Below, one piece after another: positions 1 to 64,000 of a stretch of 64,000 nt of DNA. The notes below the pieces were generated by a model. The model had not been told where the DNA came from. It did not search any database and saw nothing but the letters and a program-made list of their open reading frames with translations. The DNA lies in NCBI GenBank assembly GCA_025617745.1, contig CM046857.1, positions 30,181,514 to 30,245,513 of the forward strand. The letters are read 5' to 3'. The position numbers were made by a program, and so were the translations under genes. Numbering within the stretch: position 1 is the first letter of the stretch; the number at the start of each line of letters is the position of its first letter. Origin of the DNA: Heliocidaris erythrogramma. Taxonomy: Eukaryota; Echinodermata; Echinoidea; Camarodonta; Echinometridae.

Positions 1-390
1 TCCTTCATAATTTGAAAAAAAAAAATTACAATGTTTATGAAATGAACCAGTGTGAATGAAAATTGCAAAATTGAATAGAAAAGTTTCTAATTAATACCAT
101 TTATTTAGAGACTTTAATGATTAGTTACAATTAAATCGCTCTTATTCATGAATGGCACAACATACAGCATTGGAATAGACTCAAATTTTTCTGTGATATT
201 TGCTCTTTCTACTCGCATATAACATGTAATTCCTAGCATTCTGGATCAAAAGATATTGCAAAAACGTCACCAAAAGGAGACACTGTACTGCGATGTGTTG
301 AATACTTCCATACCGAAATAAAGTTGTGCTTATTGCACAATATTTTAACAATTCATATAAATTTTTGTATATTTTGTAACACTCTATTAT

Positions 391-530
391 ACAAATAATG
401 AATTTTTCATTCGTGCAATGGACAGAATATCCCATGAGGTGAAAGATGAAATGATCCATTGGATCATTTCATCTTTCACCGAATGAAATATTCTGTCCAT
501 TGCACGAATGAAAAAACATTCATTATTTGT
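391..530. repeat. Near-perfect 140-bp hairpin (foldback repeat)
   Basis: The left arm (391-458) is almost the exact reverse complement of the right arm (460-530), with the axis at about 459 in the motif GATCCATTGGATC. Arms contain ATTCGTGCAATGGACAGAAT and its complement. It looks like a small MITE or a palindromic duplication. The flanking bases 1-390 are AT-rich; 193-265 weakly resembles part of the dispersed repeat family described at 9862-11391. I see no gene here. Confidence 0.8.
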
Positions 531-597
531 TTTATATATGACACCTAAAAATAGCTATCCTTCTCATTTGACATTTATGAATTAAGAAACAAGGGTG

Positions 598-780
598 AAG
601 GGACTTATATTTTGTTGCTGAGCGCGCGGCCGCGGCAGTCCGTCAATGTACTTGATAGTCGCATGCGCGCTGCAAAGGCATGTCGTTTTTGCGTATGTAG
701 ACGTGTTAGTGGTCGCGAGTGCAATGGACTATTTCGTATGGATCCAAAATTGCACGGTGAATGGATCAAATTTGCACGAT
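598..780 (+). promoter_or_regulatory. CpG-rich segment upstream of MPG, candidate promoter
   Basis: This is the only CpG-dense stretch in the first 1.1 kb (for example GAGCGCGCGGCCGCGG near 619 and GCATGCGCGC near 661). It lies 325-500 bp upstream of the MPG start codon. Placement and composition suggest a promoter or 5' UTR. I see no convincing TATA box, and the start site is not defined by the sequence. From 781 to 1103 the sequence is AT-rich and includes a fragment (about 960-1050) of the TATAACAAGG/GGTCCCAAGG repeat family found again at 7767, 19880 and 38141. Confidence 0.35.
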
Positions 781-1103
781 TGATGACGTAATTGTTAAAT
801 GGGACAAATGATCAACATCAAACAACCAATGCAGATGTTTCTGTTTGTACACACAGTAAATGTTTGAGTTGGATAGCATGCAAATGTTTGTAATTCCAGT
901 CAGGTTTATGTGGAAAATATGGAAACCTACAGTAAATCCTTGTCAAATGACAGCTTATAAATGTATAGTGGAACCCAACAAACTGTCAATGTAACAAATG
1001 AGATACTTTCCTTGGTCCCAAGGGGTTGGTTATAACAAGGTTCACTATGTGATGTGAATTTAGTTTAGTCATCAAACTGCATATTTTTATTTTGATATCT
1101 TGA

Positions 1104-3056
1104 ATGAACAGAGCAGCATTGAAAAGGAATGCATCAGGGGATAGTGAACTACCTGACATACCAGTGAAGAGCCCATATTTCAAAAGCTTGTCACAGTCAC
1201 AACCGAGTGAAGCTGATGATGTACCTGAGTCAGTACAGATGCCATCACATAGTCCTGGACTAGACCAAAACCAAGCTGATAAGATGCCATTAGCTAATGC
1301 TAGACTAAGTCCAAGTTTCTTCAAGCAGCCCTGCATCCATCTGGCCAAGCAGCTATTAGGCCAGGTCTTAGTGAGGGTTATCGAGGGCCAGAGGGTAACT
1401 GGGAGAATCGTGGAGACAGAAGCCTATGTAGGAGCAGAGGATACAGCTTGCCATACTTACAAAGGAAGGCAGACAGCATCTAATAAGAACATGTTCCTCA
1501 GTCCAGGTCATGCCTATGTCTATATGACCTATGGCATGTATCATTGTATCAATATCACTAGTGAAGGTAACTGTAAGCTGTGGGTCTTTGTGGATGATAG
1601 AATTATTTTGTTGCTGTAGCTGGAATCAGTTTTAAAAGTTTTGGTTACATAGTCAAGATTTGTCATGGCTGACATGACTGTTCAAATAGGAAGTACCCTC
1701 CACTGTTCAGTTCTTGTGTATTCATTAGTTATTTTACTATATTTAACTTCTGTGTACTTTATTGATTTAAGTCAGCAAATGACAAACACACTTTTAAAAC
1801 ATGACCTGAAATTTGCTACAATTACACGAAAGTGTGAATGTTGTAAAGACTATTCACTTTATAATTCAAGTGTTTCTTCTCATTATTATCTTGCTGACCA
1901 TAATGCTGTGGATAGATTTTGTACAATATGGACTTCTTATATTGATTGTTAAATGCAACCTTTAAAGGGATAATTCACCCTGACAATAATTTGGTTTTAA
2001 TAAAAGCAGAAAAATAAGAGAAAAATATTGGTGAAGGTTTGACAAAAATCCATCAAGGAATAAGAGAGTTACGGGTGTTTTAAGGTTTAAATTTGTGACG
2101 TCATATGCGAGCAGCTACGTCATGTAATATAAATTCTATAAATTCCCATTTTTCAATGGTTCAAGATGGCCAAAGATATTTTTCTTAGAGGAGCGGGTAT
2201 GAAATGATGTTTAAGATGTTATATTGAATGCACAAGTCACACCATTTCCATTTTTCTGAGAAAATGTCATTTTCTGGAATTTATATCACATGACACATGG
2301 GGGAGCTGCTCGCATGTGACGTCACAAAATCAAAACTTTAAAAATCCATAACTCCATAATTCTTTAACAGATTTTCGCCAAACCTTCACTGATATGTTTC
2401 TATTGTTTCTCTGCATTTATTAAAACCAACTTTTTATCAGGGTGAACTATCCCTTTAAATTTCATTTACTATCATGTAGGACTTGATACTAACATGCACA
2501 TGGACCTGAATTTTCACTCCAGAAATTCAAAATGTTAAAATGTTGATGCAGAAATATTATTCTGGACCCCTTTGCAAAAAAAGTTAGTGTGTAGCCCTGT
2601 AAAGTAAACTGTATTTAATGTAATGTTCAGTGTAGAAGAATGATAATTCTTTTTTTTTTTGTCTCTTTGAAAGGAGAAGGTCAAGCGGTACTGCTAAGAG
2701 GCCTGGTTCCTCTAGAAGGCAAGGATACAATGACAGAGATGAGACAGAAGGCAAGTAAAAGACCAAACAGAGAGTTCAAGACCAAGGATCTATGCAATGG
2801 TCCTGGTAAGCTGTGCCTCTCATTGGACATAGACAGACAGCTAAGTGGCACTGATCTCACTCACAAAGATTCTATCATGTGGATAGAGAATGGAGATGAA
2901 ATCTTGGATGGTGATATCGTGAGCTGCCCAAGGATAGGCATAGACTCGGCCACAAAGGAATGGGTTGAGAAACCACTCAGGTTCTATGTGAAAGGCAATC
3001 CTTGTGTTAGCAAGAGGAATAAAGCAAGAGAAGAAGAGATAAAAAACTCTGAGTGA
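1104..3056 (+). CDS. MPG: DNA-3-methyladenine glycosylase (AAG/MPG family)
   Basis: Coding exons are 1104-1566 and 2674-3056 (phase 1 junction), giving 281 aa against 298 in human. The enzyme starts base-excision repair by removing alkylated purines (3-methyladenine, hypoxanthine, ethenoadenine) from DNA in the nucleus. Seen: an unconserved N-terminus (residues 1-65), then LAKQLLGQVLVRVIEG and GRIVETEAYVG. E106 and Y108 match human E125 and Y127; H117 matches H136, Y140 matches the intercalating Y159, and N150 matches N169. Exon 2 carries AVLLRGLVPLEG, CNGPGKLCLSL and KPLRFYVKGNPCVS. Donor G|GTAACT; acceptor TCTCTTTGAAAG. An in-frame TGA lies directly before the ATG. A plausible acceptor at 1111-1112 (AACAG|AGCAGC) means the true N-terminus could come from an upstream exon that I cannot place. 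The identity is firm; the 5' end is not. Confidence 0.95.
1961..2459. repeat. Foldback MITE in MPG intron 1
   Basis: About 500 bp. It begins with TTAAAGGGATAATTCACCCT and ends with the imperfect inverse AGGGTGAACTATCCCTTTAA. Inner arms also pair: TGTGACGTCATATGCGAGCAGCT against AGCTGCTCGCATGTGACGTCACA. There is no coding capacity. It occupies most of the useful length of the 1107-bp MPG intron; the rest (1567-1960, 2460-2673) shows nothing I can name. Confidence 0.8.
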
Positions 3057-3063
3057 TGATTGA

Positions 3064-3069
3064 AATAAA
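3064..3069 (+). terminator. Candidate MPG polyadenylation signal
   Basis: AATAAA starts 8 nt after the MPG stop codon. That would give an extremely short 3' UTR. Other AT-rich candidates lie downstream, so the site used is uncertain. Confidence 0.35.
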
Positions 3070-3298
3070 TATCATGACTTATTTTATCAGTATCCAGGGA
3101 TTCTAATTCAGATTTACTCGTAGCACTTTCTAAAGAACAATTACATTTCAAGGAGATTTTAAAATGTATTCAAAATATCAAGACAGATGCAAAATAGCAC
3201 TGCATATTTTGTGAAGAATTCTGATGTAATTCTCAATTTGTATGATGAAAATTCCATGTACTATTTTTAAGATAAAGTAATAATAATAATTATAATGG

Positions 3299-3475
3299 CA
3301 GTTTTAAGAAGGCAATAGCCAAACAGGTGACTCAAGCTAGGAAAGCTTTGTTCAGTATATTGGTAAAAGCTAAACGATCTCTTGATACTCAATGTGAATT
3401 GTTTGATTGTATGGTGCTACATATATATTGTTAGATGTATATATGGTAGTGAAGTCTGGGGCTTTGAGAATTTAG
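3299..3475 (+). pseudogene. Decayed LINE reverse-transcriptase fragment
   Basis: Forward-frame translation gives QARKALFSILVKAKRS, then TQCELFDCMV and, after a frameshift, YGSEVWGFEN. This is the thumb-region pattern of non-LTR retrotransposon reverse transcriptases (ARKALF..L..A, LFD..V.P.LLYG.EVWG). It contains a stop and frameshift and is only about 60 codons long, so it is a relic. The rest of 3070-4149 holds nothing I can identify. Confidence 0.65.
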
Positions 3476-4149
3476 ATTAAATAGAAGTTTTTCATAATAT
3501 GTCTTGTTTTACCCGGGGTAGCCTCATCAGTATCATATACTGTTCTCCCTGAGGGCCCTGCAATCATATTATTACCCCAGCTCTGGATCCTTAAATGAGT
3601 TGACCAAATGATGTGTTTTGTGCTTGATTTACAATATATGCTTGAAGAGATGTGACTTGAAATGAACATGTGCATTATCTGCATTGTTTGGATGAAAGAT
3701 AGTCATCCACATGTTATACTTTGACTTAACAGGCTAGGTTATTCAATTTGTAAGGAACAAATGGGTCACGCTATATCTATCCCTGGAATTGTAGATCCAA
3801 ATGCGAGGGATATATAGTGTGAAATTCAGAGGGTCATTTTTGTGCACTATGACAACATTGTGCTCATGCATGTGGATTGCAGAGGTTACAAAATTCATAC
3901 GGAGAGAAGACAATGAAAATAGACCCACTGCAGGGACATAATTGTAAATGTTCAATTGAGATCATCAAATCCTAATTGCATTACATGGACTACTATTTAT
4001 ATTGTCATATACACGTACCACATTTGTACTGCCAGACACTACCTTTGTCAATATCTAATACCTCCTCACACTGCCAAACGACTTCAAGTCGAATCCAAAC
4101 AGACCCAACTCTTGGCCAATCAAGTTTGTTTGGTCTTTTATCAATCTGG

Positions 4150-5740
4150 GGCGGTATTCTGAAAGCTCATTTAAGTTTCCTTTTAAGTTTTCTCGTACTG
4201 TATTAAAGTCCCTCATTTCAATGAGCGCTAATAGACCTCCAAATTGGTATTCTGAAAGCTCACTTAGCGCTCAATTAAGTCAGCATAGTTCATATTCTCC
4301 TCCCCTTGTTAGTCCAGAGCTTGATCGGTTGGTTAGTCACAGACGGACATTTGACAAATTTTGAAAGTTTTAAGGCCTGTAGAAAACACATGTGTGTATT
4401 TAATTGAAGAGAGCAATTTTATGTTTCATGGTGAAGGGCATCAATGAAGGGGTTGAAATTTGATAAAATTTGGTTGCCATGGTCACCTACTAAATTTATA
4501 ATCCATAAAATATTCAGTAGAGCTATATCTAAATGGTTATATTCGGAAAACAATTACCATGAAGTCCCAAAACGGAATGGATTTCAGAGTTTTTCACTAA
4601 GCTGTGAAAAGATGCTGGACCCCCTACATGATTTTGAATACATGGGAATGTCCAAAAGCAACAAACAAACCTTACCATAAAAGCCTAATTCTCCTCCTTT
4701 TTATTCATAACTGCTAAAGAGTATGATTTGATTTTAGTGTCTTATTTCTTGTTATTTTGTGGTTTAACCCTAATAGAGCCGGGTTATTTAGACCCATCTC
4801 ACAGCCGGGGGGGGGGGGGGGGGGGGGCTGATTCCGCCCCCCCAAGACCTCGGCCGTCCACCGCGCATTCGCAACGAAAATCGGCACACCGCCCCCCGGG
4901 CCTATTAGGGTTAAAAGGCAATTCTAGATTCAAATGCCATATAATCATTCAGCAATGGGGCTGCCATCTTGGTGCTCATATGCAAAGCTTTATTTAAATA
5001 TGTGTAAAACCAGCTTTGTGTAAAGTTCTCTTTTTGGTTATGCCTATGTCCCGTGTGTTCAAAATCATACTGGATCACCCAATTGTTATAACCTTGTATA
5101 TATGTGTGAGCGCTTTTAACTGAAAACCGTTTGGTTTTTAGCCTTTGTTAAACGGAAAATTATTCAGTGTCTCGGACTGACTCTTAACCGATCAGGCTCT
5201 CCATTTCCACCAATCAGATGCACTGTAACAAAGTAATATGGTGTATACACGTTCCAGCTTCAACGTAGCACAATGTGTAATGAACCGCTGCCTGCATAAA
5301 CCGCTGTAAAATGAAATCGGACGGCCTTGCGATAATTTGAATTTCTTGATTTCAAAGATCCACAAAACGTTGAAAACCTACTCCGTGACTGTTCCTTTGT
5401 ATCAAAATGGTTAAGGTCATACATTTAATTAATCATATCAGCCTTGCAATTAAACGGGCAACATTTTGACATGAAAGATACAATAAAAGAATGCCATTTT
5501 ATTAAAAAAACGGAGGACTTAAGTGACCTATTGGGTCTTTTATCTTTTTGAAGTTAATCGACTGCTAAAAGAGTTTTCAGAATACCCAAACTTCTGCGGG
5601 TACACCACAGGCGTGCATCCTTGTGTGCATCGCTGTATACGTGCAACGCACCTCCTGCCTACTAAGAATTAGCACTTAATTGAGCTTTCATAAATACCAA
5701 TTTGCTAATGGAGCACTAATTGAGCTTTCAGAATACCGCC
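4150..5740. mobile_element. Non-autonomous element with terminal inverted repeats
   Basis: The left end GGCGGTATTCTGAAAGCTCA (4150-4169) is the exact inverse of the right end TGAGCTTTCAGAATACCGCC (5721-5740). Subterminal copies of the same motif occur near 4250-4280 (GGTATTCTGAAAGCTCACTT) and 5680-5720, as in many DNA transposons with repeated transposase-binding sites. I see no transposase frame inside, so it is a non-autonomous relative. The superfamily is not identified. Confidence 0.65.
4766..4913. repeat. Small nested inverted-repeat element with a G21 run
   Basis: AACCCTAATAGAGCCGGG at 4766 is inverted as CCCGGGCCTATTAGGGTT ending at 4912. Between them lie 21 consecutive G (4807-4827) and a C-rich block. 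It sits inside the 4150-5740 element, so it is a later insertion. Confidence 0.55.
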
Positions 5741-6172
5741 TCTGGGGTCAGTCTTGTTCATGTGACTAGGGGTTTAGTGTGTTTAACCCTTTCATGACAG
5801 GAATTATTTAACCCTGTCAGGACCAAAGTCAACAACACTATGTACAAAGTGAATAGCATTTTAGTCTTGTGGTAACGAGAGGGTTAAGGGCTAATTGATC
5901 ACATTTTGTGCATAAAATTGGCAACCAAAATATTTTTCTTTTAATCCTAGATGTTTCTAATAAATGTAACAACATACATGGTTAGGAACTTTGTAAAAAA
6001 GCTTTAAATATTGCCAATTTTGATAAAAAGCAATGATTTTTAACCTCAATATATTGATAATTTTAAGGCTTATTCTCCTTTTTAAAATTCCTGGCATCAA
6101 ATGCAATATGGTGATGCAACAAAAATGGGCACTGCAGAAACTTTTGATCCTTCTACTTGTGCATCTGATATA

Positions 6173-6987
6173 CACTAAAGGAAAAAAGAAACTTATAAAA
6201 GTTCAAGAGATCACCAAATTAAATTCTCTGCATGGAAATGTACCAAATTTGGATATAATGTTGATTCAATGCATGGCTTTAAATGACAGTCAATAACAAA
6301 AAGTTTTCTTCAATGCCACAAAAGAAATGTGCACTGAAACAAAGGACTCTCTAATCCCAAAGTCACAAAGATAAACTGCAGTCTTGTACACCATATGCAT
6401 GTCAATGAATGAAACAAAAGAATTTCAAAAGGGATTTGCACCCCTCGAGCAAGAGGATATTGATGTTCTGCCATGGTTCGCCCGTTCACCAGACCTTTCC
6501 CCAATTGAACATCTCTGGGAAGAGCTTGGTCGACGTGTGTCAAGGCGTGACAATCAACCCATCAATAGGGAGACGCTCATTGCAGCACTGCAAGAGGAAT
6601 GGAACAATGTTCCCCAGGCTACCATCGCGAATCTGATCGGAAGCATGCGAAGACGGTGTACAGCTTGCCAGCAAGCTAGAGGTGGACATACTGGCTATTA
6701 ATCTGTTTGGATATGAACTTGCAAATCCCTTTTGAAATTCTTTTGTTTCATTCATTGACATGCATATGGTGTACAAGACTGCAGTTTATCTTTGTGACTT
6801 TGGGATTAGAGAGTCCTTTGTTTCAGTGCACATTTCTTTTGTGGCATTGAAGAAAACTTTTTGTTATTGACTGTCATTTAAAGCCATGCATTGAATCAAC
6901 ATTATATCCAAATTTGGTACATTTCCATGCAGAGAATTTAATTTGGTGATCTCTTGAACTTTTATAAGTTTCTTTTTTCCTTTAGTG
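6173..6987 (+). mobile_element. Internally deleted Tc1-like element with 268-bp inverted repeats
   Basis: The element begins CACTAAAGGAAAAAAGAAAC and ends with its inverse, flanked by TA on both sides (6171-6172 and 6988-6989), the Tc1/mariner target duplication. The arms (6173-6440 and 6720-6987) are 268 bp and nearly identical. They are joined directly to a short internal piece that encodes only the transposase C-terminus. It cannot encode a working transposase but retains both ends. High arm identity suggests fairly recent activity or gene conversion. Confidence 0.9.
6441..6701 (+). pseudogene. Tc1-like transposase, C-terminal remnant
   Basis: An open frame of about 86 codons ends at TAA 6699-6701. 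It contains WFARSPDLSPIEHLWEELG, the conserved tail of the Tc1-type DDE domain around the last catalytic acidic residue, then an alpha-helical end (ETLIAALQEEWNNVPQ). The DNA-binding domain and the first two catalytic aspartates are missing. The deletion joins exactly at the inner edge of the left inverted repeat. Confidence 0.85.
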
Positions 6988-7766
6988 TATTTTTAGGGCT
7001 CCATTATTGAGCCAAACCACAAAATGTGGTCAATTGTCTTGGAAAGTTGAATACAAGTGCCTTGTCATTCTGAATTTACCAAACTGTAAGTAGAATTGAT
7101 GGAATGTATAATTTGATTGTTTTTTTCTCAGGTTGATTGCATATTAATTCTTCACATAACTTCTCACATCTCTTCATTTATATCATTTTATTCCTTCTCT
7201 CATCTCTCTTGTAAAGATGAAGGCATGCTGGTTTGAATCTGGCAAGGGTCAAAAGACATGTTTGAAATGTTTGCTGAGCTGACCCCTCATTACAATCATG
7301 TGACCACATGTCACAGTGCCTGGGGATACATGTACATGTACCCTTTGCACACTTATGTGTGCTTGTGAATTAATAACTTTACGAAAAAGAGAAGAATTTG
7401 GAAATCCATGAATTAGAACCAAATTATTTTAAATCACAGGCAAAGTCCAGATTGTCTTGAGCCAACGTAATCCAGTGTTTCAAATCATGGGAAGTTCCTT
7501 CATGGATAGACCAACATACGAAAGAATGCTCGTCACCAAATCTTTTTCCAACTGTCTGATCGTATTTTCTCATTACTCACTTTGTTCATTGCATTGATGT
7601 ATCTCTCACCTTCTTTTAAAAATTTCCCCTCTCACCTTCTTTGTAAAATATCCTCTCTCCCTCTTTTTCCCATTTATTTTTTCTTCCTCTCATATCTCTT
7701 TAATCAATGTCTTTCTTTCAAACATTCTTGTCTTTCACTTATTGCATGGAAACGATAAGTTTATGT

Positions 7767-7948
7767 ACAATGGAACCTTAAAAAAGAACACTGTTATAAC
7801 AAACTCTAATTATAAGGTAATTTTGCCGGTCCCACTTCTTTGTATTCTATTGTTTTTTTAGCCCTGATATGACATTTCGATATAAAGAGGTAATTTTCTT
7901 GGTCCCAAGGAGTGAATTAGGAGTTTGTTATAACTAGGTTCCACTTTA
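7767..7948. repeat. TATAAC/GGTCCCA repeat family copy
   Basis: It starts CAATGGAACCTTA and ends GTTATAACTAGGTTCCACTT, so the ends are inverted (TGGAACCT / AGGTTCCA). The interior contains GGTAATTTTGCCGGTCCCA and GGTAATTTTCTTGGTCCCAA. Related copies are at about 960-1050, 19880-19955 and 38141-38325. It is a non-autonomous DNA element by structure. Confidence 0.6.
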
Positions 7949-7965
7949 ATATGTAAAAGTAAAAA

Positions 7966-8106
7966 GGGATGCCACTTCGAATTGATAAAAAAGTAGGAAA
8001 CATCACCTAGAATGGGCCCTTGTGTACATAAAAAGTGGTTTTCTATGGCTAAAAATATGTTGAAAAAGTAGGAATTCCTACTTTTTTTCTGAAAAGTGGC
8101 ATCCCT
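7966..8106. repeat. 141-bp MITE
   Basis: GGGATGCCACTTCGAATTGA at the left pairs with the right end GAAAAGTGGCATCCCT. Inner arms AAAAAAGTAGGA and TCCTACTTTTTTT also pair. No coding content. Confidence 0.6.
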
Positions 8107-9276
8107 GAGTAAAAGAAAATTAACACAGTACTCATTTTATATCAATTCATTTGTAAAGCCTCTTTGTTTTCATATAAACTGAAATCAATAAAATGTTTAT
8201 TATGTACAAATAATGCAACCTGTGCCATTTCATTGTAAGAAATAAACTTGATCAACAGACCACATCAAATATAAATCTTCAAATTGACAATTACTTCTTC
8301 CTTAAACACAACAGAATGAAGAAAAATACATGAAGTGTCCTTCAAACCAAACCTTATCGAGAAAGAATCTGTATTTCAGATCTTGATTCCTATGTTGAGG
8401 GGTGGGGAGGGGTAAGAATAAAAACTATTCTGAAGTGAAATTCTCATACTCGCCTGGTTGGGGGTGTGAGGGGAGAATAGGGCTTTAAGGATGACAAATA
8501 TAATCTCAACATTTGTTCATTGCCCTATCACCCCCTCCCTATGGGGGGCTGTGGCAAACAGGAAGGGGACAGGGGTACAAGAAAATAAATGGGGATGATC
8601 AATAGGATAACTAATATAATCCTTTTTCCACCTCTTCATCTCAATGGGTCGGGGGCAGGGGGCAGGGGGCAGGGGCAAACTGATGAAAAAATAAATTGCT
8701 GCCTGTAAACATAATTTTGGGAATTCCTCTGGCACTCCCACACTTGCACGAGGGAATGGGTCTGTAGGATGACAAAAGCAATCCAGACATGACTTGTTCA
8801 CTTTTACCCACCCCCGTTTTATCTGGGCTTTTCAAGTAGGGGCTGTGGCCATTTTAAACCCCACCTTTCACCCTGGATCTGCTCATACATGTAGCATTGT
8901 AGATGAATAAACATTGTTCCTACACATCAAAGAATCGCTTCACACCTTGAAGATTGGCATGGACTGGTAAAAATAATGAAATGCTACCATACATGTACAA
9001 AGCTATTACATCACTTTGAAATCTTCAGGCTAGAAAAACTCTTAACTAGTTCTGTTACAGACAGAATGACACTTTTTAAAATGTCACTTTCTCCAAACTA
9101 TCCATGAAAAATATAGCAGATGTTTCAAGACAGACAACTGCTAATGAAATGAGAGCAAATGGTCCAACTCATGTACCATGCCAGTTGTGAATACATGGAG
9201 AAAAACAGACTGCGCCCTGTTCATAATTGATCCTTGTACTTGACTGTTTGACTGCAACAGACCACATCATGATGAC
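8107..9276. other. Spacer between MPG and NPRL3 with no supported feature
   Basis: This stretch contains G-rich patches (8400-8480, 8520-8560, 8646-8680) and AT-rich DNA. Short open frames across it are of low complexity and match nothing I recognise. No gene is called. Confidence 0.5.
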
Positions 9277-9478
9277 ATTTATTGAGATATTGGCATAGAG
9301 CTGTCCTGATCATAAGGAATGTGCTGTACTGAATGCTGACATCTCCAAACTGCTCTAGTAGAGCATAGAGCTGTCCTGATCATGAGAATTCTTTGTACTG
9401 AATGCTGGCTGCATCCTTGTGAGAACACAGAGCTGTCCTGAACATGAGCATTCTCTAGTAGGGCACGAGCTGTCCCAA
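9277..9478 (-). repeat. NPRL3 3' UTR built from partial tandem copies of the last coding segment
   Basis: Read on the minus strand, the coding end of NPRL3 (about 9573-9479, from CTCTATGCCCTTCTGGAGAA through the stop) is followed by at least three partial copies: CTCGTGCCCTACTAGAGAA..., TCTCACAAGGATGCAGCCAG..., and CTCTATGCTCTACTAGAGCA.... Each ends in a version of TTCTYATGATYRGGACAG. The last repeat start runs into AATAAA (9278-9283, seen as TTTATT on +), the likely polyadenylation signal. The copies are diverged and do not extend the reading frame. Confidence 0.8.
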
Positions 9479-12400
9479 TCATAAGAATTCCTTGTACTGA
9501 ACACTGGCTGCGTCCTGGTGAGAACATGTTACCAGGACATCTCTAAACTTCTCCAGAAGGGCATAGAGTTGTGAGCGGTTGACGTTCTCATAGTACATGA
9601 TCTCCTCCAGGTGGTGCATCCCTCTCAAGTATGGACAGATTCTACAGGAGATTGGTCAATCACAAGCAAATTAGATTTGGGGGTGATTTTTTTTTTGTGG
9701 AAGGCTTAGCAACATGAATTGGCATGTAAAAACTTAAGCTTTTTAAAAAAAGGATAATCATCTTTATTCATTGCCAAGTTATAAATTCTGCTATATCATG
9801 CTATAACATTGTTAAACTGATTATCAAGTTTATGAGTTGGACTCGAGCATGTGAGCTGACATTAAAGATAAAGTTGAGTTCTGATCATGGTATTACATTG
9901 TGAAAGAAATGTAATTGGGAAAGGTTGCTCATGTCAACATATGAATTGGTGTATACTGTGAGGTTTTGGAATTATCAAAATGATGAGAAGTTGACTCGAT
10001 CTCGCTGAAAAGCACATGCACTGCAAACAGAAATGGGTAAATGGGACTGTGCACATAAGTAGCATGAATGTTCGGCCCGAACACTTCCACTGGTTTCCGT
10101 CATATTTTGAATATGAGGGCAATTTAGCCCTTTCCAGACAGGAACTATTTAAGGGCTAAATTTATCACATTTTGTTCTTCAAATCAGCAACAATAATATT
10201 TTTCTGTTAGTTCTACATGCTGGTTCTAATAAGGTTTAATGTCTTTGAAACAATATACATGGTTAGGATTTTCGACGGAAAGTTGAAAAAAATGCCACTT
10301 TCAATAAAAACAAGATGAATGCGACTGCGTCTCCTATATGCCTCCGCCTAAATTCAGTTGATGGCTCAAACTGTTTGATAATATTTGATAACGAGGCTAA
10401 AAACCAGTAATTTCATGTAATTTTATGTAAATTGACCTCTGTGACCTCTGAACTTTTAGTTATTCAGAAATCGCGGTAACGGTGCTAAAAACCAAGAATT
10501 TCATGTAATTTCATGTAAATTGACCTCTGTGACCTCTGACCTTTGACCTACTTACCCCAAAATCTAATCAGTTCATCTTTCTATGGGGATACATACTGGT
10601 ACCAAGTTTGAAGTTCTCACCTCAGATAGTTCTTGAGATATCGCGGTAACGGTGCTAAAAACCAGTAATTTCATGTAATTCATGTAAATTGACCTCTGTG
10701 ACCTCTGAACTTTGACCTACCTACCCCAAAATCTAATCAGTTCATCTTTCTATGGGGATACATACTGGTACCAAGTTTGAAGTTCTCACCTCAAACAGTT
10801 CTTGAGATATCGTGGTAACGGTGCTAAAAACCAAGAATTTCATGTTATTTCATGTAAATTGACCTCTGTGACCTCTGACCTTTGACCTACTTACCCCAAA
10901 ATCTAATCAGTTCATCTTCGTATGGGGATACATACTAGTACCAAGTTTGAGGTTCCTACCTCAAATGATTCTTCAGATATCGCGGTAACGAGAAGTGGGA
11001 CGGACGGACAACCCGAAAACATAATGCCTCCGGCACCCACCTTCGGTGGGCGGAGGCATAAAAACAATGATTTTGAACCTCTCAATACGTTACCAATTGA
11101 AGGAATTTAAAGCTTATTCTCGTTTTTAAAATTCCTTATATCAAGCGCAATATGTCATGCAACAAAAATGGACAAAGTATGTGCAGAAATCTTTGCTCTT
11201 TCTACTCATGCATCTGGTATATTTTTAAAGTTCTGAATCAAAAGTTATTGAGCAAAACCAATTGTCTTGAAAGGGGTAAGAGCAATCCTTTTCAGGACAT
11301 TTCTGTTATGAGGTTTTCCAAACTGACATAAAAGGAATGAGAAAGCTCACAAATTACTTTTCAAATTTCCCAGAACTCAACCTTCTCTTAAGGGTCAATA
11401 ATATAGATATATTGACTGCAATGAGAGGCATAGTTGTTTATATAGGCTCATGGGTACCTTACATCCTGCTATGACAGATGTAATGTCCCGAGAGCAGCCT
11501 GAAACAACTCTGCCTCGAATATTGAAGCAGTCGATATATCTTTTATATACGAACAAAAATAAATTTAGCAATCAAATAAAGGATAAAATCCCAATGCAAT
11601 TATGGTATTCGTGCTTGCGCTCGCACAAAGTAATATTTTACACATAAACCAAAGGGGATCGCAGCAAAATTTTAAAAACACGACTTCACTTTCATCCAAT
11701 CAGATGACAGGATTAGGAAATAGTACCTGCCAATATCACCAAGATGATGAATAGGGTTCCACCATCTATAAATAGCTATATTGCTAATGTTTAAAGGTAC
11801 TTCATCCCTTTTGCAGCCTAAATTTTATAGTTGTGTATGTGATAAATTACAAAAGAATTACAATTGGAAAACTTGGGTGGATGTGAAAAGGATTATAATT
11901 TGCTTTTAAGTATGTAATAACAACAATTTTATTTTATTTTATGGGTTGTACGACACATCGTCTGGAGTCATATCCTTGACTAACCAAATTCTTAACTTCA
12001 TGGACCAAACACCATACCTAATCAATAACCCAAGACCTAACATAACACCAAATCGTAACACTTAACCCTTAGCCTGTACCTTTGGCAAAATAATAATGGA
12101 GCACATGTCAGAGCACCGTATTATGAGTGTGTTACCTTGCAAATAACTTGATGTCTTCTGGTGTGTTAGCATGAGGTATGGCCAGGACACTTGACTTCTC
12201 TTCCTTGGTCAGATGCTCTGTCAACATGTCCAGGACCTTGCGTCTAGGATGACCACGCCCTTCCTCCGTTGAGTAGGAATCAAAGCTAGCATAGGTACTA
12301 ACACTGTATTCATCTGAATCAACTGGGAGGGTACAAAATAATACTGACAGGTACATCCATATTGCGCACATATGCATATAAAAAGTACTACTGGACAAGT

Positions 12401-15400
12401 CCTAGGTGTTTGGTTTTGAGTCCCATACGTTACCAAGTATTGTTGAGTTCTGAATATAAATTGACATCTTATGTGTCATTTCACATATTTGGTTAGATCT
12501 AAGCTTTAAGGTCCATGAGCTCAATACAATGATCAAATATATCTTAGATGTTACAATAAAAATTTCATGGTATCTAATGGAGTGTTGCAAGAACGTTGCG
12601 ATTGATTGCAAGTTGCAACTGATCGGTACTGACCAATCAAAATCATTGTTGCAAGCGCATCTTCTTGAATGGGCAGACCCTGAACCATTCAGAATGGTTG
12701 TTCTAATTTGCTTTACAATTTGCAATTGATTGCAACTTTCTTACAACACCCCATTAGACTTACAGTCAGAGAAATGACCACATTGGCTACCAGTCAGGGG
12801 CTGGTGGTACGAATGCTACATGTATGACGTCAGATTCCCAGCTGATAGGGCATTTTCTCCAACTGGAAGGCCCACAGCTATCTGCAATTATGATACTACT
12901 ATTCAAGTGAAAATGGAGGACCTAAATCAGGAAGAATTTAAGATTCTTGAACTTTCATTTCTAATCTTATTTCAATTTCTTTCAAAATCAAGTCATGATG
13001 AGGTCGTAAGGTTTGTTGTTAAACCAAATTTAGAAACGTACATGACAGGTTTTCTCCGAGACCACTCCCTTGACCACTGCCTGACCCTTGGGGTGTGATT
13101 CGACCTCTGGTGACGGGTGAAGATTCTGAGGGTGGAGTAGATACCTCCTTCTCCAAATCATCACTAGAGGATTTCTTGGCTAATGATGGACTGGTTATGA
13201 TGAAGACATAGGTGTGCAGCTGAAGATAAATCATATAGAAAACATTGATAACTACAATTTATACATTTTTAAGAACATTAAATATACTACTAGATGTGAA
13301 ACTAGTATCTCCTACATTTTCTGAAATTGGACTAGAAAGTTGCAATTGATTGCAAGTTGCAACTGATCGGTACTGACCAATCAAAATCATTGTTGCAAGC
13401 GCATCTTCTTGAATGGGCAGACCCTGAACCATTCAGAATGGTTGTTCTAATTTGCTTTACAATTTGCAATCGATTGCAACTTTCTTGCAACACCCCATAA
13501 GTCTTACAACTTGTAAGAAGATACATGTAAGTTGGTTGTTTATCTAATTCGTGCGACAACAGTTTGACATTACATCTGTGAAACAGAGGCCCTACAACAT
13601 ATTTAATTTCAAAGCACCTCATTCTTTGTTAAACATGTAAATGTCTAGAAACGCATGAAATGGGTGAAACCTATTACTCAAACAACCAACATCAAATGCT
13701 CAAGCCTTCCATTCATAGACATCTTAATACCGTAACCAAAGTGTAGTGTACAAATGGCAGAATCAATCAATGACAAAGCAGTCTTGAGATTTTATCATGG
13801 AGAAATAAAGAATGATTTACCTGAACCAATAATCTCTTCTGAAGCAGCCACATGACAATTCTCACCAGTTCTCCTTCAGGCCTCTGTAGGTCAGTGATCA
13901 AATCAAAGGTCATGAATCAAAGGTCAATCTTGAGATAAATACAAATATGTCATCAGTACAACCCCCCCCCCCCCCAACATGGATGGCATTTCATAAATCA
14001 CACCTGCCCATGTAACCATGAAATGATACAAGTTTATATAAATTTCCGATTCTACATTGATACTTGTAATAATTGTGACTGTGATTTTACTTGTCTTACT
14101 GGTTAGATTTATAATCAAATCATGTAGCCAACAAATTAAATTGTTACCTCTCTTTCTGCTAATCTGTTCCTGTGTTCGCTGAGTGGCAATGGAAGAGAGA
14201 AATCTGCTAGGACCTTGATCAATGATTCACCAAACTTCATTCGGAACTCAACGTCTAGAGGTGTTCCACTAGACAAAGAGGAAAAAAAAATTATAGTACA
14301 ATCAAAACAGACAGGATGAAAGTATATGTTACATGTAGCAAGGTTCTGATAACATTTTAATGAACTGGTATCTGTTTTGAGTTTGATATCTTTTCAAGAA
14401 AATGGATGATATGTATATTTATATCTTGATCCAAGCTCATTTAACCACCCCCCCAGATGTTTCTCGATGATATGTCCGCAACACACAAAGCAGTCACCGC
14501 GGCGTTTCATGACTTTTTTCTTTTGAATCTCCCGCATCTTTTGAGACCAAATTCGCGATGTCCGGGCATGCGGTTCCGAAGTTACTCAACATTTCGTACT
14601 TGCACATCAGACCAAAAATTGCTCAAAAACGTGATTTCATGTATGATTTCAATACAAAATGTGTTTTCAGCCAAAATTTAGAAATCTATGAATATTTTTA
14701 CATTTACTGATTAAAATTAATTTATTTTATGCTGTTTATGATCGTAAAAGTGTCCCCAACAAATTTCATCCAAAAAACAATAAGAAACAAATGGTAAAAA
14801 ACAAAGAAATACATAAGCAATTTTAAATACAATAAAATACATAAGAAATCAATTTCGATACTGAACTTTTTTCAAGTATATTTGCTAAGAATACTGGAAA
14901 GTGTCTAGACCAAAAATTAGCATTTTTTTAGCTTTATTTAATGATTTAGAGCAAAATTTTGATTTCATGCATAAATTAGCATAATCAATTAATGTGAAAT
15001 TATTTCGGAGCATTTAACTACACAGTTTTGTAGATTACGTTGTGGACGACGTGCGTGCCGTTTTTTGGCGCGATCGCGTGGTTGACGGTCAAGATCTCAG
15101 GGGAGGGGGGGTGGAATCCATGATCTCTATGACATTTGACCTTTGACCTTTGACCTGATTACTCTAAAAGCTAATCAGTTTGTCTCACTATGATGATACA
15201 TACTAGCACCCAGTTTGAAGTTCATACCTCATGTGGTTCTTGAGATATCGCGAGAATGAGAAAGCGGGACAGACGGGCAACCCGAAAACATAATGCCTCC
15301 GGCACCACCTTCGGTGGGCAGAGGCATACTCATGAAAGGTTATGTCCCACTTGGTATACAGAAATGGTATACAGAAATGGTATACAGATTGATTGTAACC

Positions 15401-18400
15401 CATGGGGATGTAGGTGCATTCAATAATAAGACAAATTATAGATAAGATAGACAGAACAGGAATAAGACGAATAACTTACGGAGATGTAGGAGCATTTGGA
15501 GATAGGATGTAGATATTACTTCCACAGATAGGATAGATAACAGTAGCTTTACCCCAGTACACGAGATGACCAACGAGCTGAAATACCTGCAATTTAACAG
15601 GACAAAAAGTACCAATACATAGTTTAACTTAATTTGACCAACTTTTATATCATTATCTTGATTTTCTTCCAATTCTTCCATCCATTTAATATTTCTTTCT
15701 GCTTCCTTCTTTCCTTCTTAACAGTCTTTCTTCCAGTCCTTCCAGCTCTTTTGATAAGTCTTCTCTCCTTTCATACTATGCTCATCATCTCTTATCTCAA
15801 TTTTAAGTCTCATTAGTACATTTTGCTCCTCTTGTCATCTTATCCTTTTCCCCCTCAATTCTTCTCTCTACCAATCTTTCCCTTGTTTGTCTGTGTTCTT
15901 TCCACTTTCATTCTATGCTCTTCTCATCTCTCCTCCTGCCTCCTCTTATCTTCTTTGATCTTACCCCATTCTCCACTCCTACATGATCCTCTCTCTTTAC
16001 CCCCTCCCCCCTCTTCTGCTCTCTTACTTCTCATTGCTCATATCTCCTCTTCTTATTATGCCCTCTCCTCTCCTTCACTCTCTTTCTCTCTCCCTACTTC
16101 CTCCACCAAATAGTTCCCATGCTCTCTGTCCTCCCCTAATCACATCACATTCTCTCCTATCTTCTCCTCTCCTCACCATCCCCTGCTCTATCATCTTCTC
16201 TCCTTTCCCTGTGTCCTATTTCTTATTCTCAAAGATGCTACAAAAACCTTTCATGGTTTTCACTTGCCCAAACAGGCAAGTAAATCATAAAACTGCTTTC
16301 CCAACCACAAAATTAACTCGCCCATCTTTATAATCAGAAGGATTTTCCTCTAACCAACTATTTTTGTAAATTTTGTTTTCAAATATGGGATCAGTATGTG
16401 GATACACTGTGTTCGCATAAGTCTTTTGAAATGTAGAGAGTGTTCTGTTTTTAAATTAATAGTCAACTTGCCTTATTGAGCAAATGATATTCAGTTGCCC
16501 ATCTATAGGCAATTTTGGTTGCCCCAGGATGTCGGGCAACTTTATATGTAGCACCCTACCTCATGCTAACCTGTGAGAGTGCTAAGTCCGCATCTTGTGA
16601 GAGCTGTTGAAGTCGTTTCAAGGGTGTGGCAATATGTATGATTCTATGAAGAGCTGGAGAACAATCCCGAGGCAAGGACGCCCTCAACGTGTTTGGATCC
16701 TCCAGTAAGAGCATGGCATGGTAGGGCCTTATTGCTCCAAGACTCTTCTCTATCCCATTGTGCTAGATTTTTAAAAAGAAGACAAAATAGAGTCAAGTAT
16801 GTATTGAAAGACAACTCAAACAAGGCAAAGAAAGGGATCTTTGTAGATGAATAGTCTGAATTGTCTAGGATACAAGGTGTGTGTAATTGGGTTTTTACAG
16901 ACGTGTATCATCAATCAGATATGATTGTTTACGTCTGGGGACCGACCTTTAACGTCACCATCCGAAAGACTTGACTCAGTCTCGAACCTGGGTCCGCTGA
17001 ATCAGTTTATAACTTCCACTGTTAGCTGGATTACAGGCGCACGCCACAACGCCCAGTTAGGATGTAAGGTAATCTCTAATTTAGCAAAAAATAAGAAAAT
17101 AAAAATGAAAATAAACTATTTATTGAAAAAAGTCTTTGATTACAGGTGAATGCTAATTTCAGAATGCTTTATCATAAACTATATAGTTAACCATTCTATT
17201 TTCTTTCTATTTACTGGATATTTATTACAGATAATGTTTAATTTCAGTTGGAGGTTCTTTTGAACAAAGCACATGCTGTAGAATGTTTACCACTGAGCTA
17301 TCAGATGCTGTAGAATGTTTACCACTGAGCTATCAGACCCTGTGAATGCTATGAAACTAAGACTATCAACCATATACTGTCAAACCAGATACTTTCGTTA
17401 CATAAAACTTTTGCGGATTGTTAATGACAACCAATTTTGCAGCAAGAAACTTTCGCAAATTGCAATAATTTGACGTTGTTTCAATTGTGATTATATTAGT
17501 TTTGCGGCATGAAACTTTCATGAATCTAGGCCCCTCGCAAAATTCGCAAAAGTTTCATGCACGCAAAAATTTATCTCGTTTTACAGCAGTCTCCAGCTGC
17601 AACATTCATTAAGCTCCCCATGGTTTTAAAGGCTTAAAGAACTTAGTAATGGCAGAGTGAATAGACTGGTTTTTAACCTGCATTCCTGTATGACTAATCC
17701 TGACACAAGTTGGCAACCACATGAATGAACAAACAAACAGACAATGAAATAATTGGAAATAAATGAATCTTACTGACCTTGATAGTTATAACCTCTGATA
17801 CATTGTGTACTTTGTGTGGTAGACAGAAGCTCACCTCAATCCAGTTATTGATGAACACTCTAGCTATTCCATTCTTATGTAAACTGGAGCACAAGAAAAT
17901 GAAATGATATCGGTTATTAAAATTATTTGTACGTAATATGTTATTGCCATCTTGTGCAAAACTGTGGGCTTTATTCATCTGCCATACATCTAGTGCCAAC
18001 ACTCATAATATTTTGTTCAAGTAGGAAAAAAATACGAAGGAGTGGCGGGCATTTTAGCTCTAGAAAGCTATTTAAAAAGTTCTGACAAAAACGATACATA
18101 AGAATAGTCAAGAGGAAATTTCATTCATTAGAGCAAATCTAAAAAGAGTTATCATGAAAAAAGAGTTACTTACTACACTGTATGAACAGTCTTCTAACTG
18201 ACTGGAGTCTATTGACTATCAAAACTGTACTTCAACGCCAGGATCAGGCAAGATTGAGACAATATCAAATAAAAACTTTTCTTTTATTCATTATCCTGGT
18301 TGACTGATCAATCAAAACACATGATTATGCCCCTTTTCACATTGTGTGTTTGGTACACTGTATTTTTCATTCTTGACAATTCTCCTCAGAGTTTATGTGA

Positions 18401-21400
18401 TCTTGCTCTTGTCTTCACTTATTGTCACACATATAGGCCAGTGCCATTAAATCACCGACCACATACATCAAAAAGACATTCTCGAAGAATATCAATATCA
18501 ATCTTTCATTTATGGCAACTATAGGTTGGATTTTGTAAATACATTTTTTAAAATGTGAATATATAATGATATATATATTTGACTCTTGATGTGAATATTA
18601 GTATTATATAGTGTATATATGTTTGAGTTATTTGTCTTATACATTCGTTACTACATACATGTTTCAGTATAGTGCTAAACAGATATAGCGGTTTATGGTC
18701 CAATGATAATCCTTAATAATGATATATTTGTCAAAAGTTATGGTGTATTGAACGGGGCCAATCTTGACTTCTAGTTTTTGCTATTTGTTAGCTCCATTTA
18801 CCAAATTTATCCTTAATTATAATACCATACATGTTTCCATTCTTACCCTTCATAAACATCTCTAAGATCTTGTGTGAGTTTGCTCCTGTGTAACATGAGC
18901 TGGAATGGGGATTCCTTGCAATCTGTTCAAAAGGAATTTAAAAAAAAATGATAAAATTTGATTACGTATAAGATGAAAAACCTTGGCTTCCCAACAAAAA
19001 TTCATAGAGACCAAGCAAGAAATATGAGAACAGAAGGATCAAAAAATAAAAAGAAAAAATCATAATAAATGTATGACAAACAAGGAGTTTTCAGCACAGT
19101 TTGAAAGCTTAGATTCTAAGCTTTAAAATGATATATAACTTGTCTTGCATGGACTAAGCAAACCCTTGTAAATTAAAATGAGAATGTCAACGTGTCAGAC
19201 AGGCTAATGACCAAAACAATAGAGAAATTGGGCTCTAAAGAAGAGTGCCCGTTTAAGAGCGCCTAATCTGTGTCCTATTGTTTGTCGCAGAAAAGGTTGA
19301 GTCAAAACTCCCTAGCATACACTGTGAAGTACTAATTGGATTGGTTGAAACTTTCCGTACCTTCAGAATAGATATATTTCTATGTTTCTTTAAATTTTGA
19401 ATATCAGACAGGGCATAGTTTTTAAGCTAAACCAGAAAAGCGATGTGAAGTACAATCCCAGCAAGTTGACACACAGAGTTTGAATGTCCAGGAAAACATG
19501 GTCATTTTGAATGAGAGTAAAAACATATTTCAACAAGGTATTTTAACCTGAAATTTTGTCAGATGGTAGATTAATAAATGAACTTTCAGAAAATACCAAA
19601 AAGTTAAAATCAAAGTTTCCACCCCAAACCACCTTTTTCAGCTGTTTGCTCTAAAACTCCCATTGCGACTTATTGGTTGTTTTGTGGTGGAGGGTCACAA
19701 ATGATAAAAGGAGAACTAATGCCATATATCTTAATTGTATTATTGATTGTTGTAAAGCACATAGAGCATTTATTATTATGCACTGTATAAAAATGACTTT
19801 ATTATTGTTATTATTATCTTTCAGGGGTTAATATTTGGAAGGCCTATCCCCTAAATGATTACGGAAATAATTTCTGACCTTGAATTTCATAGATTATAAC
19901 AAGGTAATTTTCACGCTCCCAAGGTCCTTGTTATAATGAGGTTCTACTATACAAGATAATGTACCTTCAGGTTGACCAGCGACTTCATCTTCTGCTCTGA
20001 CCATGATGACTGCTTGATGAGACAGGTAACCACATCTCTTCTCTTCATGCTTCAACGCTAATGCTAATCGCTTGCTGAGATCTTGATAACAGTGGACCAA
20101 AGACCAATCTGCACTCGCCTTCAAAATGTGAGGGAACAAAGGTTACGGGTCAACATGATCACTTAGAACCACTCAAATAGGACCTTTTCTGATTTAATTC
20201 TAAACTATACTTATTGACCATTCTAGTCTCCAATAATAAGCAAGGATATTGCTCTTTATGAGTTTACTATCGTTTGTCAATGCCTCCTCAGTTGTGGGCA
20301 GTGTATGTAATCTTGGGGTGGATGGGAGGTGGGGAATGGTGTTTCCACAAGTTTGTGCTGAATTTTCAATAGTTTTAGACTTACTTGCAGGACAAAGACC
20401 ACATTGAACATGTTGATGGTTGATCCTTCCCTGGTGGAGGAATCGGCTCTCTGCAAGAAACAACATAGCCACACCAGTATATCATGGAGCTATCACGCAA
20501 GATCCAAATGGGCACATTACTTCCACACAAAATAAATCTGAAGCCAGTCGGCAAAATGATATTAATATGAAGTATTTAGACTATCCCCATTCCTTCATTA
20601 CTTTAACACCGTAATAAACTTACAGATGGAATTCTGTAATAAACCTAACTATGAGCATCTTATTCATTCAGAGGTATGTAAAATTCATACAGCAATACAG
20701 AATAAAACAATCATTTTCTATTTTAACTACATGTACTGTGACATGAGAACTAAAGGCATGTGAATACTGTGAATATCATCATTTTACTACACATACATGT
20801 ACATGTGTATATTTAATTGGTACATTTTCATTTTTCTCTCTATGTAATTCATTTTCCTAAACAATTTCTCTGACAGAATTTATCACATGTACTCAATGAA
20901 AATAAATACTTATGATTTTTCCAACTTTCTGAATAAAAAAAACAAACTAACTTAGTTAGTTACCCATTTAGCATTGACATCTTGTACTAAAAGGGGATGA
21001 CCAACAAACTTGACATCATCAACAGTGACTTCAAACCTCTGATCACAAAGGTCTGTGTTACTGGGTGTTAAGATGTTAGCCAGTACATTATCAAGCTCAC
21101 TGAAATGTGGGACAAGAGAGACAGGAAAATATGTTAAATACATTAGTCCTCATAATTTCAAAATGACCAGAGTCCTAATAAAAAAAAAGTTAAACGTACA
21201 AGAATCAAACCTGCTCTGCAAAAAATCAAAAGGAAGACCACTGACAGGTCTCGAAGCCACTTGTCACAAAGACTACATTTTTAGTCTCCCTTGAGTACAG
21301 GTTTGACTGTAAGTCACTGTATCACAAAATATTCTTCCTTGGAAACTGGGCAAAAAATTTATTACTAAACACTAAGTTTGTAACCAATTTTAGTATGATA

Positions 21401-24400
21401 ATCTTTTACCTTAGAAACTGTCCAATATACTTTTTCATTATATCTGCAAATTTAATAAAATTTTTAATAAAAAAACTGGAATAAGATAGTAAAGCTATAA
21501 TCTCTTTTTCAAAGAAATATGTAGAAACTATTATCATAATTCTAGCTTTGGGGCAACAAAGGCACAAAGAAAAAAGTGGATACACCTGCATGTTCATGAT
21601 TTCTGTTATAAATACAGACTCATACCACAGACTATTTACCGAAGGGCGGCAAATGCTTTTGAGATTACACAACTTTACTATGGAAAATAATGTAAATGGT
21701 ACTATGCATGCAGGGTATAAAGAATGTAAAAAGACATACCCAGATATGATGCAAGACTGTCTTGTAGATGACTGACTAGTTGAGCTAGTATAAGCATCAT
21801 CCTCGTGCGTCTGAAGCGCAAAGGGGTTATCTGACTGATCTGTTGATGTGAGGAAGAGAAAAAAAGACATTTTCAGAACACATGATTGTGATCTTGACGA
21901 AGCCCAAATCTTATGCCAGCCTTGGACCAGATCAACAGAATAGATATCAGTTGTTTACTGTTGAATGTCTCTTAAATACAAGAATGTATAAATATCTTGA
22001 CTTTAAAAAGGCAATGATATGAGGGCCTCCTTTGTTTAATGTGTACTCTTCAGAATAAAATACTGCAAAAGTGAGATTAACCCAAAGAATACTGAATTAT
22101 CTCATTTCCTTAGAGCTATCCAATTCCCGTAGGCAATTGGCTAATCACGTAATATGATAATTTGTCATTCAAATTCAAGTCCAATCTCATGTGCTAAGAT
22201 GTGATTAAGTGCCAAATATCAAATGTAATTTAGTGGTGGTGTGTGGCCTGGCTTGTAACACACTTCTCAGATAGTCAATATCTCAAATAATATCTGGAAC
22301 CATCAGAAATGAGCCGATAGAAGTTGCCATCAAAATTCTAATTAAAACTAACATTAAAAGACGGAAATAACCGAGGTCTATTTACAGTTTCCTAATTGAA
22401 ACCTGAAACTGCTGCAATGATCCACTTATAGTTTGTACAAGCTTATCAGAAGATAAGCTTGTACTCCACAATAGCTTTTACGGGTGAATGGGCTTCAATA
22501 GCTTTTGTGTGTGTTAGCAGGCTATGGTCCGTTCTAGATCATGACATACAGGAGAGGAAAATAATTAATTAAAGGGCAATCCAACCTTGGTAATAAGTTG
22601 ATTTGTGTGAAAGCAGAAAAATAAGAAAAACAGGATGGTGAAATTTTGAAAGAAATCGGACAATGAATAAGAAAGTTATGGATGTTTGAAAAATGAGATC
22701 ACTACATCTATGCGAATCTCAAATTGGCAATTTGGTGAGTCGATTGTGACATACTTGTGGACAACTCTCTCATTTGTCGTACACAAATTTATCATTAATT
22801 TGCGGTTTTCTCCGAAGCACCTTTACCCTCGGGGCAGTACTCAAAATATATTGGAGATAGAATATTTTTATAGGTCCTCATGAAAGAAAAAGATCCTACT
22901 AATTAAAACATTTTGAAAAAAGTGACATTTTAGTCATTTTATGTGTTGGAGCGAATGGAGGAGTTGTCCACAGCTACATCACAGTGACATTACCTATTCG
23001 GCCAATTTGAAATTCCCATATGTATAGTGATTACAACTTTCAAAAATTCATAACTTTCTTATTGCTCGTCCGATTTCGTTTAAACTTTCACCAAACTTCT
23101 TCTCTGATTTTTCCTCTTTCTTTCAAAGCAACTTGCTATTAAGGTTGGATTTCCCTTTAAAATTTCACTTTCAACTCTGAAACCTCAAATTTGTGGCAAA
23201 GTAAAAGTTAAAGAGTCCCTGAATCAGGTATCTAGCAAATTTCAGAAAATTAAATCTTGTTTACAGCAATTTCGTTGCTGTTTTTGACTACTGCACCAGC
23301 GAATGTTTGACACAGTCCCACATAGGCAAGGGCCTATATATGACTGGCAATGATTGTCTCAATATATGCAAATCACACACTGTTTGGAGTGACCCCTGAC
23401 CCAGGGCGAGATACCACATAATACAGGCATTCGCTACGTGTACCACAGATAGTGTTGAACGTGTCACTTTATTTGAGTCGAATACAATTATCTTTTCCCC
23501 ATAAAATCTGGCCATTGACACAATGATCTTATCTATGTAAATGGCATGTTTGACAGTTGTCTATTTTTAATAAATCACCTGTAAACTCACAACCACAAAA
23601 AGTTAGGATTCAGGCATTTTTAAGTCAACTTTATGAGTTTATCTTAACTTAAGGTCAACTCAAGGTTAACTTTAACTATTTTCCAATTCCAAGCAATTCT
23701 GGGGTTTTGCCATTGGCATCGCATTGAATTTTATGATCATACGTATACTACATAGATACATAATAATGCCAACAAAAACAAAAACGAATACAAAACAAAA
23801 GCAATAGCAAAAGCCAACTCATCATCATTTGGCATTATAAGGAAATCCAACCTTAATGGCAAGTTGATCTGAAAGGAAGAGGAAAAATCAGAGAAGCAGA
23901 TTGGTAAAAGTTTGAACGAAATCGGACAAGCAATAAGAAAGTTATGATTTTTTGAAAGTTGTAATCACTATACCTATGGGGATTTCAAATTGGCAGAATA
24001 GGTAATGTCCCTGTGATGAAGTTGTGGACAACTCCCCCATTTGCTCCAACACACAAAATAACTAAAATGTCATTTTTTCAAAATGTATTACTCAGTAAGA
24101 TTTTTTTCTTTAATGAGGACCTATAAAAATATGCTATCTGCAATATATTTTGAGTACTGCTCCGAGGGTAAATACACTTCAGAGAAAACCGCAAATTAAT
24201 GATATTTTTGTGTACGACAAACAGGAGAGTTGTCCACAAGAATGTCACAATCGACTCACCAAATTGCCAATTCGAGATTTGCATAGATGTAGTGATCTCA
24301 TTTATCAAACCTCCATAACTTTCTTATTCCTTGTCCGATTTCTTTCAAACTTTGACCATCCTGTTTTTATTTTTCTGCTTTCATATAAATCAACTTATTA

Positions 24401-25100
24401 CCAAGGTTGGATTGCCCTTAGAAGTTGCTTGTTTTTTGTTTTGTTGGTTATTGTTTTTTTTTTGCTGTTGTATTTGGATTGCTTTTGTTTATTATTTGTT
24501 TTGTTTTCATTTTTTTTCATGGTTTTAAGTTAACTAACAGTAATATTACTTATTATATTAGCTAAGTTTTATTTCAATATATTTATAAAAAAAATAGGCA
24601 ATCCTAGGTTTTAGCGGTCTAAATTATTTTAGGTTGCTAACTAGGGTTAGGGTTAGGGTTAGGGTTAGGGCATAGACGAGCTGAAGTTAGCAACCTAAAA
24701 TAAGTTTAGACCGCTAAAACCCAGGATCGCCAAAAAATAGAACGATGAATGAAAAGTTAAAGAAAGGCATGATTGAAAACAAAAACAGAAAGAAACAAAA
24801 CAAAACAGAACAAAGACAAAGCATAATAAATACAAAAGTAACAAAAACAAAAACAAAAACAAAAACAAAACAAAAAACAACAACAAAGTAAAATAAAAAG
24901 TCAAGGACAAACAATTAAAAAAACACAACTTTGAAATAAACGAATGGGACCGAAGAGTATTATTGGTGTATTTTTAATTTACCTCGTTTAACCAATTCCT
25001 GCTTTTCTTCTGCCTGAAATGGATATCGAAACAGCAAACGGTAACCCTTTGAACCAGATGATACTAATATTATGCTTAAAGGAGTAACCTTAGAAGACAT
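9479..25100 (-). CDS. NPRL3: GATOR1 complex subunit NPRL3 (nitrogen permease regulator-like 3)
   Basis: Fourteen coding exons in transcript order: 25100-24983, 21839-21740, 21099-20964, 20450-20385, 20118-19965, 18922-18847, 17883-17778, 16762-16571, 15586-15480, 14268-14148, 13883-13821, 13219-13042, 12322-12136, 9641-9479. All phases join, giving 588 aa (human 569). With NPRL2 and DEPDC5 it forms GATOR1, the lysosome-surface GTPase-activating complex for RagA/B that restrains mTORC1 when amino acids are low. Matches to the family in order: [20 protein letters not shown] (longin-type N-terminus), [133 protein letters not shown]. The loop at [17 protein letters not shown] is low complexity, as in the family. 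The exon 12 donor (CAT|GTACGT) was chosen by phase. Introns 1 and 13 are the largest and full of repeats. Confidence 0.96.
9862..11391. repeat. Dispersed repeat family R1, copy b (fullest copy, interrupted)
   Basis: Ends are inverted: TTAAAGATAAAGTTGAGTTCTG at 9862 and CAGAACTCAACCTTCTCTTAA ending 11391. Without the 724-bp insertion at 10337-11060 it is about 0.8 kb. Other copies at 29876-30256 and 39838-40245 share CTGAAAAGCACATG-type sequence, ATGTTCGGCCCG and the TIR. It has no coding frame, so it is a non-autonomous DNA element by structure. It lies in NPRL3 intron 13. Confidence 0.65.
10337..11060. repeat. TATGCCTCCGCC element with internal tandem units and DR1 motifs
   Basis: Ends TATGCCTCCGCC (10337-10348) and GGCGGAGGCATA (11049-11060) are inverted. 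The right end also forms a hairpin around CCACCTTCGGTGG. The interior is about four tandem units of roughly 180 bp, each with GACCTCTGTGACCTCTGACC, CCCCAAAATCTAATCAGTTC and GGTACCAAGTTTGAAGTTC. TGACCTTTGACCT at 10537-10549 is a perfect DR1 (AGGTCA-A-AGGTCA on the minus strand). It is inserted in R1 copy b. Relatives are at 15122-15328 and 48169-49221. Confidence 0.75.
11392..12135. other. Remainder of NPRL3 intron 13, no supported feature
   Basis: AT-rich intronic DNA between the R1 repeat and exon 13. I see no coding similarity, RNA gene or clear repeat structure. Confidence 0.4.
12575..12756. repeat. MITE, copy 1 of 2 flanking NPRL3 exon 12
   Basis: 182 bp with inverted ends TAATGGAGTGTTGCAAGAA and TTCTTACAACACCCCATTA. 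Subterminal TTGCAATTGATTGCAA-type blocks occur at both ends. The core AAGCGCATCTTCTTGAATGG is almost identical to the copy at 13334-13499, in the same orientation. Confidence 0.8.
13334..13499. repeat. MITE, copy 2 of 2 flanking NPRL3 exon 12
   Basis: Nearly identical to 12575-12756 over about 165 bp, but the left terminus is truncated (starts AGAAAGTTGCAATTGATTGC). The right end TTCTTGCAACACCCCATAA is intact. It lies in NPRL3 intron 11, so exon 12 is bracketed by two direct copies about 0.76 kb apart. Confidence 0.8.
13958..14148. other. NPRL3 intron 10 with a short poly-C run
   Basis: A run of about 15 C begins just after CAGTACAA near 13960. The rest of the intron is AT-rich with nothing recognisable. 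Confidence 0.5.
14443..15121. repeat. Possible element in NPRL3 intron 9 with CCACCCCCCC ends
   Basis: AACCACCCCCCCAGAT near 14443 is loosely inverted at GGGAGGGGGGGTGGAAT near 15117. The right end is preceded by a CpG-rich block (GTTTTTTGGCGCGATCGCGT near 15060). The interior is AT-rich with no coding signal. The end match is short and of low complexity, so this is tentative. Confidence 0.3.
15122..15328. repeat. TATGCCTCCGCC element, 3' part, with two overlapping DR1 motifs
   Basis: This matches the right part of 10337-11060 through AACCCGAAAACATAATGCCT and the terminal CCACCTTCGGTGGGCAGAGG hairpin. TGACCTTTGACCTTTGACCT at 15137-15156 contains two overlapping DR1 sites. The left end is missing. 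Confidence 0.7.
15690..16215. repeat. 520-bp polypyrimidine tract in NPRL3 intron 8
   Basis: The plus strand is mostly C and T (TTCTCTCC, CCTCCCCCCTC and similar) with scattered purines, so the NPRL3 pre-mRNA is purine-rich here. The long Leu/Ser/Pro frames across it are low-complexity artefacts. The sequence from 16216 to 16570 contains GGCAAGT/ACTTGCC-type short inverse motifs but nothing I can classify. Confidence 0.75.
16879..17058 (-). mobile_element. SINE-like element with a 7SL-like head
   Basis: Read on the minus strand it starts AACTGGGCGTTGTGGCGTGC and continues GCCTGTAATCCAGCTA. This is strikingly like the 5' end of 7SL RNA/Alu (GGGCGCGGTGGC, GCCTGTAGTCCCAGCTA). About 70 nt from the head is GGTTCGAGAC, a good RNA polymerase III B-box. 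The tail CTTTCGGATGGTGACGTTAA is shared with 25422-25527. The head similarity is from memory of 7SL, not from a search. Confidence 0.5.
17249..17337 (-). repeat. tRNA-like SINE fragment with duplicated A-box
   Basis: On the minus strand TGATAGCTCAGTGGTAAACA occurs twice, 33 bp apart. It matches the tRNA A-box and D-arm pattern (TAGCTCAGTGGT). TTGTTCAAAAG lies where a weak B-box might be. It cannot fold as a complete tRNA, so it is read as a tRNA-derived SINE relic with a small tandem duplication. Confidence 0.45.
17376..17585. repeat. Possible dispersed repeat with CTTTCG/CGAAAG motifs
   Basis: Repeated motifs AACTTTTGCGG, GAAACTTTCGCAAA, GAAACTTTCATGAA and AAAAGTTTCATGC occur within 200 bp. 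A related piece is at 38690-38765. Structure suggests an inverted-repeat element in NPRL3 intron 7, but the ends are not clear. Confidence 0.35.
17884..19879. other. NPRL3 introns 5 and 6, no supported feature apart from exon 6
   Basis: AT-rich intronic DNA surrounding NPRL3 exon 6 (18847-18922), which is listed with the gene. I found no coding similarity, RNA gene or clear repeat in the intronic part. Confidence 0.4.
19880..19955. repeat. TATAAC/GGTCCCA repeat family fragment
   Basis: It contains TTATAACAAGGTAATTTTCA, CTCCCAAGGTCCTTGTTATA and GAGGTTCTACTATA, matching 7767-7948 and 38141-38325. Only one end is preserved. It lies 9 bp from NPRL3 exon 5 in intron 5. Confidence 0.55.
20451..22568. 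other. NPRL3 introns 2-3 and part of intron 1
   Basis: Apart from exons 3 (20964-21099) and 2 (21740-21839), the sequence is AT-rich. A 29-bp perfect palindrome, GTACAAGCTTATC/GATAAGCTTGTAC, lies at 22436-22464. Nothing else was recognised. Confidence 0.4.
22569..23160 (+). repeat. 590-bp foldback MITE, copy A
   Basis: Ends TTAAAGGGCAATCCAACCTT and AAGGTTGGATTTCCCTTTAA are inverted. Inner arms pair around GTTGTCCAC and ATTTGAAATTCCC-type blocks. The general end plan (TTAAAGGG...CCCTTTAA) is shared by the MITEs at 1961 and 60680. It lies in NPRL3 intron 1. Confidence 0.8.
23835..24420 (-). repeat. 590-bp foldback MITE, copy B, inverted relative to copy A
   Basis: Its left arm (GGAAATCCAACCTTAATGGC) matches the inverse of copy A's right arm, and its right arm (CCAAGGTTGGATTGCCCTTA) the inverse of copy A's left arm. 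The two therefore form a large inverted pair about 0.7 kb apart inside NPRL3 intron 1. The spacer 23161-23834 shows no supported feature. Confidence 0.75.
24421..24530. repeat. T-rich (TTTTG) low-complexity tract
   Basis: Irregular TTTTG/TTTGT repeats. The complementary CAAAA-type tract lies at 24770-24905, on the other side of the telomere-repeat hairpin. Confidence 0.6.
24597..24731. repeat. Hairpin element with TTAGGG telomeric repeats in its loop
   Basis: The left arm GGCAATCCTAGGTTTTAGCG (to about 24643) pairs with the right arm ending CGCTAAAACCCAGGATCGCC (24685-24731). The arms are about 46 bp. The loop (24643-24670) is four to five TTAGGG repeats. The element is a miniature inverted repeat with internal telomeric sequence, in NPRL3 intron 1 and 252 bp from coding exon 1. 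Confidence 0.8.
24770..24905. repeat. A-rich (CAAAA)n low-complexity tract
   Basis: ACAAAAACAAAAACAAAAAC and related repeats. It reads as a run of Phe/Leu codons on the minus strand, which explains the spurious open frames there. It lies close to NPRL3 exon 1 (24983-25100). Confidence 0.7.
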
Positions 25101-25421
25101 TTTCCTCGGCGTTTCTCTTAAGTCTTTTAAGACTGTCTTAATATCGTTATTGCCTTTTCCAATTCCAATGTCATGTCATGTGTTTCGTAAAAAACCAAGG
25201 TAGGCAAGCAATGCAAATAAAATGCCCATATTTTGAAAGTATATTAATTTTTTTTTTGTTACAAATTGTGAAATAATTGTAGTTTATTGTAATATATTCG
25301 ATGTCATCACAATAATAGCGTATTTGATGTAATAACCCGTAGGCCTAATTGACCCGTAAATATTGCATTCTCTCCTGTATTTCTGATTCATGCAGTCCCA
25401 AACGTTCTCTTTTGTGTTAAT
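25101..25421 (-). promoter_or_regulatory. Probable NPRL3 5' UTR and proximal promoter
   Basis: This is the sequence immediately upstream of the NPRL3 ATG (minus strand). The first 40 nt read GAAACGCCGAGGAAA before the ATG, and no good splice acceptor is seen there, so the 5' UTR is probably continuous with coding exon 1. There is no clear TATA box. The region is AT-rich; the CpG-rich copy of the repeat at 26890-27577 is the nearest CpG island-like segment. Confidence 0.35.
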
Positions 25422-25527
25422 ATGTGTGTATGTAATTGGGTTTTTACAGACGTGTATCAATCAGATATCGTCAGATATGATTATTTACGTCTGGGACCGA
25501 CCTTTAACGTCACCATCCGAAAGACGT
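25422..25527 (-). repeat. Tail fragment shared with the SINE at 16879-17058
   Basis: On + it reads GTAATTGGGTTTTTACAGAC, CGTGTATCAATCAGATATC, then CCGACCTTTAACGTCACCAT, matching 16879-16970 in the same orientation. Similarity stops at GAAAGAC, right where the LINE-related sequence region begins. The 7SL-like head is absent. It is either a truncated SINE or a piece shared between SINE and LINE. Confidence 0.65.
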
Positions 25528-25571
25528 GTACTCTACTTACAATTTTTTATAGTAGAATACTGTTAGAATTC

Positions 25572-26729
25572 GAATGCCAGCTTATATCTGCCATACATGA
25601 TATAGCAGAGAAAGTGGACCACAAGAAACAGATTGATCTGATTGTAATGGATTTCCAGAAAGCGTTCGACAAGGTGCCCCACCAGAGGCTACTTTCAAAA
25701 CTATTGTCTTATGGTATTTCAGGAAAAACCCATAAATGGATAACAGAATTCTTGACAAACCGCAAACAAAGGGTTGTTGTTGAAGGGGAGCAATCAGAAT
25801 GGGTGACAGTGGAATCGGGCGTTCCCCAGGGTACAGTTACCGGACCTTTGTACTTTATTATATTTATTAATGACTTGCCTAACGGATTGAAGTCCACCTG
25901 CCGCTTATTTGCTGATGACTGCATTATCTATGACCAAGTGTCTAACATGGTAGATGCACAGAAGGTGCAAACAGACCTGGACAGACTAGCAGAATGGCAG
26001 GCAAGATGGCAGATGGATTTCAATACCAAGAAATGTCATGTATTACACATAACTCACTCCAGAAATCCAGTGAAATACCAATACACACTTAATAACTCCC
26101 CACTTCCAGAGTCAAAATCCCATACATATCTAGGAGTCGACATCTCTAACGACTTGACCTGGAATGTACATGTTGATAAAATATGTGCAAAGGCTAATAG
26201 ATCTCTTGGTTTTATACGCAGGAACCTCTTTGATTGTGCCCAAAAGATTAAAGATATGGCCTACAAGACGCTGGTAAGGCCGACCCTAGACTATTGTTCA
26301 ACTGTCTGGGATCCTCATACTCAAATACTAATAAATAGAATTGAAGCCATACAAAATAGAGCAGCTCGATTTGTCACAGGTGACTACTCCAAGTATAGCA
26401 GCGTCACTGCCATGAAGCAGAGGCTGGACTGGGAAATGCTGCAAACGCGCCGAAAAGTGAACCGCGTAACAACATTTCGCGAGGCACTTGCGGGTCGCCT
26501 ATCCATCCCAGTACGAAAAGTCCTGCGTCCGGTTCGAAGGTCTCTCCGGAAATCATCTTCATCAAGCTTCATCCCAATCTTCGCCAACAAAAACTGTTAT
26601 AAATACTCATTTGTACCGAGAACCATCCCAGACTGGAATTCCCTCACAACCGCAACCATTGAAATCAACACTACAGAAACCTTCAAAAGAACAGTACTTC
26701 AAATCTTGACAAAACAAAACAAAAACTAA
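25572..26729 (+). pseudogene. LINE reverse transcriptase, C-terminal part, frame open
   Basis: About 385 codons in one frame, ending TAA 26727-26729. It encodes the palm to thumb of a non-LTR retrotransposon reverse transcriptase: LIVMDFQKAFDKVPHQRLL, GVPQGTVTGPLYFIIFINDL, RLFADDC (catalytic FADD at 25906-25920), KKCHVLHIT, SHTYLGVDISNDLTW, LVRPTLDYCSTVWDPH, then a C-terminal tail. The endonuclease domain and N-terminal fingers are missing, so it is a 5'-truncated insertion and not a host gene. The CR1/L2/Jockey group is likely. The frame has no stops, so the insertion is probably young. The upstream ATG at 25422 lies in unrelated repeat sequence. Confidence 0.9.
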
Positions 26730-26835
26730 AGCACACCTTCTCTCTCCACGCCACCTACATCAGCGCACACCCTGCCCGGTTGGCTCCTACCTTGGGGCGT
26801 TGGGCAGTACACCACAAGAAGAAGAAGAAGAAGAA
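25572..26835 (+). mobile_element. 5'-truncated non-LTR retrotransposon with (AAG)n tail
   Basis: The reverse-transcriptase frame is followed by a short GC-rich 3' UTR (ACCCTGCCCGGTTGGCTCC near 26770) and ends in CACAAGAAGAAGAAGAAGAA (to about 26835). A simple-repeat tail is typical of CR1/L2-type elements. I found no clear target-site duplication by eye. It sits in the divergent spacer between NPRL3 and PTCD1. Confidence 0.8.
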
Positions 26836-26889
26836 TGCCCATTATTTTCTTGTTTCGTCATGCATGTCATGTTCGTGGTCGAGATCACT

Positions 26890-27577
26890 CATAGCTACAT
26901 TCCTATACTTCGTGTGTATAATTTAGGCAGTCATACACCTCAACTTTTTAAAACACCACTGCACAAAAGTCACAAACATTCACTCAAAATCGGCATTTAG
27001 TTTACAAAAACCGACAACAAAATATCCAAGAAATACAATAAATTCAACTCACCGATGTTGGAAAAGATATTTCCAAAAATCAAATCCGTAATTTACTGTT
27101 GATTCTCGCGAAACGAGCTATCGGAGTCATTGTGTACATTTCCTGGTCGCCGCGGGCGCTGACATCTCCCCAAAAGAGTTTTGTCCTTAAAAATTTGGTC
27201 CCTATGTGGCATACACGGAAAGTCACGATTTTCTGTGTGCGCGATCGTAAAGATCGATGTGCGCTTGCGATCCCGAGTTTCTTCGTGGACAAACATTTTA
27301 TTGGCCGATTTTAGTCTAAGACATCGGCAGTATGTAAACAACACGCGATCGCGAAACAAATCGGCGGGGATTTCTCCGGTTTTGGACAAGATTTTGACTT
27401 TGGATTTTGCTGAAAATATCAAAAGTTCTTCCTAACGGCCATTTGAGGTAGGAGTGAGATTTTTAAGGGCTGAATTTGAAAGCAAGGTATTTAAAATATT
27501 TATCTTATTTTCCCCCCATACCTTTAGTACATGCGACAGAAAATACCAACTATTTTACAGGAATGTACCCGGGAGTG
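26890..27577 (-). repeat. Unclassified CpG-rich repeat (A-B-C unit), inverted copy
   Basis: On the minus strand the order is A (about 149 bp, from CACTCCCGGGTACATT), B (about 390 bp, CpG-rich, GCGATCGCGTGTTGTTTACA) ending in a donor-like G|GTGAGTTGAAT, then C (TTGGGGTCGG... to TACACACGAAG). The same blocks occur at 53311-54697 and in part at 52199-52620. The open frame of B is broken here by indels near 27210-27235, so the protein is not conserved in this copy. It lies between NPRL3 and PTCD1. Confidence 0.8.
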
Positions 27578-27938
27578 GTCGAGATCGAGATTGGGCAAGG
27601 TAAGAGTTTTCACATCCCTGTCATGCTGCTTTGTGGGACTACCTGGGTCAATGTGCAGGCATGGCAGGGGCGGCGGGGTGCTAGCTTTAATTAAAGGGGC
27701 ATGCATTACGGCCGGCTTGACTGTCGAGTGTCAGTGTCACTTTGTCTTTCAACATCAAGCCATACACATGATACACGGGACGCAATCTTTCCTACGGATA
27801 GACAAGTAAACAAACAAAATCAGTGGGCAAGATTCATCCATTTCCACGTACGGTGAACCATGCAAACTACCTTTGGAGTTTGCAAAAATCGTCCTCTTTC
27901 GTTTCAGTCACTTTCAGCTCATCTGACCACTGCAAAGA

Positions 27939-28035
27939 TGGGCAGCGTTTCATCAAATGTTCATAAGTACAAGTTCAGCGACATCCCATTGAAATACGAA
28001 CTTGTACTTATGACGGTTTGATGAAACGATGCCCA
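27939..28035. repeat. 97-bp MITE with GTTTCATCAAA ends
   Basis: TGGGCAGCGTTTCATCAAA at the left is inverted as TTTGATGAAACGATGCCCA at the right. Inner arms TAAGTACAAGTTC/GAACTTGTACTTA also pair. The end sequence resembles the ends of the 1-kb element at 51196-52198. Confidence 0.75.
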
Positions 28036-28301
28036 GATCATGAGAAATGTGAAAAAAAATTACAATTTATGGCGGTAACGATGTGGATTTCCTGACCGTT
28101 CACGTGCAGCTTTTGCTGTGCGATTAGCATTACAGAGACTGCGAGATCGGCACGGAATGTGCTGTAGATGAACGGAGTACAAGGCTGAGCTGTTCCGATG
28201 TGCGAGATGTTGGCACAATTAAATTTAGCATGCCTCGTCGGAACAGCTTAGCGTTGCACTGCCTTGTATTACCTGTCTCAAAATCTCTGGCTCTGCTGAC
28301 A

Positions 28302-28303
<2 letters not shown>

Positions 28304-28335
<32 letters not shown>
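28304..28335. repeat. 32-nt poly-C run
   Basis: Uninterrupted C, followed by GGTCAAAC. It is in the NPRL3-PTCD1 spacer. The flanks 28036-28303 and 28336-29067 show no supported gene. A CpG-containing patch at 28745-28860 could belong to a PTCD1 promoter. Confidence 0.85.
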
Positions 28336-28338
<3 letters not shown>

Positions 28339-29067
28339 CAAACTTTACATACATGTAGGTTGTCACATTTGGAGTTAGGAAGAAAATAGCTTACAAAAAT
28401 TCAATTCAAAGGAATAATATTGGATCAAGATAGTCAGACCCACTCACACTTATGCGAGGTTATTGTATTTGTAGATAAGCTTGCACCCTGTACATTCCTA
28501 CCACAAAGAATTGCCTCTCATGTTATAGGCATAGCAAGTGTGTGATCTCTAGCACATATGTGATATGTGTGCTGAAAAGGAGCAAGATCACCGGCAAAAA
28601 ACTACCTGAAAATTTCACTTGATTAAGATGATAAAGATTCTATTGAAGCATCTGGTATATGAAATCAGATATTCTATCATCCTAAAATGTAGAAGGAAGT
28701 ATTTTCTCAAAACTGGCTATTATATTGGTGTTTTCACCTCTTCAAGTTAGAGGTTGCGTCCGCCGCCGAAATTGACACAGCCCCACATAGTGATGGTTCC
28801 ACGAGTGAGATAGACCTAGATTCTAGACTCCACGCCAGCAATGTTAGCGGGTCAATGCAAATGCGTATTGACTCTAACATCCTAGTTTCCTACTTTGTTA
28901 GAAATAGAACTCGGTAATAGAAGGAATTTTTTTCTTCCCTATTGTAAGGGATGGAGAGCAGGGAGTTCCTCTAGCTTAGTAAAAGCAATAGCCTTGATGA
29001 TCTCTGCTTTTAGAGCAGGGCATTTTCTAGTTTTCTCAATTTTTTTCAGCACATGCCCCCCTTGGTT

Positions 29068-29148
29068 CTGAAACATATAGTCATCCATCCATAATCGATC
29101 TATAGATCTAGATGAATAATGTAGGTTATGGATGGATGACTATTTCAG
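29068..29148. repeat. Hairpin just upstream of PTCD1
   Basis: CTGAAACATATAGTCATCCA pairs with TGGATGGATGACTATTTCAG around a central AT-rich loop. It ends 63 bp before the PTCD1 start codon, so it may lie within the 5' UTR. A possible splice acceptor (AAATGTTCAG) follows at about 29179. Confidence 0.6.
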
Positions 29149-29211
29149 AAGCCATATTTTTGTTTTATTAAATGTTCAGCTTAAGAGGAGATCACACACA
29201 GGAGAAGCAAT

Positions 29212-32200
29212 ATGGCCCATGCTTTGAAGCAGACCTCCCACCATCTGTGGTTGATATCAAGAATCTGCCATGAAACTTTGTGTCAGAGGTCACCAACATT
29301 CTACCAGTCATTAAGAAGAGCACTCTCTTCACACCAATCCCTGAGAAGCTACACATCTGGTCATAGAGAAGAGGAGGAATACAGATATGAGTACTCTCTA
29401 ACCAAAAAGTACACCTCTACTCCAATGTCAGCAGTAGATGAAAGAGAAGGAAGAGAAGGAGAGGATGGTGGAAAGAAAGAAGAACAAACCTTTGGAAGGC
29501 TCTCTACTAAGTTTAAGCATAAGGTAAAGGAGACATTTTGTTGACATGAGAGTAATCTTCAAGGAGAATGCATCATTAGTTCAGTACTTTAAGAAAAAAA
29601 AATGTGTTTGTAGATTAGTAGATACCTCATTTGTCAATACAAGGCAATGGGGAGGGGTTTTAAAAATATGTCATTTTTTTTCTTTTCAACTGTTATAAGA
29701 TATGAGTTACTCATTAAAAATACCACTTTACTTCAGAGCGTGACGTGCAGTGATTTGGCATTTTGGGAAAGATTATAAGTTTCACAAATATTTTGTGGTT
29801 TCTGTAATTGTACTTGTAAATGTACATTAAATGTATTTCTAGGATTTATCATCTTATCTATCAAGGAGGGCTCTTTTAAATATAATGTTGCATTCTGGTC
29901 ATGCGATTTTGTTGTGAAAGAATCTGTCACAAAGCAATTGGGAAAGGTTGATGATGTCCAAAAAAGAATTGGTGTCTACTGTGAGCTTTTTGAATCATCA
30001 AAATTGACAAAATCTCGCTGAAAAGCACATGATCTGCACACAGAAATGGGTATATGGGACTGCACACACATGTGGCATGAATGTTCGGCCCGTACACTTC
30101 AGATATTTTTCGTCATATTTCCAATATGATGGCATTTGAAGAGTAACCCTCTTTAGGGATGTTTCTACTATGATGTTCTTCCAAACTGACATAAAAGGAA
30201 TGAGATAGCTTACAAATTATTTTTCACCTTTCCCAGAACTCAACCTTCCCTTTAAACAGGATTTCAGAATGCTAGAATAAATATGTTCATTATGATCAAT
30301 TCTATAACTCTTTATTTTCAGTATCAGCCACTTGGTAGCGATGTAATAGAGGAAATACAGGAGGCTGAGCTGGGTAGTGAATGGGTGCAGCCTCGTGTCC
30401 AGAGAAATACTCCTATCTGGTATGGCAATCAGATGAAGAAACTTATCAAGGAAGATATGGTTAGTTCTATCATCATAACTCTTAATCCTGGATTCAGATA
30501 ACTGTATTCTATCTATCTTCCTATCCATCTATCTACACTTTTTTTACACTTTAGCATTTCTATCTATCTATCCACATCTATCATGTACATGTATCTATGT
30601 ATCTCCATATCTTTCTTCATATTGGTCTGTCTATCGATCTGTATACAGTACAGTACCTGTCTATCTGTATATCTATATTTTTTATTTGTCTATTTATCTA
30701 TCTATCTATGTACCTATCCAACTATCTATTTGTCTATCATTTTGGTATCTATTATCTACATGTATATATCTCTATTATCTATTTATTTGCCTATGATTTT
30801 ATGTATCTATTCTATCTATTTTATTTATCCTTCTATCTATATATCTATGTATCTTTCTATCTATATATCTGTTATCAATTAAAAATCTATTTATCTATCC
30901 GTCTGTCTACCTTACAGCCTCCATTGATCTTTCTATGAAGCCAATGACATGCCAATATATGATATCTATCAATATCAAATATCTATTTATCTATTGATTG
31001 ATCCATCATTCAACAGTTGATTAGTTGATCAATTCTTTATCTCTTTTTTTTCTTTTCCCATCTGTCTTTATTCATCTCTGTATCAATATTTACAATTACC
31101 AAATCAGTATGTACATGTAAACCACAAACAGTTGTAAATTGATTGCTACCTTATAAGGAGAGATCTTTACAGATAAGATGGACTTCTATAAACATGAGAC
31201 ATGTGTCTTGAAGAGGCTATCAAGAAATATTATCTGTATAAATACTAGGAGATTGTATCACCATTGGTCATCATCTGATAATTCTCTCTTCTGTCTCCAG
31301 TGAGGTAAAATAATGGTCTACATGTAATTGTCATTGAATTTATGAATATGATTAAAGATTTTCTAATTGTTGTTAAGTACGACCATTATTCCTTTATCTC
31401 TATGTCTAGTTATCTGAAGCCATTGAGATGCTAGAGGTGACAATGTTGAAAGAAGCAAAGGTGTTCCCAACAGAGTATAACTATAATATCCTGATAGGGG
31501 CTTGTGGAAGAGCAGGCTACACAGAGAAGGCTTTCAAACTCTACAACAGGGTAAGCTGATTGTTTGTCGAATATCCTTTATATTGTAGGGTCAGAAGGGG
31601 AGTGAGTCCAGAGTGGGCCTGGTCTCACACCAGACACAAAAGCTAATATAAAATTATAAATATGTATGAGCATCACTTCGGTCTTCACTCATTGCAGACT
31701 TCTTGACCTGTTTTGAGAGGAGGGGTGAGTCTTATCTGGATTGGTAGTGGATTTTCTGTTACAGGAATGTCATCTGCACTACTTGATGCAGATTGAGATT
31801 TTCTCCTTGTGGATACGCTTTTTGTTTTACACAAGATTAGTGGGGAAAAATGAAAGCATGTGAATATTAGGTATTGTGCAACCAAGGAAATAAACACCCT
31901 TGGCTGATGCGCTATGCTCTAGCTTCTGTTTTATCTGTCTACTATTACATATCCATTTTTTTCTGCATATTTATACAGATGAAACCCTCAAATGATAAAA
32001 CTCATATAAACCAAAGAAATGGATAAAACTGAATACAATAGAAATTCATAAGACATTGAAATTCATATGAATTTAAATGGAATTGATTTTTTTTAAAGCA
32101 AAAATTGTTGACAAGATCTTGAGGGGAGGTATGATGGTATAGTGATATTCATATGAATCATTTGTCTTTATTATCGTACAGATGAAGGAGAGAGGATTAG

Positions 32201-35200
32201 AACCCAGTAGTGTGACGTATACAGCACTCTTTAACGCTTGCTCAGAATCTCCATGGAAACAGACAGATGGTGTGAGAAGACTCAAGAAACTTCACCAGCA
32301 TCTCCTTGAAAAATCTTTCAAGGTGAGTTCAAGTTTCTTCTCAATAAGCTGGCAGATACATGTAGTGCACTAAAACAGTTGAAACAAAGCGTCTATCCCA
32401 GTGCAGCATGTATTGAAAAGACATATGTCATTTAGGTAGCAGAATTGTTCGGTTCATTTGGTTGAATATGTTGAATAGGAAATATTCAGCACATTTGGCT
32501 CAGTGAGTATTTCGTGGTCAAAAGACGGACAGGTACACATGTTAAAAGCTTCTTGCTTGTTATCCATACAACATACCATTAGTCATGTGTTATATTTGTA
32601 CTGAAATAGAATAAAGAAAGTTTAATGAAAGATAACTGCAGAGATTGTTTAAAAACAGTGTTTTCAGCACTTGAATGGAGACACAAAGGCATTAATCTCT
32701 ATTTGCCACTTTCTAATCAGGTGTTGTACATGGGAATCTGTACGTAGAGATGTTATGTCATTGTGTTACACATTGTACAAATGGATGATTATCAATATCA
32801 ATGTTATTGTTGCATTATACTTCTGTTGCCATGTTTGAAGTCGTTTATTGAAGGAATGCCCCTCTGGACTTGTTTCTAGGTGAATCTCATAACACACCAT
32901 GCCATGATGAAAGCATATGCAAAGTGCGGTGACCTTGAGATGACCTTTAAACTGTTCCGTCACCTGGTTGAGTCTGGGATACAGTTGATGCCTAAGAGCT
33001 TTTCTTTCCTTCTCTTTGCGTGTGCTGAAGATAAAGAAGCAGGCTTTCTCTATGCCATTGAGGTGAGATGATCCTTTGCATATTATATTTTGGTACCCTG
33101 GTATACCCCTTCCACAGACCCATTCTATTATGCACATTAAAATAATGTGCATTAAAAAAAATAAAGTTTGTGCTTACAACCCTGAAAAAAATCCTACATC
33201 ATGCGCAAAATCAAATGACCTTTGACTGAAGGTCCATGGACCAAACAGGGTAGGGTAATGTGGGGTCCACGTTTGTGTGTAACTTTCCTGCAGTGTCAAA
33301 TTTCTATTTTAGCATGCAACATACAGAGGCAAATTTTGGCCCTCAGTTGTGTCACTTAATTTAGCTTATTTGATCATTTAGCAAATCTAAAAACTTTGTT
33401 TTATCTGTCCTCTTAGTTAAGACAATTTGGTTAATGTGTTTAGAATATGGCTTTGGCAAAGTTCTTAAACTAGGCAAAGTCTTAGAAAATATTCTGAGAC
33501 TTCAGACAAGTTCTTAGAAGTTTATTGATTAGAGCCCATGGTTTTCATTTTGATAGGCATGGAGACAGATGTTGGCTCAGGGTATTCAACCAGATGTCTA
33601 CATCTACAACCTCCTCCTACGTGCCACACGAGACTGCAGCCTGGGAGACATAGAGGTGGCCAACAGGGTTCTCCTGCGGACAATCACACCAAGGGTGCAA
33701 CAGACTCCTGCACTGCTGATGGGTGGTAGGAACAAGGATCGACGTAGGAAGGGGGATAGACAGCAGAAGAAAGCTGCTGCTGTACCTCTACTGTCTGGTA
33801 AGAAGGCAGAGATGATAGAGATTGAACTGTTGCAAGTTGAAGATGAATACCTGGAAGGATTTGAAGATGATGTGATGGTCGAGCTACCTGCATTCAATGA
33901 AACCTTTGTGGATCCCGACAGGAGAGATCGCGTAAGAATTGGACCTACTTGCTTGAGCCCTCAGAGAACTTTTGGATCTGTAACAAGAGATGGCCACTCA
34001 CCTGACATGGTTTCTAATACACACTGGTGGGACGCTAGTGAACAAGGGACAAAAAGCTCACCTGTAAAGGAAGAATGCGTACAATCTTCAGACTCCTTGA
34101 TGCCAAGTTCTCATACAGTGACGTTATCAAAGTCTGGAAGTGTGGACCACAGAACTGGCACAAATCTGACTTTGGCAAACATGCCTAATCTCCTGGACAT
34201 CTCCTCTGACTTTAGCAATGTCCATTCGCTTGCAACGATCAGCACGCCTGCTGACAGGCTTGCATTGCTTGGAGGTGCCAAGGGATTTCTTGAGAGCATG
34301 GAAGCTAAAAATGTGAAGCCAGATGTAAAGGGTCTTTCACTTCTGGCAGAAATTCTTCCAGGAAAGAAGCAGGAAGAGAACCAGCTTTTGGTCTATGTCA
34401 AAGAACACAAGTTGAAAGTGGACATTGATTTCTACAATGTATTCATAAGACAGAGAACAAGAAGAGGAGATCTGAAGAGTGCTAAAGTAAGTCTGCAAAT
34501 GTTCTCTGACATATGCTCTGGTGATAAATGCTCCAGGCTTTATTTCATCAAATATAAAGGGTTAGGGTGAGGGTTAGGGTTAGGGTAGGGTGTAGTGTTT
34601 GGTCTAGGGTTGAGTAGTGTAGGATATTGATCATGGAGCACTTGTTGCTGGAGTATAACTTGTGTCGTACAACCAAATATATGTGGCAAGTGGTAACATT
34701 AATACTTCAAATCAAATTCCTCTTTTAAAAATTATGAAAATAAAAGGATCTTTTATTTTGGAAGTTATGAACACAAATGTCAGGAATGTAACAAACTGCA
34801 CTGATATAAAGAAATGTAAAATATCTTTGGTCACATCAGAAGACATCAGAATTTCTTAAAAGATACAGTGCTGGTCAAAAGTTTTGGTACACCCTGGATT
34901 TAGAGATGACTTTACTTCAGTGTTTATTCCCCACATAATGAGCTTGTCTAGGCCCTGACAAATGTCCTAAAGGATTGGTTGTACATTACATACTTATTAC
35001 CCACGCCGATGAAATCGGCAGGGTTATGTAAAGGGCTCCGTATGTTTTTTTTTTTTTGTTTGTTTGTTTGTTTGTTTGTTTGTTTGTTTGTTTGTTTGTG
35101 TACAAGATAACAAGAGAACGGGTGAACGGATTTACACCAAATTTTCAGGGAATGTTCAGAAAGTGACAGGAAAGAATCGATTAGATTTTGGTGATGATTG

Positions 35201-38200
35201 GTTGACCCCTGCACATTCTGTGTGACCTTGAAGTTTTGACCCTGTAGTAAAGTATAGGAACTTCAGTTCAGATAGTGACAGGAAAGAAACTAGAAAGATT
35301 GATGACCCCAAACTTCGCCTGCAGATGCAGAAATATTTTGGCCAATCAAAACACTCATTACTTCGTCTCACCAAAAGTCTATTTCAGGTTTATGAATTTT
35401 AGAAGACTTTTAGACCCATTATTTGCCATTTCACTTCAAATCCGTACGAGCCTGCAATGAATATTCAAAGCCAACGTATCCCAGCAACAAGGGATTTTTC
35501 GCGGGCTTGAACTACTACTGCGAAAGCGGCTATGTACGGTATACTAATAGGCGGCTAGGCTCTATAGCTATCGCGCGCGATACCTTTTTTATCCACAAAT
35601 TCATTTAGATTCAGGCTACCCTAGCCCTACGGCTTCTCCTCTATTTCTTATCTTCTGTGCATTTCTGTTTATTTTCCCCGGTTCTTTCCACTTTGTTGTG
35701 GAAGTTTTTGTGATTTATTTTATCCTGGTGGACGTGTAGTACGTGATTTTAATTGTTTTCGGTGAAAATCTGGTGAGTTTGTTCGACGTGAGTGAGTTTA
35801 TCGCACTCGCGAGCGTTCGCGTGTGTTGATCTGAGTGAGTGCTAGTGGGCTGTGTAGCTAGCTGTACGTACATAACTATACACAGCGCTGTCGCGAAGTG
35901 ACGGCGATCTGGTCGGGCTAGGGAGTACATAACCCCAGGGAGTCAGCCTGTGCCTGGCTCACTGTAGTAGGATTGAACTTTTTTCTTTGGGTTATAACGG
36001 TCCTGTCATATAACTAGTTTATACCTCATTTATGTCTGTTTGAGTGGATTTCGTAGTTGTAAAATATATACAAAAACTGTATTTTTTTTTTAATTTGTGT
36101 GGATTTGCAAAATTTGGTGGCTGATCGAGGTTCGCCGAATACGGGCATGCACGCCAGTATCCACTTTGACTTTGTTGATGGGTGGTGACTGAGCTGAGTG
36201 AGTAAGCTCTGTGCCTCGCATGCATGTCATTTTGAAGTCTAGATCCAACTTTATTTGTCGTCATATATATTTTATCCAAGCCCGATGAAAAAAAAACAAC
36301 AACCCCAATTGCAATGTAATTTAAAGATAGAACATGAATACATTTACTAACACTGAATACAAATTGCTAACATTTTTTTTTCTCACCACGCCACGCTCTC
36401 TGACATGTCTAATCAATTACTTTTAGGGGAGGGATGTTTCAATAATAAAATATCTTTTTCAGAAGAATTTTTTCAAGGGTGGGGATACACAAAGCTATGA
36501 CCTGGATATGGCAATATTTATGGGGGGGGGGAGATGTGCCTCTTGTTATCCCCTTTGAATGGCTACTGCTTACAAAAATAATCGCAACAAAAAACCTATA
36601 TTGGGTTAAGGCGTGGGTCTGCCGCCTTTGACGGCCTTTCTAGTTATATAATATGTTTTGATACATTCAGGTGTGATTTACATGTACGTTCATGGTGCTT
36701 GGCGGAATACCCACAACTGATGAAAAATGACAAATCAATATATGCAATTTAGAGTACAGTACCATTCTCTTCAAAATCAAAAGAAAAACGCAGTACTCAT
36801 TGAATTGTCCAAAGTGGCCATACGTTTGGTTATTGACTTCAAATGTAATATAGTCCCTTATTACTTGAATTGTCCCTTATTACTTGAATTGTCCATTCGT
36901 TAATCTAGCACAAATGTTCAGGGATGTTATTTACATGTAGACCTTCCTATTCAACTCGTCCAACACAAGCTGTTTAGGGTTAGGGTCCAGAGACAGAACA
37001 TGCCAAACAGCATGATTATTTAACCTTCTTATATTTCTTTCAATAAAACATAGTGTTTGCATAGTTTACATGTGTCTTGGGGATCATTTTCCAGTTACAA
37101 TGTAAAAATATCAACAAATATATTTCCCAAAGAAACAGATGGCTTGTATCTTTCACCGAGGAAAACTAGTTTATAAGTTTCGTGTCAACTTTAATGTGTG
37201 TAGTGACCATACGGACGGTAAACAAGTGCCCCCGGCCTTCATTGTCCCCACTGTCAAGCATGGATGAGGGGGGTAATGTTGATATTAAATAGTTCAGAGC
37301 TGTTTTCATGATGAATAGGTTGGTGTGTTATATACAGAATTGATGATATTCCTGACCACCATGAATGCAACAAAATATTTCCAAAAGCAATGCGACATAG
37401 TCTGTCTTTAATCAGGGAACATTTCACATAACATCAGTAACGGCCCATGAAAGTTGAAACATAATGTTTATTCAAGCTACATAATATGCAGGATCAATGG
37501 ATGAAAAAATATTTTAGATATAACATGGAATAACAGCCTTAGTGAGCTAAGTTGAAAAGAAGTGGCAAAGAGACATTTTGGACAGTTGCTGCAAGAATAC
37601 TGGATGGATATTCAAAGTCAATAGACCAGTTCATAGTTGGCACATGTCACAAATGACCCCAAGTCTCCACAGATATTTTAAACATGGAGCTGTAGGTCCC
37701 TTTTTGTGCACTTTAGAATAATCACTCTGGAAGTGATAGAGGTGCCTCATGAATAGCTTTTGTTTCGCCTTTTGAAAAGAATACTTCCACCTGGGTATCA
37801 TGGAATTGGTGCATAATTGAATAATGATTACATGACATTCATGAGCACATATCAAGTATTTGTGTCAGTGGGTTTTAGAATTAGTCACAGATGACCTTCC
37901 TATGCTCATGCTCAGATTGTATCTACGAACTAGCTTATTACTAATGGAAGTAATCATGTGGTCACATGGTAAATGTATTTGTCATGTAATTTTGGGGAAC
38001 TCTAATGTAATGAGTCAGTTTTCTATCAAATTTGGACTAAAAAGTCTCTTAAAAAGTAAGTATCATTAGGCTGCTTTTTGCCAGTTTCAATTTTAAATCA
38101 AAATGGAGAAAGAAAAATACACATGTATGTATCAGAACATTATACAGTGGAAACTTGCTATAAAGAGCTAGCAAGGTTCTTTATATAACAAGGTACGGTA

Positions 38201-39235
38201 ATTTTGCTGGTCCCAGGTCTTTATGTTCTGTCGTTTTTTGACCCCTGCTATAAGGAGATTCCTGATATAACAAGGCAATTTTCATGGTCTCAAGGTCCTA
38301 GTTATAGTGAGTTGCCACTGTATAGAGAGTATCTCTCTATAGTATCCAAACCAGTAAAAATGCTTTTGAGCGTCTAGAAAAGGTCATTACATTGAAAATG
38401 AAAACCGATATAAAAACTTGTCACAAAATCCAGGGTGTACTGAAACTTTTGACCAGCACTGTGTATTCGGAGGAGATATAGAGAACAAGTAGAATCAGAC
38501 TGCAAGAATGTACAGAATTGTTGAGAACAAAGAAAAGTGTGAAAATGTTACAATTACCCTCAAGACTGGGATAGGTTGTACCATTATAGATATAATGCAA
38601 ATGGTATGACAATGTCTTACAGGGCATAGAAAATAATTTGTTAGATTTTGACATCTCTTTGTGTGATAAGTGATATACTTTAAAACTACATGTAGAAACT
38701 TTCGTATGTATGAAACTTTTGTGACTTTTATGAGTACTCGCGAGTCACAGAAATTTTGTGTTTCATAATATTAAGCTTAGATTGAATCATCAATCATAAC
38801 ACAATATTATTTGCATTTTTTTTTATAATTAGAAAAATGTTAGAAAAGTGAATATTTTATTTTTCATATCTCTCAGGCCATTCTGAGGCACATCAGTGAT
38901 GGTAAAGTGTATCCCAACCTGCGGACATATGTCAACCTGGCGGCAGGATGTGGCCAACCTGAAGAAGGCTTCCAGTTACTCAAAGAGATGGGGGTAAGGT
39001 ATACACAATAAACCTAGTGCAGACCAAACAGTTCTTATCCATCTGCTGGTTACAGACTGTCCTGTAGGTCTTACAAAATATTATTTGATTGTTACTCATT
39101 GTGCAGTTTATAATAGTTCAGTCAATAAGTACATATAAGAGATGGTCTATCTCATGAATAACCAAAGTTCTTGCCTTGTGTCATAACCACCTTGGTACTA
39201 ATACCAAGTGTGGGGGAGTCCAGCCGGGGAGTCCA

Positions 39236-39277
<42 letters not shown>

Positions 39278-40458
39278 AACATCCTTACAACTTGCATAGT
39301 TGCTTTGGTCGTATCAAATGATCCTCTTGGATGCTGCAAGACCATATTTCACTCATTGTACAACAAGAGTAAACATATTTCTGCTGTAAAGCCTTGGAAT
39401 ACCCACCTGGAAACTTTTCTTCCTACATTGCTTTATAGGAGGCCGGAATTGAGCCAACATGCCATCTGTATGGGGCTTTGATTGGATCTACTCAGAAACA
39501 CAGGAACTATCACTACTTGACTGATGTTTTGAAGCATATGGAAAGCCAAGGGGTGCTGCCAAATGAGAGAGTTCTGACTCAGCTTGAGAAGATCGCTGCC
39601 TTTGGGCAAAACAAGGTTCGTTCTTCATATTAACTTGCATGATAATTTGACTTGGAAGTAGCCTACTCATCTGTTCATAATAAACTTCCTCAACTAAACA
39701 GTCAAAATGATATCCATCAATTCTGATTCTTAGGAGAGTGTCTTAGGAAATAGTTATTACCTTTAGGCTGCCAAACAGGGGCAGTAGGAGTGCTATTGCA
39801 GTTGGAAGGTACATTATTTTGCAAATAAAAGAATGACCCTGCAAGATCAAGTTTAGTACTGATTATGTGATTGTACTGTGAAAGAAATTGTTAAGAATTC
39901 ATGAAAGTTCAATTTTGTAAGTAATAAAAATGATTGTATGTTGTGAGGTTTTTGAATCATCAAAATGATAAGAAATCCAGCTGAAAATATGTAACAAGAA
40001 AAGTATAGCACACAATTGTGGATAAATGGGACTACAGACACATGTGGCATGAAAATTTGGTTCAAAGTTCTGGTCTCTTTCTAGTCATATTTCAGATACG
40101 AGAGCATTTCGAGGGCATTTCAAAAGCAATTCTTTTCATGTAACATTGCTACTATCATATTATTTCACATTAAGAAGAACTGAAAAGAATAAGAAAGACC
40201 ACATATTATTTTGAATCTTACCAGAATCCAACGTTCTCTTTAATATTGATCTTTCCATTCACTTGTTCACCTCCACCACAGGTTTGGAAAACCAGGTCCA
40301 CAAGACCCATCGACAAGAAAGAACTGAACCTATTCAGGGGCTTCTACAACCAGTGGCTTAGTCGTATGAAAGTCCAGGTCCCAGACCATCCATGGGCTAA
40401 ATACAGGGCTAGGGACAAGACACTGGAGGACTACAAGTTCCATGAGACTGCAGTCTAA
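29212..40458 (+). CDS. PTCD1: Pentatricopeptide repeat-containing protein 1, mitochondrial
   Basis: Nine coding exons: 29212-29523, 30322-30459, 31410-31550, 32182-32322, 32880-33062, 33557-34486, 38877-38993, 39439-39615, 40282-40458. They give 771 aa (human 700). Every exon is a multiple of three, so all eight introns are phase 0. PTCD1 is a mitochondrial matrix RNA-binding PPR protein implicated in mitochondrial tRNA processing and ribosome function. Seen: a basic, acid-free N-terminus (about residues 1-50, [27 protein letters not shown]) fitting a targeting peptide. Family matches follow: [136 protein letters not shown] and near the end [12 protein letters not shown] and [11 protein letters not shown]. 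Exon 6 (310 codons) holds a poorly conserved acidic linker, longer than in human. Confidence 0.96.
29876..30256. repeat. Dispersed repeat family R1, copy c
   Basis: It contains GCTGAAAAGCACATGATCTG, GAATGTTCGGCCCGTACACT and a right end CCCAGAACTCAACCTTCCCTT like copy b at 11370. It lies in PTCD1 intron 1 and ends 66 bp before exon 2. Confidence 0.6.
30507..31010 (+). repeat. Degenerate (TCTA)n microsatellite in PTCD1 intron 2
   Basis: About 500 bp of imperfect TCTATC repeats interrupted by point changes. It yields long spurious Tyr/Leu/Ile/Ser frames, which are not genes. The rest of intron 2 (31011-31409) and intron 3 (31551-32181), intron 4 (32323-32879) and intron 5 (33063-33556) shows nothing recognisable. 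Confidence 0.85.
34557..34590 (+). repeat. Short TTAGGG-like interstitial repeat
   Basis: AGGGTTAGGGTGAGGGTTAG and further GGGTTAGGGTAGGG. It lies 70 bp into PTCD1 intron 6. It is a degenerate telomere-type block, like that at 24643-24670 but without the hairpin arms. Confidence 0.65.
34999..36643. repeat. Nested element beginning ACCCACGCC
   Basis: It starts ACCCACGCCGATGAAATCGG and ends GGCGTGGGTCTGCCGCC followed by a hairpin CCGCCTTTGACGGCC. It includes a (TTTG)n microsatellite (35045-35100) and a CpG-containing part (35500-35920) with GTGAGTGAGTTTATCGCACT. The inverted ends are short (9 bp), so the boundary is tentative. The segment 36644-38140 shows nothing recognisable. Confidence 0.45.
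38141..38325. repeat. TATAAC/GGTCCCA repeat family copy
   Basis: Starts ATACAGTGGAAACTTGCTAT and ends with the inverse AGTTATAGTGAGTTGCCACT. The interior GGTAATTTTGCTGGTCCCAG and GCTATAAGGAGATTCC matches 7767-7948. It is nested inside the 34865-38462 element. Confidence 0.65.
39238..39274. repeat. 37-nt poly-G run in PTCD1 intron 7
   Basis: Uninterrupted G on the transcribed (sense) strand, so the pre-mRNA would carry an RNA G-tract about 165 nt before the exon 8 acceptor. The rest of intron 7 (38994-39438) shows nothing else. Confidence 0.9.
39838..40245. repeat. Dispersed repeat family R1, copy d
   Basis: A diverged copy (TGTGAAAGAAATTGTTAAGA, CACATGTGGCATGAAAATTT, right end ACCAGAATCCAACGTTCTCT). 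It ends 36 bp before PTCD1 exon 9, so it provides most of the 3' part of intron 8. Confidence 0.55.
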
Positions 40459-41370
40459 CTATACCTTTGAAGTCCAGGTTTCAGAGCATCCATGGCTTAA
40501 ATGCAGGACCAAGGACAAGAAATTGGAGGGCTAAAAGTTCCATGAGACTGCAGTCTAACTTTCTGGCAAGATGAAGGGCAAGATGAAGGGTTTATGTCAA
40601 AAACTCTGATGATAAATTGTGCAGTTCTCTGAAAATGATGTTGTTGAACAAACTTTTGGGGATTATGTTCTACCTTTGAGTATATATCCACTAATTATAT
40701 GAATGTATGTTTTGTCTTCTTGGAACTATGATTTTTGTCAAACGTTTATGGAGTTCTTGATTGCAAGAAGGGATACAACAAAGTTTTGAGAGGTTTCTCT
40801 TAGTCCCAACTCCCCATGAAATAGAACTGTGTGGAGAAACCTTACAAGTCAGTACATATTTGTTTACTTTTCAGTTTAATGAATGAATTGTGGAAAACTG
40901 TATAGATGTTTGGAATTATTATACAGTTTTGACAATTATATTGTCAAAGATGAAACTCCAGTGCTTATGATATCTAGTTGGGTGCTTAAACATTTTTAAT
41001 ATACAAATATATTGTCTTTCATCACTTAAAAATCAATGAAAAGAAAGTTTTTTGTTTACCATTTCATTTTTTTTTCTCTTTGCGACTGTGAATCAAAAAT
41101 AATTGTGCAGTAATCGCAAAACTAGACATCCATATGCACAGGAAATCTGATAAACATAGCATTTTTATTTTGTAATTTGTATAAATTTGATTATGTCACA
41201 GGTCATTGATATGCATGGAGAGTATGCCATTTCAGGCACAGAAAATTATATAGAATCACCCTTTTTACCCATTTGCATGTTGTGAAGGCCGACTCCAAAA
41301 TGTTTTTTTCACTTGTTTACTCTCATTGCTGCTGAACTGTGCTCAATAAAATGAATCATGACACAAAAAG
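40459..41370 (+). other. PTCD1 3' UTR with a tandem copy of the coding end
   Basis: Bases about 40461-40560 repeat the preceding 100 bp, which encode the last part of PTCD1 (AGTCCAGGTCCCAGACCATC recurs as AGTCCAGGTTTCAGAGCATC; CATGAGACTGCAGTCTAACT recurs exactly). The period is exactly 100 bp. The copy lies after the stop codon and is diverged. AATAAA at 41345-41350 is the best polyadenylation signal. The end at about 41370 is an estimate. Confidence 0.7.
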
Positions 41371-42520
41371 TTCATTTAGACAGTCTGTTTTATTATCAAA
41401 CTTTAATTTATAAAAATATAGTAGCATTTTTGCATATACATGTATATATACACATTTGTTTTATACTGACAAACACATTGCATTATGGGTTGTTAAAAAA
41501 GTGCATTTGTGTAAATATGTTATATAATTATTTCCTATACTAATAAGTTAAGACTGAATCAATTTTTGTCACTAAATATATTGGCAAAATATCATTTATT
41601 CTAAATAAAAATTAAGACCTGGTTTATGAAACAAAAAAAGTACTGTACACTATAGGTCAGACATAAATGTAGCAGTTTTGAAGGAGAGAGAGGGAGAGGG
41701 GAGACAGAGAAAGAGAGATAGCAGAGGAGAGATAGAGTATAGATATAAGAAACATACATGTAATGAAGTTATTGAACATTGATATCAGCAACAAGCCATT
41801 ATATCAAAGTATTGAGAAATGTGCATAATAGAATAGACAAAGTTGTTTACTAATGTCCACTTGAATGGATGTACATGTACCTACATGTATGTAACATCTG
41901 TTGACAAAATAAGCATGCATGCACATTCTACATATCTATACACGCTTCATCAGAACAAATGATGAGCTGGTACATGTATATATGTATAAATGTTTAGAAT
42001 TTGTTTTAAGTTAGCTTAATGGAATATGCGGAAGAAAATGTAATGAAATTTTTAAATTACCAACATAATAATAATAATACCTGGCATTTATAACACGCTT
42101 TTCCCATAGTGGCCCAAAGCGCTCACAATTACAGATACATATTTTATTACCCCCGTCATCGGATTCTGGCATGCCCGCACACAATGCATGCACATTCTCC
42201 ACTCCCTGGGGAGTATTCCAGCTGTGGGCAGTACAGTGATTGTATAATGTTTCTTCATACAGGTTTACAAAAAAGACTTTAGAAGACAAAAGTTAAATTA
42301 ACAATAGAAAATATCAGTCTTGACAACTTTCACAAAATTCATAAATTAATTAATATCACCATACCATACTATGTACATTTCTTTCTTCCTGTAAATAGTC
42401 CTACCTAATAAATCATATAATTTATAGAAGCTCCTTGCTTTCTAACTTAACACTGGTATTTGTTTGTGACAGGGATCCGATAGAATGTATATCATAAATT
42501 GATATCAAATATAGACTACG
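41371..42520. other. Spacer between PTCD1 and SGSH (convergent genes)
   Basis: AT-rich. It contains a GA-rich tract (41678-41735) and a segment at about 42060-42260 with TGGCCCAAAGCGCTCACAAT and CTGGGGAGTATTCCA that looks like a dispersed repeat. No gene was found. Confidence 0.4.
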
Positions 42521-42786
42521 TTAAAGTAGAAATTCATTCATTTTCTTCATATAGTACATTTATATATCATCAGAAAGCTTAAAACCTGAAGAATAAAATG
42601 ATTCTATTATCAAGCATTGACACAAAACTTCTTTCCAAAAGTACTATCTTCACTGTGCTTATTTCACCTTTCCATATTTGTGTCAATGCTTGATAATAGA
42701 ATCATTTTATTCTTGGGGTTTTAAACTTTCTGATGATCTATACATGTACTATATGAAGAAAATGAAAGAATGAATTTCTACTTTAA
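42521..42786. repeat. Foldback MITE forming the SGSH 3' UTR
   Basis: TTAAAGTAGAAATTCATTCA at 42521 is inverted at the right end (TGAATTTCTACTTTAA, ending 42786). The inner arms GATTCTATTATCAAGCATTG and CAATGCTTGATAATAGAATC pair perfectly. It ends 20 bp from the SGSH stop codon. TTTATT at 42706-42711 is AATAAA on the minus strand and a plausible SGSH polyadenylation signal. A related single arm is at 47397-47515. Confidence 0.85.
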
Positions 42787-42806
42787 TAAGATTCCTGTCT
42801 TAAACT

Positions 42807-45800
42807 TCAAAGTCCATTATCGAGTGGTAAGCATGTAGGACTATCCTTATAATCCCCTGCATCCTCCAGTACACCCCATGGAAGACACCTGAATGGATCA
42901 TTGGTAACATTCTGCCAAGAGACCAACTGCTTCTGAAGATTGACAAGAATGCCTTCGTACTTCCCCTCATAAGCAAGATTATTGACCTCTGTGGGGTCAG
43001 CCATGAGGTCAAAGAGCTCCCACTGGGGTCTGTAGTAGTAGTCTTTGAGCGTCTTGTACCAGTTCAAGGGTTGGTGATTCCTGGTCCTGTTCAAGATGTC
43101 CTGGAAGGTGTGCGAGATGAAGAAGTCTTGATCGATGGGAAATGGCATGGCAAAGTTGAGGTTGTGAATGAGCCTGTACTGCGTAGTCCTGATGACACGC
43201 TGAGGATAGAACATAGTGATCTCATGCAAGTCATGACTTGACAGACTCACATTCCATCCCACAGGTTCAGAGGTCAAAGCTGGCAGGAGGGACTTTCCCG
43301 TCAGTTGAACTGCTCCCTTGAAGATCTTATACCTGGGGTATTTGATGCCAAAGAAGTCCAGGACAGTGGGTGTGATATCCATGAGACTGATGAAAGAATC
43401 ACTGGTTTGACCCCATCGTCCTCGCTGGTAAGGAGATGACACCATGAAGGGTTCCCTAGACCCACACTCATAAAGGTTGGTGCGTCCACTGGTGAATGGG
43501 ATGCCGTTATCCGAGGTGTACATGATTAGGGTATCATCTAGGTATCCTGCTGCTTCTAGTTCTTTCATCATTAAACCAACACCTGATAGACAAAGTACAC
43601 AAAATTATTAGCATTCACATGTGCGCCCTGTATGCGCTCTGTATGTGCCCTGTATATGCGCTAGCAACACGCTGTGCATTCGTTGTTAACTCGCTAGCTT
43701 CTCCCAAATCCTGACAAAAGTTGGGTGCAAAACGACGCACTGATCTTATTTTCCATTTTTTAATTAATTTTCAGTGCACAGGCCGTGCATCGTGTATGTG
43801 TGACTGGGCCATAAAACTCTTTAACATTTTCCCAATATGTTTTATTACATGGAGAGGTCATGAGTTTCTTAAAACAATTTTAAATTGTATGGAATAAACA
43901 TTAATTGATGATTGTGCAGATTCATTTGTGAACTATAAGATATTTATCACTGACCCATAATTTGTATTTGTTATGACAACTTGTATAAATGAAACAAAAG
44001 TAGTTTTCAGAATACCGTCGCAGGCCTCTAAGTATCCAGAGGCCACAAGGCACTTTGCTGTGATGTCCAAGATGGTCCAACTCACTAACCATAGTACCTA
44101 CATGTATGGTCTTGATTTGAAGAGCTGAAGATTATTCTAACCATATTGCAAACATAGTTGTAATGGCTTTTGTCCACTTTTGTCTGGTCAAATGGCTGGC
44201 ACTAAAACTGATATTTGATTTTTTATTCAGGTACCATTCGACAACAGGAAAAAGAATACAAAAGTCAAATTGCTCAGAATTATTACACGATGCTACTCAT
44301 TGATATTAAATTATTAAAAAATAAGATTTTTGTTTTGTTTTAAATGCAATGCACAAAGCAATGTAAATGAAAAGGATGACAACCTAGTGATAGGGTGTAG
44401 GAGGGTCAAAACAGACAAAAATGAGAAAAATGAATACAAAGGATGAAAACAGAAATTAATGAATACACAGAGAGTGACAATCAAGTATAGACTTAAGTAT
44501 AAATGAGAGTTGAGACATGCAAGCACAATAGACCAAAGTGTATTAAGCAGAAGAAAAAGAGCAAACAGGATGATTGGATAAGTCAGGACAGAGAGATGAA
44601 ATTAAGAGAGAAAACCAAATACTACAGACCTTGATCAAGTCTGCTGACTGTTGTGTACTGTGCTGATATATCCTGTCTAGCTACTGGTGTGTCTTGGACA
44701 TGATAAGGTACTATCACATCCTTAGGATCATATCTGGCCGGTGTCCAGTCAGCTATGGTACCCATGTTAGGTTCACCGTTACCAAACTTTTCACAGAACT
44801 GACCAAACTCAGGGTGTGTGTGGCCACAGCGATGTGCATCATGGAAACCAATGTACAGGAAGAAAGGTCTGAAAATTAACAAAAATAGATAGACGTAATG
44901 ACAGTTGATAATCAGCAAATTTATATGTATTTTTGCACATGTTTATAAAGCATAACAAAAATAAGCAATAAAAGAATCTAAAATTTGTAAATGAAGACCA
45001 TTTCATGGTCATTTGTTCCTTTTATGATCTTACTTATAATTTGTACTATAATCACTGGGACAATATCATAGGTAAGACTTCAGCAAGTTTATTACTGGGC
45101 AAAAATTGATGGTAAATACGGACGTTAAAGTATAGAAACTATCGAAGGTACACACACTTTTTAGACACAGTTGTGTGCGAACTTGTGAAGCATACAAAAT
45201 CAACATGTATATCTACTCAATTAATATATATTTTCTACAATTGATCTCTTTTGTAATGAACCAACATTTTTATGTCTTATGTAAACCCTGGTGGAAGGTA
45301 CAACTGGCCCATCCCCTTTCAGACATCATCTAGCATTCCTTCAGTACTCAGAAAGAATCCCCCAAACCTATTACAGAATCTTGGTTTTGCCCCAGGTTAA
45401 AGCACAAATCCATGCAAATGTCTACCCCACAAGCTCAAACAAAGTATATTATACCTGTAACTCTTAGCCAACATACATGTACATCAATTAGGATAGAACT
45501 TTCTAGTTTTTTTCCCTCCAAATAAGTGTTGAAAGAGATTGCAACAATAATAGAAGTTACATTCACTTCATATAACAATGACACATCCATATCAATTTGA
45601 AATCTTTTAGGGGGAGATGTGGATAAAATCACTGCATTATGTGTGCTACATAGTACACAACATATGTAGGGCTTGTCTTAGCCCTGTACATCATTTACCT
45701 GGTATCATTACTCTGTAGGAATTCTCGGGCAAATTGTTTCATCAAAGTGATGTTCCTTCCAACCTGCATAATAGGATAGCCATCTTCTGGGGTCTTGGAG

Positions 45801-48800
45801 TAATCGAAAGGGTATACTGCTTCTGGGCCAACATGCTTCTTTCCAATGATTCCTGTGAAATACAACCATTAAAAAAAATAACTGCATTTTATCCTTCTTT
45901 GAATAATCAGGATTCTCTTCTACATTTCTTTTACTGATGATATCATACCCCGGTCACACCAACAAGACTTATACCATACCATAAAATTACACCAAAAGGC
46001 CAAGAATATATTGGTTCAAAGTCAGTCTGTGGTGAGTCTGTGGTGTGACTGAGGTATAACAATCCAAATGAAGATAGAGGTGACTCAGTTTTGAAACCAA
46101 TGAGAAATATATATTTTTATTGAAAATGAAATAATTTAAGCAACACTGAAAAATGCATGATTGGGACTTTAAAAAGAACGTGATTTATTTTAATATTATT
46201 TCCCCTTTAACCTTTGAGTTATACCAGCATGTTACATTTCTATGGAACACAGACCAATTGAAATGTGTGTTTTACGGGGGAAAAATGTTGTACTGAACAA
46301 CATTAAATGCCATTGTACTAATGTAGGTTTAAACCAACATTGGGTGATTTCACCTTCGGTGTTGGTGTTTGGTGTTAGTGTCTATTTATCTATATTTGAT
46401 CTAACACCGACTATGAAATGAGAAAAAAGTCAGCCGGTGTTAGGTGTTGATCTCTGATTTTTTGACGCAGTTCCGGTTGGCGGTGTTTATTTTTTGTTAA
46501 TAATCGTCTGCTGTACCAAGCTCGGCCGCCGGTGTTTAATTTCATGTACAAATTCCCATTCACTAACACTATACCCCTAGGGATTAAGAAATATCGATTT
46601 CACGGTCGGTGTTGGTGTTGGTGTTGCTAGCTGTGGAAAATTTTGCTGATTAGTCATGAGAAATAAAGACAGTAGGCGTCATTCGAAGTGTAATTTCATA
46701 GGTTCATATAGGCCTGAAATTAGATCTAGGCCAACATTTGGTCTAACGTTCGATCTAGAGCACACAGAAAGGAACTACTTTTGCTTTTTAAATGGGCTGA
46801 AGGAGTGAATAAAACATCCTACCTAATTTTCTTTTTAAGATAGATTTGATAAAAATGACATTAGATATTCCGTAGTTAAAGACCCAGAGAATCCACATCA
46901 TTTACTAGGATGAGATTTAAATCAATATTTACAATACAAAAGTCATGAAACTTCATGGCTAATCTGAGCCAATGCCTGAAATTTGGCTGTTTGCCCTGTA
47001 CGCACTACGCCGTCCGATCCGGCGTCTAGCTGCATTAGCTACCGTAGCACTTTCTGCTGCAAGTGAGAAACTCGAGAGAAATCATATCTAAACTTACTGT
47101 TCTTGTCAAGACTATCCATTTCTGTGAAGTTTCTTACCACACTCTAGATCAAATAATTATTTCTTTTAGAATTACCGGACTACTCGTGTAATTTAACGAT
47201 ATTCTAGACTAATAACTTAATAGTTTTAAATAATTTTTGTCCTTCGTTAAAAATGGTGCTGACGCCATTGCCAGTGTTAGGATATCTGTATCGGCTCCTT
47301 AATCTGAACAGCGGTGTTTGAGCTCGATTTTAGGATAATTTTCGCTCTAAACACCATCACCGAGCGTGAAATAACCCATTGTTTGCTTATTTCACCTTAC
47401 CACTTTTGTGTCAATGCTTGTTAACAGAATCATTTTATTCTCAGGGTTTGAAGCTTTCTGATAATATATAAATGTATTAAATTATGAAGAAAATGCATGA
47501 ATTTCTACTTTAAGCATAGAGTAAGCTGTTGCACTGATTGTACACAATGATGTGCTGAATGAGTGTGCCATGTAAAAGGTAATCAGATTATCCCTTCATA
47601 TTATTTCCCACAGAGTTCTATATCCTCCAATTATCACAGCTCACACCTTGTAAGCCAGAGTGCTTCTATAGACAAAAGGAGACACAGTGTTTCAACAAAC
47701 AAAAGTAACATCACACAGGGTTGGAGATTCTTTCTCTTATTTCACTGGGTTATGAACATCCAATTGTGATGAGTTATATATCGTTCTAAAGCTATAAAGA
47801 ATCTGCTCTTCTGGAATCAGAACTGATCATATCTAACAATTTACAGGTATTATTGGTTGTGGCTTAGGGTAATACAATCCTCTTATCAACTCTGACCCTT
47901 ACCTCTATTGTTTGGTGATTATTTTGTCCTCTTGCTTCTTTAATCTACCATCTACAAGATTTGTCAGCATGGTCCTTCTGTTAGATCTTTTCTCTGGACC
48001 TAAGCCTACTTTAGAAACTTTTATCAATATCTAAACTCTGTTCAGCAAATAGGACCTTATTCCATGACAGCCCATCGCCCCTATTACTCAAACTGTCTCA
48101 GAACTAGTAACTATCTCATCAAACACATATTTAACTAGATGAATCTTTGATCGCGCGCGGTCGGAATTTATGCCTCCGCCATCACCAGATTGGAAATGTA
48201 TGGCATACATGTACACTCTAAAAAGGATTGGTCCAACAAAATTACAAATCTTTTCACTTAAAAAGCACAGGAGACAGAAAAATCTATTTCATTTCATTTT
48301 CATCCCGTACAAATAAAAAACTTACCATTGATGACTTACAATCATCAAATACACCAAGGAAATAGATATTTTACGGCAAATAGACCACTGTCACCTTGAA
48401 ATTTCTGAAATAGGTAAGCCTAGACTCCATACATCACTTTGACCTTGAGACCCCAAGATCTAACCAGTTCACTGTCCCTCCCATATGAATACATTGGCCA
48501 AGTTAGAAGCTGATCCGCCAAACGGTTGCTAGGTTATCACAAGAACGACCCATTTTTATGTATATAATGGCCTCTATGACCTTTGAACTTTGACCTTGAG
48601 ACCCTAAAATCTAATCCGTTCATCGTCCCTCACATATGCATACATGGGCCAAGTTAGAGGTTGATCCGTCAAACAGTTCTTCAGTTATCGCAAGAAATAA
48701 CCATTTTTATGTACATAATTACGTCTGTGACCTTTGACCTTTGACCTTGAGACCCCAAGATCTAACCAGTTCACTGTCCCTCCCATATGAATACATTGGC

Positions 48801-51800
48801 CAAGTTAGAAGCTGATCCGCCAAACGGTTGCTAGGTTATCACAAGAACGACCCATTTTTATGTATATAATGACCTCTATGACCTTTGAACTTTGACCTTG
48901 AGACCGTAAAATCTAATCAGTTCATCGTCCCTCCCATATGCATACATGGGCCAAGTTAGAAGCTGATCCGTCAAACAGTTCTGAAGTTATTGCGAGAACG
49001 AACCATTTTTATGTACATAATGACCTCTGTGACCTTTGACCTTTGACCTTGAGACCCCAAAATCTAATCAGTTCATTGTCCCTCCCATATGCATACATGG
49101 GCCAAGTTACAAACTGATAAAAAAAAAACGGTTTTGAAGTTATCGCGAGAACGAAAAGGGGACGGACGGACGACCCGAAAACATAATGCCTCCGGCACCA
49201 CCTACGGTGGGCAGAGGCATAAAAATACATACTTGGGCAAACAAGCAGTCAAAAATTTTAAATTTAAATATTAATGAAGGTTTCGAGTTATTGACCTTGT
49301 GGGCCACTCTTGTGTATTTTTATATCAAATAACAATCGAGTCTCACAAAGCATCTAGTCAGAATAAGCACACATCACAATGCCATTCAATGCACACCATT
49401 TACATTCATGTTTGTTTCAGAAAAGAATCTACATGAACAGTGTATTTATGGGAAGATAAGGATGAATACATGTATTAATTTGTCAAATACAAAATCATTA
49501 TTATGTCCTACAAATTGGCAATCTTTTGCTGCAGTATGTATCATTTACACAGGGACAATGTACAGATACAATTTACATATCTATCTATTGTTTTCTTAGA
49601 GTTAAATAAAGGGAAAAAAACATTCTTTCTAACTTGAAGACAGGATAATGCCATTTTAAAAACAGTTTTTCCTGGATAAACTAAATCCCTGAAATCTAAA
49701 TCTCCATGAATCACTGACCTGTACGCACTCCCGCTTGGCCCAGGAGCAGAGGCAAGCTTCTGACTTCATCGAATGACGTGAAATGATGGTAGCCATTGAG
49801 TAGTCCATACATTCCATTCTGATGCTGGGGTAGTCCCGTCATGATGACAGAGCGACTTGGTGAACAGCTGCTGACAGAGGTATAGGCATGCTTGAAGACC
49901 AGACTTCGCTTGCCCAATGCATCTAGGTGAGGAGTCTTGACAACAGAGTTGTTGTATACTCCCATCTCAAACCCACCATCATCAGCTATAAAAGAGAGGT
50001 ATTATAGTATCAGCATAGTAAGTTATTGACTTGAAAAGATTATCATCTTCATTACCATCATCATCATCATCATCACAATCATCACCATCACAATCATCAC
50101 AATCGTCATAATCATCATAATCATCATCCTCATTGTCATCATCACTGTCATCGTTATCATCATCAATCATCGTTTTCACTATCAATTATCCTCATCTTCA
50201 TCATAATCTTCATCATCATCATCATCATTGTCATCATCATTATTGTCCTCATCATCACCATCAGGCATCACTACCATCGTCACTATCAGTCATCATCACT
50301 CAAGAAACTCATCATCATTGTCATCACACATTCAGTCATCATTCTCATCATCACCTTCATCATGCACCATCATCCTTGATCATTGTCATCATCACCATCA
50401 ACAGACAACATCATATATCACCATCATCCTCATCATCATCACTTAAAGGACAAGTAACCCCACGTGATATTCTAGATGCACCTATTGTCTGCTACGTCTT
50501 TCCATGGAGGCTGCCATTTTGTGCATGACACGGATCATTAGGTACCATATGCATTGATAATAGCCTACCTTTACAACAGATACGTCGCTTTGTTCTGATT
50601 GTATTACGATTGTTATTGGCCATGGGCCTAGATAATTGACGACCCATGAGTTCTAATAGCCATCCTGTAAAGCAGATTCCTCGCTTTGTTTTGGTATTGT
50701 TACGATTGTCTCCGTCCTTGACGTCAATTCTCCGTCCTTGACGTATATTTTTTATGAAGTATATTTTTTATGAACAAATTAAGACCTTTTAAAAAATATA
50801 TAAAACTAAACTTACATTTCAGAATATGTGACTTTATCTAATATATATTTGTCCTCTAAAAATCAATTACAAGTTAACGATGAAGGAAATTTTACTTGGG
50901 ATGAAAAATATGTTCGTGTACACATAAAGTAATGGCAGCCCCCTTATTATTGCTAGCAGACGATAACTTGGCTGGAAAATAGTGATTTATATCTATATCC
51001 TGTGTTTTTACATGAAATTGCATGTATCAAATAAGAGGCATATACTACACCATTCAAAATAAGCTAATTCATACGCTGAGGTTAATTTCCCTTTAATATC
51101 ACCATCAATAAACATGATCATCACCACCATCATGCACCATCATCACCAACAACATCATCACCATGCCTACTCCTAATTACCGTGCCCCTTGGACCCTGGG
51201 GGTCGTTTCATCAAATCAACTCCATGACAGTCATAACTCTTGTCGGTGATCTACAGAAATGTCATGGACTTGAAAAACTTTTTCACGAAGACATAATAAA
51301 CGACGACTCATCAGCTAAAAACCATAGTCTATATCACAGTCCATTGGATTTCTTGTCAATTACCCAAACAGACTTTGAGGCTCAGTTGTCCTTAAACTGT
51401 TCCATAATGTAAAAAATGGCAGCGAAAATTAATACTGATGATACAAACATCTTGTTTACATGAAAAGATGTGTTACTTATGGCATCTTAGAATTTATGAA
51501 ATTGAGAAAACTCAAGGATGCTTTTGTGATGTTCGAATCTACACTTGTAAATAAGAGGATACCGTAATTGACTAATTATGGAAAGAAGACCCAAATCGTG
51601 TACACTTTAGATAAAATTATTAAATTAAGATATCTTACGACCCAATTCTTAACATTCATTTTTAAATAATACATTTAATATCATTGATATCAAAGCATTG
51701 CATGAAAAGGGAAAAATATAACAAAAATGCATACATGATAAATTGTCATCGATTACATTGATCTGTATACAGACTGTTCCGTTTTCGACGCTTTTTCTAT

Positions 51801-52900
51801 GGTAAACCGATGTGGGTGTTTTTAATATTAATCTCATTTACTTGTTTGGGGGTCAAGAAGTCATAAGAACATATTGTCCGTCTGTAAAATATTATGATAA
51901 AAAGATTATTAAAACTATTTGATTTAAGAGAATAAAAGGAATGTGTTGGAGATCAGGAAATAAATTTTCTCTTTACTTACATTTTTTATTTTTTCGCAGC
52001 CCATAGACTAACTAAAAAGCTGGCTTGTGATGGCGTTCTAAAAAGATATGACAGGTTTGGAGTACCGACAAGTCACTTGTCAGGGAAGTTGTCAATGATC
52101 TTTGGCTTTGTGAAACAGTTCTAAGCGGACATGTTGAGCGAGAGCGTCGAGATGTCACTGATCTTGTCGTTATGACGGTTTGATGAAACGACCCCCAGGA
52201 AATGTACACAATGACTACGATAGCTAGTTACGCGAGAATCGACAGGAAATTACAGATTTCATATTGTTTGGAATTATCTTTTCCAGCAGTCATCGGTGAG
52301 TTGAATTTATTGTATTTCTTGGTCTTGGATATGTTGGGGTCGGTTTTTGTAAATTAAATGCCGATTTTGAGTGAATGTTGGTGACTTTGGCTATACAATA
52401 GCGTTTATTCCGTTGAAAATTATCAGAATTTCAATAATAAAAACACAAGAAACTTGACCAAATATTCACTTGGTCAGGCGGATTTAATGGTGGCTGGGCA
52501 TAACGACTTTGGCTGTGACTTTTTGTTTTGTCATGTTCGTGCAGTGGTGTTTGAAAGAGTTGAGGTGTATGACTGCCTAGATTCTACACACGAAGTATAG
52601 TCATGTAGGCCTAGCTATATGAGTGGTGTGCCCCAACTTAACTCTCGATGCTGGAGCTGGAAGGCTCGTGCCTTGGCTAGCGGTTCGGTGTGAAACCCTA
52701 CCCCAGTGCTCCGGCGGGGTACTTTACCGGGCAGCTGCAAACACACTTATTTCATTTGTGACTTTTTGTGTCTTTCTGTCTTTATTTCAAATCTTTCAAA
52801 GTAAAATATACTTACCAACGAGGACAAGGACATTTTTTCCTGATGTCAAGCCACTCTGAAGCGAGAGCAGTAGCAGAAACCAATTAAACATGGATTTCAT
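42807..52900 (-). CDS. SGSH: N-sulfoglucosamine sulfohydrolase (heparan N-sulfatase, sulfamidase)
   Basis: Five coding exons in transcript order: 52900-52816, 49985-49719, 45852-45699, 44868-44630, 43582-42807. They give 506 aa (human 502) with phases 1, 1, 2, 1. The enzyme removes N-linked sulfate from glucosamine during lysosomal heparan sulfate breakdown; loss causes Sanfilippo A disease in humans. Seen: a signal peptide ([20 protein letters not shown]), metal-binding D30-D31 in VLVADDGGFE, the sulfatase motif SSCSPSRS with C69 as the residue converted to formylglycine (human C70), [11 protein letters not shown] (K123/H124), [32 protein letters not shown] (D273, N274), [17 protein letters not shown] and [16 protein letters not shown]. 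All expected catalytic residues are present, so it should be active. It is divergent from RSL1D1. Confidence 0.97.
43583..44629. other. SGSH intron 4, no supported feature
   Basis: AT-rich. The segment 43620-43810 has GTGCGCCCTGTATGCGCTCT-type repeats and TGTGTGACTGGGCC, suggesting an old repeat, but its ends are unclear. Confidence 0.35.
44869..45698. other. SGSH intron 3, no supported feature
   Basis: AT-rich intronic sequence without recognisable repeats or coding similarity. Confidence 0.4.
45945..46057. repeat. 113-bp MITE in SGSH intron 2
   Basis: ATACCCCGGTCACACCA at the left is inverted at the right as TGGTGTGACTGAGGTAT. No coding content. Confidence 0.6.
46339..47380. mobile_element. 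1-kb element with 42-bp-scale inverted ends and GGTGTT repeats
   Basis: Left end ATTGGGTGATTTCACCTTCG, continuing GTGTTGGTGTTT, is inverted at the right as AAACACCATCACCGAGCGTG, continuing AAATAACCCATT. Clusters of GGTGTT (46357-46380, 46434-46450, 46480-46530, 46605-46625) resemble subterminal binding repeats of a transposase. No coding frame is present. The family is not identified. Confidence 0.65.
47397..47515. repeat. Single arm of the 42521-42786 MITE
   Basis: TTTTGTGTCAATGCTTGTTA, AGAATCATTTTATTCTCAGG and ATGAATTTCTACTTTAAG match the right arm of the MITE at 42676-42786. The left arm is absent; the 46339-47380 element lies where it would be, so insertion may have separated or replaced it. 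The rest to 48168 shows nothing I can name. Confidence 0.6.
48169..49221. repeat. TATGCCTCCGCC element, long copy with five to six tandem units
   Basis: Starts TATGCCTCCGCCATCACCAG and ends CCTACGGTGGGCAGAGGCATA. Units of about 180-240 bp repeat GTGACCTTTGACCTTTGACC, CCAAGTTAGAAGCTGATCCG and AACCATTTTTATGTACATAA. TGACCTTTGACCTTTGACCT occurs near 48728 and 49030, giving overlapping DR1 motifs in each. It lies in SGSH intron 2. Confidence 0.75.
50040..50442. repeat. (ATC)n/(CATCAT)n microsatellite in SGSH intron 1
   Basis: About 400 bp of imperfect CAT/TCA trinucleotides, continuing at 51097-51175 after an inserted element. It explains the spurious His/Ser and Asp-rich frames on the two strands. 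Confidence 0.85.
50443..51096. repeat. 650-bp inverted-repeat element inserted in the ATC microsatellite
   Basis: Ends TTAAAGGACAAGTAACC and GGTTAATTTCCCTTTAA are roughly inverted, and trinucleotide repeats continue on both sides. No coding frame. It shares the TTAAAGG end style of the other foldback MITEs here. Confidence 0.55.
51196..52198. mobile_element. 1-kb element with CTGGGGGTCGTTTCATCAAA ends
   Basis: Left end CTGGGGGTCGTTTCATCAAA (51196) is the exact inverse of the right end TTTGATGAAACGACCCCCAG (ending 52198). Subterminal TGACAGTCATAACTCTTGTC and GATCTTGTCGTTATGACGG also pair loosely. No transposase frame is seen. The small MITE at 27939-28035 has related ends. Confidence 0.75.
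52199..52620 (+). repeat. Unclassified A-B-C repeat, partial copy (end of B plus C)
   Basis: It starts GAAATGTACACAATGACTAC, matching the end of block B at 53895, keeps the donor-like CG|GTGAGTTGAATTTATTG, then block C (GGGGTCGGTTTTTGTAAATT, ACACACGAAGTATAG). It is more diverged than the 53-54 kb copies. The left part is cut off where the 51196-52198 element begins. Confidence 0.7.
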
Positions 52901-53095
52901 GATAATACGGTAGGATACCATACCAAACATGCCTAGGCCTATATGTTGTTGCGCGATAAGCTATCCGTCATATCATGTCCGTGCGATCGAATCAAGCTCA
53001 ACGTTGAGGGCCTTTTATCCACACGTGTGTGCAAAATTGAAGATTATTTTGAAGACTATTATTTAACTCAAGCTTTACCTTGATTATCTGACAGA
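52901..53095. promoter_or_regulatory. Compact divergent promoter of SGSH and RSL1D1
   Basis: Only 195 bp separate the SGSH ATG (minus, 52900) from the RSL1D1 ATG (plus, 53096). The interval is moderately CpG-containing (TTGCGCGATAAGC, GTGCGATCGAATC). It contains an extended palindromic E-box, ACACGTGT, with CACGTG at 53022-53027. Both genes must start within or very near it unless upstream non-coding exons exist. CACGTG is the core bound by MYC/MAX and MiT/TFE factors; use here is inferred. Confidence 0.7.
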
Positions 53096-55112
53096 ATGGA
53101 TAGAACAATTGACCAATCAATAAAGAGGGAAAAGGTGAGTTAGATCAGCTACAAAGTTTGCTTTACACAAAGTTACATGTAGAAATCAGACGACATAATT
53201 TAAGTTAAATGAGTTTGTGTGGTCCCATGCAGAGGTATTCATGTGCCATAATTCTGAGTTAGAGCAGATAACCCATGTATGCAATGTATGTAGTGCGTGG
53301 TGAGTAGTGACACTCCCGGGTACATTTCTGTAAAATAGTTGGTATTTTCTGTCGCATGTACTAAAGGTATGGGGGGGAAAATAAGATAAATATTTTAAAT
53401 ACTTGCTTTCAAATTCAGCCCTTAAAAATCTCACTCCTACCTCAAATGGCCGTTAGGAACACTCCCGGGTACATTTCTGTAAAATAGTTGGTATTTTCTG
53501 TCGCATGTACTAAAGGTATGGGGGGGAAAATAAGATAAATATTTTAAATACTTGCTTTCAAATTCAGCCCTTAAAAATCTCACTCCTACCTCAAATGGCC
53601 GTTAGGAAGAACTTTTGATATTTACAGCAAAATCCAAAGTCAAAATCTTGTCCAAAACCGGAGAAATCCCCGCCGATTTGTTTCGCGATCGCGTGTTGTT
53701 TACAAACTGCCGATGTCTTAGACTAAAATCGGCCAATATAATTTTTGTCCACGAAGAAACTCGGGATCGCAAGGGCACATCGATCTTTACGATCGCGCAC
53801 ACAGAAAATCGGAACTTTTCCGTGTACGCCATAGGGACCGAATTTTTGAGGACAAAACTCTTTTGGGGAGATGTCAGCGCCCGCGGCGACCAGGAAATGT
53901 ACACAATGACTCCGATAGCTCGTTTCGCGAGAATCAACAGTAAATTGCGGATTTCATTTTTGGAAATATCTTTTCCAACATTGGTGAGTTGAATTTATTG
54001 TATTTCTTGGATATTTTGGGGTCGGTTTTTGAAAATTAAATGCCGATTTTGAGTGAATATTGGTGACTTTTGTGCAGTGGTGTTTTAAAAAGATGAGGTG
54101 TATGACTGCCTACATTATACACACGAAGTATAGGAATGTACCTATGAGTGGTTAGGAAGAACTTTTGATATTTACAGCAAAATCCAAAGTCAAAATCTTG
54201 TCCAAAACCGGAGAAATCCCCGCCGATTTGTTTCGCGATCGCGTGTTGTTTACAAACTGCCGATGTCTTAGACTAAAATCGGCCAATATAATTTTTGTCC
54301 ACGAAGAAACTCGGGATCGCAAGCGCACATCGATCTTTACGATCGCGCACACAGAAAATCGGAACTTTTCCGTGTACGCCATAGGGACCGAATTTTTGAG
54401 GACAAAACTCTTTTGGGGAGATGTCAGCGCCCGCGGCGACCAGGAAATGTACACAATGACTCCGATAGCTCGTTTCGCGAGAATCAACAGTAAATTGCGG
54501 ATTTCATTTTTGGAAATATCTTTTCCAACATTGGTGAGTTGAATTTATTGTATTTCTTGGATATTTTGGGGTCGGTTTTTGAAAATTAAATGCCGATTTT
54601 GAGTGAATATTGGTGACTTTTGTGCAGTGGTGTTTTAAAAAGATGAGGTGTATGACTGCCTACATTATACACACGAAGTATAGGAATGTACCTATGAGTG
54701 AGTAGTGACTAGCTGTTAGAGGTCAATTCCACAGTAACGGAAGGACAATCACACACAAACTGTATCTAAATGTCCTTCCATTACCGTGGAATTAACCTAG
54801 ACTAGATTATGAGGATTGGGATCAGGGGAGCCGGTGGGCATGTGCATGATGTGGGGGGAGGGGGGAGGGGAGGGGGAATGCGTGCAGCCATGAAGCCCCC
54901 CATTGAAACTTTCTGTCACCAAATTTGGGAAAGACTTCCATATGTACCCTCCACTAAAATTGTCCCAAATTACAGCTCTAGCTTACATTCTAAAAGAGGG
55001 CGATTTTTTGATGGGGGTTGAGTAAAAAATGGGGCCTGGAAATTTTTGGGGGGCTATTATAAAAGAAAAAGAAAAAAAAAAAAAAAAAAAAAGAATTCTT
55101 TCTCTGTGTGTG

Positions 55113-55156
<44 letters not shown>

Positions 55157-57229
55157 TCTCTCCATCCCCATTTGACCTCTCGTACTCGTAGATGCCTAAG
55201 ACAAACCTAAACATTGAGATATTGGGAGAAAGGGTTAAGAACATAAACAAGTCATAGACATATTTTTGAAGTACGATCGTGATTTGAACCCTCAACAATA
55301 TAACAAAGTACATGTATACAACATAATACATCGAGCGTTACCAATGACCCACAAGAGATGCGGATGGTTGAGGAGGTCTGTATGACTCTTATAGATACGA
55401 TTAACTTGCGCATGCGCAAAAGGCCAAAATGAAACAAATCTCGTCAAACTCGACTCGTACTCAACCAATTCGACCAACTCGCCCATCGACCACTACAGTA
55501 TGTGGTGTATATTCGAACATGCTAGAAACAAGCATATGACACTTGTAAACATGTAATGCCTGTAAGAAGACAATGTAAAGTTGTCTACAGGCCATCAATC
55601 TCTACCCATCGATCTCGCGTGGATATAGCATCGTATGCATGGCTCTATGCGAGCTACACAACCAAAATTAGGAACCCTACACTCAAACACAGTACGTGGG
55701 ACACCTTCTGCTGTATACATTCCAGTGTATTGTTTGTACATGTACTCCTTCATATGCAAAAGATACATGATTTGATTTTTTTATTTTAAAAAAGTCAATA
55801 TAATCTAATGATTTGTCACATTAAATCACCTTTAAAATTTGTAAGGATAAACATTTTTTGCCTGTTTGTGCAGTTAATTTGTGGAAAAGACTTCACAGTG
55901 CTGAATTATTTGATTCTAAAAATGCATTAAAAAATTGTATTGGAACGTAGAGGGCGTTGCTTTATCCACTGGTAGATATAGAGATCAACGGTACCAGCGC
56001 GATCAGTTGTTGTATATATTTTATTGTTTCCTATCCGCATGATGTCACTTTGCAGTGACCATACATATACGTAACATGTTGAGGATACTTGTTGTATCAA
56101 CAAAGGTTCCTGGGGAAAAGGCAGTGAAAGAGGGCTGTAAATGTAATGGGCCTTTCTACCGTTTTGATCTAAAAAGCTATCAACATAAATCTATAGAGAC
56201 TTAAACTTAAGTATCCAACCCTCGCAGTAAGCCCTTGGAAGGGCAAGGCAAATTTTGAAGGGCACATGAGAAATTGCCTTGGATTTTGTTACAAAATAAA
56301 GGGCACCTAGGAAATTCTCTGATTTTTTAAGGGCACCTAGGCAATTTTCAAAATTTGAGAAGGGCACCAAGGCAACTCTCAAAATCTGTGAAAAAGTAGA
56401 CTTTACATGTTCGATATCGCAGCGACATGTCCAGACCATCGATGCTCCAGACCATTATCACTGATCTCTATGCGTGCGTACATGATATCCGATTGATGTG
56501 AAAAGGATGGAACAGAAATGAAGGAAGAAAATAATTTTAAAAAGGCAAATAGCAAATAAAAGAAAGGGAAAGTATGATGAGAAGCAGAAATAGAAACAAT
56601 AAAAGGAAGATAAAAAGAAGAGCATAGATCAAAAGTTAATAGAAGAAAGCTAATCAAAAGAGGGACTATTTGATATGAGAGAACTAAAGAAAAAATGAGA
56701 AGGAATAAGAGAAGGAAATGAAGGAACAGAAGAATGACAATGGAATGAGAATAGAAGATTAACTGAGAAAAACAAATATCAAAATAAGGAGAATCAGAAT
56801 ATGATCATGACATAAGAATATTAAGAAAATAAGTAGAAAGAGTAGGACATTTGAAAATCCATCCATTTTTGTCTGCTCAGATGTTTGATAGCTTCATGAT
56901 ATGAATAATGCTGTAAGAGCATTGGCACTTGTAATATATCAGTACCTCCTAATCAATATTTGAACCAAACCTATGCGATATGCCTAAGAACTGAAAAGTA
57001 CATTACCTGCATAAATGATTAAATGAGCTGATTTTGATTATTTTGGTAATGATGACCTTGAAATGTTTGATTTTGGCTGTGTTTAGGTGAAGGAGGCAGC
57101 GACTGCTCTCATTGCATATCACAAGACACAGAAAGATGCTAACGAGATGCTTTTTGGAGAACCTCTTAAGGTCCAGCTACAACTCTCAGTCTGGAAGATC
57201 ACAACTAAGAAGAGTAGCACACATAAAAT
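53096..57229 (+). CDS. RSL1D1: Ribosomal L1 domain-containing protein 1 (first two coding exons only)
   Basis: Exon 1 is 53096-53134 (13 codons, donor AAG|GTGAGT); exon 2 is 57087-57229 (acceptor GTGTTTAG, donor AT|GTAAGT, phase 2). The 60 or so residues read MDRTIDQSIKREK, VKEAATALIAYHKTQKDANE, MLFGEPLKVQLQLSVWKI and TTKKSSTHKM. This matches the N-terminal part of RSL1D1/cellular senescence-inhibited protein, where a helix with ALL.H.K precedes an FLMV.LWKIP strand. The protein is nucleolar and acts in ribosome biogenesis. The rest of the L1 domain must lie beyond 64000, so the second intron exceeds 6.7 kb. Exon 2's end is duplicated in the downstream minisatellite. Identification rests on a short segment, but the motif order is good. 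Confidence 0.75.
53311..54697 (+). repeat. A-A-B-C-B-C array of an unclassified CpG-rich repeat
   Basis: Block A (about 149 bp, starts CACTCCCGGGTACATTTCTG) is repeated at 53311 and 53460. Then B plus C (550 bp) is repeated at about 53603 and 54153. The two BC copies appear to differ at only one or a few bases (AAGGGC versus AAGCGC near 53779/54329), so the duplication is recent. Block B is CpG-rich and open on both strands (125 aa on +, starting MIFTAKSKVKILSKTGEIPA; 111 aa on -). B ends at a donor-like TTG|GTGAGT. The array lies in RSL1D1 intron 1; inverted and partial copies are at 26890-27577 and 52199-52620. Confidence 0.85.
54719..54798. repeat. 80-bp palindromic MITE
   Basis: GAGGTCAATTCCACAGTAAC, continuing GGAAGGACA, pairs with TGTCCTTCCATTACCGTGGA, continuing ATTAACCT. 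No coding content. Confidence 0.75.
55063..55160. repeat. Poly-A and (TC)n microsatellite
   Basis: An A-rich run (55063-55092) is followed by TCTCTCTC repeats to about 55160. It explains the spurious Arg/Glu-repeat frame on the minus strand. The flanks 54799-55062 and 55161-55845 hold nothing I recognise. Confidence 0.85.
55846..55950 (+). pseudogene. LINE reverse-transcriptase C-terminal end fragment
   Basis: In one frame it reads DKHFLPVCAVNLWKRLHSAE, then LFDSKNALKNCIGT and a stop. The pattern (V.AVNLWN.LP..., then F+..L+) is typical of the extreme C-terminus of CR1/Jockey-type LINE proteins. Only 35 codons remain, with upstream sequence unrecognisable. Confidence 0.45.
56235..56390. repeat. 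Short tandem repeat of AAGGGCACCTAGGCAATTTT type
   Basis: Four imperfect units of about 35-45 bp, each with GGGCAC, AGG or AAGG, and CAATTTTC/GAAATTC variants. The surrounding intron 1 sequence (55951-57086) is AT-rich, with a GA-rich tract at 56500-56830, and shows no gene apart from exon 2. Confidence 0.65.
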
Positions 57230-60200
57230 GTAAGTAGAGTGATACCTTCATGTGAAGACTGCTCAACTAAGAAGAGTAGCACACATAGAATGTAAGTAGA
57301 GTGATACCTTCATGTGAAGACTGCTCAACTAAGAAGAGTAGCACACATAGAATGTAAGTATGGTCATACCTTCATGTGAAGACTGCTCAACTAAGAAGAG
57401 TAGCACACATAGAATGTAAGTAGAGTGATACCTTCATGTGAAGACTGCTCAACTAAGAAGAGTAGCACACATAAAATGTAAGTAGAGTGAATCCTTCATG
57501 TGAAGACTGCTCAACTAAGAAGAGTAGCACACATAGAATGTAAGTAGAGTGATAACTTCATACATGTGAAGACTGCTCAACTAAGAAGAGTAGCACACAT
57601 AGAATGTAAGTAGAGTGATAACTTCATACATGTGAAGACTGCTCAACTAAGAAGAGTAGCACACATAGAATGTAAGTAGAATGATAACTTCATACATGTG
57701 AAGACTGCTCAACTAAGAAGAGTAGCACACATAGAATGTAAGTAGAGTGATACCTTCATGTGAAGACTGCTCAACTAAGAAGAGTAGCACACATAAAATG
57801 TAAGTAGAGTGAATCCTTCATGTGAAGACTGCTCAACTAAGAAGAGTAGCACACATAGAATGTAAGTAGAGTGATAACTTCATACATGTGAAGACTGCTC
57901 AACTAAGAAGAGTAGCACACATAGAATGTAAGTAGAGTGATAACTTCATACATGTGAAGACTGCTCAACTAAGAAGACTAGCACACATAGAATGTAAGTA
58001 GAATGATAACTTCATACATGTGAAGACTGCTCAACTAAGAAGAGTAGCACACATAGAATGTAAGTAGAGTGATACCTTCATGTGAAGACTGCTCAACTAA
58101 GAAGAGTAGCACACATAGAATGTAAGTAGAGTGATACCTTCATGTGAAGACTGCTCAACTAAGAAGAGTAGCACACATAGAATGTAAGTAGAGTGATACC
58201 TTCATGTGAAGACTGCTCAACTAAGAAGAGTAGCACACATAAAATGTAAGTAGAGTGATACCTTCATGTGAAGACTGCTCAACTAAGAAGAGTAGCACAC
58301 ATAGAATGTAAGTAGAGTGATACCTTCATGTGAAGACTGCTCAACTAAGAAGAGTAGCACACATAGAATGTAAGTATGGTCATACCTTCATGTGAAGACT
58401 GCTCAACTAAGAAGAGTAGCACACATAGAATGTAAGTAGAGTGATACCTTCATGTGAAGACTGCTCAACTAAGAAGAGTAGCACACATAAAATGTAAGTA
58501 GAGTGAATCCTTCATGTGAAGACTGCTCAACTAAGAAGAGTAGCACACATAGAATGTAAGTAGAGTGATAACTTCATACATGTGAAGACTGCTCAACTAA
58601 GAAGAGTAGCACACATAGAATGTAAGTAGAGTGATAACTTCATACATGTGAAGACTGCTCAACTAAGAAGAGTAGCACACATAGAATGTAAGTAGAATGA
58701 TAACTTCATACATGTGAAGACTGCTCAACTAAGAAGAGTAGCACACATAGAATGTAAGTAGAGTGATACCTTCATGTGAAGACTGCTCAACTAAGAAGAG
58801 TAGCACACATAAAATGTAAGTAGAGTGAATCCTTCATGTGAAGACTGCTCAACTAAGAAGAGTAGCACACATAGAATGTAAGTAGAGTGATAACTTCATA
58901 CATGTGAAGACTGCTCAACTAAGAAGAGTAGCACACATAGAATGTAAGTAGAGTGATAACTTCATACATGTGAAGACTGCTCAACTAAGAAGACTAGCAC
59001 ACATAGAATGTAAGTAGAATGATAACTTCATACATGTGAAGACTGCTCAACTAAGAAGAGTAGCACACATAGAATGTAAGTAGAGTGATACCTTCATGTG
59101 AAGACTGCTCAACTAAGAAGAGTAGCACACATAGAATGTAAGTAGAGTGATACCTTCATGTGAAGACTGCTCAACTAAGAAGAGTAGCACACATAGAATG
59201 TAAGTAGAGTGATACCTTCATGTGAAGACTGCTCAACTAAGAAGAGTAGCACATATAAAATGTAAGTAGAGTGATACCTTCATGTGAAGACTGCTCAACT
59301 AAGAAGAGTAGCACACATAAAATGTAAGTAGAGTGATACCTTCATGTGAAGACTGCTCAACTAAGAAGAGTAGCACACATAGAATGTAAGTAGAGTGATA
59401 ACTTCATACATGTGAAGACTGCTCAACTAAGAAGAGTAGCACACATAGAATGTAAGTAGAGTGATACCTTCATGTGAAGACTGCTCAACTAAGAAGAGTA
59501 GCACACATAGAATGTAAGTAGAGTGATACCTTCATGTGAAGACTGCTCAACTAAGAAGAGTAGCACACATAGAATGTAAGTAGAGTGATAACTTCATACA
59601 TGTGAAGACTGCTCAACTAAGAAGAGTAGCACACATAGAATGTAAGTAGAGTGATAACTTCATACATGTGAAGACTGCTCAACTAAGAAGAGTAGCACAC
59701 ATAGAATGTAAGTAGAGTGATACCTTCATGTGAAGACTGCTCAACTAAGAAGAGTAGCACACATAGAATGTAAGTAGAATGATAACTTCATACATGTGAA
59801 GACTGCTCAACTAAGAAGAGTAGCACACATAAAATGTAAGTAGAGTGATACCTTCATGTGAAGACTGCTCAACTAAGAAGAGTAGCACACATAGAATGTA
59901 AGTAGAGTGATACCTTCATGAGAAGACTGCTCAACTAAGAAGAGTAGCACACATAGAATGTAAGTAGAGTGATAACTTCATACATGTGAAGACTGCTCAA
60001 CTAAGAAGAGTAGCACACATAGAATGTAAGTAGGGTGATACCTCCATGTGAAGACTGCTCAACTAAGAAGAGTAGCACACATAGAATGTAAGTAGAATGA
60101 TAACTTCATACATGTGAAGACTGCTCAACTAAGAAGAGTAGCACACATAGAATGTAAGTAGAGTGATACCTTCATGTGAAGACTGCTCAACTAAGAAGAG

Positions 60201-60624
60201 TAGCACACATAGAATGTAAGTACAGTGATACCTTCATGTGAAGACTGCTCAACTAAGAAGAGTAGCACACATAAAATGTAAGTACAGTGATACCTTCATG
60301 TGAAGACTGCTCAACTAAGAAGAGTAGCACACATAGAATGTAAGTACAGTGATACCTTCATGTGAAGACTGCTCAACTAAGAAGAGTAGCACACATAGAA
60401 TGTAAGTAGAGTGATACCTTCATGTGAAGACTGCTCAACTAAGAAGAGTAGCACACATAGAATGTAAGTAGAGTGATACCTTCATGTGAAGACTGCTCAA
60501 CTAAGAAGAGTAGCACACATAAAATGTAAGTAGAGTGATACCTTCATGTGAAGACTGCTCAACTAAGAAGAGTAGCACACATAAAATGTAAGTAGAGTGA
60601 TACCTTAATGTGAAGACTGCTCAA
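57203..60624 (+). repeat. 54-unit minisatellite made of RSL1D1 exon-2 end, splice donor and intron start
   Basis: Units are 62 bp or 66 bp (the latter with an extra CATA in CTTCATACATGTGAAG). Each contains AACTAAGAAGAGTAGCACAC, then ATARAATGTAAGTAGAGTGA and the end TGTGAAGACTGCTC. The first unit overlaps the last 27 bases of RSL1D1 exon 2, and its ATGTAAGT holds the exon's own 5' splice site. I counted 54 unit starts at 57203, 57265, 57327 ... 60499, 60561. The first 32 units form two copies of a 16-unit, 1016-bp block (10 short plus 6 long), shown by the marker variants TATGGTCAT (57355 and 58371 region) and AAGACTAGC (57974 and 58990 region). In the exon frame every unit reads into ATG TAA, so only the first donor preserves the frame. 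Confidence 0.97.
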
Positions 60625-60679
60625 GGGAAACGAGAAATGGTTTCTGTACATAGGCAGTTTGTCTTTACGTACAGGTTCC

Positions 60680-61278
60680 TTAAAGGCCAAGTCCACCCTA
60701 ATATCAAGTTGATTTGAATAAATAGAGTAAAATTAAACAAGCGTAACAGTGAAAATTTCACTGAAATTGGATGTAAAATTAGAAAGTTACGGCATTTTGA
60801 AGTTTTGCATTATTTCATGAAACAGTGATATGCATAACATGGGCGGTATGCAAATGAGTGAACCGATGATGTCATGCACTCACTTTTCCTTATGTATTTT
60901 ATTATATGAAATATCATATATTTCATTTTTTTGCTTCAATAATGTAAAACATGGTTTGACTCCACATGGAACATGTAAAATCATCATTATTGTAACTTAT
61001 TTTCATACAAGGAAGGGATTCTTTATTATCACATCTATAAAAATTGAAATATTTGAAATTTCATATAAGGAAAAGTGAGTGTGTGACATCATCGGTTCAC
61101 TCATTTGCATACCGCCCATGCTATGCATATCACTGTTTCATGAAATAATGCAAAACTTAAAAATGCTGTAACTTTCTTATTTTACATCCGCTTTTAGTGA
61201 AATTTTCACTGTTACGCTTGTTTAATTTTACTCTATTTATTCAAATCAAATTGATATTAGGGTAGACTTGGCCTTTAA
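60680..61278. repeat. 600-bp foldback MITE
   Basis: Left arm from TTAAAGGCCAAGTCCACCCT; right arm ends AGGGTAGACTTGGCCTTTAA. The arms are long and well matched (AAATTTTCACTGTTACGCTT against AAGCGTAACAGTGAAAATTT; ATTTGCATACCGCCCATG against CATGGGCGGTATGCAAAT). It begins 56 bp after the minisatellite. The AATATCAAGTTGATTTGAAT interior is a style seen in other repeats here. Confidence 0.9.
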
Positions 61279-61575
61279 GTTCATTTAGTACACTCAGATA
61301 CTGTACAATGTACATGTAGCCTACAAGGTAAACGAAAACAGTGGTCTTTATAGACCTGTGGTCTTTTTTTTTCTTTTCAGTTTGTTGCTAAATAAAGCAG
61401 GTTTGACTGACCGTTGTAGATAGTTAGAACGCTTTGGAGTGCAGGATGTTTTGTGTCAAGCATTTCAGCCCAGTCATTTTCAAAAGAGTGAATGCATACC
61501 AGAATATGAAGAATATAAAGAAAAAAAAGAGAAATATAAATAAACTAGACATTTAATTCGTCATGAGGACGAATT
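61279..61575. other. Spacer with a splice-acceptor look-alike
   Basis: TCTTTTTTTTTCTTTTCAG ends at about 61380 and would be a strong acceptor. The sequence after it reads only about 14 codons to a stop from RSL1D1 exon 2's phase and does not resemble RSL1D1. No feature is called. Confidence 0.4.
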
Positions 61576-62437
61576 AGGTGGTCTGTCATTTGATCTTGAT
61601 AATTTTGATCTTGATAATGTGAAAGATGACGTTGATATCACGATGACATTAATTATAATGAATCTAATCAAGATTTTTATGATTTCAGCCTTTTCCTAGC
61701 ATTTTCAATTCGTAGGCTCTAGCTACTACATTATTAGTGAAATAGCGCCCCCTTTCTTTCAATGGGGCATAAAGTGTGTGAACATGAATTTTGGATGATT
61801 CGTGGATATCATGACAATGATGATGATAATGATGTTGATGATAATCATCATCATCATCATGAATATCTTCATGACAGTAATGATAATGATGTTGATAATA
61901 ATGATCAATTTATATCATCATGACAGTGATACTGATAATGATGTTGATGATAATGATAATGGTGATGACCATGACTGAAATGACATTGACCTTAGCCATG
62001 CCAAATATGAAAGAGAGATGACATTTCGTGAAGAAGATACGATCATTAGTTGATTTGTAGAAAATGGCGCCTGGATGACGTCACAATAATCTGATGACCT
62101 TGAAAAAGATGCTGGAACTTGACCTTATTAGGACTGATGACTGACAAAAATTTGAAGATAAATGACTAAGCCAATTTTGAGAAATAATAGGAAATAAAAA
62201 AAAATATAGGACTATGTGATATTGCAGGATACTTGGAGATAAATCCCATAGCTCTAGTACACGACAGGGAATCACAATTTCCATAGGGTTGTACACAAAC
62301 TACTGCACACTACTTTCTAATAGACATAACACGGAAAATAAGGCAGTTTATTGCATGGTTTGTGATTGTTTATGTTATAATCGTCGAAGAGGATGGTAAA
62401 ATGACAGGCAAAAAGAAGCAAAAAAAAAAATTTTTTA

Positions 62438-62505
62438 TGGACCCACCGGGGATCGAACCTGGGTCACCGGAATGGGAGTCAAGTGCTTTGACCAATATAC
62501 CAAAA
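62438..62505 (-). pseudogene. Degenerate tRNA-like sequence (Gly-CCC type)
   Basis: On the minus strand it has a D-arm-like TATTGGTCAAAGCA, an anticodon-loop-like CTCCCAT (CCC), a T-arm with GGTTCGATCC and a 3' acceptor half TGGGTCCA. The 5' acceptor half does not pair with it, and the anticodon and T stems each carry a mismatch, so a functional tRNA is unlikely. It may be the promoter head of a SINE captured in the 61576-63763 element. Confidence 0.5.
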
Positions 62506-63269
62506 TATTTCCCATAGAGATAACACGTAAACGAAAAACGGGATTCTCAAATCACATTTTGGAGTTTAAAATTGACAATGATCCCGACGTCAGATTGAAA
62601 AAACCGAACCCTCATAGAAAGAGTATTTATCAGGCTACAACATATTAAAATCTGGAAGGAAATAGACCAAAAATAACTGAGATACTGCTCAGAGAACGAT
62701 GTCATGTAGATTCATGATTCGAAAAAAAATCATCTTCCATAGACATAACACGCAAATAGGGGAAATTCTGACATGTCGTTTTTAATTGAATGACGTCATC
62801 AAAATGAAAAACCGTCACTAATCTTGTAGAGAATTGTCTCAGCTATAACATATCAAAATTTGGAAGAAAATCGAGCACTTATTACTGAAATATTATCAAA
62901 TGAATACAAAAATGATGACGTCATTTTTTTCAAAATTATATTTTTGAGTTCATATGCAAATATGATGACGTCAGAACATGCGATAAGCAAAGATTATGCA
63001 TGAATTCAAATCTACAACTCACAGGCTTTCAGAATACGTAAAGAAATTTGGGGGTATCAGTGCATTCTGAGGAGCTATGGCGAATTCTAGATAGGCATGC
63101 TTTCCCCACTTTTTACATGAGAATGCCCATTGACGCGCGCACGAATTTGAAAGTTTGACGTGCGCGTGTGGCAATATGGAAGGTCGAGAATGACTGTAAA
63201 TAGTTGGAAATTGTCAAGAATAGTGTCAGGAAGACAAATCATGCGAAAAAACGGCGTTTTTTCGTTATG

Positions 63270-63311
63270 TACGCGCTGCGCGCGCACATAACGCGCGCGC
63301 GGACGCGCACG
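63270..63311. repeat. CGCG-rich alternating purine-pyrimidine block
   Basis: TACGCGCTGCGCGCGCACATAACGCGCGCGCGG-type sequence with near-perfect CG/CA alternation; a second block lies at 63395-63435. CpG density is far above the AT-rich surroundings. The remainder to 64000 holds no recognised gene. Confidence 0.7.
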
Positions 63312-64000
63312 GATGGAAAAATTTTAAATGCTTAAAATGTCCTGAACCGTACTCTAATTTGATTAAAAAGTGATTTGGAGCATTTCTAAATTTTGACGCG
63401 CGCGTACGTGCGCGTCATGATGCGTGCGCGGATTTTGATGACATTTTATGTTGACCCTTGACCTGAAGTTTATGTGTGTCAAATATGGTTTATTTTTGAT
63501 GACTCGTTATGAAGATATGATTGATAATGTGATTTCACAAAATGGCGCCTGGATGACGTCACGATGACCTGATGACCTTGATAATGATTTTTGAGCTTGA
63601 TCTTATAGGACCTGATGACTGACGGAAATGTCATGAAAATTGACCGTACAGTTTTTGAGATTTGGTGGAAACAAGAAAATGACGGAAAAATAAAAATAAA
63701 GAAATAAATAATAAAGAAAATTCTGACGAAATTAAGAGGTGATCTGTCAATGACAGACCACCTAAATATAAAGAATACTAAGGGCAGTTCTCCCAACAAG
63801 AGTAGCGGCAATAATTGCCGATACCAAGACAATATTTGACTTTCATAACTTCTTACAAACTCGCTTCAGTCCTTCTAAACCACCCCTGCTGCAAGTCCAA
63901 ATTTCAGTAACTTTAGACCAAGAGTAAACAAATTCCTGTAAGGAAGACTTGTATTGAAGTATATGATAACTTATGACTGATATAGAATGTATGTTTTTGT

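Follow-up and report, generated by a model that had tools for sequence, protein, structure and literature searches.

The window, a 64,000-nt stretch of the genome of the sea urchin Heliocidaris erythrogramma, carries the first part of the RSL1D1 gene on its plus strand, and a minisatellite (57202..60624, +) lies across the junction between exon 2 and intron 2 of this gene. Coding exon 2 (57087..57229, +, 143 nt) has the acceptor TTTAG/GTGAAG and the donor AAAAT/GTAAGTAG, and it joins in frame to exon 3. Exon 3 lies in the flanking chromosome just outside the window (64008-64146, with window coordinates continued past 64000 for exons 3-6), followed by exon 4 (66183-66331), exon 5 (67465-67566), and the start of exon 6 (69648), which was taken to 69860 for the joined model. 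We searched ATG-to-donor candidates over 45000-57000 for exon 1 and propose the best-scoring in-phase candidate as coding exon 1 (MDRTIDQSIKREK, 53096..53134, +, donor AAG/GTGAGTTA). It joins in frame and the match to human RSL1D1 begins at its residue 7; it is the least certain exon of the model. These coordinates give lengths of 3952 nt for intron 1 and 6778 nt for intron 2.

Joined together, exons 1-5 and the start of exon 6 give an open frame of 261 residues with GT/AG borders. The model matches the Pfam domain Ribosomal_L1 (PF00687, E 4.8e-43), and its best solved relative is human RSL1D1 (8fkp_SL, E 3.1e-51), with an alignment that runs across the exon 2/exon 3 junction. The best cytosolic uL1 chain scored far more weakly (E 8.7e-13), so that the gene combines a Ribosomal_L1 domain with a higher score for RSL1D1 than for RPL10A. 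Exon 2 alone (48 aa) had no Pfam or PDB match at E <= 1, so its support comes from the joined model; the in-frame join to exon 3 and the human alignment over that junction agree with the exon and the donor (57229/57230) given in the original prediction, and support the phase of the exon.

When the whole genome was searched for Ribosomal_L1 domains, seven candidates were scored and four matches returned. Two are RSL1D1 exons (4 and 6 by position), and the other two lie on contig C21, where they read like uL1/RPL10A when named by eye; one of these matches contains a TAG. The search, which also missed exons 2, 3, and 5 of RSL1D1 itself, showed no second RSL1D1. A literature search for papers naming both RSL1D1 and sea urchin found none.

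Several other features were recorded around the gene. Pfam matched six of eight neighbouring ORFs (1104-3053, 25353-26726, 33557-34567, 42810-50001), with a methylpurine-DNA glycosylase gene, a reverse transcriptase, and a pentatricopeptide-repeat gene on the plus strand and a sulfatase/SGSH-type gene on the minus strand. A 100-bp unit in 1.9 copies (40370-40560) overlaps the end of the ORF at 40174-40458 and may be another tandem duplication where a coding stretch ends. Proposed intron 1 of RSL1D1 holds two near-identical repeat copies (53602-53994 and 54152-54544), which have a further relative at about 27042-27435, and 53310-53608 is a 149-bp tandem pair with a 100 per cent match. Elsewhere in the assembly, the small contigs C26 and C25 look bacterial by eye, with one ORF resembling a sensor kinase, and may be contamination. 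Contig C24 (12905 bases, of which the first 10000 were examined) is mitochondrial, with an ORF we take to be cox1 from its motif and open under the echinoderm code; it is shorter than the usual sea urchin mitochondrial genome of about 15.7 kb.

TRF describes the minisatellite at 57202-60624 as having a period of 62, 54.0 copies, and a score of 5778. When cut at CAACTAAG, the array consists of fifty-four head-to-tail units, thirty-six of 62 nt and eighteen of 66 nt, the longer ones carrying an ATAC insertion. The last unit is counted as 62 nt and finishes at 60621; it is followed by CAA (60622-60624), the start triplet of a unit. There are thirteen sequence variants among the units, in the order CAFADBBEADBBGAAACAFADBBEADBBGAAAICBAABBAECJBKEAHLHAACM. 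Units 1-16 (57202..58217, +) are identical to units 17-32 (58218..59233, +), 1016 bp without one difference.

The last 28 nt of exon 2 form the beginning of unit 1, and every one of the fifty-four units holds these 28 nt together with the donor and the start of intron 2. The donor AAT/GTAAGTA is invariant in 54/54 units, as is AATGTAAGTA. Outside the array, on the plus strand of the window, there are no occurrences of ATGTAAGTA and seven of GTAAGT. TRF, the unit split, and the gene model thus agree on what had been predicted, a minisatellite of the exon-2/intron-2 junction that starts within RSL1D1 exon 2, and all fifty-four predicted copies of the 5' splice site are intact.

The donors had also been described as near consensus. 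This stands for the intron side, which matches the consensus perfectly; on the exon side, the final base is T rather than G. Pairing energies with the 5' end of U1 (11 bases) are -7.0 kcal/mol for forty-nine of the fifty-four array donors, -6.8 for three, and -7.3 for two. The other four RSL1D1 donors that were scored pair at -8.3 to -11.8, making the array donor the weakest of the five, and 84 of the 3038 GTs at 1-57000 pair with U1 at least as well. On a position score built on human donor frequencies, the array donor reaches 86.9, compared to 85.3-96.0 for the other four. By the same human-frequency score, 15 of 3038 GTs at 1-57000 reach 86.9, compared to 54 of 261 in the array. The array donor is an ordinary donor and not a very strong one.

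We extended exon 2 to each of the fifty-four donors in turn, joined it to exon 3, and translated the result. Only the first GTAAGT (57230..57235, +) keeps the frame open. Each of donors 2-54 (53/53) instead yields 48 codons and then a stop at one shared TAA, which overlaps donor 1. This is the TAA of the ATG TAA that later donors had been predicted to retain; the prediction that the first donor alone preserves the protein frame holds as well. If donor 2 is used, 58 nt (205 - 147) separate the end of the stop codon from the junction, which would be sufficient for nonsense-mediated decay (NMD) under the 50-55 nt rule.

The ends of the array point to how it may have arisen. Its left end reads ATCACAACTAAG (exon) and its right end ACTGCTCAAGGG (intron), and unit-unit junctions read ACTGCTCAACTAAG, that is, intron ACTGCTCAA followed by exon CTAAG. 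Each of the thirteen variants opens with CAACTAAG and has ACTGCT at its end. Because CAA is present at both parent ends and the unit junctions fit, we infer that the array would have started as a single tandem duplication of the exon-2/intron-2 junction between an exon CAA (ATCA-CAA-CTAAG) and an intron CAA 62 bp further on (GCT-CAA-GGG). Later growth would have come from slippage and unequal exchange, including one duplication of a 16-unit block. The sequence of the array suggests a young expansion that began with one such event. In a genome search with a two-unit query (129 bases), all of the matches among those listed (at least 23) fell inside the array, which argues that it was made locally, and we rejected a dispersed satellite on these grounds.

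Substitutions affect thirteen of the sixty-two columns shared by all units, and none of the thirteen is among the ten donor columns (P = 0.076); that stretch was chosen post hoc and some columns co-vary, and we rejected this pattern as evidence of selection. The donors show no clear sign of selection, and their invariance is not significant (P about 0.08). RNA folding compared to shuffled sequences was unremarkable in 4/4 cases (two single units, a double unit, and the first exon-intron unit; z from -0.43 to -1.19), and no known RNA family reached its gathering score at 52000-64000. A fold-back (inverted-repeat) element in intron 2 (60679..61279, no strand assigned) begins 55 nt past the array; its 215-nt arms (60679-60893 and 61065-61279) are 95 per cent complementary and 171 nt apart. 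That this element is linked to the instability or expansion of the array is a guess.

Minisatellites that multiply a splice donor occur in two human genes, CBS and IFI6 (also 6-16 or G1P3). The IFI6 unit is 12 nt, in about 26 copies, and a 2001 study by Lievers is said to be the original work on CBS repeat copy number and activity. Like these repeats, the RSL1D1 array is made of tandem units of tens of bp, each of which (54/54) contains the exon end, the donor, and the start of the host intron. It has more copies and a longer unit than the CBS repeat and, by the figures just given, than that of IFI6. The CBS repeat is a 31-bp VNTR, c.1444_1467+7(16_21), with 16-21 copies (PMC2630376); as we read this notation, the unit is 24 nt of exon plus 7 nt of intron, so that the donor is multiplied. 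It lies at the exon 13/intron 13 boundary and is termed non-coding, and lower enzyme activity has been reported with more units (both in PMC5188458). The RSL1D1 array shares with it a unit that spans the exon end and intron start, with the donor in tandem, but differs in unit length (62/66 bp), in copy number (54), and in belonging to an unrelated gene. Both polymorphism and function have been studied for the CBS VNTR, whereas the RSL1D1 array is known from the sequence of one assembly. The IFI6 minisatellite provides multiple splice donors, and two downstream repeat units serve as donors to give three mRNA species (PMC4526556, citing Turri et al. 1995). The RSL1D1 minisatellite likewise multiplies its donor, but the IFI6 unit is short and its extra donors can keep the frame, unlike the 62/66-bp units here, which bring an immediate stop. 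A third case, human CBS 844ins68, is a single tandem duplication at intron 7/exon 8 in which the more distal site is favoured (PMC2630376); that source calls the site a 'donor', although the site at an intron/exon border would normally be an acceptor. It resembles our array as a short tandem duplication that multiplies a splice site at a junction, but ours has many copies and is at an exon-2/intron-2 junction. The RSL1D1 array is therefore of the same kind as the CBS VNTR and IFI6 repeats, in another gene and another phylum, and its structure is not new.

Which donor would the cell use? The published general answer is proximity across the exon under exon definition, derived from human data. 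With introns 1 and 2 this long, exon 2 should be recognised by exon definition. Unit 1 is the real exon end, and the acceptor at 57086/57087 would pair across the exon with the nearest donor, donor 1, leaving the donors downstream to act as U1 decoys. We would expect donor 1 to be dominant, with some leak to donors 2 and 3, and occasional use of these and later donors would give RNAs with the stop at the same codon, open to removal by NMD. Since the genuine end of the exon lies in unit 1, the array would be tolerated; it probably has no purpose and slightly lowers RSL1D1 output.

The data of PMC9225289 bear on this. Near-equal donors in long-intron settings favour the upstream donor, which was the sole one used in five minigenes that carried a pair of identical donors; natural near-equal events show a majority, not exclusive, use of it, and events unmatched for donor strength prefer the downstream donor in about 60 per cent. 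The minigene donors were CAG/guaagu, and when both were weakened the larger exons were mostly skipped. Against the donor-1 account, the minigene donors are stronger than the array donor, which is the weakest of the five in its own gene by U1 pairing. It also counts against the account that the exon-definition rule comes from human data and that CBS 844ins68 favours the more distal site. Passages of PMC8724738, on U1 competition, do not decide donor choice in the array. We also considered acceptors inside the array and rejected them: by a simple pyrimidine count there is no strong one. Only 5 of the 451 AGs in units 2-54 have at least 11 pyrimidines in the 20 upstream bases (a further 98 reach 10), the five real RSL1D1 acceptors have 11-13, and 1155 of 3185 AGs at 1-57000 have at least 11, so the array is poorer than its surroundings.

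A junction-duplication minisatellite, tolerated as donor 1 is used and with a small cost to RSL1D1, is the explanation we consider best and hold with good confidence. The array, the gene model, the frames, the CAA at either end, and the identical blocks can be read from the sequence; we infer the duplication history, the use of donor 1, the leakage, NMD, and near-neutrality. This account already allows for a small cost, and so is compatible with a doubtful but not negligible extension in which copy number acts as a dial, setting the leak to later donors and lowering or tuning RSL1D1 output among individuals. All fifty-three extra donors give the same stop, that of donor 2 is 58 nt away from the junction and so would satisfy the 50-55 nt rule for NMD, and the CBS VNTR is reported to have lower activity with more units (PMC5188458). 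The exon-proximity rule, as drawn from PMC9225289, instead predicts little leak to far donors, in which case copies past the first few would hardly matter. The original prediction also raised a role in U1 titration or protection from premature polyadenylation, and for this we found no support. There are fifty-four U1-type sites within 3.4 kb, and a platform shielding the 6.8-kb intron from premature cleavage and polyadenylation, or a local U1 sink, could be imagined from that density. However, the intronic array contains no AATAAA/ATTAAA signals, proposed intron 1 has eight in 3.95 kb without such an array, and the donors lack a clear selection signal. The eleven signals that intron 2 has 3' of the array leave room for a U1 effect there, but we consider such a platform very improbable.

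Two further readings question the locus itself. The identity of units 1-16 and 17-32 could reflect a recent block duplication or an assembly error, and if the array length or the exact 1016-bp repeat were an artefact, the true array would be shorter or longer. We think this unlikely: the order of variants in units 33-54 is absent from units 1-32, so a large part of the array cannot have come from a looped copy, and the array sits in a 52 Mb contig. Least probable of all, to the point that we give it almost no weight, is that the locus is a decaying copy whose function the array has already blocked. Use of any later donor would indeed bring a stop, but the five joined exons and the start of the sixth stay open with GT/AG borders, and no second RSL1D1 was found among the four Ribosomal_L1 matches, in a search that, as noted, also missed exons 2, 3, and 5.

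The array is a natural counterpart of the minigenes with two identical donors, offering fifty-four near-identical donors in steps of 62-66 nt behind one acceptor. RNA from this locus would show how donor use changes over the full series of exon lengths. A comparison of alleles would bear on whether extra copies lower expression, as has been claimed for the CBS repeat. It is a tentative and rather improbable thought that donor copy number tunes RSL1D1 dosage, and hence ribosome assembly, from one individual to the next. If so, each unit would add one decoy U1 site and one NMD isoform with the same stop, and fifty-four equal donors behind a single acceptor would amount to a natural assay of donor choice against distance.
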